From Otis tarda (lineage: Eukaryota > Chordata > Aves > Otidiformes > Otididae): 64,000 bases of DNA. The stretch's first letter is position 1, and the number at the start of each line of letters is the position of its first letter. The translations under genes were made by a program, and so were the position numbers. Where the stretch lies: NCBI GenBank assembly GCA_026413225.1, contig CM048591.1, positions 37,417,803 through 37,481,802 on the forward strand, in the 5' to 3' direction. Positions 1-64,000 of this stretch are shown piece by piece. The notes beneath the pieces are model-generated. The model saw only the letters and a program-made list of their open reading frames with translations, was not told where the DNA came from and did no database searches.

Positions 1-3000
1 AATAATACCATAGACAGAAAAGTTTAAAAGAGATTTTATCATAATTGCTGCAGTGTATATTTCTGAAATAAACCACTCCAGGTTTTTGCTAGCCTGCCTC
101 AGAGCAAGGAAAAGAAAAAATAAATATATCAGTCTGCAGTATCTTCCTTTTGAAAGGCAAATGTGCAGTCAAAGTTAGATTATGACCTGGCAATATATGT
201 TACTATTTAAAATAATAAAATTAAGTGACTTAGCTTCCAATACACAATTAATATAGATGCTTTCTTTTATTACTGCAATTTTCACTAAATGCCTTAGTTT
301 CATAAAAAGATGTTTGTTCATTAGCCTTTTTTTTTTAAACAGAAATTTTAATGACTCAAGCACAATCTGATGTGAGAAGAATGAAACATGCAAAGCTACA
401 CCCTGTTGTATAATACCACATCACGACCAAAGAGGTCAGGCAGTCCTTCAAACACAGATGACTTTCACAATTCATTTGTAAGTTAAACATAGACCCAAAC
501 CAGCCAGAGATTATGTACATGCATCAGTTCTTTATGGCAATATATTATTAGGACCTCAGATGCACACATCCTCACTATCAGTCATCTGCATCAACACTGC
601 ACTGATGTCTCCCCTCTGCCAGCTGTGTCCTGTGGCACATCTGCCCAGACCATTGTGCCACAAGCTGATTTAGGGCACCGGCAAGACTGCCATTGGGAAG
701 GCTGCTAGTAAGGGCCAAAGGGTTTCTTTTCCCACATAAAATAAATGTTGGCAAGTACAGAAAAGCTGCGGTCAGGTAGAAGCCCCATTGCAATCTTTGC
801 ATCAGGGGACACATCTACCTCTAGCAGAGGTTTCCCTTGCTCACCCAAAGAATATCCAGACCTGGATTCTCACCATTTCAGCTCCTACATGTGTTAGAGG
901 GAGAGGCTGTGGATGAGAAGCCTATGCAGCAAACTAACAAAGGGAACACAGAGTGGGACCACACGAAAAGGTCTTGATTAGCTTTCAACATTCTGTGGTT
1001 GCAGATTGTCACCTCATATCAAACTTGGAGCCACAATTCAAGTGGTGAGAGGCAAAGGGCAATTCTGAATGACAGGTAGCCTCTGCAACGTGTATGCACT
1101 AACTGGGAGGAGTCAAAGCAAGTGCTAAAGGTAACTGCACGTAGTAATTGTGCAGATGTTCATGGCTACTTACTAGTTAATGATTTATCTCCACATAAGG
1201 TCCAACAGCTGTCAAAATATTATCATTCTTACCTCACAGGTAAATAAATTCAAGCACTAAAATATGAGGTAGGATACGCCTACAAGGTGCAACTTCTTTG
1301 GGGCTGGAAAGTCAGAGTCTGATCACAAATGCACTTAAACTATAGTGATCTTTCTTGAGCAGGTTCAAGGGCAAGTTCTGCAGTACACAACTACTGTAGG
1401 GATCCTTACACAACTTTTCCTCTGGAGAAACTAAAGTAAAGAGGGTACTGCTCCCTGACAGTCAGCTTGACACGTCAATCTTCAGATGCATTTTCCCGCC
1501 TGTAGAGTTCCCATCACCTCCGTGACACAAAGCATGTGAAGCAGAAAGAAGTTGGGTAGGTTCAATCAGTGAAATGACTTGTCAAAATAAACTTGGAGGT
1601 CAGTAACATGAAAGATATGCCACATTTGGGCTTTAGTAAAATGGAGTTCAGACCCCAAAGACACCCAGCTAAATCTAGAAACTGGAGCCCTCAGAGACAG
1701 AGCAGACCATGGCTCTTTTCTATTTTCTGAATAACACTTCTAACTATTCACATAGTAAGAAAATATTTTTAATGAACATTGCCGAAACACAGGGCTAAAT
1801 TTCCCTTCTTGGTATTGCAAGGTACGTTCATCTTACAACACAATCAGCCTTCTCACGGCAAGGACAATGTCATTTAAAATGAAGAGTGAGACAAGTGCAT
1901 GTTAAGACCACTTCCCTTCACAACCAAGTCTACACAGAAAAGGAGAAAAGTGAGAGTATAATTAAAAATTGACTAATTAGTTTAATGACTTACTGGATTG
2001 CTCTCGGAAAGAGGAAGTTAATTGATCAGTTCGGCTGATAACGAAGGCAATAATCTCAATTTGAGAACTAGTAACTCTGAAGAGTGGTTCCAAATGTACT
2101 TCTTCTTTTATCCTGAAGCTTTGTAGGCTCGTTCTTGGCTAACTACACACAACAGGAAGGCCTGTGCTCACACAAAAACATCAACCTCATCTGCTGAGGT
2201 AAGGAGACATAAATGAGGGAAACACTGCCTTAATTGCAGGCTGTATAGGCTGTAGGTGACTTAAAGTACTCAGTTGCTGCCCAAAACCTCTGGTTTTGCT
2301 ACTCTGCTACAAACAGCTAGTCAAATAATACAGACAGTCCTAGGTGGGGTCTGTCTGCATTAACACTTCAGAATCCAATGTAAATGTATGCAAAGCACAT
2401 GACTAAAGTCACACCCAGGTATACACCAATACACAACAAAACTTGGTTATGTTGTCTAGCACAACAGTAACCTAAAGAAAGAGAAGCAACCTTGTAAACC
2501 TTAAACAAAGGGACGGGACAGCCTTGCAAAATATCCAGTCTAGTTAGGCACTGGTATGTTTCTTGGCTATTTTGCATGGAAACACCACTGTGCACTGAAT
2601 TTGCTGTTTAACATAGGCAGACAATTAAAATATTTCTCCACAGACAGGTCAAAATTAGTTGCCTATGTTCTGCATAATTCCAGACAGAGAGCTTGGGACT
2701 GAGCAAAGATGACAGTTTACAATACTCCAAGACTTAATTAAAGTTTTGAGGGCTAACGAGTAGGATGCTCCTACTGTTGTTGTTTCTTTTTTCAAATGCC
2801 GAAGCATAAGACTTTGAATAAAAAAACATCCTCAAGAATACCTTTCAGATATGAAGTACATGAACCATCTTAACCTAAATATTCATAGTTACAAGCTACT
2901 CATTCTTTAGTCCTGGTTCTGAAAAACTATATTTTAAAACAAACAAACAAAATGTTAATTTAACAGTGAATGTTTTAGCAGATATTCCTACATAAATGGA

Positions 3001-6000
3001 ACAAAAGCAATTTGCCATCTACATTGCCATTTAAGAGGTCGTTCTGAATTATGTGAATTACTATGAGTTATTTTACAGAAGAGGCCTCAAACTCTTTCTT
3101 CCCAGAATCAGTACCACCAAAACTTCTCCTAAATTCATTGTTTCATCTAGTTATTACAGAATTTTAAAAGGTATCTTAAAATTATACAGGTATTTGTGGT
3201 TTAATTTTAGGTACTTTTAATATCTTGTACTTGACTTCAATTATTTGCACACCAAGCAACAATACTCTATGTGTGTTTTTCTGCCTAGAAATCGGATGTC
3301 AAACTGCCTTCTGTATATGCTCAGAATCACCATGTTGATGTGACTGAAGATTAAAGGAGTCCCAGCAGCATCACATCTCTGTATGGGATCACCAACACAC
3401 ATTTCATCAGAAGTCTAACCAGAGAAAAAATGATCATGAAAGACGATGATTCTTACTCATCCACATTCCCAGTAGTTTCAAACGATTTCTAGTGTAAAGA
3501 CTGGCAAACCCCCGAAGCAAAGTAAGGTTACAATGCAGATTTCTACTGCTACTCAGAAATACATAATAATGTTCCCATTTGCAATACTTTAGTGTCCTAC
3601 TAGAATGATCTGTGAATAGCTGGCAAAAGGTTTACAGTGTAAACAAAACCTGCTAGCGTGAAATGTGCAAGTATCATTATTTAATGAGATGACTTGTTAC
3701 ATCATCATGTTTGTATTAAAAACAAAACCAGAAGCTGTGGACTCCCATGAAAACATTTTCTGTTTTCTAGCCAAAAACCTCTTCATAATACTTCTTTTGT
3801 TCCTGTGTTGAACAAAGTGACCGAACCTGGTAGGACATCTCTCTTCCTTCCCAAGTCCTTCCACTACCACTCTGAATGCAAAAGCTTATTTTCCTCAAAG
3901 TATGTTCAAGGTTGAGTGGGGAATAAAGGAATGAACTACCAGTCCCTCAAAGGCTTCTGTGTGTGCTTGCCTTCATGCACTGTGATATAACTCACACAAT
4001 CATCCATAGTGACTTCCACACAACTCAAAACTAAAGACACTCGTTTTGGCAGAATCTGAGTACTCAAGTTTGACTTAAGGGTGTGATCCTCCACGCATGG
4101 TAAGCCAGACATGCCTTTTTCTTTCCAGACTACTTATCCAGAGTAGTCTGCACAAATACCGTTTTATCACTCTGCAGCCTGGTGACCAGGAACTGGGTGG
4201 GCTGTGGAAGACGCCATCTCCACAACACACAAATCAGGACCACCCCCTCTACTCTCTGAGCAGACTCACATAAAACATATGGAAAAGAAAAACAGGGGTG
4301 ATCCTAACCAGCACCTGCAGGTGTGGATCTGCTGATTATGCTTTGCACCATGAAGAGGCTAAAGGTGCAGTAATCCTCACCTTGAAACATAAGCCAAAGG
4401 ACTACACTGCATGGCAACCTCTCCATCAGACAAGAAGGTAACTTTTCATCCCTTCATCCTCAGATAAACGTCTCCTAATGTGGTCAGTAGAAACACCGGA
4501 GAAAAAAAGGCTGAACAGGATTATTTATTGCCTTAGTAGTATTTTTTTTTAGAATTACACATACAAAAATATTTGTATATTGAAACAAATCAGTACACAA
4601 GCCTTCTCAAATCTGTAAGACATCAGAACACAAGAAACCCACACTAAAGACAAAAGTCTCTGACACATCTGACACACCCCTTATTGGAGCTCTGAATGTC
4701 AAACTTGACACTGAAGTAATAGAAGTAATACAAAACTTTTAACTCAGTACTACTGAAAATAAAGCCCAGTGTTGCTACCCGAGACAATTCTGGTTATTTT
4801 CCAGAGGTTAAAAAAGTCACTGTCCTACTGTTATCAATGATCGGCAGACAAGCCAACCGCATACCACTGCACACGCACACCTTCCTAGTAGGAAGGAAGC
4901 ACCAACAAGCTGCGTAGTCCTAACTGCCACACTGTAAACCTGGGCATGGTCTCACACAAACATTGCATTATTCTCAGGCAAAATGCCTTGACTCATGACA
5001 CATTAAGACCAAGACTTTAATTAGGTACAAAGGAGAAGAACACCTGCAGAACCTTTCAAGGTAGAAAGCTACCTTAGCAGAACCCAGGGAATCCCTGAAT
5101 CTTTCAGTCATCCTCTATTCAATCATCCTCTGAAGATTTTCATATATACCTGTAACTATAAGCCTATGAATTTCTAAACTCCTTTTCAATAATCCTATAA
5201 CTTTAAAGTTTGGGTTAGAAAAGGTATGCAATCATGAAGACTGCTATCTTGACCCCAAATAAATTGTTTTCATTAATATTCTAATTGGTGATAGGCAGCA
5301 GTGGTAGCTGCAATGGATTTTTACATTACCTAAATAAAAACTTGGCTGCTTCCCATTTCTCTGAGTCGAGTGCTTAGGATGGTTTACCAACAACTGAGTT
5401 TGCTGAGGGGAAAAAGAGCAAACAAAGAAAACACATTTCCCAAATTTTGTAAGCCAACAGATTCCAAACTGTCCTCCAAATCACCCCAGTGACCAAGAGA
5501 AACCTTTAGTAAGCTAAAAAAAAAAAAAAAATTAAGACCATCCTGACACATAGCCTGTGACACTACTGTTGGCTAAAAAATCATTACTAATGAGCATGTT
5601 TCAAACTGTGGTTTGCTATCTCCTACAGTTAATCCTCTTCAGGAGCTGGAAAATAAAAAGTCAATCTTAGATTTGGGGAAGAAACAACGGTTTGTAATGA
5701 ATCCAAGAGGAAATGCTTACGGGCTCTCACAGCCTTGTGGCTAGTGGCAGGAGACTTCACAAGAGCTTACATAACTAAATGGGAGTGCCATTCCAGCACT
5801 GGGAAACCTTTCTACACATGCCAGTCAGCAAGAGCAGTAAATAACACAGAACAGAGGCCAGCACAGGCTACTAGCACCAGTACAGACCTGGGGCTCTCAT
5901 CAGCTTGCCACCCTTGGTACCTCCCTGCTCCCCCAGCTGCTGCTGCTGGGACTAGCTATGCTGAGACCTGGAGAGTGACAGGCATACCTCTGCTACAAGT

Positions 6001-6317
6001 AAGCCAACATTTAGCACGGATGTATCCTCTGGCATTTAGTTGACTCACACTGGTACCCAGGCCAAGAACTTCTCATGAAAACAAACTCAGCAGGAGAAAA
6101 AAAGCAAATTACTTCCCCAGATAGAGAGGGACGGGAAGTTCTGGGTACAAAACAGCCCAAGGAGAATCCAGCCTGTTCACTCCCTTTGCTGACACAGGTC
6201 TGCCCACAGGCTTTGCTATGCTACAGCAGACGGCAACAAGAGAAAAAGGCCTGGTGGCCACCCAAAGTGAGATTCAGACTATGATGCAGACTGGGGATGT
6301 GGTGGGGGCAACAACAG
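1..6317. other. AT-rich non-coding stretch, no gene seen
   Basis: I see no recognisable coding exon on either strand; the open frames here are short and unlike known proteins. The sequence is AT-rich and has an A-run near 5518-5532. It lies on the downstream side of the minus-strand splice donor at 10936, so it could be the first intron of a gene leaving the window to the left. That is inference from the donor only. Confidence 0.6.
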
Positions 6318-6388
6318 TTCATAGAATCATAGAATCATTTAGGTTGGAAAGACCTTCAAGATCGAGTCCAACCAAGCAACAAGTTTCT
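6318..6388 (-). mobile_element. CR1 LINE 3'-end fragment
   Basis: The plus strand reads two tandem copies of a CATAGAAT-type octamer, followed by the 'ttaggttggaaagacctt' block and 'gagtccaacca'. This is the reverse complement of the conserved CR1 3' end, so the element runs on the minus strand with its terminal repeat at the low coordinate. Only about 70 bp remain, which is typical of heavy 5' truncation of this family. Confidence 0.85.
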
Positions 6389-9300
6389 CTCTTGACTAGA
6401 TTACAGGAATGCCAACAGCAATCTCACAAACTATTTTCTCAGGAGCAAAAAAAAAAGCTAATAGGTCTAACTCTACTAATTCCACTGCTCTTCCGCCTCT
6501 CCGCTGCTGTTTACATGCCCACACAGCAGAACCCCACAAACAGTCGTACCAGCAAATTGCACCAGTTAAGCAGTCGGTTGAAAAATAGCTGCCCTCCACA
6601 CCAATTTCTTTTGTTCTTGCAAACTTATTTTTAACCCAGATCAGTTCAGTGATTCGATATTATCACAAAGCCTCAACAACAGCTGTGCAACCACAGTCAA
6701 AAGGTGGCAAACTGCCATAACAAGTTGTAGTATTTTTAAGTGAGCTTTGGTGCTGAAGGCAACATCCCATTAAACTGCACTGCTCATCAAGCTATAAACT
6801 TAAATGCTAGCAGTTTTCTTCAGTTCACATGGCATGGCTATGTTTTGGAGTTGTGAAGAAGATCTAATAACTGCATCTGTAAATTACAGCAATATTTCTA
6901 CTGTTGAATGGTATTCAGTTTTTTAAGTATTTGTGCAACCAAACAATCTTTATATTTGTGTGCATTATACTTAATATAATTCTGTTCATAAACCAGCAGC
7001 TCTAGTCAAAGGACACCAAGACAAGCCTTGCAATTTATATCTTCATGTGCCAGAAAACTGCAACTTGATAAGTTCATTCAGAGGCAAAGTGAGCCAAGTA
7101 GAACCTGATTCCAGATCACTGGTACTTTTTCCATAGGATGAGTTTTATGATTCACAGTCAATGGGTCTCCACTAAGAGATGATAAAAATCATCTTACTAA
7201 CACTGGGCCATAACCTGCAGATGCGCGCTTGGAAGAATTTCTCAGCCCCTGTGTCTCAGCTCCAGGGTGTGTAATACAGGTGCCTGCCAGCCTCAAAGAG
7301 ACATTTTAAAAGGTATATCACTATCTATAGAATTTGAAATACTGTAGTAACAAGGATCACAGAAAAAACAAAGGGTACCAAACACAGGGGGCTGGCCAGG
7401 TGGCATGCAGTCACACAAGACATTAATCTCAAGCTAAAAGAGCTAGCAATAAAAATGAGCACAGTTAACAGAAAGGCCATCATCCAGCACCTGCTTTACT
7501 AGACAGAAGTGTCCTATGACTAGGCATGTAACACAGCACTACACAAAGTTTTACAACTTACTGTTCGACTGTGATGCAGATCATAACCACGACATACTGA
7601 AGAAACTAATGCTAGCTTACTACTACTTCCAGTTTTTAAAAATTTCATATTTCAAAATACCAAACACAAGCACATCTGGACAATGGTGAAAATATACAAG
7701 GCACTTGAAACACCTACAACTTCCCTCTACTTCGCTACAAAAAAAACCCAGTTACTTTTACAGCAAGGAGGAAACAACAGTAAAATGGTAGATATTGTAC
7801 CTCACAACAGGCTGATATGGTTTTCTAGCTCACAACTGGAGAATGAAGAGGGAAGGTAAAATACAGGATTTCCAGCTCACTGAGAGAAGACTTGAAGTTT
7901 CTTCCTCACATAGAAGGAGAAAAAGCTCTTTCTGGACTGTACAAACACGAAGAATAAGACAAGATGCATGACCTCATAACCACAGCAGGAATCTGCAATG
8001 ACAAATCACTTGATCTATTTAGGGAAAATAAAATTCAGAATATCAGTGGTGTGGGTCCACAACAAGCAGGTACAGTACAAAATGGATTCAAACACACATT
8101 ACACCTAGAAGATGAAGAATGGTCCAAGCTGTACGTAACACTGGAAAGCAGAGGAGGCATGAGGACCCTCTTCCCAATCACTGCCTGGCACTGTCAGTGA
8201 GATTTTATTTAGAAAGACATGTAATCGCATTTAATCTGTGCAGAGTTTGTTATTCACTTCTAAGCAATATGGGGTTTTGAACATTACAGCATTACAACAT
8301 ACACCAAACTGCTCATCTATGTGTTTCTAAGTGCACATTTTATTTTGCCTGATTAGTGAAGTTTGCTTTTTAGCTTCCACAGTATATAATTTTCAACTAT
8401 ATCTAACATATCAACTATATCATCTAACAACCATCAGTAACCAAAGTAGCCACACTGCAACACCAACAAGTATACATTCTGCAATCGTTGTGTAAGACAA
8501 ATGCTTAGGCAGGCTCTCAGCAACTGTTAGCAGAGCACCATATCCTGCAGGGTGCTGAAAACTGCACAGAAGCTGCGCCAGCTCTTATCTCCTCTTGGAA
8601 CCAAACAGGAGCTGGGAGGAAAAAGGGGAGGCAGTGCCTTACAAACAGCTGCCCAGGTTCTAGGGAAAGGTTGTTGCCAGCTTCTATCCTACAGCAGCTG
8701 AGGCAGCCAACACACTTACCGTGTCTTGGTTACACAGACCATAAACACAGAGAGCACACTGTACACATGGAGCTGCAGGAATTGGTAAGCACATTTTCAA
8801 CATTATCTAGACCACATTATGTGAGCCACAGAGCAAGTACTTTTTATAGTTTCTAGCCCATTCTGCTGGTGTCGAAAGTAAAAAAAAAAAGAAATCTCTT
8901 AGCTACCTTCAGGCTAGATAACAAACTAAACTGAAAGAAAAATCAACACTATCCCACAACCACACACTATCACAGCAACCCATGCAAGCATATGCTTATT
9001 TTTAGGCACATGTTTCAATTTCAAGAAGACCTAAATACATAACTAAAGATTATAAACAGCCCTGTACTAGCACCAATTGAACTCAGTGAAAGAAACTCCC
9101 TGCTGTTTTGAACGGTTTAAGGATCAGTGCCTAAACTTCAGAGCACAATTTTGTTTTTTTTTTTTTCTAATTGAGGGAGGAGAAGAATCCAGGAAAGAGA
9201 TGAACTACAGTAAAATAAAAAGAGTGAACAGGAACAGTTTTACAATGTTTTATCTTTTCCTCAATATAGTAATTACTAGAAACTGACCTTTAAAAAGAAA

Positions 9301-10139
9301 ACAGATTTAAATACTTGTGTTCAGTTTTGGTTTTAATGAATCAATTCTGAGATGGCTTTAAGGCAAAAAAGTACATTAAAGATGGGAGAAAGTATCTGGG
9401 TGGAGGAAGAGATGCGACAAATAAAGAATGATTTATGTTTTTCAGGTTTTGGAAGAGTCAGAGTAACAACTACATCAGGCATTCATCAGACTACGTATTC
9501 TCTGCTTTGAAGATCAAAGAATTTTGAGAGACTATTCAATGAACGTTATTAAAAAGCATCTCTACCATAATAAACCATGGGATAAACATCCTATAAATTT
9601 ATACTGAGACATAAAAACTCCAGTAGGTGACACAATCCACATTCACTAATTCCCAAACTGCCAATGCTCCCTATGTTAGGTTCATTTTAAGAGGAGTTTC
9701 TGTGGTTTTAATTTTGATCTGAGCCCTCCTCTACCTGACATTATCCAAATGTTATCTCAAAACACTTACATAAATACACAACTCTAACGAAACTGAAGGA
9801 ACAAGCCCACTGTTTCTTCATCTTAAGCAATAACCTTTTAGCAGCAACATGAACATGAAACAAGCATATTTACATTTCCTTTGGGAGAGCTAACATAACA
9901 TCCGCACAAAGTTTTCCTAAAGCAACAGCACGTACCATAGCTGCGTTTTAAAGTAGCAGCATTAAAAAAAAAAATAAAAAAAATAAAAAAAAAAAAGGGT
10001 GGGGGGAAGGGTGGGGAGGAACCCAACTTCTGATCACCTAAGCAGCGTATTGGAAACACTGCTACTTTAGGAAAGCCACTTTATGGTACCAGGAGGTAAG
10101 ACTACTATTTAAAGAGTTCCCTGCTGTCGGACGCTATTC
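6389..10139. other. AT-rich non-coding stretch, no gene seen
   Basis: No coding exon is recognisable. An A-rich simple repeat (A-runs interrupted by T) at about 9964-9998 is followed by a G-rich purine stretch to about 10018, just before GC content climbs into the CpG island. As with the first 6.3 kb, this could be intron of a leftward transcript starting in that island. Confidence 0.55.
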
Positions 10140-11345
10140 AGCAAAATCAGCATCTCGGGCAGAAACGCCTGAGTCCGGCCCAGCTCTCCCAGAGAGCGGT
10201 GCCCAGACGGGCCCCCCGGGGATGGGCTGCCCCCCCCCACCCCCAAACAAGCTCGTTCCGTCCCAGCAGTTTAATCCTGGAACAGCCAGCGCCTAAGGCG
10301 AGCTGGAACCTACCCCTCACACGCTGCTGGTTCGCTGGTTGTTTTTTGGTTTTGTTGGTTTTTTTTTCCTTAAAAAGCTACAGTCCCACAATTAAGAGAC
10401 TCAGAAGTCCGTGGAAGTTGACAGAAAAATTCCCCCAAAACCAAACAAACATAAAAAGCCCAGAGATGAGACGCGTTCCCTGCCAGCCCCTCAGGCTGCA
10501 GCCGGCAGGGCCTGGGGCGCAGGCGGGGCTCCCCGGTGGGGACCGGCACCGGGACCGGCCCCGCTCGGGGCGCCCACCGCCCCCCCCGGACCCCGGCCCT
10601 CAGCCCCGCGCCGCCCGGCTTCCCCCACAGCCCTCCTCCCTCGGGTGGGGGAAGGAAACAGCCCTAAGAAATAAAATCAGAAAAAAAAATCCGGAGACCG
10701 CCCATGCCACAGCGGGGAAAAAAAAAAACACAAGGCGAGATAAAACACAGGCATGGCACGCACGGATGTACCCGCCTCGCCCGGCGGATGCCCGCAGCCA
10801 GCTTGTGAGGGCCTCCAGCCAGGCGCCCCCCATCCCTCCCGCCTCCAGAGCCACGCCGAGACCCCCGAGGCCCGAACGGTGGCACCAACCTGCCGCCCCC
10901 GGCCCCGGCCGGACACCACTGCCGCCTCTCCCTCACCTCCAGCGCCGGTATGTAGCGGCGTGAGGCGGGGCGGCGCGGAGGGCCGCGGCCCAGGCCCCGC
11001 CCGCGGGCCGGCTCCTCCCACCCGCCCCGGGGGCCGAGACGGCGGGGGCTGCCCGGTGCGCGCCGCCCGGTGCGCGCCCTGCGTGTCGTCCCCGGCCCCC
11101 GCCCCCCACCCCACGGGGCCCTGGCTGTGTCCGGTCGCTGTCTTGTTGCCGCTTGCCCTGTGTTTGCGGGCGCTGTGGGCGCAGGAGGTTGGTTTGGGGC
11201 AGCGTGGGGGCCCAGGGCGGGCCAGCAGCGGCTGGTGGTTGAGGCTCTCGGGTCCCCCCGGGAGACACAGTTGCCAGGGGTCGGGAAGGGCTGAGGGCTG
11301 CTCGGATGTGCAAGGCCCCGGTAGCGCACCGAAGTGTGCTCGTAC
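10140..11345. promoter_or_regulatory. CpG island, probable promoter
   Basis: About 1.2 kb of very GC-rich, CpG-dense sequence stands out sharply from the AT-rich flanks. It holds several GC-box-like GGGCGGGGC motifs between about 10960 and 11010. Several long open frames cross it on both strands, but they overlap one another in different frames and have the Pro/Arg/Gly/Ala composition expected of GC-rich DNA, so I do not call them genes. A good splice donor on the minus strand at 10937/10936 suggests transcription to the left. In mammals the gene upstream of RFK, read divergently, is GCNT1; that identity is a synteny guess because no GCNT1 coding sequence lies in the window. Confidence 0.75.
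10937..11100 (-). other. Candidate non-coding first exon (minus strand)
   Basis: On the minus strand the sequence CTGGAG is followed directly by GTGAGG, a near-consensus splice donor, with the exon ending at 10937. It sits immediately downstream of GC boxes in the CpG island core, where a first exon is expected. The start at about 11100 is arbitrary because no transcription start can be read from sequence. If this belongs to GCNT1 it would be 5' UTR, since that enzyme's coding sequence is normally in one later exon. Confidence 0.3.
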
Positions 11346-14300
11346 CTGTTGGCCTGGTTTTGGCAGGAGGGCTGCAGCGTGGACTGAAGGGTCACCATCT
11401 GGTGCGTGCTGGCTCGCTCCTTCGCCTTTCGTCTCCTGTCTCCAGGACTGTATGAATGAATGTGGAAAGGAAGATAGGAGAACGAAAGTGCAAAGATTTC
11501 CTGCTGAAAAAAAATGAGGAGTTGGGAGAACCTCATCTGCAACACTGCTGCATTCACAGGAACATCTCTTCTACAGAGGCCTGAGCTCTTCTCAGGGAGC
11601 AGGGTGGCAAAGCCGTACCCCTGCTGCGCAACCCAAGGCTGCACGGGTGGCTGTGCCTGCTCGCTCCTCGAGAATGGTTACAAACCCTTAGCATCTGCTC
11701 AGGACCTTTCTATTCCTGGTTGAACAGACTACTCCCAAGCTACACAAGACAAATGCGTAATAGCTATGCATTTATAGCTGTAATTGCTGATATCGGATAT
11801 GCTGACTCATGCACATTAAATTCCAAGTGCAGAAGGAACTATTGTATGTGTGCGTGTGTCAAAGAAAAGAAATTACACAGCATTTCAACATGCTACTTCC
11901 ATTTTGTTACATTTCGTTCAAGGTCCTTACTTCACTCTGGTTTTTATCTGTCATGCTATTTATAACAAATGATAGGAAAGCAACTACACCTTGTGTTTAC
12001 TCAAATCAATGTGCAGTAGTCACACCACTTAAATCATTAGGACTTCCCTATGTCAGAGCTGCAAGAGATATCCCTGGTAAACTAGCTTCTGGTCTCATCC
12101 CCCTGTTCTTCAATTTCTGCTTTTCACACCAATAGTAGACAGTGGCTCATATACACCGCAGTCAGATGTGCCATCTGGCTCAGCTCTGAATCTTTAGAGT
12201 GGATGACACTTTCTTAATGTATTCAGAATCTGCAGTATTAGCTAGCTCGTGGTAATACGAGTGTTTTGAAGATGAAGGAGAATAATCTAATACCGTCAAG
12301 GCTTCTCAAAATTTCCTTTCAGATTAGGTGGACTGCTTCATGTGACATTTCACCTCAACTGGCAAGACAGTTCAGTCTTGCAGACCTCTTGCAAAGAAAG
12401 TTTTAAGAACTGCAGATAGTAGTGACACCGGTTATATGTGGTGAACACCAAGTCCCAGGCCCACAAACAAGAGCAGACAGAACTCCTCATAGCTCTTCCT
12501 GCAAAAGGCATTCTAAAGCAGAAGAGAGTTTCTTCCTTCTTCATTGTGATGAATCAAATGTGTACCTGAATGTTTTTTCCAGTCACGCATGCGCTCAGTA
12601 ACAGTGCTATATGATGTAAGAAAACTGTCAGTAAATGACAAGTTACGGATCTCAATGACCATTTTCTTCTCCTTGCACTGCCAGAGTGGTAGCTAAGTGT
12701 CCTGGGGTCTGACAGCAGCATCCTGCACCGATACACAGAAACTAGCCTGATAAGAATTCCTACTAGCTGTGGTAGTAGATTTCTCCTTACAATCTAATTT
12801 TCTGCACTTATCATTTTGCTAGATTGCCCTGCGCTGGATTCCATGCTAAGACTTTGTGCTGCTTACATCATATGAGCTAGCAAAGGTAACTGCAAAAATT
12901 CTGGAGCCATAAGTGGTAATCTGACACATTGCTATTATTCATATAATCACTCTTTGATGGGATTGATGGTGATGTTTATGTAGAGGAAGTTTATATTCTG
13001 GCTTCAAAATATTAAAACATCTCACAGCCTAGGTATTTCTTCCACAAAATATCTGAGATAACAGAAATACTATTATTTAGTTTTATAAATGGATGACTGA
13101 AGACATGTATTGACGACACACTAAAGTAAGTTTTAAGACTCATAATTCTAGATCAAAAGCACTGTGGCAGAGTGATGATCTGGTATAAACTCACTTTTGT
13201 AGTTCAGATTCCTTCAGACATTTTATATGAATTAGCTTTATGCTGATTAGTCTTTTTTTACTTTTTCTCCCTCAACAGCTTACATTCTTGACTGTGTGGG
13301 GAGAAGTGTAATTGTGTGCTGTGCATGAGCCAGAACAAGTTTCTGCTACTGGGTGAGGCAGTGGTGCACAGGTCCAGGATGAATTGTGCTGGAACAATCA
13401 GTAGTTGCATTTTGCCAATGCAGAACTTTTAACATTTTTATTGTATTTTCACATTGTCAATGCGTTTGCCTGAGGATGGCAGCATAGAGTGCTCAGTCAC
13501 TGCAGGATACTTAAGTAAGTTCAGTTGTCTTTAGCAGAGGAGTGAGATCAGATGATCACAGTAAATTTATTTTTGTCTTGAAATCCATGAGCCAGTGCTG
13601 ATCTGAGCTACTAACTGTGTAAGTTTAGCATACAGAGTCCAGCACCATGCACAAATAGTATCTTAAGCTCACATTAGTATTCTTATTTGTACATTTGCTT
13701 TGGTTTGTCCTAACCATGGACAAATTTTTGAGGGAAATTTATGCATAGGAAAATCTACTTTCCTCAGCATTCAGAAAAAAAAAAATGCTAATAAAGGATT
13801 TCTAGAAATCTAAAAATGCAGTAAAGGGCAACTTAGAGCCTTCTGAGTAGCAAGGGGTAACAAAGCCTTTTGCATCAAAAGCCATTCTCTAGATCATTAC
13901 TTATACAGGAGTTAAAACTTAACATGCTATTTCCAGACAGTTCTGTGATATGTTAATTTGGAGGGTTTTTTTTTTCTAGAAATCTATAGAACTACAAAGA
14001 TTTCTATTTCTTAATTAAAATGGGCAATTTTCTTCCCTCTCTTGTGTTCCATGAGTATGCAAGGTTATATTTAAAAAAACCAAACTGTTTTCCAGTTCTA
14101 CTGTTTTGATCACCGTATGAAAATAATAAAAAATGAAATATATTAAAATAAAATCAAACATGCTTATTAAGGGTTAATTTTACAGGAAATTATAATTTAC
14201 TGGTCTCTTACATTTGTCAGAATATTCAAGGGCAATTTGTCCTTTCAATAGTTTTCAATAGGTATTACCTGGATTTCTGATGACTGTTTTCAGAAGAGCA

Positions 14301-17300
14301 TACGTCTTTGGTATCTAAGAACCGATTAATTCCCCCCCTTTCTTTTTTTTTTTGCTGCTCCACAAACAACAGAGATAACTGAGCAGAACTAGTAACTTAG
14401 CTATACTTAGAAATCAGAGAGCTCTTCATACAGATACTCATATGAGCTATGGTAATTCAGACAACATTTGTCTACAAGTTGGCAAATTAGTCATCTTGAT
14501 CCCTTCCTTAGAACGGAACTGCAGTCTTTGTATCGTTGGTATTATTATTCTGAACAGAACAGGTGCGCTTTTCTGGAACCAATGAAATACGGGAAACTGT
14601 CTCCTAGCTGAATCACTTTATTCAGTCCAGCCAAATTTACCAACAAATTCAGTCTTTCTGAATTCCTCATCCTTGAGTAAGTCCTCTTAGCCACCCACGT
14701 ATCCTTGCATTTGTCCTAGTTAGTGAACAGTTCTGCGATAAGATGGGTTTCTTTGGTTGATCTTGTAACTGTGAGGCTGCAGAACATGCATACACAGCGG
14801 AAACAGCATGTAGACAGGACTTCCAGTTTGAGTGTTACCAATATTTACTGGGTTTTGAAGACAATTACATAATCTAAGCCAGGTCCACAAGGGAAATTGC
14901 ATGTAAGAGAAAAGAGCTTGCAAAAACTGTTCTAAAAGTGAAAGAGGGAGAAGCATCTGGGTGAGTTAAAATGCCACACAGAAACTATGTGAAGTTCTGG
15001 CAGTTAATTAATTAAATTAAGTTTTGCTACACATTCACTTGAAAACTGAGCAGTCTTGAGCTCTCCCAGCTGTCAAAAACTAGATGATACTGAGTCTGTT
15101 TCCCAGTTAGGACATGTAACTGATCTAATTCCTAAGAAGAACAGTTGTGGAGAAATTCTAAAACAGTATTTTATTTTCTGGTTGATTTTACTGCATAAAG
15201 AGCATAGATGCAAACTGGTGCAAAATCTTCAGGGGGGAAGAAATTAGTAAAATGTTAGAGTAAGTGTTGTCTGAATGTTTTTATTAACGACTCGTAGTTT
15301 CATGCTTTTTAAAATAACATTGCAGTAACTGTAGAAATGTCATTTTAGATAAACGGATGATTTGAACTCATGCTTTTAAAGAAGCATCAGATTTAAAGTG
15401 AGATTGCATTTATGTAGATTTTACATGTTCACTAATGATACACTCATTAATTTACAATAAGCTGTGTTATTGGAGTATGTGAATTCTGCTTCATATCTGA
15501 AGCAACCTGGAAAATGAAAATTCCATTTGAACACAAACTAGTATAAATGTTTGCATCTTTAAGTTCTGCAAAAGCAATAGTTACATAAAAATGCAGCCTG
15601 CAGATTTCTGCTGGCTTTTGTAGCTTTCTCCTTCTCAAAGCTATGTCTTCTCTTTGAGATACTGAATCAAAGTACAATCTGGTGTGAGTGCATGCCTCAG
15701 GTTTCTCTGACAACTGTGAGTATAAAACTCACAGTTCATTGTCTGGCAGAGCAAGCTTGTCTTTCAGGGAAAGATAATGCCATTGCAACATCTTCTATGT
15801 AGAGATATGCTTTCTCTCATGCTTGGGATTCTGCCCGCTTTGATAATGAACCATTTGTTCTTAAGTCTTTCAGTGCTGTTTTATGTTTTTCCTTTTTAAC
15901 AATATCTCTCATCTTTAGAAAAAAATGTACTCAAAATTCATGTCAAGGAATTTAACCATTAGGTGCAGTACATTTTCAGTGGGTTTTGGTGCCATTTTGC
16001 CAATAAAATCCTGCTCTTGAGAAGCCATGCACATGAGTGTAGACCTGTGCTCGTCTATATCACTGGGGAGGAGAAAATTTGTTTTCTGAGAGTGTTCAGA
16101 AGTGCATTACTCGTGTATCAGTGTGATATCTCAGTATTTCAAAACAATAAATTGCATCTGGCTTTCACATGTGCAGACAGTTACATGCAAGTTTTATTGA
16201 ACTCATTTCAGAAATGTTTTCAAAGTGTGGGTCACGAGGAGTTAGCAACAGGTTAAGAAAACATTGTTTTATTCCCTAGCTAAACAGGAGCTCTAAACCC
16301 TGAGAAACCTCTGCTGGATAGAGGTAGAGAACAACTCCATGTGTTTTTTCCAGGCACATTCCTTCATAACTGCACAGAAGCCGAGTTCCAATGTATTTCT
16401 CTTTCTATTACAGTATCGCATCATCATACAGAAAAGAAAACGTGGTATGTACTATTCTTGTGCTAAGGCTAGCTCCTATGGACTGTCTGTACTGCACAGT
16501 GCAGTGCTCTGCAAGTACACCAAAGGGAGGAACTCAGGTACCAAATACAGTAGAGTTGCATTAGCAACTAATCGCCCAGACAAAGGGTGATACTGACATA
16601 GTTAAACAGCTAGGGCTCCAAAAGCCTTGTCTTTCAGCACTGTCTCTAAATGGTGATAATTAGGCAGACTGAGACTTTCTAACACTGCATGAGATTCTGC
16701 ATTACACTATGTGAGCAACCAAGCAAATGTTCTGTAGTTAAGCTGCTGCTTCTAAGTCTGAGATGAGTAAGCATACACTACTGTGAGTTTTCTATTAGTG
16801 GAAAATGCTAAAAAGCTTTAGTAATTGTTTCCAGTCACAAAAGAAAGAACAAAATAATAAGTGTAACGGAGAACAAACAAAAGCAGGAGCACACAAAACA
16901 GAAGCTTGTAAGATGTTCAGAATTCCTTCTCCTCCACTTTTAAAGTTCAACATATTCAGGAGAATTTCTTTTGTAGTATCTGAATCTTCTCGTGACTCCA
17001 TCCAGTGAAAATGGGTATCTAGAAAACCTTTAGTAACAGAGAAACAACACATCTGTCATGATGCTTCAAAAGTTTTTGCAAGTATTCTGTCCCTCAGTGA
17101 GCTCTCTGCATCGAGATCTTGATGTTTGAACAGAAAATTATCACAGATAAGGAGACACTGTACTCAAGGTGTCTCTATGCAGAGGTCATCAAAGAACTGT
17201 AGATAAAGTTTTGCCTGTGTGTTCCTGAGTTGTACATGACGTAATTGCTAGTATTTATCATACTTCTGATTGGGCTATCTTCTGCAAACACTGCTATATA

Positions 17301-17483
17301 GGATTATGTTAGAAGAGATTTTTTTCTTTAACCCACTAGTTCTGCTGTAGATAATGGTGTCATTTCTGAATCAACATTTCTGCTGAGCTTCTCTGTGTTA
17401 TCTGTATATTGGTATGCAAATGTTACTTAGGAACAACTTTAAGCAAGAAAATAAGTAGGTGTTTTTTGGTTGCATTGAAATCA
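11346..17483. other. Gene-free stretch
   Basis: AT-rich sequence with short T- and A-runs. I see no convincing coding exon, RNA gene or intact mobile element on either strand. Confidence 0.55.
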
Positions 17484-17520
17484 TAGAATCATAGAATAGT
17501 TTGGGTTGGCAGTGTGGAGA
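17484..17520 (-). mobile_element. CR1 LINE 3'-terminal remnant
   Basis: Two tandem ATCATAGA-type octamers are followed by 'atagtttgggttgg', the reverse complement of the CR1 3' end. Similarity is lost after about 37 bp. Confidence 0.7.
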
Positions 17521-20500
17521 AAGGTTCCCATCTTGTTTCCCTTCATAGGTATTTATTACATTCATGACTACAATTCATCTGTTTGTAGCCTAAAATTGAA
17601 GATGAATTTGAAGATGAGGCCAGGAAAATCTGTTAGGGAATAGGTCTCATGTCTGTCAAAGCTGGATGCCCTTCACCTAAAAATACTTCGCTATTAAGGA
17701 ACCACTATCTACTCCATTTATTGTAGAGATGGGAGAGGAAAAATATGATAGGAGCACATTCTTGTTAGTGCTCTTGCTTTCCAAATTTCATTAGAGTTCT
17801 TCTTTATGCATTAAAATAAAAGCTGTCTTCATTTGATGTGAATTATACCAGCAGGAGAGAAGAGCCACCAGACCAGTAGGAGACAAGTAATTTTCCAGAA
17901 AATCTGTAACGAATAGAAAATCTGTTTCTTTCACTTATATGTATCTTCAAGGTGTCTGACTTTCTTAGGCTACTCAGAACTAAAATAACAGAGCTCTCTT
18001 ACTTGCTACTGGCTTGGTTATAGTAGTTCATGTATTTTTGGTAAGGTTGTCTCCTTTCTACTCAGCATTTCCTGCATGTACCTGTATAGGATCAGCCAAA
18101 TGAGAATTGAGGTGTCCATACATACATCAGGGCAAGGTTATTTTGCTCCAGAAGTTCTCTCCTAACAAAGTGACTAACTTTCTGTTAGCAATGAAAGGGC
18201 CATTTTCTGCTTCATACTGACATATGACCTTCAGTGTTCATCTGTGTGGTTGATTTCCCATCTATTTGTACAGCCCCACTAACTTGCTGTGGGCTTCTTA
18301 CAGAGAGACGGGCTCTAACACGATGCATGGGACTGCAGGAATATTTCAGACAGTATTTATAATTGTCCAGAAGGAATATGATTGTCATATGATTGGCAAA
18401 TAGCCAATATTATTAACTACAGCAACCTTGCACAATCAAGATCAATCCAAACTTTGCTACTGAGCTGCTACTACATTGCTAAAGCCTGAATTTGCAAAAG
18501 CTTTTGTACACGGGTCAGATTCCTACGGTGGACAGGCAGGGGGAGAATCACACTTGATTTCCAGCTGGTATCTCAGTACAGGTCTCATAGCTGTATCATT
18601 GGCTTGGAGAAACAACAGTGAATATATTTCCTGTGTTCAGTGAGTCTGAAATAATGTTGAGCTTCTCATCATTCATAGACTTTTGAACTTTCTCTCTTCA
18701 ATTGTAACAGCTTTTATGAAACATAAAATTGATTAATCTTTGTAGTTGTTGCAAATGGGAGATGAGTCTTTGAAATAAAACCACTGCCACATACAGAGTG
18801 CTGAAGAATTAAGTCTCAGTAGGAATACTCCAAAAGAAGTACGTAAAACCTTGAAAAACTTGCATCACTGGGGTTTTTTTTTTTTCATATTTATCAATAT
18901 TTCAGTTTTTGCAATTATTTCTATTTTCATTCTTTTTTCTATCCTTAGTGTTCAATCTTTTTTTCCGTTAATTCCTATATTCTCCTCAATTTTTCCTTGC
19001 ATGCTATTTTAAACTATTTTTAAATAGTTACCAGGTATTTCAGGTTTTGTTTTGATTTGTGGAAATACAGTCTCTCAGAGCTAGGTATTGTAGATTCCTG
19101 CAACTTTTGCCTGATGTTCTATGAAGCACATGTATTCTGTTCTCTAGTAGGATAAAGGTGTGCAAGCTTATTTATTCTACTTAAACTTCATAAACCATAT
19201 TGGCTTTCTGGGTGGAGCAGTGACCAACAGCAAAATGGGAACTAGCCAGGGACTTTTTCATAATGACTCCCTTCTTTGAATGTTACACTTAGAAACGCTT
19301 CCTGTCAGTAATTCCCTTTCTCACTTAAACTGAGATTAATAATCAGAAGCCAAAGTGCTTATTACTTTCACTATTAAAAAGAGTTTGCCAGCTTCCACTT
19401 AAGAAAAGACATACAAAATTTATCCTAAAATTCCTGCTGCTAAGTGTCAGGCACTGTATAAAAGCTGGAATTTATGCAAATAGAGAACTTCCTTGCATGG
19501 ACAGTTGTGAAGTCAAGTTGCAATGATGCAGCACACCTGTTCTTCCCAAAGGCAAAGAGAACCTGTAGTGTTTTATTACTTGAAACGTCATGACCTGAAG
19601 TTCAACAGGGTGCAGCTTTCCATACACAGGGTTGCTAAATTTGTAGTATTATATATATTTAAAATTATCTCACAATTTTTTTTTTTGGTTTGGGTTACAG
19701 ATCATCATCTTGCTCTGATTTGGTGTTCATTCAAATGGGACAGTTAATCCAAACTGATCATTTAACCTTTTGTGTTGTACTTAACATTATGTTACGTTCT
19801 TCAGCATTGTTGATTGTGTTCCCAGAGCTGTAGAGAAATTTTGGCTTGCTTAACCGTGAAATAATTAAAAACATTAGACAGAGTAGTTAGCATGTTTAAC
19901 AATAGATGTTTTCCTATTGTGGAGATCAAATCAATAGATTGTATACCCAAGTATCCCGTGTGAAATCCATAGAAAAACTGAGTATTTTAAATCCAGTCTT
20001 TACGTCTCTGAATGAAAATGAAAGATGCTTGGCAGGCAATGAAAAACAGGGCATGGAGTTGGTGGGGTTTTTCTGAACTTGTAAGTTTATTTCTTTTAGG
20101 TCAGTATTCCCATAGACTGAAATTCCACATTTACTTACCCTTAAGTTACTAGCCATTTAATACTAAGTATGATCTTTTCAGGGAATGAGTGAGGTATTTT
20201 ACTCTCAGTTCTGTAGTGATAAAGGCAACAGGAATTTAGTCGTGTGCAAATTTACTACAGTTTATTTCAGACCATCCATTTCTTTGAATATATTTTCAGA
20301 CTATTCCAAATTATTATTTCAATTTATGTTTCTAAGGTAGCCCTGCCCCTGTTGCTATGATGCTTTCATGTCTGGCAGTCAATAAGGTGATATGCATTCC
20401 CATGACAAATGAAATCATCAAAAAGAAGTTACATAAACCATATTTGTCATTATGAAGTGTTTGCAATTCTTCCCACTGTGAATCTAGGTAGTAAATATTT

Positions 20501-21064
20501 AATGTTAGTATCCTCAAAAAAAAAACATGCTTAGGAAAATTATTTTATTAAATATAGTAATTCCTTAAATATTTTTATGATAGTCCTTCGACACAGGAAG
20601 TCAATAAAATGTTACTATAAACACTCAATAGATGGTTAAAAAAAATACCCAGAGTCAGAGCATTGTCATAAACTTTCGTTTATGAGCATTTTATGTTTCA
20701 AAAGCAATTGCTGAAGTAAGCAATGGCTTAAGTGCTTTGGATTGTTTCTTTGACCTTGTTATTAGTTATTTCCCTTTCACAGTGATTGTGACATTACTAT
20801 TATCATTTGTAAACTCTCCTTAAATGTGTTTGAATTGCATCACCATGTTAAATAAAAACATTACTGTATCATACCCACAGTGCAATCTGACACATTTTGA
20901 GTCAGCAATTTGGTGGATAGAATGTTTTTGGTGACAGTTCACATTTGGCATACTGACAAATTCTTAGAGAGTCTGACTTGATGAAATCGATGTCTTCCAA
21001 GTTTTTCAGCAAATGTTGGAGGGAGTAGGACTGGAGCAATGTTATGTGCCACAGTATTTATTGC

Positions 21065-21097
21065 AAACAGAATGAACTTATTAAAAAAAAAAAAAAA
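21065..21097 (-). repeat. Half-copy of an inverted-repeat unit
   Basis: AAACAGAATGAACTTATT followed by an A-run is an exact reverse-complement match to the right arm of the unit at 24200-24346, including the adjoining A/T run. An exact match of 18 non-homopolymer bases 3.2 kb apart is unlikely by chance, so both probably derive from one dispersed repeat. The family is not recognised. Confidence 0.5.
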
Positions 21098-24000
21098 AAG
21101 AAAGATTTAGGAGGATTGAAAAGTTTATTATTCTCCTGGTGGACATTTTCAGGCCACTAAGGATTTGGTCCTGCTGATGTAGAAATTTATAGCAAAATCC
21201 TCAATTATTTTGGTAGGATCAAACCCAAAAGCAAATGGAGTTCTGTGAGGCTACCAAAACCATAAATAAATGTGGCAAATATAAGCAATGATAAATTTGA
21301 TCTAGTTTTTCTTTTTATGAGTAGCTGAGCACCTTGCACAAGATTTTTGTATCCTTAGGAAAAAAAAAGAGACTCAATTGCAAAATCCAGCATACAGCCT
21401 TGTTATGGAATTTATCACAGCTGAAAGTCTTGAATATAGAAATAAGGGCACTGATTACTATAATCTATAAATACATATTCTTCCATTCCCCAGTCTTCTT
21501 CTGTGAGAGATATTAGTCATCAAATAAGTCTTTGAAGGCTAAATTTACAAGATGCAATTTAAGCATTCAGTAAGTTTCCGCTTGATGCAATTTCAGAAGA
21601 ATGGTGGACCAGAATTGTTATTATTTGATGTCTAGAACTGAAGGTACCTGCTTGCTTACACAAGCAGTCAGAAGCAGAACTTTTTATTTATTCAACAAGA
21701 CCGACGTGTTAAAGAGACAGAACACTGTGTACCAGTATGCCTCTGCCTTAGTGATATCACCCTGGAGGATTTAAGTATTGTGAGTAATGAAATGATCCTT
21801 TAAACTGAAGAAAGGACTAGGAGTTTGTCACACTGCATCTTTACAGGAAGAATCAGAGTAATTACAACTAGTGTCCATTCACATAGTAATCAAAAGCTAT
21901 TATTTATTTAGGAATGGATTTGAACTACTGAGCTAGAAAGAAATTATATCCCATTACTAAACCCATGACTTCATTAATTTCCAAGATTAAGAGGAAAGAG
22001 GTCAAGAGTATTCCGCATGAGAAGGGATGTGTCTATGTTGAGGAGAGACTCTGTTTACAATTAGGTTGAGAAAAGATCATATGCACAAACATGAAGTGGT
22101 ATATACATATGGATTTAGCACTGAGAAAGCCCTGAGAAGGTGTGCAAACAGTGCTATAGTCTTTAGTTTTGGGCAAAATTCTTTTTAATTAAATCATAGC
22201 TATTAAGTCTTCGACTGAACAACTGAAGAAGCAGAATAATGCTTGCAACTATTCTTTTTAAACAATTTTACATCAGTAGCCACATTTTCAAGAAGCAGCC
22301 TTCATGTGAACCCTCAGAGTATAAAAATGTCATATGAGTATAGTTAGAAAGGTCAGAAACAGCGTCATCCCCATATTGTCTCCATCAGAGTGCAGAAGTG
22401 ACAAAACATACATGGCAAGCAGGAAACATGTCAAGAACTTACTAGCAGCAGGAGCTGTTCTTGCAGAACTTCGGTTTCTCTTCAGGCTAAATGCACTGTC
22501 ACTTTTTAAAGGAAATGTGGAAGAAGAAAGCAGCACTTTTAAACACACACTAAAAAATACTCTTAGTTGAACTTCTTCAAGAGTCTCCTTCCTAACAAGC
22601 TTACTTTTGCCAAGTTCTTCTCTGCACAAATTGTCTAAATAGTCTTTGGGGAAGAAAGATGGACTGCATCCTCTCTTCATTAAATGTCTAACTTAAGGTA
22701 GCCATTCAAGTCTTCTAGCCATTCAAAGTGCCTCGGGAAGTGAGCTCAGATCACCCTTCTCTTCCATAAGAGGACCAGTTCTTTGTCATATGCTCCCATC
22801 ACCTATCTGCTAGTCATATGTGAAAGAGTCAAGGAAGTCTAGCCCCAGGACCATCTTAAAAGCTCACTCAACATACAACATATCTTCTGACAAGCAGTTC
22901 CCTTAGGCGTTTTTTTAAATGTGTACACGTGTTTTATCTTTTGTTGCTACTTTATCTTCTTATAGAAAGAATGTGAAAACAGAATAGTTTTTCATGAGTT
23001 GTTGTTTAAAATAGAATGAAGGTAGCCATTTATCTGGGCATCAGTTTTATCCTATTGCATTATTAACCCGTATTTTATAGTACTGGTCATAAATATTAGA
23101 CAGAACTGTGTTACAAACAGATGGGAAATTGACAGGGGAGGATAGGCAAATAAGAGAAAAAATAGTATTAGGGAAAGCAAAAATGGAAGTAGAAGAAGAG
23201 ATTGGAAGATAGAAAGAAAAAGAAGTATAAGTACCTTGAAAGGGAAAAATAAAAGCAGAAGCCATGTATCTTTGTCCTTGCTATACATGGCATAGTGCAT
23301 CCATTGCACAACTTCTCAACTCCAGAGAAGCTGGGATGATTTCAGCTTACTGTTTCATATCTCCACCACTTGGCAGGTATTATTAAGTTCAAATTAACAT
23401 GACAAAGGAAAAAGCCCTTTATTTTTGAATGCCTACGCCTCACATAGGACAAATAGAGTAGCTAGACAGATGCAAATAAATTAAGGAAATTGAAAAGGAA
23501 CTAGAAAGGCTGGAATGATTGCTGCTAGTAATCTGATTAAAGGCTTGAACCCGCTCATCTTGTACATGTAAACTTGTACCTTGACTCAGTGTGACACTTG
23601 TCTGCATGTAAGAGCTACATGATTATATAACTAGCCAGAATCTTGATGGTACTGATGCTAGGTCCTCCTTAGTACAGAGAGAGTGTCATTCCAGCTGCAT
23701 TTTGACAGTAAGGGAGTGCTCCCAGAATCCCCAATACACAGAATCCCCAACAGACCTTGCAGGCAAAGAGCAGCTCTCTTCAAAACCTGGGCAGGGTTCA
23801 AGTCAAGTTTAAAAACATCTTTTTTTTTTTTTTTTTTCTGCTAAATTGTTTCTGCTGATGTGGGAAATGTTTCTCCATACTCTGATGTCTTTTTTTTTTT
23901 GTTTCAGACACACAGTTGGTTGTTATTAGGTGGCAGGTGCTGATAATGGTATGCATGTGCAGCCATAAATACTGTTTTCAGATGTGTAGAATGATAACAT

Positions 24001-24199
24001 TTTACAGTGTCGTACAGACTCTTCAGGGGATGACATGTATACAAAGCAAAACAAAGAATTTTGAGATTGATTCTTCAGAAAAGCAAAGGTCAGATTTTCC
24101 TGTTTGATATACTCATGGCACTCCTAGTGAAGTAAAGTTATATGTTACATCAGATGACAGAACTTCAAAAAATGTCTTTTTCCCTCTGCTTACCATTAT

Positions 24200-24346
24200 A
24201 AACAGAATGAACTCATCTCAAACTGATACCATTTTAATCGGAGTGGTATTTCACTGCCAAATATTGAGATAAACACATAATCTCATGTTTATAACTTGTA
24301 TAAGCGTGTATAAGCAACTTATTTTTTTAATAAGTTCATTCTGTTT
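24200..24346. repeat. MITE-like unit with 14-bp perfect terminal inverted repeats
   Basis: AAACAGAATGAACT at 24200-24213 is perfectly inverted at 24333-24346, enclosing about 120 bp of AT-rich sequence with no open frame. The arrangement resembles a small non-autonomous DNA transposon. I see no clear target-site duplication, and the family is not recognised. A related single arm lies at 21065. Confidence 0.4.
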
Positions 24347-27300
24347 TCACCCCCTTTCAGGGGTGAAAAGAGGCTAAAATTATCATAATCTTAATTATAC
24401 AGCTTATAAATCACTGTATTTTACCATCCAAGGAAACAACTCCAGGCTGTAACTTGCGTCTGATTTTCTACTCCATTGCTTCTTGTGGGGTCATAGCTGC
24501 ATGCAAGAGTACAGGTTTGAATGAGGTGGCCTTTACACCCTTTTTTGTACAGGAGCATCAGAGTACCTAGAAGGCAATCTAGCCTATCAGAAGAAACTTA
24601 CCTGCCTTGGAAAAACAGAAAATATTTATGAAAGTAGAGGCAGCTTTGAGATACTCAGCGCTTGTATTTCTTCCCTCTCCCAGTCTTGGATAAAAATTTC
24701 AAAAGTATCCAATGTCATATTGCATTTCCCAAATGCTCAGTAAGTGTAATTGGCATAGAATAAGTTTACTAGTTGATACAGTGTAGTGTTCCTGAAATAT
24801 TTTGTCTAACACATTTCCCAATAAATCTCACAATTGTCAAATATTACAAGCAGGATACTGAATGTCACAAAGGAGACTAGCAGCTTTGCTGGTAGAGCAA
24901 AGCTTTGGCAGAGAGGAAAGCATAATTTTCCTGACACAGAAAGTAAACATAGCTAGGAAATGAGCAGAGGAAAAATCCACTTTTGCTCACAATATGAGCA
25001 TAATTTAATGCCTTCTGGAAAAGCAACAGACTGTTATCCCAGTCATCAGGTGCAACTTATCAGCGGAGGCTGTGCAACTGGTAGAGTGACATAGTTTTAG
25101 ATAATTTGAAAGTATTAATCTGTTTGGAGACAGCATTTCTGGAATAGTACTCATGTAGTCTGGTTACATGAACACAGAGGGACTTCTTACAAGGCCATCA
25201 AGCTAAATTCTCTGTGGTAAGGGGTGAACTTCTGCATTTCTAAATGTGCTCCTTAAAAATACAGTTCAAAGTCAAAATGCAGCATAATTAGCTACCACAG
25301 TCCTGAAACAACAGCTGGGTTATGAAAGTGGTGATTCTATAGTTTTATCTAATGCAGAATCCTCTGAACAGTGAGACCATTAGAAAGGTGTTTGCAAGCA
25401 CCAGGGCCCTTCACAGTTTTTCCCAGGTGCTGCTTCCTCCTGGTGTTTTGCAGAGTCCCAGCATGGCTCCGTCCTTCTCTGTCCCACCTCCCATCTTTAT
25501 AGGAGGTGGCAGACTTCCAGCTGCCTCGGCACTGCTCTTGTGGGCAGCTCTCCCTTGAGCACACTGAAACTGCCTGTTGTGTTATTGGGAGTGAATCTTT
25601 TAGTCATGTTGGTGGTGCAGCTGTTTACGAGAGAAAAGGATAGAAATTTTCAGAGCAGTGATTCATTTCATTTTGCAGTGCTTGGGTGCCTGAAAAGAGA
25701 TTTTATTTATTTTTTTTTTTTTTTTAACCGCAGAGGTTCCCCAGCGTGTAAGAATGAGATGTGTACAACACATTACAGGAATAAACTGCACAGGAAATTC
25801 TGCATGGTGTGCACTGAAGCTCCACAAGCAGAACAGCAGATGTTCCCGCGGGATGCATAGCCTATGCAAAATCCCCACAGCACTTTTGTCTAATGTGGCA
25901 TGGTACGAAGAGGTAGGGGAGAAGTGTGCAGGAGAAATGAGGTGTGGGAGAAATTAGGATGCCACACGTTGTGCGTGGTCAGAATATTGTTCTTGCTAGG
26001 ATCAAGAAGGCTGACAGAGAAGTGTGTGAAGCTGTAACTACCTGTACCCAGTATTTCTAAATCAGCACCTACCTGCAGGGGAGCACAGGTGCTAGCCTGG
26101 CCTAGAGGCTGCAAGAGCAGCTACTCAACAGCCCAAACCCCAGTTCTAATGGGCAGCACTCCAGCAACCTTTAAAAGGGGCAGATCAGCATGATGCTGAG
26201 CCCAAGCTGTTACTGCTTCTAAAGACATGAGGCTTTCATGGTTAAAAAGATAAGCAGAAAATGTTTATGTCTGCAAGTAGCACAAGGGGCATAATCTTGT
26301 ACCTTCTCCAGGCAACCTTGACTAGTACAGAATGGGATGTGTATAGTTGTAGCAAAGTGTGTTTCTCAAGTAGTACCACTGTACTGTTAGCAACTGTGTG
26401 GTCACCAAGAGCCTCAGTGGCGTGATGGAAATGGATGGAACATGTCAGGATTTATCAAAAGATAATCCAGTTGGCCTGCAATTTGTAAAGCAGGTTTAAC
26501 CCTTACAGTTTACAACCCACTCCGAGAGCGTGATGCACAACTACCCCTTTCCCAAACATCCTGTTGTCTGAGGCAGATAGTCATCATCCAAAGATTAAAT
26601 AACTTGTTGGGAATCATCAAGTACTATTCTTAGCAGGTTTATACAACAGTAAGTGACTGTTAGAGCTTCCTTAGTTGCTGTCAACAGAGAGATGTCTTGC
26701 TGCTGCAAGGTGTTTTGTAATTACATTGAAATGTCTACAGTGTCACTCTGTAATTAAGGATTTAGTGTAGTTATCACTGAGTGAAATTGTTTGCCATATC
26801 AAATGGGAAATCTGATTAGATGACTGGAGCAATACCTCTGATCTGTCTCGTAAACAGCTAACTATGTTCTTTACCCACTTCCATACACAGAATGTATGTT
26901 TGGGTATATCCCACAGGAATCTGCCTCACATTTTGGTACAGTATTGCTTCAATGTTTAAAATGTTACATTTAATCAAATGTTTGATTTAAACATTGGATA
27001 TTTTGTCTGTTAGGACTCCCTTTCCATCTCAGGTTGGCTGTTCCTTTTCCTGTGTGCCATAGGAAACACAGTCAAATAAGGTATAATGTTAATCTATAAT
27101 TAGATGATGTCATGATCAAAGCCATAACCAATCCACTGGGAAATCAGACAGATTTTGTTAACAAGTGCTACCAATGTCAAAAAAATTCCAACATTACAAT
27201 CGAAGTAAAAGGCTTGACATTTTCTCCTGTCAAATTGCTGAAAGTAGTTCTGATGTACCAAAAGTGTACGGGACTGAGGAGAAACAGCTGAATGCCTATT

Positions 27301-27370
27301 ATGAATGAATTTGTTTCAAAGCTGTAGGTTGCATTCCACAAGCTTTATCCTCCTCCATTAAAACCAGTAG

Positions 27371-27393
27371 TTTTTTCTTTCTTTCTTTCTTTC
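27371..27393. repeat. TTTC simple repeat
   Basis: A short perfect tetranucleotide microsatellite made of TTTC/CTTT units. Confidence 0.85.
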
Positions 27394-30326
27394 AACAAGC
27401 ACAGGACTTAGTCCCTTGTGACTTTTTCATCTGTTTTCTAATTACTAAGCTACCTCATGCGTTGAGCAAAGCAGAGCAGTTATACCATTACCCTGCTTAA
27501 GTAAGCTGTGGGGATAACTTAAACAGAAACTGCTCAGTAAGAAAGTGCCAAATTAATTGCTACTGCCTTCTGTTACAAAAAAAAAAAAAAATAAAATCTC
27601 AGATGCTGTCATTACCATCACTGGTGTCATGACTGCTGTTCACCACTGTCATTACAGGAGCATGACTGCTGCCATTTGATTGCTGGAAAGTCACATTAGA
27701 AGCAGCATGGTGGAGATGGCTACTTGGCAGCTTTGCAGCATGTTGCTGTCTTCTCTCTGACGCAGAACAAGACAGTACTACTAGTGCTATTAGTGTTAAC
27801 ACAGACATCTCCGTTAAAGGAAGCATACTAAGTGGTTAGCAGACCTGCTGCCCAAGGAACTTCCAGTTTAAGGCACACAAGCAAATAAAGCACAAGCCAG
27901 GGAGGGATCTGCTCACAGGTGGAGTAGTTCCCAGAACAGATGGGTTTTCAAGACCATCTCAAGGAAGGAAAGGAAATTGGCATGAGTTTTTTTTCACAGT
28001 TTCTTTTTAATCGGTGTATACAGTATTTTTATCAACAGAGCTAGAGCACAAAGTAGGAACTGGGTAACTTTTATTAATCTCTGACAAATGTGGACATGGA
28101 AAAAGATGAATAAAATAAATAAGAAGATGTATGGTGGCAAGTTGCTGAGTTCCAGTGAATTCTCATGTGAATATGATTAAACTTCAGCAGTAGCTCTGGC
28201 TCCCACACTTGCCAGTTTATTTAGCAGTCTCCTAGATTGCTCTCAAATTTCAAAATTTATGGGAAAACCAAACTATTTCACTGGCTTTAGAACGAACAAA
28301 ACCAAAACTGTTTGAGCTTCCTGTAGATTTGCTTCCCTAACAATCACTGACTGTGGTTGAGGGGCACTTCGAACCACCAATGGGTCAAGCGAGGTTGTTA
28401 GTCCCCCTTCCATCCTTCTAGTCAGACAAATAGTGGATCTTTTGCAGAGTTGTGAGAACACCACGTTCAGCTCAGTCACAGTGAGAAAATAATTTCTCAG
28501 GGAAAAGGGGGAGTGAGGGGAGTTCACAGCCAGTGCAACATTTAGCTGGGCTGGATGGCCAAACGTATCAGAGGGACACTGAGGATGAGCTGGGGCAGTT
28601 GCCTGCCTGCTCCCCATGGAGGCTGCAGTACGGCCGTGCCTGTGGCTTGGGTGGTTCAGGAGGAACGGCCCATACCCTTCTTTCTTTGAGCATTGTGGCA
28701 ATTTTAGGAAATAGTCCATCTGCTGCCTGCATGCCCTTCTGCTTTGTCACAGCTTGAGATCTTTGAGCAAAAAACACAATACATGGTTTAGGAAGCATGA
28801 TCAGTAATTCTATTACTCTTTTACTTAGATGTTGCACCTAAAATATCGCTGGTGTGAAGCAAGCACAACATATCACTAGTATCTAATAAAATGCCACAAA
28901 GAGTAACTGCCCTTTATAATTTAAAACACAGCACTTGCCTAATATGTTACTTTTGTAGGTATGCTTACTACGTATGTAAAGAAGAGGTTCCCTAGGAAAA
29001 AAAGTCCCTGCTCAACGTGACATTGCTTCTGTATTTAGCCTGTATTTTGTATTTGGGAAGGGGAGGACACAGAGAAGGTATGGGAAAAGGGGAATGATTT
29101 TTTCATTTAGTTTGTGAAAGATTTTGCATTGTGTTTTTCAAAAGGGCAGTTGTTCATCACAAACCTGAACTATTTAAAAAAGCTATGACTAAAGATCTTA
29201 GCCATTTTCTCAAAACCCAACATGTTTATATAATACTCATGTTGCTACTGAGTTTTACAGAAACAGCAACCAGTGTGGACCGGTTAACCAAAGAGTAAAA
29301 CTCTGTACATGGAGGTGAATATAAAGTTTTTCCACATTTCCTACTGAGACCTTATCTCACAGCTTATCAGACAGACCAAATAAAAATGGAATTTAATTGA
29401 CGTCACTTCATGCTAGAATATTAATGGAGCTAGAAACTATCTGCCTAGTGAACTTGCTGATCTTAATGACTTCTGAGTTATCTTATCTAGGGAATAATTT
29501 TATACTTGTTCATATCATAATCTGAATAAGCAACATAAGGATAAATAAGGAAATATGTTAGGTCATAAGTTCCAATTAAAATTTTGCCTCATGAAAGCCA
29601 CATGTATAATTAGCTGCTTTTCTCTAAACAAATCTGGACTTGAAAAGGTGACCATTCTATTTACTGCTTATCAATTAAATCCTTCCTTGTTTGGCACTAT
29701 TTTTAACATATTCATGTGCTAAAGTAATAAGCCTTTCTGCTGTGAAGTGTTCAAACCATTCTTAAAGTTTACAATTACTATGAAATTAACATAAGATATT
29801 TTATTCTGCCATTAACCCTCATTAGCTTAACAGTATTTCTTATTTGATTGTTTATGCAACTTCAAATCCTCTGGTAATATACAAATGTATTCTGCTTTGT
29901 AGAGTGCAAACTACAGAAGACCTTGTATCACCCTCAAAAACCTACACATGATGCCATCACTTTTCCCTCATCTCTTTTCTGAGGGAAAGCACTGTGTCTT
30001 CATGGCTCAGGCAGTTCGGAACTGAGAAGAAAAGGACACTTTGGTTAAGATACAAATCTGTATAAATTTGCAGCCTAGCATTATTTAGATTTGCATTGAT
30101 GTGCTAATATTTCTCTTTACTTTTGACTTTTTATTATCAGTCATATCACTACACTTTCTTGCTTTAGCTGAGAAGAAAAAGTACCAATACAGCCTGAGAA
30201 ATGTCCCTTCTGCCTTTCTAGGCTCAGTGGAAAGCACAGTCTGAAGAGAGAGCTGAGTCCTTTTTCAGTCTTGTAACTAAAAACATTTAAATATGTTGGG
30301 AGGAGATTCAAACCTATACATTGTAT

Positions 30327-31680
30327 TTCACAGAATCAGAGAATCACAGACTGGTTGACACTGGAAGGGATCTTTGGAGATCATCTGGTCCAACTCATCT
30401 GCCCAAGCAAGGCCACCTAGAGATGGTTGGTCAGGACCATGTCCAGATAGCTTTTGAATGTCCCCAAGGACAAGACACACCCAAGACACCACAGCCTCCC
30501 TGGGCAACCTCTGCCAGTGCTCAGTCACCCTCACAGTGAAAAACTGTTTCCTGATGTTCAGAGGGAACCTCCTGTGTTTCAATTTGTCATTGCCTCTTGG
30601 CCTTTCACTGAGCTCCTGAAAAGAGGCTAGCTTGATCTTCTGTGCACCCTCCCTTCAAGTATTTATGTACATTGCTGAGATTCTCCCTCAGATTTCTCCT
30701 CTCCAGGATGAACAGTCCCAGTTCTTTCAGCTGTCAGCCTTGAGACACTTCTACCAGTTGCTATGATCAGTCAAAGATTATTGGGAGTGGCCTCACAGTG
30801 ACATCTGCTACCTCCCTCACCATTTGTGGGTGCATTCTGTCAGGGCACATGGACTTATGTAAGTCATGTTTGCTTAAGTATTCCCTGACTCAATTCTCTT
30901 CCAGCAAGGAACTATATTCTGGACTTCTCCCATGGTCTCTGGGGCCTGGGATTCCTGAAGGCCAGCCTTGCTAGTAAAGACTAAGGCAAAGAAGTCATTC
31001 AGTACTTCAGCCTTTTCCATGTCTTGATAACAAGGTCCCCTGTCTCTTTGAGCAATAGGCTCACATTTTCCCTAGTCTTCTTTTTGTCACATATGTACTT
31101 ATAGAAGTCCTTCTTGTTGTCTTTGACATCCTGACCAGATTAAATTCCATTTTGGCTTTAGTTCTCCTAACCTGATCCCTGGCTGCTCGGACAATTTCTC
31201 TGTATTCCTTGCAGGCTACTTGTCCTTGTTTTCACCCTCTGTAGGCTTCCTTTTGGTGTTTGAGTTTGTCCAGGAGCACCTTGTTCATCCATGTAGGCCT
31301 CCTGGCCTTTTTGCCTGACTTCCTGTTTGTTGGGATGGACAGCTCTTGAGCTTGAAGGAGGTGATCCTTGAATATTAACCAGCTTTCTTGGGCCTCTCTC
31401 CCCCATAGGGCCTCATCCCCTGGGACTCTTCCAAGCAGATCTTTGAAGAGACCAGATTCCACTCTCCTGAAGTCCAGGGTTGTGATCTTGCTTTTTACTC
31501 TCCTTGCTGCCCTCAGGAGCCTGAACTCCACCATCTCATGGCCACTGTAGCCAAGGCTATCTTTGACCTTCACATTTCCAACAAGCTCCTCGTTTTTGGT
31601 AAGTATGAGGTCCAGCAAAGTACCTCTCCTTGTTGACTGAACTGGTTTCAGTTGAGTTGTATTCAAATTGAGCTTTTAAA
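30327..31680 (-). mobile_element. CR1 LINE fragment, internally deleted
   Basis: Low-coordinate end: 'cacagaatcagagaatcacag' and the adjoining block are the reverse complement of a CR1 3' end. High-coordinate end: minus-strand frame 31232-31666 encodes CR1 ORF2 sequence after the endonuclease core, with motifs such as RRGTLLDLILT, GHEMVEFR, KSKITTLDFRRV, LLGRVPGDEALW and RRPTWMNK. Frame 31167-31406 continues in a shifted frame. Between about 30780 and 31160 the sequence passes through the linker before the reverse transcriptase and then jumps to the 3' UTR, so most of the polymerase is missing. Stops and frameshifts throughout show an old, inactive copy. Confidence 0.9.
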
Positions 31681-34600
31681 TACTGAAGTTGCAAACATGT
31701 GCTGATGATCTAGAGTAAGGTTAATTTTAAAATGTCGTGTTAATAGGCAACTGTCCTTGTTGAAGCAAATAAAATCTTTGGGGAGTGATGGGGAAAACAA
31801 TGCCTAACATTGGAGAACTCACCAGTGGTACTTTGGCACAGGCAAAGGCAGCCAGTCCCCAGCTGACTGTAGGCAACTTGCTTCTGCAGAAACTTAGTTC
31901 CTGGGACCTACTGGGCTTACAGGCATCTTTCCAAACAGGTATTTTTAAAAACAGTAGTCAAATGACTCTTCAACAAAATATAATAATATATGGCAAATAA
32001 AGCTAGTAAGAAAAGAGGGAAAAGTGTCATTTGTCTAACACAGGAGTGCATTACGACTACAGTATGCAAGAATCATGTAGGTGAATCAAAGGTGGATGTG
32101 CTTTTAAAATTTACTACCAAAATGATTAGCTCAGCAAGTCTGAGCCTCTTTCAGTGGGTTTAGGTCTGCTTCCTTGAGAGAGTTCACCACTGACCAGCAA
32201 GCCTTCACTAAATAGACCACTGTTGACCTGGTGACAAAAAGCATCATATTTCACAGTATTGCTAAGCTTACCAGGCATTAACTACCCTAGTTGTGTAGGT
32301 GCCAAGCAAGTACAGCATGTGAGCAGCTCTTTACTTCAGCGAAAGCAAAGCTGTGCCTGGGCAGAGGCAGGGCCCTCATGCTCTTGGAGCATGTACCTCT
32401 GTTTCCAGCACGTAAGAGCTGCTGAGATACCTGGAGGCAGCAAAATAATAAATGTACTGATGTCAAAATTAGCTTTCAAGAGAGTACCCTTGATAAGATT
32501 GGAAATCTACAAAACCATATGTGTTGGATAAAGACTTTTTTCCTCCTAAGGGAGAAAAGATTTTAAAGAGCCCAGTGATTCCCTTTAACTTTAAGGAAAG
32601 GTGTCAGGCTGGAAGAGGAAACCAACCCTGAAAATGCAAGGGTTACAGATTTACAAGCACACACAAGGGAAAACCCACACTCTTAAAACTTGCACGGCTA
32701 ACATAAAGGAGATAATCTATTTTCATTTTAAACTGAGTAGCTTTGTGTGTGTGACTGCACATCAAAATAACGTGAGGAAAAAAAGCCCAGGAGAAGCCTT
32801 GTTTTGATGGCTTTGTGATATTAACAGGGACTGCACTTTAGGCTGTGCTCTTACAATGCTCTCATGCACCAGAGCAGCGGCTGCCCGGGCAGGGTGTGCA
32901 GTCCTGTGGTGCAGTGCTGCGCTGTAAGAGGGAAGAGCTCCCATCCACACGTGCCATCAGATAAATCCTCATCATTTTCAGCTTCCTTCTCAGATACCTG
33001 GCATGCTCCTTGGTAAAAGCACTTGCTGGTCTTTTGCTTCAACTACCTCTCTTGTTACCAGCTTTCTACCATGATCTATGGTTAGTTGATGCTTGATGTG
33101 TTTTTATTGCTGCAATACTGACTTCTCCTCTCACACTTTCCGCATTGCTGATGAGTAAGGGAATAAGAGAGGCTGGAGACAAGGAAACTAAAGAAATATC
33201 TCTGTGCAGTGTGGTGGTGCGCATGACCCTTCTCTGAGTTCCTGGTTAAGTCCTGGAACATTGCCTAGCTGTTTGTTGGAGAGAGAAGGAGCAGGGAGCA
33301 AGAAGGAGGAGGGTAGCCATGTGTCTTTGATTACAGTACATTCTCTTTCTAAATTATTGGTAGTGTTTTCTGTGGAAAAATAACTTGTTCTGTCATCACA
33401 GTTTTAAACTTTATCCACTTTTTGCCTTCTCACCTTTTTAGCATAGAAATTCTCATGAGTTTTTAGGTAATATAAGGAGACAACTTTTCTTGCAGCATTC
33501 TCAGTACTTCCTCATACTGCTGTTACATTGCAAAAGCAGGAAATGTCATGTGTGCACAAAGGGTGTAAGAATACACAGTTCTCCAAACACTCTCGGGCTC
33601 CTGAGAACAATAGCATTTCTCAAGACTGACTGGTGGTGTTGCATATACACAATGCTTTCTCTCTGTGCTAAGTACTTGTGACAACAAACGGAATGAACTG
33701 TTTATTTGTCAGCTGAGTGCATTTTCCTCTGGCTACAATCTGCAAAAGATAAGTGTTAGTATAGTCAGTTTTTCCATGTCAGACCAGGGCTCTAGCTGAT
33801 GCCACTAGAAACATGTTCCTGCCCATGCTTGTTAGAGAAAGAGCAGCTCGCTGGCCCAGAATGAAGCCCCAGGTTACAATTTTCCAGCACGGGGCGTCTC
33901 TGTAGTCCAGCTAGTGTCAGCTGTTGTTTAAGCACTGCATTAGCTAGAGGATGTCTAATTCTCCGTCAGGACACGGCTTCATTCTATCCAAGTGTGGAAA
34001 CAGCACTAATGCTTTGCCCTTTTCTGTGTATTTTTCAAGTCTGTCAAATTGCCCATATGTGCTGATCACTCCCTTTTTGTCATACAAGAGTCCACTTCTC
34101 TTAATGCAAGCTTTTTTCAATGCTTTTTTTTTCTTTCTTTCTGCCTTCCTTCTTTCTTCCTTTCTTTCTTTCTCCCCCAGTATTGTCAGACATCTAAGGC
34201 AGTTTAGGCTCATCTGTTCATACTGACTTAAGCTGAATGGGGTTGTTGTTTGCCCTTCTTGATGTTTTTTTCTAACAACCCAGATCTGACATACAGGGTT
34301 ATGCAACATGCTTATAAGCATTTTCCAGTGTGTCACATTTGTCTCCCTTGAGCAGGAATACTCATCGAGTACTCCTGGGAACTTCTTTCTCTACTCTGAG
34401 ATGCAGTGCCTTCCAGATTTTTCTTGTTTCCTTTCCATTGCCAGACAACCCACAGCTCTCAAATTATTTGTAGGCACCTTTGTAACAGGACTATACAATC
34501 AGGACTAATTAAAAAAAAAAAATTAAAATATGTTACAGCTTTTCTTCATCACTCCTGAGGGCTAGGAATTGCAGGTGGGACCAGGTTCTGCCTCTGCTTC

Positions 34601-36580
34601 TTCTTGGTTACCTCAAGGGCCACCCCTCACTGCCAGTGGGTGCAGGTAGCACCTCATGGGACAGCATGGCCAGACCAATTCTAGCCCCCTGCAAAGCTGG
34701 GCACATGCCACAGTAATTTGCCTTTCCTTTTATGCAGGTTACAAGAAAGGACTCAGACCCTTCTCTGCTTCGGCTTCCACATTTTTCTCAAGGGTTTTGT
34801 CATAAAAATCTACAGTCTTTTTAAAGGGGAGTAGACAAACATCTCCAATAATTTGGGGCAATAATTTAACTCCTGTGCAGGACAGATACTCTGGCCTCTC
34901 CACAGCTTTCTAACCTCTAACTCAACATTTTATCACTTGTCCCAGTGTAAAAGCGATTGCTTTTTTTTCCCGTATGAACAAATTGCTACACCCTCCTGTT
35001 TCCCATCTGTTGAATTCCTGGTTCCAGAAAACCACAACAGAAGCAACACAGTGCTGTACTCCTTGTCCTGTGGGCCCGCACAGGCAGGGTCTTGGCAGTG
35101 TGAGCACGTGGTGGCCTCAGTGAACTGGCCACCCTCCAAGCCAAGAAAGACTCAGGAAACCTTGTGCTACACAAACCCATTTTGGTCAGGGGACCAGGTT
35201 TTCAGCTTGGTTTTAGGCAAGTCTCTGTGAGGCCTTGTTGTGACCATCCTGGACTGCCTTTCATAGCTAGTTTTTCATTAATTTTCTGACCTCCTAAAAT
35301 GGCCTGAGAAATCTTTTTTTTTTTTTTTTTTCTCCAAAGACATGTTCCTTTGCTCAAGAAAGTCTGTATTTCAGTATTGCTTCATGGGGAGTTACACCAT
35401 GCATGCAGAGGACATACTTACTTTGGAAGACCAGTTCAAATACTGTGATCAGTAATTACTTCTATACCTCGAATTATAAAAGATCTTATTTTGTATGGGA
35501 AGGTTTGGGCATCAGAACTTGCTCCTGACCCTTTCTTAGCTGTAGGGGAACCTGTGATATACTCATATAATGAAAAAGAAAACTATGCAGAGAACAGTAA
35601 GGTAATTCACTTAGTTCTGTACTTTCCAATCCAGCAGGCATGTAATGTTCCTGTCTTTCATTTTACTATTAAATGTATCACAGGGTGTTTTGTCCAGTAA
35701 TTGTTATATTGAATTCAGACAGTTTTATTAAAGGCTGAAAGTTATTGCCATGGCACAGGTGTTTTCAATCCTTCAAGCCAAGTTTCATGGGTCCCTGCTC
35801 CATCACCTGTATGACAAAGCCCCTCGCCAAGTACTGTTTTGTTCTCCAGTGAGAACCCTGGAAATGCTGTTACAGGGCAGGCTGAGCCTTGCTGGGGGGC
35901 CATGGAGGCGTGAGGTGGTTATAAAAGACAAAAAGAGTTTTTTCGTTTCTATCATTCACAAATTAAAGCCTGCTATGAACACCAGTTTTTAATCAATTTG
36001 ATGACTGTGGGAAATGTATGTGCAGTTAAATGAACATGTTCATGAGCTCTTGATCATAAGCTGTCCTGGGCTGAGCAGCACAAACCTGATTGTTTCGTCA
36101 TCCTGATGAGTTTTTCAGCATAAGTGAAGTTCTGAGGACACTGCTCACCTGAGAAAGCTTATCAGCAATTTACTGCTGGGTTTGTTGCCCAAAAAGGATT
36201 TTAATTGTCAGGTTTTTTAATACACTGGACTCCATTACTTGAAACAAACCCCTCAGTTGTTTACCTTTTCAGATTAGGTTATGCAACTCTCTAGGCCCTA
36301 ATTGGGAAAGTAATCAGACTTCTAGGAAGTGCTGAAGAAGCACATTCTTCCTCTTTCTCTAAAAAGGCAAATTCCTTTTCATTTCTGCTTTACTACAGAT
36401 CAACCGAAGTAATGGGAAGATTTTTGTTGTTATCAGAGGACTTCAGACCAGGGCTACTGCCTTGATGGTGGAACTGGTTTTCTGATCTTAAGCCTAAAAC
36501 AACAAAGAGTTTCTGCGTATTTATGGTTTTATCTTGCTATCTAATAGTAACAAACTCTTCCTCTTTTTTTTTTTTTCCAG
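31681..36580. other. Gene-free stretch
   Basis: No recognisable gene. It contains a degenerate CTTT-rich tract near 34125-34175, which is why the minus-strand frame at 33944-34336 looks Lys/Glu-rich. A-run near 34509-34521 and T-runs near 35312-35330 and 36565-36577 are also present. The last ends in CCAG at 36577-36580, a strong candidate splice acceptor. Confidence 0.55.
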
Positions 36581-36651
36581 ACCCATCCTTGCTGACAATG
36601 ATGACTTAGACCTTTTACAAGTTTGAAAGCACAGGCTTTTTCAATAGATAG
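36581..36651 (+). other. Candidate non-coding exon
   Basis: A long pyrimidine tract ending in CAG precedes position 36581, and ATAG followed by GTAAGC marks a consensus donor after 36651, defining a 71-bp segment. All three plus-strand frames contain a stop, so if it is used it would be UTR or long non-coding RNA. No neighbouring coding exon was found. Confidence 0.25.
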
Positions 36652-39600
36652 GTAAGCCAAAATACCACTCTGACTTTCAACAAGTGGAGTGCATTGGGAA
36701 GAACATGGATTAAAAGCAATATTCAGGGTAGCACTTCAAGGAATTAAAACTTTATTTAGAATATAAATGTGAGTCTATTTTTGAACAGTGGGCATGATGT
36801 CTAGGGACAGAGGCAAAGATAAAGGACAGAGGTAACACTATTTACTAGACCAGAGTGAAATATAAACTGAGAAAATTACCCAAAGTTTAAGCAGGTATCT
36901 AGAAATTGATGATCTCTTAAGGAAAATGCACCTCATATGTATGAAGTAAATGGACCATTAATTTGAAGTAAGGCAGAAATGAAAAGGAATTTGCCTTTTC
37001 AGAGAAAGAGAAGGAATGTTTCCTAGCTTGTGTAAATTATTAGTGTAGATGAAGGCAGATCTTGAAGTTACTTGTTTTCAGTTGGTTTGCGGTTGGAAGG
37101 AAGTTCCACCTCTGCGTAATTACCTAAGTCTTTCCTTGGGTTATGCTTCTATTGAACAATTTCCTCATTATACCAGTCTTAAAAGAAGCATTGAGCAGAA
37201 TCAGGGGGTAGAAGCTTGTGTCATAGAGCTAGGTCATGACAACAAATTCACAAGTGTGCAGCTGGAGCTTTGAGCCTCATAGGCTTCGAGGACAGGACTG
37301 AACACCTCTCAGACTACAAGATACTGTGAAACTCTCTGAAGAAGCAACAGAAAGGGCCAGGGAGTTGGGAAAAACCTTTAACTTGGAGCTCAATATTGAA
37401 GGAATTGCTTTGCAAAACTGCTTGTTTGCCTGTATAGTCATTGTAGGACACAGCACTTATGGGGACAGAGGTTCAGTGAGTACAGCCATCCTACCTGTCC
37501 TGGAGCTGCACTGTGGAGAACTCCTGGGTAACAGAAGCACTAAACACTAGTGTCCAGAGCAATGGTTCTAGAGGCTTTCTTTTCCCCATGTACATCTAGA
37601 TTGGATCACTTCCTTTGTATGCTAGGGTGCAGAGTGATTTTTACTGTCCCTGTTTCTCTCTGAGTACAAGTAGAGACAGAAACTTAAATTTCACTTGGCA
37701 GTGGGGATACGTGACACACGCCCCAGCCTGTGTGCTATGTGGGACTATGCTAATGCTAATACTCACTTTCTGTGTCCTCTGTGATACTCCACTGCAGGCA
37801 GGGCAGGGTTTCCTCTTTCTGAGCAACAGAAAGAGGATCATAATATTTTCTTTACAACAACATGCCTTTTCCATATTTCACAGATATTGCAAGAGTTTGC
37901 AAGAGTTTGCAAAGTGTAAGGACACAAGAAAGGGCAGATGCAAGAGAAGCAATTCTCGTTTGCACTGCAGCCACTCCATGCTCATTGGCACTAGGCAGGA
38001 GCTTCAAAAGATAGCTTATACAAATCCTAAGGTGGTTTTAAGCTACCACATTGATGTAAATGCTACTCAGTGCATATTTATACTGCATGACATAATTGCG
38101 CAGACACTGTACAAACAGAAAAGGCCTGCATTGAGCTTCTGGCTATCTAAAGATGGTGTGCCAGAATTTAATCTCCTGTGGAGCTTGTTGTTCTTGCCTA
38201 GAGAGAGGCACGACTGGTGACACAAGATTAATATACAGAAGTGAGCACGCTTCTGTATAGAAGATGGATTTTCATTTGGATATGTAGCATTGCAGTCTGC
38301 ACTAGATGGGCTGTTCTACAGCAAAGGAAGGTGCAGAACAGAGAAACTGTGGGAGGACAAGAAGATCCATGAAGAAAAACGTGATAAATACATGCTGACC
38401 ACTTTTATGGGAGACACACGTGGAGCAAGCTTCCCTCAGATCATTAGTCTTGGATGAAGCTACTGCATGCTGAGCAGAAGTATTGCTGTCCGTACTTTCT
38501 GAAAGAAAGAGCAGCTTGCTAAGAAGGCCTGTGCCTTCCCGTGATGATCACAGAGAGATACGTCCTCAGCATGGGGAGGGGAAAAGATTTATCACGGATA
38601 ATTCAGTGTGGAGACTAGAGGCCAGACGTAGCTGACAGGAACTGCTACCTTGATAGAAGCAGAGGGGATTCCCTTACAACATCTACGATCTCTACTGTAC
38701 TGACAGCTGCTGCTGGCACCATACATTTTAACTGTGCTGCAGCAAGCCCAAGACATATCGTTTTGGCAGAAGACACCACCAAGTGCTGGAGCACCGGCAC
38801 TGCACGTAGGCTTTGCTGAAGGAGAAGCCGTTACCAAACATACCAACTGCCCTATACAAGTTTTCGGCCATGCTGAAATGTATTTTTTTCTGCAGTGCTA
38901 AAACAAATGAAGGGTCTTTGACATTTTAAAAACATGGATTAACTTGAAAACCCTTCAAAGGTTTTCTAAAATAGGACTGGAAAAATTGAAGAAAAATGAA
39001 ATTAGGCTTCAGGGAATCAAGTACTCAAAATTAATTCTAACTTTTTAGGTGACTGTGTTTCACACTGAAGATGATCCTGATGATGATGATGCGCAACATA
39101 GTACTGATGTATCTCTACAGCTTCCAATTGAGAAATCAGCTTGTTTCACCCAGGGCCCCCTACAGCATACTGTACTGCATGCGTGGGACCTGCACACATC
39201 CAGGAGATAGAGTGACTAAAAAGATCACCTACTGCTTTATTTTATGCTTAGGAAAAAAAATATTGTAATCAACTGTAAGTAATCAGAGTTTTTCATAGTT
39301 ACATGAATTGTAAAGGCATGTGGAATTTTAATATCTTTAAATAGTTACAAGATTAAATATTAAAAAACCTGGGCCCTTCTTGGCACCCGGACTCATCTGC
39401 TCCTATGGGGTGTGTGAATGAGACCCATTGTTCTAGTGGAACACCTACCTGAGGAGGAAACAGGAGAGGCCACCCCATGATCACCTTGCTGGTCAGGGGG
39501 GCTGCAGTCCTGGAGCAGAAGTGTGAGCATTGCTGGAAGGTGCCTTCTAAGGGGCTTGTAGGTTCTGTCTGACCTGAAAAGCCTGAAGGCAGATGAAGGG

Positions 39601-40080
39601 AGGAAGACGTTGCTGATCGTCTCTTGTAAGCTGCCAAGTGGGAGAAGCTGATTTTAATTCTTTGAAATCAAATAAATAATATTTGACTGTAGGGCAAATC
39701 ACAGCCCAAGCTTGTTGGCTGCTTTGCTGCCTGCCAGTTTTATCTATGTGTTAAAGAGATCAGTATATACTCATTGAATTTAGCCAGAATTCACTGTTTT
39801 CCAATAGAAAACTGCCCTGCTCAGATGATTTACCAGCACCTGCATTTGCTCCTCATGTAAATCAGCATTGATGTCTGGGTCAGATTTTCTCACAGATCTC
39901 TTGCCTCTACTGAAAACCAGCAGGACTATGACATATATTCAGCAATATCTTCAGTTTCAGAAATGTACTCAGAGCAGCTTGGTCCCTTCCTGCCACACTT
40001 TGCTGAGGGCTTCCACTCCACAACATGGGGCAGGAGCATTTCTTTGGAGCAGCCATGCTCCAGGGACCCTGTGTGGTCAG
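36652..40080. other. Stretch with no recognised gene; contains an unexplained 201-codon frame
   Basis: No known protein is recognised. The plus strand has successive open frames at 37049-37273, 37326-37550 and 37615-38220 in three different frames. A short tandem repeat of 'gcaagagttt' units lies near 37890-37912, and a perfect 10-bp hairpin lies at 38232-38259, just after the longest frame. Confidence 0.45.
37615..38220 (+). CDS. Unrecognised 201-codon open reading frame
   Basis: An ATG-to-stop frame of 201 codons, the longest in the window outside GC-rich sequence and the endogenous env. I do not recognise the protein. The predicted product has a hydrophobic, Cys-containing stretch around residues 33-57 and a basic Cys/Arg/Lys/Ser region around residues 97-121, with no known motif. 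There is no obvious CpG promoter, and the start lies in ordinary AT-rich DNA. It may be chance, or part of an unannotated transcript with the candidate exon at 36581. I favour chance. Confidence 0.15.
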   Translation: MYARVQSDFYCPCFSLSTSRDRNLNFTWQWGYVTHAPACVLCGTMLMLILTFCVLCDTPLQAGQGFLFLSNRKRIIIFSLQQHAFSIFHRYCKSLQEFAKCKDTRKGRCKRSNSRLHCSHSMLIGTRQELQKIAYTNPKVVLSYHIDVNATQCIFILHDIIAQTLYKQKRPALSFWLSKDGVPEFNLLWSLLFLPRERHDW

Positions 40081-41110
40081 GTACCTGATAAAGGGTCAAA
40101 GGAAGACTACGGAAAACATGGGCCAGCTGCTGAATGGTGCAGGGCACCTGGTAACAAATGACATGGAAAAGACTAAGGTATTCAATGCTTCTCTCCTCAG
40201 TGTTTACTGGTAAGACCAGTTTTCAGGAATTCCAGGTCCTTGAGACCCTAGGGAAAGTTTGGAGCAAGGAATACTTACCCTCAGTGGATGAGTACTACAT
40301 TAGGAAACACTTAAACAAACTGGACATACATAAGTCCATAGGGATGAGTGGTGAGGGAAGTGGGTGATGTCATTGCAAGACTCTTTGAATGGCCATGATG
40401 ACAGGGAGAGGTTCCTGAAGAGTGGAAGAGAACAAATGACACTCCTATCATCAAGAAGCCAAGAAAAAAGATCTGAGGAATTACAGGCTGGTCAGCCTCA
40501 TCTCAATCCCTAAAAAGGTGATGAAGCAACTAATCCTGGAAATGAGTTTCAAACACATGAACAGCAAGAAGCTGATCAGCAGAGGCACTATAATTTATGA
40601 AAGGGACAATAATGCTTAACCAATGTGGTGGCCTTCTACAATTATGTGACTTGTTTGGTGGCTGAAGGGAGAGTAGATGCAACAGTGGATGTTGTTTACC
40701 TCAATTTTAATAAGGCTTTTGACACTGTCTCCCAAAATATCCTTGTAGACAAACTGATAAAGTATGGGCTAGAAAATTACACAGCGAGGTGGTCTGAAAA
40801 CTGGCTGAATGACTAGGCCCAGAAAGTTGTGATTAGTGGCAGAAAGTCCAGTTTGGGACAAGTCACTGGTGGCGTACCTCAGGGTCAATACTGGGGCCAA
40901 TACTGTGTAACATCTTCATGAGTGACCTGGATGATAGGACAGAGTGCACCCTTGTCATGTTTGCAGGTGATGCAGAACTGTGAGGAGTGGCTAGACCAGG
41001 TGGTTGCCTTGTCATTCAGAGGGACCTGGGCAGGCCGGAGAAATAGAAATGAACCTCATGAAGTTTAAAAAAGGAAAATACATCTGAGGAATTATAACCC
41101 CAGGTACCAG
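40081..41110 (+). mobile_element. CR1 LINE ORF2 fragment, inactive
   Basis: Plus-strand frames match CR1 ORF2 in order. The region before the polymerase reads HLVTNDMEKTKVFNAS at about 40145-40195 and LNKLDIHKSIG near 40312. The core reads VVYLNFNKAFDTVSQNIL and DKLIKYGLE at about 40690-40780. The catalytic block near 40955 reads FAGD where an active enzyme has (F/Y)ADD, so one metal-binding Asp is lost. Several frameshifts and an in-frame stop after WLND confirm decay. No CR1 3' terminal repeat is present, so the 3' end is lost too. Confidence 0.88.
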
Positions 41111-44100
41111 TACACCTGGTTCGCAGCTGTTTTCCTTCAGTCAGATCAGATGCCACAGTTACAGGGTCATGGTGGATTAAGGCAGCAGGTGCCATTCTAA
41201 CCAGAATGTCAAGTGCCCAAAGCCTCCTGGGCCTTTTAAAACATTTTAATTGTTTAAAACCACTTTAATGTTGGAAAATTGCCATTCCATCATGTAGGGA
41301 GTTGCTGCTGAGCTGAAATAATACAAATGCCAGGCATGATACGCTACCCTCTCTGCTGGCTTCATATTGCTTCTGAGATGGGCCGCTCTCAAGGGCCTGA
41401 ATGCATTCAGCAGCAGTAAGATGATTCAAGGTTGCTAATTATTTTCTCTGTGTTAATTGCTTGTGTGCCTCATGTGTTGTACAGCCAACACCGCTCTGCC
41501 CTTTTCTGATAGTACCTGTGCCTTTGTTGTGCAAAACAAAAAACACACTATGCCTGCAGTCTTGTGTATCTAATGAAAGGCTTTAAACTCCCTTCTTCTA
41601 AGCTTCCTCAGCTACAGATTAGGACATTCTTCTTAAATGAAAGGATGAGAGAAGGATAATTGCCGAGATGCCCAGAGTAGCTACAGTGTTTGACAAATCC
41701 CGGTGACCTCTCCCCAGTTTGCTGCTCCTCCTCCATCCTCCCTGCCTCACACCTCCTCACCCACGTAGGCAAAAATACCTTGGAGGATATTTTTAATGCA
41801 TGTGAATATAGAATCTAACTAACAGATAGATTTTTTTTTCTGTGCTTCTGAGTGAAAGCACTGCAGTTGAAGGAGGCTATGTTCTTTCTCCCTCCTTAGC
41901 CTGTGTGCAAAACTCAACCCTAAAATTGCCACTGGAGCTGCTTTTTCGTATCTTTGTCATGGCCTATTGTCTCTAGTAAGGCCCTCCATCCTCACTGTTT
42001 GTCTTCAAGCAGACTCACAGACCTAGCAGGTGCTTTTTGACTGCTTTTCAGAAATAGAGAATGTTTTGGAGGATTGATGGTGCCAGTGTTTCCTGTTGCC
42101 GAGAGAATGATACTGTGTTCCTCCTGTCCCCTGGCTAGCCCTTGTTCCTGGCTGAGAGACCTACTCCAGCCGTGACAGGAGAGCAGGGAGAAAGAGGCAA
42201 ACACCACAGTCCGGCTGAGCCACTTTGACTCACTGCTCTCCATTTAAATAACTCCTTTGACTGGGGCTAGGCTAGTGACAGGGATCAGTTTTCTGCTTCA
42301 GGCTCTGGTCCCTTGACTTCTAGCGTTGCATTTCATTCTGTGCTCTATCAGGATAGTTTAAGAGATCAATAACAAATAATATCATCTTGAATTAACAGAT
42401 TTTTGCCATGCTTTTTCATGGTCCCTTTGTGTTTCAGCCTGGATGCAAATAGTGGTTGAGAAAGGGTCCAATGCATTTACCTGGATGCAGGCAGTGAGCA
42501 GCCAGAAGCCCCAGAAGCTGCTGAGGAGCCTGGGTTGCAGCAGTGACCTCCAGGCACTGGGGCAGGCAGGACCTGCTGGTCAACTCACTGCCTAGAAACA
42601 AGGGACTGACCCCACTGTCTGTCAGAAGTAGTTTTCCCATCTCTTTCCAGCTGGAAGAGTCTGATCAATTAAACTGAGGAAACAGGCTTTGAAGCAGACA
42701 AGCAGAATTACCATGTTTGAGTGCTCAGTCAAAAAAATGAGCCTGATTCATGGTGAGAGTTAATGAAGGAAGGTCAATTTGCTTTTTCTGTACCAAGAAA
42801 TATCTGTAATACGGATCGGAAATAGTTTTTCTTTTCACCCACTGTGAGTCTACACAAATTGTCATTTTTCTGATAGGCAATTTTTTCTCAGTTGAGTTTA
42901 AAATTAGTTTAATAAGAGCAAATCATGTCAGATCAAGGCCATCCTGTGCCAACCTTCTTCCAAGAAACTGGTAAGTAGTTAGCCCCAATTACAAAATCAA
43001 AAATAGAAATGGATTTAGAAAATAGAAATAGAAATGGATTTCAGCCTTGAGTTGCTGAATTGACTACAAAACATGTACTGAGTAAATTAGGGGCCTCTCA
43101 TTGTGCCTCTAGATTGCTTCTTGCTACTCTGATCCAGTTAAAAAGCAGGACTTGCTGACTGCAGTGTAGAAGTGAAAAACAGGCCTGGCATTAATACGAC
43201 TGCCTGGGAAATGAGTTACTCCTTCTCTTGCTGGTTTCTGTGGCAGGAGTGACAAAAGATTATTCTGGTAAATCTGGAAAAAGCTTGTATTTTAACCACA
43301 GGAAGCCTAAATCAGGAGGACAATCAGTCAAGCTCCTCCTGAGACAGTAACCTGAGAAACTAACAAATTTATACTAACTTCAACCTTTCAAAATTTTCCA
43401 GATTTCATTTACTAACATTCCCAATGATCCTAGAAAGTCCCCATTCCCAAAGTAAAAACAAACAGTGTTGTGTATACAACCATTAAAAAAAAAAAAAAGT
43501 TAAAAAAAAAAGTATGCATGCATCCATCAGGAGTTCTGAGTTTACGTCTGAGCTGGTTTCCTTTCTTGGGTTTCATGAATTTCAAAGCTTAGTCTCACAA
43601 TTGCTTTAAGGTGATCTAATTGCAGGCTCCTGAAAAACTGAAAGACTTTGCCTCTGCAATGCTCTGCTCAAGCCTTTCCTTTGATTTTATGTGATCTATT
43701 ACTATTTCACAGCTGATTTTTAAAAATTTAAATTCCAGTCTCATTTCTCGTTCCTCCTTTTGTGGAAGATGTTTTGTTGTTTAGGCATTGTAGCAGAGAA
43801 ACAATTTCACCATAAATTGTTATTTATCCTCTTGTGTTTATGTTTTTGTTAGATAAACATATATTTCCTTTCCATTAGAAATTATTAAACCTCTGCGGTC
43901 CCATACAACATAACCAGCATCTTTGATTTAGTTATAATACATATATTTTTATAATGTCAATGTTTTATTGTCAGTTTTTGCACAGATGGATATTCTGTTT
44001 TTCAGTTTCCTATCTGCATTTCGTTGATGCTGCAGACTTCAGGGTTGTTAGCATAAAGTATCTAGCTAAAATGATTTCATGCTATATTTTCTGATATTTG

Positions 44101-47100
44101 CTACTCTTAGAAAGGAGGGAAAAAAGAATCCAGGATTGTGGAAGCAAAATAGTTAATGTCTCACAGGCCTTTTGCAGCCCTCCCTAGTTAAGACACATTT
44201 GCAGCTAACGGTCTTGCCAGTCAGCAAGATTTAATTACAAAGGAGTGGATTATTCACAAAAGGAGTGGATTATTTGTAAAAGGATGTACTGTCTAGAGCC
44301 TCCTTATCTGAAGGATTTAAATCACTGTTGTTATCTACCACATCCTGCTTATCTGACACAGTTTTGTTGAAAAAGGAGTTGTATAACCTGCAGGTATATC
44401 AATTCTGTAACTGCTCTATTCGGGCAGAGTTCCTGCCAGAAGGGATGGTCACTCTGCTGCTCTGTGTTCTCTCCTATAGTGATAGTAATAAACTGCTTCT
44501 GTTCTCACCTGATATAAATTGTATTCCGGTTATTTCTGTGACAGTTTCAATGCTTTTCTTCCAGCATATCCAAACAAGTTAATGCCAGTGTAGGACCTGG
44601 AGCTAAAGCTCTTTTAAATATTCTTAAGACGCACAGTGTTAGATTCTTGTCTTTACTTGGCTCCTTCTTTGCCATCAAGCTTTCAACATCTACTCACATT
44701 TCACCATCTCTCTCTCTCTTTTTTTTTCTCTGTGTGTTATGGTGCAATTTTGTTAACTTTCTGTGAAATTGTCAATACTTCTGTTATTTCTGAATTTTCA
44801 TTCAGCAATGTTTTTGATGTACATTATTTATATTTGGTGGGGTTTTTTTTATAGTAGGGTTACTAGGATCAGCAGAACATTTTTCAGCAAGTCATCTATT
44901 TTTTACAAAATCTATCTCTGGGCAGTCTTTCTGTACACCACTTTCATAGAAGTACCCTGTATGTTATTCCCAAGAAAGTACAGAAACACAGGATCAGAAC
45001 ACATGACTTTTCAAGCACTCTGGTGGTATTACCTCAACTTGGAGTAACAGGATTTCCCCCCCAGTGTGCTGTGCAGATTCTGTCCTTCCTCCCATGCTGC
45101 AGTGGCTTTTCTTTTGTGTAACAAAGAGGAGCATACTTCTCGTGACAGGTTGCAGTATTATACCTGGCATAACATCACCAGTGCGCAACACAGGCCAGCA
45201 CAGGTCACTCGTGCAGGCTCTCTCATGGCATCTCCTCATGCGAACACATGGGCCTTAACTACCATGCCCAATAGACACGGCTTGCTCAAGATCACAAACT
45301 CCTCAGTGTCTTCTGCAAAGCTCCCAGTACTGTTGTGTAAACAGATGGCAATGCTGTAACAAATGCAGACATGCCCTGCGTGTGCTTGGGAGACAGCAAC
45401 ACATATTGGTGGTAGCAGGAGTATTATAAACTTCTGGTTCCTTTTAATAGTGGGAAAATTTTCATCAGAATCTTTCCTGTTTGCTCAGCTACTGCTTAAC
45501 GTGGGAACAAGGTTGTAATGGGAACCTCTGTTGCTCAAGGAGTCCTTGTGGAGGTACAGCCCAGGGAAGGTAGGAAGAGAATGAGTTTGACAAATAACGA
45601 GCAAGCAGAAGAAAGCATTGCAGCCATTTCCTTTGCTACCTCTTCTCTGCAATGTGAGTCACTAGGGCCACCATTTTCATCTTCTCCTTCTGATGCTCTT
45701 GCATAGGTAGAAAACCTTTCTCCCTTGCAGCTTGAAAATTAGCAAGGCCTTTTCAGTTTTCTATAAAGACTATAGAGGTGAAGGCTGATGCAGGCTATTC
45801 CTGGACAAAAGAAAGCCTACTTAGATGACACGTGACACCTGCTCTCTTTTCTTCAGGTTTGTATGGCTATTATGTAGAGGAGAAAAGACTTTTCACCAGC
45901 AACAATAGCTGTAAAAAACATAGCCCCAGCACAGAGCAGAAATTCAGTTCCAGCTGTGTGATACAGTGCCTGAGTTTTCTAACCACAGGTCTGAGCTACC
46001 AAACTGCTTCTACTGGCATACGCGTGTGTTACTCAAAATCAGCTACACTTTTTGAAGAAACATATCTACTAAATTTGCATATAGGTAATTAAATTCTACT
46101 TATGCTAAATCCTCCCTCCAAGCTGGACTAAGTACAATTTATTACAAAAGAAAAACATGTCCAGTATTAAGGATGAGTAATTTTTACCATGGAACACAGC
46201 AACCCATCACAACTGAGAGAAAGGATTAACATTAACAACTCATTGACAGAATGAGATACAAGCTGTCAGCGAGACTTCTGTGAAATTACTAACCATGTAG
46301 TTCTTAGGCAAATATTTATCTGACTCACTGTTTCTCAAGATCTGTTCTGTTACTGAGATAAGATTGTAAAAACCCTGCGCCCAAAACCTGTGCCCCAAGC
46401 TGCAGACACTGAAAAAGAGATCGAGTGCCATCTTGTGGATGCCACAGAACATAAAAATTTATTTCCGAAAAGCGGTATCCTTTAAAAAAAAAAAAGTACG
46501 CAAGTATACGTAAGTATCCATCTGCATATATAAAAATTATAACCAAATACGTAATTCATTGTTTGCCGGAAGAAACATATTATGAACAATATAAATGTAC
46601 CTGCTTAATGATTTTTTTTTTTTTTTTTTGCTCTACAGTTGAAATAAACTAAAAATTCCACGGGTAAGAGGTCATGTTGTCTACTGTTATGGGCTTCATT
46701 AGTTAGGCAACTAACACTTCGGTATTTAGGCTTAATATCCAGCACACTTCCACTACTAAATATTATTAAACAAAACTTTTTGTAACATCTCTCCCTGCTG
46801 TCAGACAGCAGAACAGAATGTATGTAGTAGTAGGGTATTTAGGACTTCTTTTCCTTCTATATTTCCTTCTTTTATGTATATTACCACCATTCTTTTTTGT
46901 TCAACTGAAGTGATGCAAGCAACGATTCTATAAGTCAAAGTTACTCAAACTGAAGCAATGAATTGAAATGTTAGCATTAAACAGATGATGGGGAAGTAGG
47001 ATGAGAGAAAAAAATAATTAGGAAGCACATAAATTTGAAGTGGAATAATTTTTGAAAACAATTTTGGCCTTGTCGTGTAAAATAACTAGCACTCGCAGAT

Positions 47101-47224
47101 CCGCCAATTGGTAGCATGCAGCGTTCTGTGGTGTGACACAACCAATTTCTCAAGACAGCTCCCCATCATTAGAGGGCACCGGTTACCATCAGCTTCGACT
47201 ACAATGAGATATGAGCACGTCGCC
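41111..47224. other. Gene-free stretch
   Basis: No recognisable gene. It includes small tandem repeats ('aatagaaatggattt' units near 43001-43040; 'aaaggagtggattatt' units near 44239-44275), a CT-rich run near 44707-44730, A-runs near 43485-43512 and 46482-46495, and a T-run near 46611-46629. Confidence 0.55.
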
Positions 47225-47291
47225 GAATCAGAGAATAGTTTGGGTTGGAAGGAGGCTTTAAAAGGTCACGTAGGCCAACCTCCCTGCAATT
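47225..47291 (-). mobile_element. CR1 LINE 3'-end fragment
   Basis: 'gaatcagagaatagtttggg' followed by 'ttggaaggaggctttaaaag' and 'ccaacctccctgcaatt' is a diverged reverse-complement CR1 3' end of about 67 bp. Confidence 0.8.
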
Positions 47292-47473
47292 AGGCTGCTT
47301 TTCTGTGCAAAAAATTAGCCAACAGAATTAGAGGTAAGCACTTTTGTAACTACTTATATCAGACTGGTAAAGCTAGTGACTGCGCCTTAAAGAATAATTG
47401 GAAACGATCGGGAATTCACTGCAAGGACTTTGGTGGTCTTTCAGGATATTGTTATGTGCTTTTATATAAGTAT

Positions 47474-47704
47474 AGCATCATAGAATGGTTAGGGTTGGAA
47501 GGGACCTTTAAAGGTCATCTAGTGCAACCCCCCTGCAAGGAGCAGGGACATCTCCAACCACATCAGGTTGCTCAGAGCCTCATCCAGCCTGGCCTTGAAC
47601 GTTTCCAGGGATGGGGCATCCACCACCTCCCTGGGCAACCTGTTCCGCTGTCCTACCACCCTCATTGTACAAATTTTTTTTCCTTAAGTCCAGTTTGAAT
47701 CTAC
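47474..47704 (-). mobile_element. CR1 LINE 3'-end fragment next to the RFK CpG island
   Basis: About 230 bp of well-preserved CR1 3' UTR in reverse orientation. Blocks such as 'tggttagggttggaaggg', 'tctccaaccacatcaggttg', 'tggccttgaacgtttccagg' and 'cacctccctgggcaacctg' appear in family order. It ends where the GC-rich RFK promoter region begins and closely resembles the CR1 split by the LTR at 52917-53655. Confidence 0.9.
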
Positions 47705-48350
47705 CTTCCCTCCGAACAGGCCCCCGCGGCCCGGCTGGGAGAACGGGCCCGGAGCAGCAACCCAGCCCAGCCCCTGCAACGGGGCGCAGTGCGGGCGCGG
47801 GGCTCCAACGCCGCCGGGATGGGTGCGGTGGAAGGCAGGGTGTGAGCGAGTCCATTTCTGAGGGGAGGCAGGTGCCCGCCAGAGAGGTCTGCGAATGGGG
47901 AAGGCAGGGGCGCTCCACCTATAGCTACTCCTCCTCTTGGTAGTGCCCAGAGCCAGGCGGAGGTGAGCGGTGCGAGGCGGTTTGTCGGTCTGGGAGTTGC
48001 CGGCCGCCGGGAGGAACTTGCCGTTGTTCTAACGCTGCGAGGTGGCGACCGGCTTTGGCGGAGGCTCCGAGGAGCTGGGCGTCCCCACCAGTGAGCGGGG
48101 GACCGGGGCGGGGCGGTGCCTGCCGTGAAGGGCACTGGCGAGGTGCTGGCCGCCGCCCGGGAGGCTTTCGGCAGCCGGTACGGTGCTGCCGCGGGGAAGG
48201 GCCGGCGCCGGGCGGAGCAGGGGGGTGCGGGCGTCCGGTTCCGCTGCCGAGGGCCGCGGAGGGTCTGGGTTGGCGGTGAGGAAGCCCGCTTGAGCGCGGG
48301 AGAGGCCCGGCTGCCCCGCATAACCGCAGTGCTGGCGGGACCTGTGCTTG
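47705..48350. promoter_or_regulatory. CpG island at the RFK 5' end
   Basis: GC-rich, CpG-dense sequence covers the position of RFK exon 1 at 48009-48090. In a working gene this would be the housekeeping promoter. Survival of the island although the coding sequence is broken suggests either fairly recent inactivation or continued promoter use. T-rich sequence follows at about 48395-48440. The long overlapping frames in the island are composition artefacts. Confidence 0.75.
48009..48090 (+). pseudogene. RFK: RFK exon 1 remnant (no ATG, premature stop)
   Basis: The frame ending '...ggc gtc ccc acc a' before the donor GTGAGC (48091) matches the conserved start of RFK without gaps. The position of the initiator is GGG (48009-48011). 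The sixth codon after the following Arg is TAA (48030-48032), replacing an expected Cys. Substitutions also include Tyr to Leu, Val to Ala and Arg to Thr. The donor is intact, in phase 1, and matches the two-base start of exon 2. Confidence 0.8.
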
Positions 48351-49725
48351 CTGTGAATAGGTTTGGCTTGTCCCCTGTTAGCGTTTTTCGTGGGGTTTTT
48401 TTGTTTTGGTTTTTTTTTTTGTTGTTTTTTTTTTTTTTTCGTATTGCTTGCAGTCGTGTTCATTCATTTGCGTTATTCTCCGCCCCTCCGTTAAACGATT
48501 TCTTTCTGTTTGCTGTTTTGTTAGTTAGCTCGCCTGGTGATGATGATGATTTGCAAGATGCTGGGAAGTGACCCTGTGCGCTGTGTGTGGTGGTGTGGTG
48601 CGGCAGCTTGGAAAACGTCCGTTCTTACAAACCTGTTGGACCTCGGATGAGGACAAGAAGGGGAGTAGGCACCGGGAGTCACTTTAAGGAAGGAGATGTC
48701 AGGCGAATAACGCAGAGATGAAAAAGCAGAGCGAGCGTTGTTGTCCTAAAAAGAAGTATGTTTTCCCATTGCCATTCTCTGTTTGACTTGTCGGAATACA
48801 GACAGAGGTGCAATTCAAATGAATTTCAGTCTTTTCTATTTAGAAAAGATAGACAGAAGTCAGCGGGCATTTTGCACAAACCCTAATAGGCAAGAAAACC
48901 TCCTCCTGTAACAGATCTTGAGTTACTGGACAAGTGACAACATCTGTTACTGTAAACTTAGATTTTTTTTTTCCTCTTGACTGTTTATATATGGCTTATT
49001 GGTATCAGAGAATGTGGGAGGGAGGTTTTTTTTTTCTGCTTATGAACTAGGATTGAAATTCACTAACTGTAAATTCCTTAAAATCAGCTTGAAACCTTAC
49101 ATGAAGAACTCTACCCATGTGTAAAGTTAAAGTAGGACAGTTGTTTGTCTAAAGGCTTAGATTTATTCCCATCAATCAGGAAGGAACCTATTTTTTTCAG
49201 TTTTGTAGTTTTCTAAGAAAATCCTAGAAATCCCCAAATATGAATAACCTAAAAGGCTACATGAAAAAATGAGGAGGTGACTAAAATCATAACTTTATTT
49301 TTACATATTTTACTTATGAAAAAAAAAACTAATACTTTAGTAATTCTAAGATACTTCTTCACAGTCCAAAAGAAACTTGATTTTTCTATTCTTTGACCAT
49401 GCTAAAATAGTGATAGTCCTAATAGTGAAATTAATTGAGTGCATATTTTAGTTTATTAATTTTACCTATAGATTTCACTAAGTATGGAATAGAAGAATAG
49501 AATGTATGTAACTATGAAATAGTACGTGTAAGAGATGCAGTAACTCTGGTATTACCACAGAGACTACATTTTATGAGGTTGTTTTCTGGTTTATACTTTG
49601 CAAGTGACATGTTGTATCACTATCATCATCACTTTTCTGCTTGTAAGTAGCATGGCTTTTAGGTGTTTGAAAAGTCTGTGATGAGCTTTATTTGCACAAA
49701 TGTATGCTTTCTAAAATTTTTGCAG

Positions 49726-49877
49726 CTAACTTATCTGAGAAAGTAGTCAAAAACTTCCCATCTGATATCTCTACTGGTATATATTATGGATGGGCGTGTC
49801 TTGGAAATGGAGATCTGTGTAAAATGGTTTTCAGCATAGGATGGAATCCTTTCTATAAGAATATTAAGCAATCAGTG
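49726..49877 (+). pseudogene. RFK: RFK exon 2, open
   Basis: 152 bp between TTTTTGCAG and GTAAGA. After two bases completing a split codon, 50 sense codons follow, including NLSEKVVKNFPSDISTG and KMVFSIGWNPFYKN. Length and phase fit the normal second RFK exon. Roughly a quarter of residues differ from what I recall of the conserved vertebrate protein, which is high for this enzyme. An in-frame ATG at 49692 in the intron reads straight into the exon. Confidence 0.85.
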
Positions 49878-50281
49878 GTAAGAATTTTGCTTGTGTGGTA
49901 CTTTGATTATAAGAAATGAGCCAGACATTGACTTTTAATAAGATAAGCAGAATTTGATCCATAAATGACATTAGAGATTCTCCTTGTTGTTAGAAATGTA
50001 TTTGGTATCCATCTCAAATGTTTGTATTCTGTGGAGGAAAAAACATCCCCAAAGACCTCTCAGTAGCCACAGAGCATACAACTGTGGATAAATAAAATTT
50101 ATTTTCATGTACCTCTTTCACCGTTACTTAAATACTTCTGAAATAAACATTAGTATTCCAAAGTGGTTATTGTTCATTGTCTCGATAGCTAGAGAAACAT
50201 AAGCTTAGTAAATGTGTTCAGTTTAGTGGTTATGAGACCCCTAGAATGAGCTGGAAGATACTAATCTCTTATCCTCTGCAG

Positions 50282-50375
50282 TCCATCCACATTTAAAGTA
50301 CGAGATTCTGGGGCATCTTAATTCGTAATGATTTTCAGTAATTCTTCACTTAAGTGGTGGAATCCATACATGTGG
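50282..50375 (+). pseudogene. RFK: Decayed RFK exon 3 (tentative)
   Basis: After the acceptor CTCTGCAG (ending 50281), 'tccatccacat', 'tttaaag' and 'ttctggggcatcttaat' resemble, in order, the expected third-exon DNA encoding THI, F-K and the Tyr-Gly-Glu-Ile-Leu segment, but small gaps and all-frame stops are needed. The normal exon carries the catalytic Glu region. No intact version exists between exon 2 and exon 4; I read that interval base by base. The downstream end and donor cannot be placed. Confidence 0.45.
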
Positions 50376-50629
50376 TGCTGTGGCTTTATACAGAATCAAG
50401 ATCCAAAAATAAATAATAACAAGACAGAGTTAGAATCTTGAACTGTGGCATTTGTGCTTTTCTGGCTATCGGGTGCTGGTGCTTTTCCTGAGTCTTGCGG
50501 AACTTGGTGTTAATTCGCGATACTTGGAAGCAGTTTTATTTTGACGTGACTTCTTGCTTCAAAGATAGCTGCCTTCACTCTTTTTAGAATTTTATCATTC
50601 AGTTCCTATGAGTTACTGGAAGGTCGGTC

Positions 50630-50778
50630 ACGGCACCAAGCCTGTCAGAGTTCAGGGAGCGTCTGGACAATGCTCCTGGTGGTATGGTTTAGTTTTAGGC
50701 AGTCCTGTGAGGAGCAGGGAGTTGGACTCGAGGATCCTCATGGGTCCCTTCTAACTTGAGATATTCTATGATTCTGTG
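50630..50778 (+). mobile_element. CR1 LINE 3'-end fragment
   Basis: Plus-orientation CR1 tail inside the last RFK intron: 'gtctggacaatgctcctggt', 'ggagttggactcgaggatcc', 'tgggtcccttctaacttgag', ending in 'attctatgattctgtg', the terminal octamer repeats. Confidence 0.85.
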
Positions 50779-51288
50779 TCTTACCTTTGACTTTTCAGTA
50801 AAATTATTTTTTAAGCTGAATCTACTAATATATAAATTGTTCATATTAAAAAAGGCAACACCCCACAACTTCCATACTCTCAGTACTTACTTATTTCAGT
50901 CTAAAAATTATATTGTCATGTCAGTCGTGTGAAGAGTAGCTTGAAAATCATGAGTTTGTTGTAAAAGCATTTGTCTTGTCTGTCCATTTCTTTTAAAAAT
51001 GCATCTGTGTTGAAACTGAAACAGTTAATTAAATGCTGTTGACTTTTTGGATAAAATAACTGTATTGGAACAAGGAAAAAGTAGCATTTACAGCAAAGTG
51101 CAGTGCGTGTCAAAAGCATGTCATTTTATAAACAGAGAACGTTGTCTTTCCTACTTCATAATAATAAATATTTTCTGCCTCTGTGATTGTTTTCTGGTGT
51201 TCTGTAGTGCACCCTTTTTCACTTGCTATTGTGTGTTCAGAATTCAGACCAGCTTTTAAATACTGCTTTTCTTACTTCTCTTTTGTAG

Positions 51289-51416
51289 AGGCACTCATTT
51301 CAGCAACTCAAGAAGACACTGAAGAGGGAAAAAGACAGCTAGATTTGCCAGAACATCTTCAACTGAAAGATGACAAGTTCTTTCATCTGCCAGAAGGCAA
51401 AACAGTAAACCACTAA
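51289..51416 (+). pseudogene. RFK: RFK exon 4 (last coding exon), open
   Basis: The acceptor TTTTGTAG is followed by a two-base partial codon, then 41 sense codons and TAA, matching the RFK C-terminus (LPEHLQLKDDKFFHLPEG), with one residue fewer near the end than usual. Exon 2 ends at a codon boundary while this exon starts two bases into a codon, so joining exon 2 directly to it shifts the frame and meets TAG within about 20 codons. A candidate polyadenylation signal AATAAA lies at 51756-51761. Confidence 0.85.
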
Positions 51417-52346
51417 GCAAAACCATGTGGGTTTTTTTTCGTCTCTTGGAACTCTTTTCTTTGTGCTACCATGTATCATTTGATATATGATGTATGTGTG
51501 TGTACTGGATCTGACTAGGATGGAGTTAGCAGCTCACATGATTTTAGATTTGTGACCAAAACAATGAACATGACACATTAATGTTTTAGCTATTCCTGAA
51601 CAGTACTTGTACAGCATCAAGGACTTCTCTGTTTCTCGCTCTGCTCCCCCAGTGAATAGACTGGGTCTGTGGAAGAGGCTGGGAGGGGACACAAAACAGA
51701 CGAATGACCTGAACTAACCAGAGATATTCCATGCCTTATAATGGTAGTGCTGAGCAATAAAATGGAGAGGAGAGGATTTAGGGAGGCTGGCCATCTTTTG
51801 TTTGGGAACTGGCTGGGCATCAGTCTACCTGTGGGAGGTGGAGAGTGATGCATCATTTGTTTTGTTTGCTTGTTAGTCTGTTTTTATCTTGACCCACTAA
51901 TTTTCTTGCTTTTATTCTTCCGTTCTATTTCCCCTGTCCCACTGAGGGTGGGGGGATGCGGCATGAGCTATTGGCTGTATGGTGCTTAGCTGTTTCCAGG
52001 GTTATCCTGTAACAACATGTTTAGGTAATTCTGATTGGAGCTTAAGACTAAAACCACACAAGAAGATTTAAATTTGTTTGTGTTACTTGATCATTTAACC
52101 AGTCATGCAAAGGGAGTAGGAGGCTGGTTTAGGTCTTGATAGAAAAATCATGAATCCAAATGGTACCAATCATTTAGAGATCGTGGCACATGTGGAACAA
52201 AACCAAAGCTAGTTGTGACCTCTTCTACCTCTAAGGTGTGGAAAATTAAATACTTCATTGAAGACTGTTAGTATTTCAGAAAGAGAATGTTATTATGAAC
52301 TCCTTTCCCAATTTTGTGGCATTCTTACATTGTCACAATGTAAGAA

Positions 52347-52386
52347 CCTTCCAACCTAAACTATTTTGTGATTCTGTGATTCTTGG
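52347..52386 (+). mobile_element. CR1 LINE 3'-terminal remnant
   Basis: 'ccttccaacctaaactattt' followed by 'tgtgattctgtgattctt' is the last 40 bp of a plus-strand CR1 including its terminal repeats. It directly abuts a perfect palindrome at 52322-52346. Confidence 0.8.
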
Positions 52387-52539
52387 AATAACATACCAAC
52401 ACTTTAGTAGATATTGAGTATTTATTACAAGTTATTGAGGCCCTTCCCACTCTGAATTGTTTGCACAGGTAAATGGAGGGTGTGTTCTCAATATTGATAG
52501 TAATTTGAAAAATAACTTGTTCTAATTATATAGTATGCA

Positions 52540-52540
<1 letters not shown>

Positions 52541-52582
<42 letters not shown>

Positions 52583-52590
52583 TGTGTGCT
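52541..52590. repeat. TG/TA compound microsatellite
   Basis: GTGTGTG, then about 18 TA units, then GTGTGTG. A long AT dinucleotide tract flanked by GT repeats, likely length-variable. Confidence 0.95.
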
Positions 52591-52847
52591 CCCAAATCTA
52601 CTCCCCCCAGCACAGTACAATTTTATGAATTTCCTCCTTGTCCCATGCCATTCTGATCCTGCTTTTCAGAGAGCTCTGTCAAGGTAGCCTTATGGGAGTT
52701 CTCTACGGTGGGTACTGGCAGCCTGACAGGGTTCCAGTTCGTAATGTTTTAACTTGCAGCCAGTCTCATGGGGTATTTGGGAAAAGGCCTTAAGCAAGGG
52801 AGTCCTTGTAGCTGTGCAGGACTTCAGCCAAAACTTCATTATTTGTG

Positions 52848-52916
52848 GAATCATAGGATGATTTGGGTTGTAAGGGACCTTTAAAGGTCATCTAGTCCAA
52901 CCCCCCTGCAAGGAGC
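52848..52916 (-). mobile_element. CR1 LINE, 3' part, left half of a split copy
   Basis: Reverse-complement CR1 3' end ('gaatcataggatgatttggg' onward) runs to 'ccctgcaaggagc' and is cut exactly where the LTR at 52917 begins. The continuation 'cgggacatctccaac' resumes at 53661. Bases 52912-52916 (GGAGC) form one side of the LTR's target-site duplication. Confidence 0.92.
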
Positions 52917-53655
52917 TGTCACGTTCTGATTTCGGACAAGAGGAAGGCCCCCTTGCGTTCTAGCCGACCTCAGACGAGTCTGGGAGGCTAGGGGCGGCTG
53001 GACCGACCTCTCGCACACCGGAGCGTGGTTTTGCTCGTATTCTCAGGAACAGAATTAAGACTCAAAACGGAGTCAAGTGCTAGGTAACTTTATTAACCCG
53101 ACAAGAAGTTTGTAAACGGAAGAGAAAGGAGAGAAAGGAAAGATGGAAAAGAGTTTCGGTTGTAATAGCTACCACCACGGAGCTGCGGCGTCCCGACAGT
53201 TCAGTTCGCTTGATGGGGGAATGATCCGTCCGGTGTTGGTCGCTCGATGCTGGTTCTGTGGATGTGTATTCCGGCAAATGTATATTCCGTTGAATGAATG
53301 AAGTGAAGTGAAGAAGGGTAGAAGTGTATTCCGTTGAAAAATGTTCCCCTTTTTATGTTGGTTGTTTTCATTGTATTTCAAGAGCTGGTTTTCCTAGCTG
53401 CACCCCTCACCCTCAGGTGATATGCCTGCCCATTACCAGGTGATATGTATCTCTGGGCGCATGCCGGGGGGGGGTGGGGGGGGGGTGGGGTGGGGTGGGG
53501 TGGGGGGGTGTAGGGCTAGATTTCTCGGAACCAGCTCTGCATTCAGGTTCGCAAGACAACAGGAGTTGCCTTGCAAGATAACGGGAAGCGATTGTTCGGG
53601 TCGTGGTTTGATGTTTCAACAATGTTGAGACAAATTTTTGACACAGTCTCTCACA
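52917..53655 (-). mobile_element. Solo LTR of an endogenous retrovirus, inserted in a CR1
   Basis: A 739-bp unit starts TG and ends CA, flanked by a perfect 5-bp duplication GGAGC (52912-52916 and 53656-53660), and splits a CR1. Minus-strand orientation follows from a TATA-like CATAAAAAGGGG at 53346-53357 and a downstream AATAAA on the minus strand at 53089-53094, leaving a GC-rich U5 of roughly 170 bp. A long G-run (53466-53514, plus strand) lies in U3. There is no internal viral coding sequence, so the provirus was reduced to one LTR by recombination between its ends. The family is not identified; the 5-bp duplication is compatible with several avian retrovirus groups. Confidence 0.88.
53466..53514 (+). 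repeat. G-run, G-quadruplex-forming motif
   Basis: Seven runs of four or more G separated by single T bases, in the U3 part of the solo LTR. This satisfies the usual G-quadruplex pattern many times over on the plus strand and may be collapsed or miscounted in assembly. Confidence 0.9.
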
Positions 53656-53660
53656 GGAGC

Positions 53661-53870
53661 CGGGACATCTCCAACTACATTAGGTTGCTGAGAGCCTCAT
53701 TCAACCTGGCCTTGAATGTTTCCAGGGATGGGGCATCAACCACCTCTCTGGGCAATCTGTGCCAGTGTCCACCATCCTCAGTGTAAAAAAAATTCTTCCT
53801 AATGTCCAATATTAATCTACCTCCCTCTATTTTAAAACCGTTACCCCTTGTCCTATCGCAACAGATTAAT
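53661..53870 (-). mobile_element. CR1 LINE, right half of the split copy
   Basis: Continues the 52848-52916 fragment: 'gggacatctccaactacatt', 'tggccttgaatgtttccagg', 'accacctctctgggcaatc', 'ttaccccttgtcctatcgca'. Similarity fades near 53870. Together the halves make about 280 bp of CR1 3' UTR. Confidence 0.9.
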
Positions 53871-54229
53871 TGCTCATCAGTCCTGTTGGTGACAAAGACA
53901 GAAGGGTTGTACACCTCTTGAGGGAGGAAAGAATAATTTCTATAAAAGCATTTATTAGAGTAAGCAGCATTTTGACCTATGTTGCTAACATTGTTTATAA
54001 ATTTAACTCTCCAAAGATACTGTTCTAAGCGTTGCCTGGACATCTTCAGCATACATTTGCCTTTCTAGTAGGAAAATAATGAACTTATCTGTGGTCAGAA
54101 ATACTTAATTTAAAAAAAAACAAAACAGAACAAATCCCAAAATAGTTTAATGGACTTTTACTGTACGTATGTTAGAAATCTATACAAGAATTTTCTTGAA
54201 TGTGAGTTGGTTTTGTCTCCACTTTAAAA

Positions 54230-54694
54230 TTGAGGGATGGTGGGTGTCATGATAAGACACAATATTGTGACATACGGTGTGTTCAAAGGTGTGACAATTC
54301 AGCTACCAGACAATGTCCGTGGGGAACTAGCATTATTCCCGGGTGTAATAATAAGACATTTGTGGGACAGTACCCCAGTTGTACGTGTTCTCCGTGGGTA
54401 TTAGACCATGGAGACTCTAAGTGGAGAAGAGGCCCTGGTGGCTCCTGGACGGTCCAGGGCTTGTGGTCAATCGCTGACTGGTGGGCAACATGGACTAGAG
54501 GGACCACAGTAATAGGAATCCCCGCCTCGCAAGGTTGGTACTGGATTTGTGGTTATACAGGATATAAAGTCTTACCATTGAACTGGGCTGGCCAATGTAC
54601 TATGGGAGTCATAATACCGAAGACGGAACCTGACTTACCTGAACACACCAAAATTCTTACACTCATACATGAGGTTCTTTCGGCAGAGGCGTAG
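54230..54694 (+). pseudogene. env: Endogenous retroviral env, surface-subunit part
   Basis: A 154-codon open segment rich in Cys and Trp, lacking the N-terminal signal peptide and receptor-binding part. Its C-terminal stretch (GYKVLPLNWAGQCTMGVIIP) resembles the end of a gammaretroviral surface subunit. The segment hits a stop at 54692-54694, and the downstream subunit continues in a different frame starting within it, so an indel near 54655-54675 separates the two. The first codon given is TTG; no convincing ATG was found. Confidence 0.8.
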
Positions 54695-55310
54695 TAGCAA
54701 CCCCCTAATAGACAGGCCCACTGGCCTTCATAGTTTTGTGTGGTGGTTTATTCCATGGTTAGGAGTGAGTGAATTAGAAAAGGCCTTAGTAAATATTTTG
54801 GCTACTATGGAAAGTTTCAGTGCTGCGACAGGGGATGCAATCCAAGCCCTTCAAGAGGAGACTTCTTCCTTGAGAAAAATGGTCCTCCAGAATAGACTGG
54901 GTTTAGATATGTTGTTTGCCCAGCAAGGGGGATTATGTACTGCTATAGGCGAGCATTGTTGTACATATGTAAATCAAGAACAAAGGATAGAGAAAGACTT
55001 ATCTAAAATCTGGGAACAAACTAAAGATTTTCATGAAGTAACCAGGGATAACACTTCCTGGGGATTTTCAGACTTGTGGGAGAAGTTAACCTCTTGGCTA
55101 CCAAATTTGACATGGCTGAAACAATTACTTATCGTAATAATCAAAAATATAGTTCTGTTCCTAATCCTTTGTATAACCATTCGGTGTAGCTTCTGGTGTC
55201 TCCAAAACACAGGAAATTCCTATAGTAACTGGAAGAAAAACCAACTACGACAGAGGCTTGAGTCTAACCAATACTTTGAGAAAATGCTAAATAAAGAAAT
55301 GTCATGTTAG
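54669..55310 (+). pseudogene. env: Endogenous retroviral env, transmembrane subunit, open
   Basis: A 213-codon open frame covers the whole membrane subunit. It shows a basic RQRR cleavage-type site at residues 5-8, a hydrophobic fusion-peptide-like segment around residues 22-45, a heptad-rich helix, then QNRLGLDMLFAQQGG and the CX6CC motif CTAIGEHCC at residues 88-96. A membrane span lies around residues 150-178, with a charged tail to the stop. The chance ATG at its start is internal to the original gene. It is out of frame with the surface-subunit part, so the env gene as a whole is broken, although this subunit has no stop. Confidence 0.85.
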
Positions 55311-55358
55311 AATTAGGTATACTAAAGGAATTTACTAACTCTCTAGAAAAGGGGGGAC

Positions 55359-55920
55359 TGAAAGAAGGGGTTAAAGAAATTCTAATAGATATGGCATTGA
55401 TTAGTTACAGCTGTGCATACTAAGACAAATGGTGCTATCTGTTGTGTAAATTATCTGAGGTGGGAAGTCTTGCATTCCTCACAAGGACAGTTCCTGATAA
55501 GAACCAGGGGGCACCCTCCAAGAGCAACTGACCCTAACATAACTGCATCTGCAACATAACTGGCCAAAACATAACTGCATCTGCATGAAAACAAAAGGTT
55601 ACCAGCGGTGACGAAGAGGAGTCGCCTACCTTCATCCCCACAATGCCGGACGACCACCACCACGAGGCACTGCGCAAGCGCGGATAGGAGGAGTTTATGG
55701 AAGTGACCCCTTTGAACTAATTTTAATACGAAGCGGGGATAGGTCATGCATATGCATAGGTATATTGTGAAACTTCATGTATATGTAACACCTGGCTGTA
55801 TAAATTCAAAGTGAGTTGCCGGGACTATCCCCCCGCCCCCACCCGCCGTGCTGCCCGGCGCTGAATAAACGTACCTACTTTACAATCTTACCGATTGTGG
55901 AGTCCGTTTTCCGCACGTCA
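55359..55920 (+). mobile_element. 3' LTR of the gammaretrovirus-like provirus
   Basis: The LTR begins TGAAAG right after the polypurine tract at 55347-55358. U3 holds a direct repeat of an 18-bp unit (55536-55553 and 55568-55585) and a 12-bp palindrome ATGCATATGCAT (55746-55757), both plausible enhancer elements. TATAAA is at 55799-55804 and AATAAA at 55864-55869, implying a short R of about 60 bp and a U5 of about 35-40 bp. The right end at 55920 (CA) is inferred and could be off by some bases; no target-site duplication can be tested because the left side is deleted. Confidence 0.8.
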
Positions 55921-56908
55921 GTACCTCCATTGAAAAGAGAATAGAAGGTACATGTGATGTAATTTTGCATCTTAACACCTAGTTCATGCCGAGTATGTCT
56001 ATTATCAGATTCTTTAGTCATCTGTTGTTTGATATGATAGCTTATTATTGTAATATGCATGTAGTAATCAGGAAGAAAAAAAAGAGTGGAATAACTTCTT
56101 AAAGTCTTTCTGTTCAAAAGAACAGCACTCCAAGGAAGTCCCCTTCTGCTTTTGACATCCAGGATCTCTGACTGCATGTGACAAGTGCTAAGAGCCAGAA
56201 GGAAAGTGTCAAGACTGCAGAACAGGAAGAATCAAAAGTGAAGTAACATGCAGGTGATAACTCAAAATGTGACTGAAGTGGTGTGGCCAAACCACAACAA
56301 AGAACCTCTGAAAAAAAAAAAATTGACATTTGAGAAGAATTTGGAGTGGTTTGCTCTTTTTTTTTTTTTTAATTTATTTTTTTTTCAGATGTGTACTTAG
56401 AAATGCAAATTTGTCCCAGGCTGACTTGCACCAATTTAGACAAAATTCTTTTAATGAACAGATTTTCCAAAATGAGTGGGTTTTTTCCCCATTTCTTGTT
56501 AGTGTTTTTTTACCACTCAAGTTAACTTTAGATGCAACAAACCATTTTCATAAAACAATTATTAAGTTAGTCTGAGATCCCATAAACAAAATGCTCATTC
56601 ATCTGTCACAGTTGTTTCAGACTGCTCAGGCATAGCTAGGATTAAGCCTTTGAAACGTGAGCAGAGGTTTCAGGTAAAAGTAAATTCTTACAGTTGTGTT
56701 ATAAGCTGTTAACAACAATAATAAAGCATACTGTTAATCCAGACAAGTTTAGGAGAGAAGGGTAACACCATCACTTTCCTTCAGTATGACCTTTCAAACT
56801 GATTGTTTTTACTCTTCTTTCCCTCTTCCATTTCTTCAGAACTTCACCAGAGCTGAACTTGAATTAAAGGGACAGATAACATGCATCTTTCTGAAGTACC
56901 TTACTGTT
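55921..56908. other. Gene-free stretch between LTR elements
   Basis: About 1 kb of AT-rich sequence with a T-rich run at about 56357-56385. No gene is recognised. Confidence 0.6.
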
Positions 56909-58048
56909 TGTCGTAGTTCAGGCCTGATCAGGACCAGACTACGCAGTCTCTCTCTCACTCCCCCCACCCTCCGAGAGAACAGGGAGAGAAAATATAAGGA
57001 AAAACGGCTCGAGGTTTGAGATAAGGACAGGGAGAAATCCTTAAAGTTATTGTCACGGGCAAAACAGACTCGACTTGGGGAAAACTATTCATTTATTACT
57101 ACAAATAGCAGGAGAATGAGACAGGGAACAAGATAACCTCCATCCACCCCTCCCTCTTCCCAAGCTTAACATTATCTCTACTACTTTCCCCCCTGCCCCG
57201 AGCAGCACAGGGGGGAAGAGGAAATGGGGGTCGCGGTCAGTTCATCATACGTTGTTTCACGCCGCTGCTTTGTGGTCGGGGGAAGAACTCCTTGCATTCC
57301 TCCCCTGCTCCAGCGTGGGGTCCCACCCCTACGCCAGAGTCCTTCGTGGAACTGCTCTGGCATGGGTCATCTCTTCCACGGGTGCAGTCCCTCTAGAACA
57401 GCTGTCCCAGCGGGCCCTCCACGGGCCACAGCTGCCTTCAGGCATCCACCTCCCCCGGTACGGGGTCCTTCACGGGCTCCAAGTGGATCTCTGCTCCTCT
57501 GTGGGCCTCCATGGGCTGCAGGGGGACAACCTGCTCCACCATGGTCGTCACCACAGGCTGCAGGGGAATCTTGGCCAGGAGCCGCATTACTCCTCCCCCT
57601 CACTTCTGAACTGACCTTGGTGTCTGCAGCTGTTTCTCACAACAGGCTGGTAGATGTCTCTCAGGATCTTTTTTACATCTTATTCACTTCTCATCTCCTC
57701 TCCACTTCTTGCAGCTAGGCTGGACCAAGTCAGGCCCAGTCGGCTGCCTGGCGAGAGGCCAGAGGGTGAGGCCTGCAAGGCCCATGAGGCCTGCGCCTCC
57801 CCCTCTGTGCCTCTGCCCCCACTCAGCTTCTTCACATCTTCTCTCTTTTTTTTTTTTTCTGTTTTCCCCTTCTTAAATACGTTATCGCAGAGGCGTTCTC
57901 ACGGAACATTCTGCTACCAATCGGCTCGGCCTTGGCTGGCAGCAGGCCCTAGGCCTGGCCGAGTCCACTGAACAAAGGGGAGCAACTTCTAGCAGTTTCC
58001 TACAGAAGCTGACACCTTAGGCCCCCCCTCACTAACAAAACCACGACA
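56909..58048 (-). mobile_element. Solo LTR of an endogenous retrovirus, 1140 bp
   Basis: Flanked by a perfect 5-bp duplication CTGTT (56904-56908 and 58049-58053). On the minus strand it starts TGTCGTGG and ends CTACGACA, with perfect TGTCGT/ACGACA terminal inverted repeats. TATTTAAG on the minus strand (57871-57879) is a TATA candidate, and AATAAA on the minus strand (57092-57097) is the polyadenylation signal, leaving about 180 bp of U5. The interior is GC-rich, which explains the long meaningless frames at 57224-57718 and 57654-57971. No viral coding sequence remains. The family is not identified. Confidence 0.9.
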
Positions 58049-58409
58049 CTGTTGTATAACTTTTGGTAAATATAGGTCCTTTGTTTAGCTTTTGTGAAGT
58101 CATGTGACTTTTAATTCCTTTCTCTTAGTGAAGGTGCAATGATTCAAAGGTTAAAATTCAAAGAAGCAGCAATAAACCTCCGTAAAACTTCCTTAAGCTT
58201 ACAGATGGAACTATCCTGATGTCTTTAGGAATACTTAATATAAAAAATTTGACTGAGGCATTGAGCTATAAAAATCAGATATTTTTACACAATTCCTTTG
58301 CAGACACTAAATCTAATTAATTAATTTTTAATTCTAGAGCAATTTCTTACTGGAAATCTAAAGGAACTCTTGAGTGTGCGTGAAACTCGGCAAATAACAG
58401 CATTTTCAA

Positions 58410-59465
58410 GACAGTTTTGTGCAAGGAATTTATTCTTTCACAACAAAGGTCCATAAACAGCATCCTTTCCTTTAGTATGATAAATTACATTTCTGTAATA
58501 ATAATAAAAAAATCACATTGCTGTGTTCCTTTAAATTATGTTACCAAATAAGTGCTCATTGTTACCTTTGCCATTGTCTGAACATCCTGAGCAATCTACA
58601 ACAGAAATGGAAAAGCTGCTTGTATAAATATTCAGTGTTTAAATCACTGAGAAAGTAGTTAAAAAGACAGGAGGAGTCCTTTTTTTTTTCGTGGGCATGC
58701 TTGTAGACTGTATTTCCCTTTGCAGTAAACCCTGAAGTTGGTGTGTACAACGAACAATTATTTGACAAACACCAGAGTAAAGATTAATCAGAGGTTAGTA
58801 TATAAAATATTTTAGGTATGTTTCATACAAACTGTGAATACAGTATAGTTGCCTGGAGTAGAGTCACAATCAGAAACCTTAAAACATCATGTCATAGGTG
58901 CACAATTTTTAAGTAGGAATGTGTTGGCTTCAAGGAACACAGAAGCACCAGACGATACCAATGAAGAAAATCGGGGTAAAGTCAGCAAACTTGCCTGTTC
59001 TATTACAAATTGCTGAGTAACTATAATCACAAAGTAGTAAACTACTGGCACCCTATCCCAGTGGCATTCATCAGGTAGATAAGTACACCTATCTGGTTTA
59101 TATCTGCACATTTCTAGTAGTGATTGGCAAGCTTCTCAATAAGTGTGTGTGCATGGTTTGAAGCAGACTTTGTGTTAGTTATAATGCACACAAATAACAT
59201 GTTGGAAAAGGATTTACTCTCCACACAAATGCACAGAAATGTAATCTTTTAACCAGCCTACATCTGGAGTGCTACTTAAAAGCCTAGCAAGGATTTCTGT
59301 AAAGCTTTGGTAAAAAATGTTTTTAGAAACCGTTCTGCTCTCACAATAACTGTTAGCTAAAATCTTCAGCTCAGCATACAAAGAAGTAACTAAACGTACT
59401 TAACTAAATTGCTGTAATTTAATAGGAAAAACAACAGAGCAGGAAATGAATAAATTAGTAAAGAG
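58410..59465 (-). other. PCSK5: PCSK5 3' untranslated region (inferred)
   Basis: About 1 kb downstream of the PCSK5 stop on the minus strand, AT-rich and without another frame. The candidate polyadenylation signal AATAAA (minus strand) is at 58429-58434, giving a cleavage site near 58410. The end is inferred from the motif only. The 1.14-kb solo LTR begins about 360 bp beyond it. Confidence 0.5.
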
Positions 59466-59869
59466 TTATCTAAATGAATAACTTTCATCATCGTATTCAA
59501 GCTCATCTTCCTCATCATCCTCCAAAAGTCCATATCTAAATTTGCGATAGACTGTGCCATCCTGGCCCATGTATACAATGTCATCTTCTTCATCATCATC
59601 TTCATTATCCCGATCTCTGTACTCAATCACTTGATCTTCCTGGTAACTGGAACTCTCGTGGTAGCTGCTCACGTAGGAAGGAAAGGTTTTGGAGTGATTT
59701 GTCAGCTTCTCATACCCACCTTTATTGACAGCCTGGGTTTTGGCTCGTGATTTTCTCCAGATGAATACAATGGCTCCAATGACAAGGAGAAGTAAAATGC
59801 AAGTAATAACAAAGAAAGCAGTTTTGCTTTTGCTCTTGGGTGGTAGGGTGGTCCGTAATACACAATCAT
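59466..59869 (-). CDS. PCSK5: PCSK5 last coding exon: membrane span and cytoplasmic tail
   Basis: 404 bp from acceptor TTGTAG to a stop at 59466. It encodes DDCVLRT, a 22-residue hydrophobic span (TAFFVITCILLL onward, about 59757-59822), a basic stop-transfer RKSRAK, then the tail. The tail has two acidic clusters, NEDDDEEDD and LLEDDEEDELEYDDE; in mammalian PC5B such clusters direct cycling through the trans-Golgi network. The tail ends SYSFR. Confidence 0.95.
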
Positions 59870-62366
59870 CTACAACGACAGTTAAAAAAAAACCCAAAAC
59901 ATTAAATAAGCCTGTGTGCCTGTTTAGGGAGGGTGAGGGGTAAAAAAAATTGTCTTAAAAAAACCCAGTTCAATGTTTAGGCCTGCTTACATTTTTAGAT
60001 GCATTCCACTAAGTACCTCACTGTTCCAATAGCACAAGTGTGTTCTTGTAGCTGTGATGGTGTAGGTATGTAAGCAATGTTGCTGGGATAGCTATGCTTG
60101 TTTATTAGATTAGAAATAATCAGAAAGAAGCAGAAAAGCTAGCAGGCACACAAAGACATTTTGACACGATGAGCTCAATATGCAGTGATTCAGATGGCTA
60201 TCCACTGAAGCAAGCACTTCCCAGTCTCCTGGTTTATGAAGTGCCAGGCCATTTAGCATGACAGCTGTAGTGAAAGCAGGTGCCATCTCCCGCATCAGTC
60301 GCAATAGCTGCTCTTTGCAAAAAGCCCTTCACATTCTGGTGACGGAGCAGTAGAGACACAGTGTGTGCCTGCAGCTCAGCAGCACATTTTTGCTCTATTC
60401 CCCTTTAGATTTTTAAACATCAGCCTAGTCGGTCACAAAGCCCTTCAGCACCATTACTGCTCTCCTGCGTGGTCGTACCTTGTGTTTCGCTGCAGTCACA
60501 GCATTCCGGGGCACCTGGCGTGTTGGAATCACTGCAGCAAGGCAGGCAGCGGCCTTCCTCCAGGTAGAGCTGCATGTTGGCCGGACAGACTGTGCAGTTG
60601 AGAGGCCCGGGTCCCTTGCACTCGGTGCACGAGCTGTCACATCTCTCACACTTGGGCTCGTCCTCCTTCAGACACAGAACACAAGCAATGCCCCTTTCAT
60701 TCGGGATTCTTTGGACCTGGCCTGGAAGTTCTGTCCTGTCATTCACTGTCTGGGTGGTCATCTCTGGGCACCAGGAACGTCAATGGCAAAATACAGCAGG
60801 GAGTAGGAAAACTAAAATTTTGTTTGTATTTCCTGGGTTCTCGGTGCTCTGCTTGTAAGGAGAGGGGGAAAAGTGCTGTAGGAGCTTAGAAATCTCACCT
60901 AGCTACACAGCAAGATAACATTCATTCAGACTGTAAGCTCTTTGGCCAAAAAATATATTTTTATTTTGCTAGTCCCATGCTAGCAGGTCTATGGTTCTTT
61001 GGTAGTACTGATGCTGAAGCAGCATTCAGGAAGTTCGCTCACTTGTATTACTGAAAGTAACTGACATGAGAGAAGCAATATGAAATATTCTGGGGAAAAA
61101 AAAAAGGCACCTGAGAGAACGAATTTCCTTTCTAACTTGGGCAGGAGCAGAAATAAGGAATAAAGATGGCTAGAATTTTCTAGCAAACCAGATTTTTATT
61201 AGATTGTGCTGGTTCTGTTTTACAGAAATAGCTTAGATTCAAATACACTTCTCAAATTTCCAGATAGGCTCTTGGGAGCCTCTCTGTACAAAGACTACTA
61301 GAGATCATTGTTGTCACATCTGCCTTGCAGAATGCTCTGAGCTCAGGTATTTCAGGGCTTCCACTGTTCACGGTTCCTGGCCTAATGGGAAAAAAATTGC
61401 TATTTTTCTGCCATGAGACCAGGACTTCATATCCACTGTGAGGATCTGGAAACTCAAATAACCTATCATCAAACTTGCTGTCAGACCTGCGAGGCTGCTT
61501 GTCCTGGATCAAAGAACCTGGGCAAGATGGCAGGGTCATAGTGGGAGGTCCCGTTTCTCAGAGCCAAAGCTCTTGCAAAGAACTGTGTGCCTCTGTGGTC
61601 TCCAGCTCTTAGGCTGTTTTCTCAGGCTCACAGTTACGAAGCAGCACTTCTAAGAGGATATTCCAGGCCAGAGACTCCAGGGTATGCAGCATCTCAAGCC
61701 AGCTGGCTTGCCTTGCTGCAATGTTCTTGAATAAACATCTTTGGAAAGCAGTTGGTGTGGAAATCTGGAAGCTGGAGTGCCCAGACTTGTGGCACAGACC
61801 CAAACCTAATTGTGGTCCTATTCTACTAAATATACAGCTCTGTTAACTTCAGCCTGTCCCTCCACTAGAGGTTTTTGCCAGCAGAGCTGTCAATCAGGAA
61901 TGCAATGTGATTTCTTACAGAAAAAGCAGCAGAAATCCATGGGGAAATCTCTGTTATACTGGAAGAAAAGAATTTCTGTCTTACTAATATAATTGATTTT
62001 GTTCACATGGCTTTGGTATCATCAATTGACAAAGTTGTGCCTTTAAATTTACTGGTAGAGGATTACTCTATAGTAGACAACGCCAGAAAGAGAAACAATG
62101 CTTCTACTGCCAAGAGAAGAAAAGGGTAAGTATATGTAAAGATAAGCAGCCTTGAAAACTCAGAGAAGAGCATTCCATGTTGTCTGTATTGTGTTCAGAA
62201 GTTAAACTTCAGCATAAAAATAACAAGCGAAAATGCCTGCAAATAGGTACCTCTTGTCCTGGTGTTTCCTGAACTTTGTATTCACCTACAAAGCAGTCTG
62301 AGTTGCACATTCCACCTAATAAACTGTAGCTCCATACACAAGATGTGCAGCTGAATGCTCCCTTTC
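59466..62366 (-). CDS. PCSK5: Proprotein convertase subtilisin/kexin type 5, B isoform, last three coding exons
   Basis: PCSK5 (PC5/6) is a secretory-pathway serine protease that cleaves precursors after basic residues. The B isoform adds a long Cys-rich furin-like repeat region, a membrane anchor and a cytoplasmic tail. Only the C-terminal end lies here, in exons 62251-62366, 60479-60665 and 59466-59869, joined in consistent phases by canonical AG/GT sites. They encode the end of the Cys-rich domain (GAFSCTSCVW, CERCDSSCTECKGPG, ECCDC), one membrane span and an acidic tail with YRDRD, VYMGQDGTVYRKF and LEYDDESYS. The protease domain lies on earlier exons beyond 64000. It is convergent with the RFK pseudogene. 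All visible parts are open and conserved in character, so I expect a working gene. Confidence 0.93.
60479..60665 (-). CDS. PCSK5: PCSK5 exon, second from last
   Basis: 187 bp. The acceptor is TGTGTTCTGTGTCTGAAG with a good pyrimidine tract, and the donor is AAG followed by GTACG. It encodes EDEPKCERCDSSCTECKGPG and then Cys-rich sequence ending PECCDCSETQ. The open frame extends upstream into the intron to an ATG at 60761, but the pyrimidine tract and protein similarity place the exon start at 60665. It ends with one base of a split Asp codon. Confidence 0.9.
62251..62366 (-). CDS. PCSK5: PCSK5 exon, third from last
   Basis: 116 bp between TTTCTAG and GTACCT on the minus strand. It begins with two bases of a split codon and then encodes KGAFSCTSCVWSYSLLGG and MCNSDCFVGEYKVQE, part of a furin-like Cys-rich repeat. 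The SCTSCVWSY motif is diagnostic for the PC5B C-terminal region. It ends on a codon boundary, matching the next exon. Confidence 0.92.
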
Positions 62367-64000
62367 CTAGAAAGGCAAATAAAACAACAATAATACAACA
62401 GGAAAAATTGTCATCTGAGTTCCTTTAAAAATATACTGACCACTGCCACCAAAGAAAAGGGTATTTGTCAACAGCAAGAATCAGCAGTGAGGAGTTCAGC
62501 ATGAGGAAGCTGGTATTAGAAGGAGCTTGGGCCTAGTTTTGAGGTTTTATGTGCCCACAAAGTGTGTTTCTTATGTGTTTTGATATTCATGAAAAGCTGA
62601 TTTGGGAATCAGTTGTACAGGGCAGCTCCAACACATTCAGGAAAATCAATTTGATCAGTGCACTGAAGGAAAATTGTGGGGAACCTTGGCCCCCTTGGCT
62701 CTCCTTCACATAATCAGTACTTAATAGGCCTGCTAGCTAACCATATTCAAACCACAATGAATTAAGGTATGTTTGTGTTTGAATAGCAAAATAAATTATT
62801 TAGTTGCATAAGAAAAAAAAAATCTTCACTGGGTACAAACAGGACTTCATATGCACTTTGTGTGTTGGAGACTCTTTTTGAATACAGATGCTGCATGCAG
62901 TATTTCTGTGAAACACTGAAGTGAAGGGTTTGTCCTATGTGTCAAGATGCACCTGTCCAATTCCCTGCAACTAGGCATTTTCTGCCACTATCTGAAAGGA
63001 ACAAAATGGAAATGCAAGCAGCTTACCTTAGCAGCAGTTGAACAGCTGAAGTTAGCAACCTTCTGTAACCCAGTGAATTTACTACGTGATTTTTATGAGC
63101 AGTGCAGGGTTTGCTTTCCTGCTCTTGAGAAACAAAAGACACTGCAACACTTCCTTGCTCATACATCAGCAATGCAGATGCATTTCAGAACACCGACACT
63201 GCTGTTTAGAAGGACTGGCTTGTGTTTCATCTTAGCATCTCTCTAATTATGACAGAAAATCTGTCGTGTAGTATTTATCCCAAATAATGTAAAAATCAAT
63301 GGAAGTAGTCTGTAAATTAAAATGGCTATCCTTTCGTCCCAAATTCAAGCCAAAACATTTCTGTTACTTGTTATAATGTTGTTATATAGTTACTTTTAAT
63401 AGTTCTTGAAGGTAGCTTCACTCTAAGGGTTATTTCCACAATTTAAAATATTGCTGTGTTGCAGTTAGCCATCTGTGCTATCCAGTATAATCACTATCTG
63501 AAACAAATTTTGTGTGTTACAATACGGTGTGATCTAAGCTGCAGAGTGGTGCCTGTTAGCTATCATCTGACACCGTTCAGATAGAAAAGGGCACTGAATG
63601 GGTCCAAGGGGATTAGTGCCTCTTGCTTCAGAATTGGATGAATTAAGGAAAAGAAGAAACTGAATGTGTAAGTGTATCACAGAACAAAACAGATGGCCTC
63701 TCAAAGTTAACTTTGAAAAATACTTCACTATACTGAAAGCAGCAGACATCACTGATTTAGGGGATTTTGTTTTGCTTTTCACACTAAAGAGATGCTTTAT
63801 AGCTGTTTCTACTCTTCCCTTTGCAGATGGTAAAGATACGTGGTTGGATTTAGGTTCCTTGGCTTTCAGAGCCAGAGTAACACATAGTAGGACATCTTGA
63901 AGAGTGAGATATTATTCAGTCATTATTCAGTGTTTGTGTGAGAAACGAAGTCCAGCTCTGTAAGCAACAGAGCCCTTTTTTTGAAATTGATAAGCATCTT
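62367..64000 (-). other. PCSK5: PCSK5 intron (no further exon seen)
   Basis: Upstream of the 62251-62366 exon I found no further Cys-rich furin-like coding segment on the minus strand. The plus-strand frames here (62947-63246, 63664-63900) do not resemble known proteins. I read it as intron continuing beyond the window. Confidence 0.65.

What the first reader, a model, noticed from the sequence alone, without database searches (positions are those of the whole stretch)
48009..51416. The RFK locus next to PCSK5 is a broken, intron-containing copy
Four independent lesions are visible: GGG in place of the start ATG, TAA at 48030-48032 in exon 1, PTTN instead of the invariant PTAN motif, and loss of a usable exon 3. 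Yet splice sites, exon phases, the promoter CpG island and the ancestral tail-to-tail position with PCSK5 are kept. RFK makes FMN and is generally essential, so a second functional copy must exist: a retrocopy, a relocated duplicate, or a Z copy if this were W-linked. A unitary-style loss at the ancestral site with function transferred elsewhere would be notable.
Basis: partly seen in the sequence, partly recalled or inferred. Interest (0 to 1): 0.8.

Follow-up and report, generated by a model that had tools for sequence, protein, structure and literature searches.

The report
Dead duplicate RFK gene in bustards
A gene for the vitamin B2 enzyme riboflavin kinase is truly broken here, but it appears to be the spare one of two copies that many birds carry, so its loss in bustards is probably ordinary decay of a redundant duplicate.

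Summary
In detail: at 48009-51416 lies an intron-containing riboflavin kinase (RFK) locus with GGG for the start codon, an in-frame TAA in exon 1 and no recognisable exon 3, tail-to-tail with open PCSK5 exons. PTTN is real but keeps both Mg2+ ligands, so it is not a lesion by itself. The best protein match is the bustard Lophotis; the bustard Chlamydotis has one too. Both lack exon 3 and read the window's intron DNA into their gene models, so this is an old bustard pseudogene, not an assembly error. Chlamydotis also has a second RFK with exons 2-4 intact. Avian RFK splits into copy A (in the listed hits, all that ratites and passerines gave) and copy B (Galloanserae, many Neoaves); tree, C-terminal deletion and intron edge put the window in B. 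In two parrots B and PCSK5 share a contig length. Copy A models read intron-1 DNA homologous to the window's, so the pair arose by genomic duplication, not retroposition. The locus is a duplicated pseudogene, not a unitary loss. W-linkage is unlikely, not excluded. An AU test alone does not reject a bustard-specific duplication. The place of copy A is unknown: the genome search did not complete.

The parts
47700..48400 (+). CpG-rich promoter/exon 1 region of the RFK locus
   Evidence: GC 0.63-0.745 and CpG o/e 0.62-0.95 in 200-base windows from 47601 to 48400
48009..48090 (+). RFK exon 1 remnant: GGG for ATG (48009-48011), TAA at 48030-48032, last base A so that the PTAN Ala codon becomes Thr
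   Evidence: alignment with 51 relatives, part of which carry exon 1
49726..49877 (+). RFK exon 2, reading frame still open, several residues not seen in the relatives compared
   Evidence: Pfam PF01687 E 4e-07; tblastn E 2.7e-21; residues
49878..51288 (+). Intron 2 + intron 3 with exon 3 missing (the exon whose first codon is Glu86 in intact RFK)
   Evidence: numbering on koala P0056: Thr 27 and Glu 79, offset 7; role of Glu86 from passages of PMC1079889
51289..51416 (+). RFK exon 4, open, natural stop; ends GKTVNH* as in the avian B lineage
59469..60779 (-). Last two PCSK5 exons, inside open frames 59469-59954 and 60423-60779; a third exon piece inside 62212-62424
   Evidence: open frames; joined peptide 88% identical over 100% to PCSK5-like of Ara ararauna

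Best explanation
This is a duplicated, unprocessed pseudogene of the avian RFK-B paralogue. RFK was duplicated as genomic DNA, introns included, in the bird line, probably before Galloanserae and Neoaves split. Copy A stayed conserved and presumably supplies FMN; copy B lies beside PCSK5 but evolved faster. In the bustard line B was free to decay: exon 3 (with Glu86) was lost, exon 1 gained a stop and lost its ATG, while exons 2 and 4, splice sites and the CpG island linger. It makes no riboflavin kinase. Shown: the lesions, the missing exon 3 in three bustard sequences, a second RFK with intact exons 2-4 in one bustard, the A/B split in the tree. Inferred: that A supplies FMN in the window's bird, the age of the duplication, that no unusual splicing rescues the gene.
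For: Lesions. Lophotis P0001 and Chlamydotis P0007 are its orthologues: P0001 runs through the window's intron 3 end into exon 4 (E 2.7e-31) and begins at the codon after the window's TAA; P0007 uses window intron 1 (48525-48614, E 1.5e-12) and intron 2/3 DNA (50559-50630, E 7.7e-09, 96% identical) in place of exons 1 and 3. Tree: the three bustard rows together 100/99*, stem 0.18, inside a 25-row B clade, 97/87*. The B clade also stands when 12 fast rows, the window among them, are left out (13 rows, 96/88*). All 22 B rows with a complete C-terminus lack the last alignment column, which is filled in all A and outgroup rows except the truncated Pipra. The intron 1 end read into owl B models (LRKCTLSKIFA) resembles the window's (LHKCMLSKIFA) more than that of owl and falcon A models (HSHFTLSKIFA, HSRFTLSKIFA). 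A and B, judged by tree or motif, both occur in Phasianus, Anas platyrhynchos, Chlamydotis and Buteo japonicus. Equal contig lengths for B and PCSK5: 110438430 in Ara ararauna, 109727540 in Guaruba.
Against: The AU test does not reject a tree that joins the bustard pseudogenes with the Chlamydotis intact copy (p 0.33, lnL 7.83 lower); the missing exon 3 removes the most diagnostic sites. Copy A was not seen in the window's own genome (genome search did not complete). P0015's model has no proper exon 1 (it reads intron 1 instead), so only exons 2-4 are shown intact in a bustard. Clustering at 90% identity could hide further bustard copies.
Confidence: 0.82

Rival explanations
1. Decayed W-linked gametolog: the window is from the W chromosome and an intact B copy sits on Z.
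For: PCSK5 and RFK belong to the human chromosome 9 region homologous to avian Z (recalled). Clusters at 90% identity could hide an intact bustard B copy.
Against: Three PCSK5 exon pieces are open. Only 1078 of 64000 bases are self-similar within the window at E 1e-8, unlike an ERV-packed W; a weak test. A review of W gene content has 0 mentions of RFK or PCSK5 in its main text (PMC7599627; passages only, supplements not seen). In ten species B is on contigs of 78-110 Mb.
Confidence: 0.08
2. Bustard-specific duplication: one bustard RFK was copied late and the PCSK5-side copy died; the resemblance to lineage B is convergence or long-branch pull.
For: AU test p 0.33 for joining the bustard copies.
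Against: B clade with the window 97/87*, shared C-terminal deletion, B-like intron 1 edge, and equal contig lengths of B and PCSK5 in two parrots.
Confidence: 0.08
3. Assembly or base-calling error in a functional gene.
For: Exon 1 is GC-rich, a hard region for sequencing.
Against: Models from two other bustard species also lack exon 3 and share novel residues with the window.
Confidence: 0.01
4. Still-transcribed locus with another role (promoter-derived RNA or a short peptide).
For: CpG island and splice sites persist.
Against: Exon 2 to exon 4 joining frameshifts. A CpG island is expected to outlive a gene for some time. Transcription itself could not be tested.
Confidence: 0.05

Closest known systems
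Riboflavin kinase (RFK, PF01687)
   Same: Exons 2 and 4 align with human RFK; splice phases fit intact relatives
   Different: No start codon, stop in exon 1, no exon 3 and so no Glu86
Avian 'riboflavin kinase-like' (lineage B of this report)
   Different: B proteins of galliforms, ducks, parrots and pigeon in the alignment look complete or nearly so; the bustard one is dead
Duplicated pseudogenes in general
   Same: Lineage-specific decay with a paralogue retained
   Different: Nothing different in kind; this gene pair was not found described

Membership tests
Duplicated (unprocessed) pseudogene | Intron-containing, with disabling lesions | tested here: met
Duplicated (unprocessed) pseudogene | An intact paralogue in the same species or close kin | tested here: met
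   Chlamydotis P0015, exons 2-4 intact; not tested in the window's own genome
Unitary pseudogene | No functional paralogue remains | tested here: not met
   Second RFK in a bustard; A and B in four species
Processed retrocopy (the locus, or copy A) | No introns | tested here: not met
   The locus has introns. Copy A models P0014 (owl) and P0015 (Chlamydotis) read sequence homologous to window intron 1 (from 49530, inside a match with E 2.7e-36 that includes exon 2; and 48587-48691, E 2e-04); two A rows (P0011, P0031) read a similar intron 2 start. Copy A DNA itself was not seen
W gametolog | Female-specific depth; Z homologue of the same lineage | not testable with these tools
   No reads or sexed assemblies; indirect evidence against
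Avian RFK lineage B | Groups with 'riboflavin kinase-like' of other neognaths | tested here: met
   97/87*, C-terminal deletion; AU test of one alternative inconclusive
Functional riboflavin kinase | Start codon, Thr and Asn of PTAN, Glu86 | tested here: not met
   No ATG, stop in exon 1, exon 3 with Glu86 missing; Thr and Asn of PTAN are kept

The most novel reading that the evidence does not exclude
In neognath birds the RFK copy that kept the ancestral place beside PCSK5 (B) is a degenerating lineage that died in bustards and perhaps in raptors, penguins and others, while FMN synthesis moved to a second, segmentally duplicated copy (A) elsewhere: a housekeeping enzyme leaving its ancestral, probably sex-linked site.
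Probability: 0.2. Interest if true: 0.5.

Novelty: new member of a known kind. Interest (0 to 1): 0.27.

Why it matters
It corrects gene catalogues. Automatic annotation calls the dead bustard copies 'RIFK kinase' and 'riboflavin kinase-like'. In pheasant 'riboflavin kinase' is lineage B and '-like' is A, while in ducks it is the other way round (A in Anas platyrhynchos, B '-like' in Anas acuta and Oxyura). If B is dying repeatedly, the pair is a neat case for dating the loss of a redundant copy of an essential-enzyme gene.

Tried and rejected
Retrocopy as the functional gene: disfavoured, copy A models read intron sequence. PTTN as a lesion: rejected, the Mg2+ ligands are kept. A second RFK in the window: none seen; besides exons 2 and 4 the next tblastn match of human RFK had E 0.078 (36905-36988, minus strand, stop inside), and the exon-3 profile did not pick it up. 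Rfam: no match at gathering thresholds. Pfam on 20 frames in all, the RFK and PCSK5 ones included: only Flavokinase (RFK exon 2) and a retroviral Env domain passed the curated cut-offs. Self-repeats as a test of W-like density: few, a weak test. No direct repeats of 60 bases in 51500-58500, so no paired LTRs. Literature: no paper on an avian RFK duplication (listings and starts of abstracts; some searches showed only 20 of 28, 10 of 158 and 10 of 168 papers). No paper was read whole; passages only of PMC10354230, PMC12852100, PMC7599627 and PMC1079889.

Full report
Observation. Exons 1, 2 and 4 lie at 48009-48090, 49726-49877 and 51289-51416 with consensus splice sites and compatible phases. 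The start position reads GGG, behind GCCGCC, and codon 8 is TAA (48030-48032). Exons 2 and 4 are open and match human RFK (1nb0, E 3.2e-32; tblastn 2.7e-21 and 1.1e-09). Exon 3 cannot be found: human exon 3 scores no better than in shuffled intron (184 of 200 shuffles as high), and a profile of 47 relatives gives a best domain score of -3.2 bits against a median of -2.4 and a maximum of 3.4 in 100 shuffles (the stretch scanned was slightly longer than the stretch shuffled). In relatives exon 3 is 34 codons plus one base (deduced from the proteins and the phases), so skipping it shifts the frame and translation stops 17 codons into exon 4.

What the loss means. Passages of PMC1079889 say that Thr34 and Asn36 of PTAN bind Mg2+ and that Glu86 may activate riboflavin. 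On a 155-residue relative (koala P0056) these are positions 27, 29 and 79, an offset of 7, so Glu86 is the first codon of exon 3. Thr and Asn are kept in the window's PTTN, so that change is not itself disabling. The missing start, the stop and the missing exon 3 are.

Which bird. The best of 187 protein hits (120 listed) is the bustard Lophotis ruficrista P0001; Chlamydotis macqueenii P0007 is seventh. Both lack exon 3. P0007's model uses translations of the window's intron 1 (48525-48614, E 1.5e-12) and of the stretch between exons 2 and 4 (50559-50630, E 7.7e-09); P0001's reads the window's intron end into exon 4. P0001 begins at the codon after the window's TAA, which suggests, but does not show, that it shares the stop. 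Nine window residues not seen in 49 other rows are shared with at least one of the two other bustard sequences; six more are in the window alone, at one of which the other two have no residue. So the window is probably from a bustard, and the decay of this copy predates the split of these three sequences' lineages.

Two avian RFK lineages. A maximum-likelihood tree of 52 rows (the window and 51 proteins that I chose, 47 from the 120 listed hits and 4; 155 columns, LG+G4) puts 25 rows, the window included, in one clade B (97/87*), nested among avian A rows. Without 12 fast rows, the window among them, and under a mixture model, the remaining 13 B rows stay together at 96/88*. All 22 B rows with a complete C-terminus lack the last column, which A and outgroup rows fill except the truncated Pipra. 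In the listed cluster representatives, B was seen in Galliformes, Anseriformes and many Neoaves; passerines and ratites gave only A; clusters may hide members. A and B, by tree or motif, co-occur in Phasianus, Anas platyrhynchos, Chlamydotis and Buteo japonicus. Against: an AU test does not reject joining the bustard pseudogenes with Chlamydotis copy A (p 0.33). For: the window's intron 1 end resembles that of owl B models (LRKCTLSKIFA against LHKCMLSKIFA) more than that of owl and falcon A models (HSHFT/HSRFTLSKIFA).

Location. Three PCSK5 exon pieces on the minus strand are open, and their joined peptide is 88% identical to PCSK5-like of Ara ararauna. The longest contig of that cluster and the contig of Ara's B-type RFK have the same length (110438430); the same holds for Guaruba (109727540). 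I read equal lengths as the same contig. In the squamates Gekko kuhli and Phrynosoma, RFK and the PCSK5 homologue also share contig lengths and have locus tags 4 and 3 apart, so the neighbourhood is older than birds. Where A lies is unknown; no second RFK was found in the 48 kb upstream of B.

How A arose. Copy A models contain intron 1 sequence homologous to the window's: the owl Athene P0014 from window 49530 on, within a match that includes exon 2 (E 2.7e-36), and the intact Chlamydotis copy P0015 at 48587-48691 (E 2e-04). Two A rows (Regulus P0011, Mesembrinibis P0031) read an intron 2 start like the window's. A therefore has introns: genomic duplication, not retroposition. Intron likeness to Chlamydotis copy A (51% of residues) is lower than to Chlamydotis copy B (77-96%), as expected if the duplication is older than bustards; the stretches are short.

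Z or W. Passages of PMC10354230 and PMC12852100 say that one great bustard and one houbara assembly are from males and lack a W; I do not know which assembly the window is from. Low self-similarity (1078 of 64000 bases) and open PCSK5 exons speak weakly against W.

Verdict. A real, well described pseudogene, but of a redundant copy. It is ordinary in kind, with a modest open question about the A/B pair and possibly repeated decay of B.

Noticed in passing
52850-53827: A CR1-like copy (name recalled; its relative is at 47477-47712) is split by a 739-base insert, 52917-53655, starting TGT and ending ACA with a 5-base duplication GGAGC: a likely solo LTR.
   Followed up: partly
54206-55310 (+): Two overlapping open frames; the second matches retroviral Env (PF00429, E 2.9e-20): remnant of an endogenous retrovirus between RFK and PCSK5.
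   Followed up: partly
P0044, P0045, P0046, P0054, P0060 (Accipitridae); P0039, P0041 (penguins): B-type RFK models look damaged: the raptor ones lack ANFSEQ (P0044 and P0046 read PTGER there, the others start later), the penguin ones read PTDER before ANFSEQ, and P0039 has a shifted exon 3 end. B may be dying in several bird lines, or these are gene-model artefacts.
   Followed up: no
10201-11400: A second GC-rich block (GC 0.56-0.795, CpG o/e 0.51-0.91 in 200-base windows) with long frames on both strands; possibly the promoter island of another gene. Pfam gave nothing for two of its frames.
   Followed up: partly
31232-31675 (-): Open frame that by recalled likeness reads as a CR1 LINE fragment; Pfam gave no match.
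   Followed up: partly
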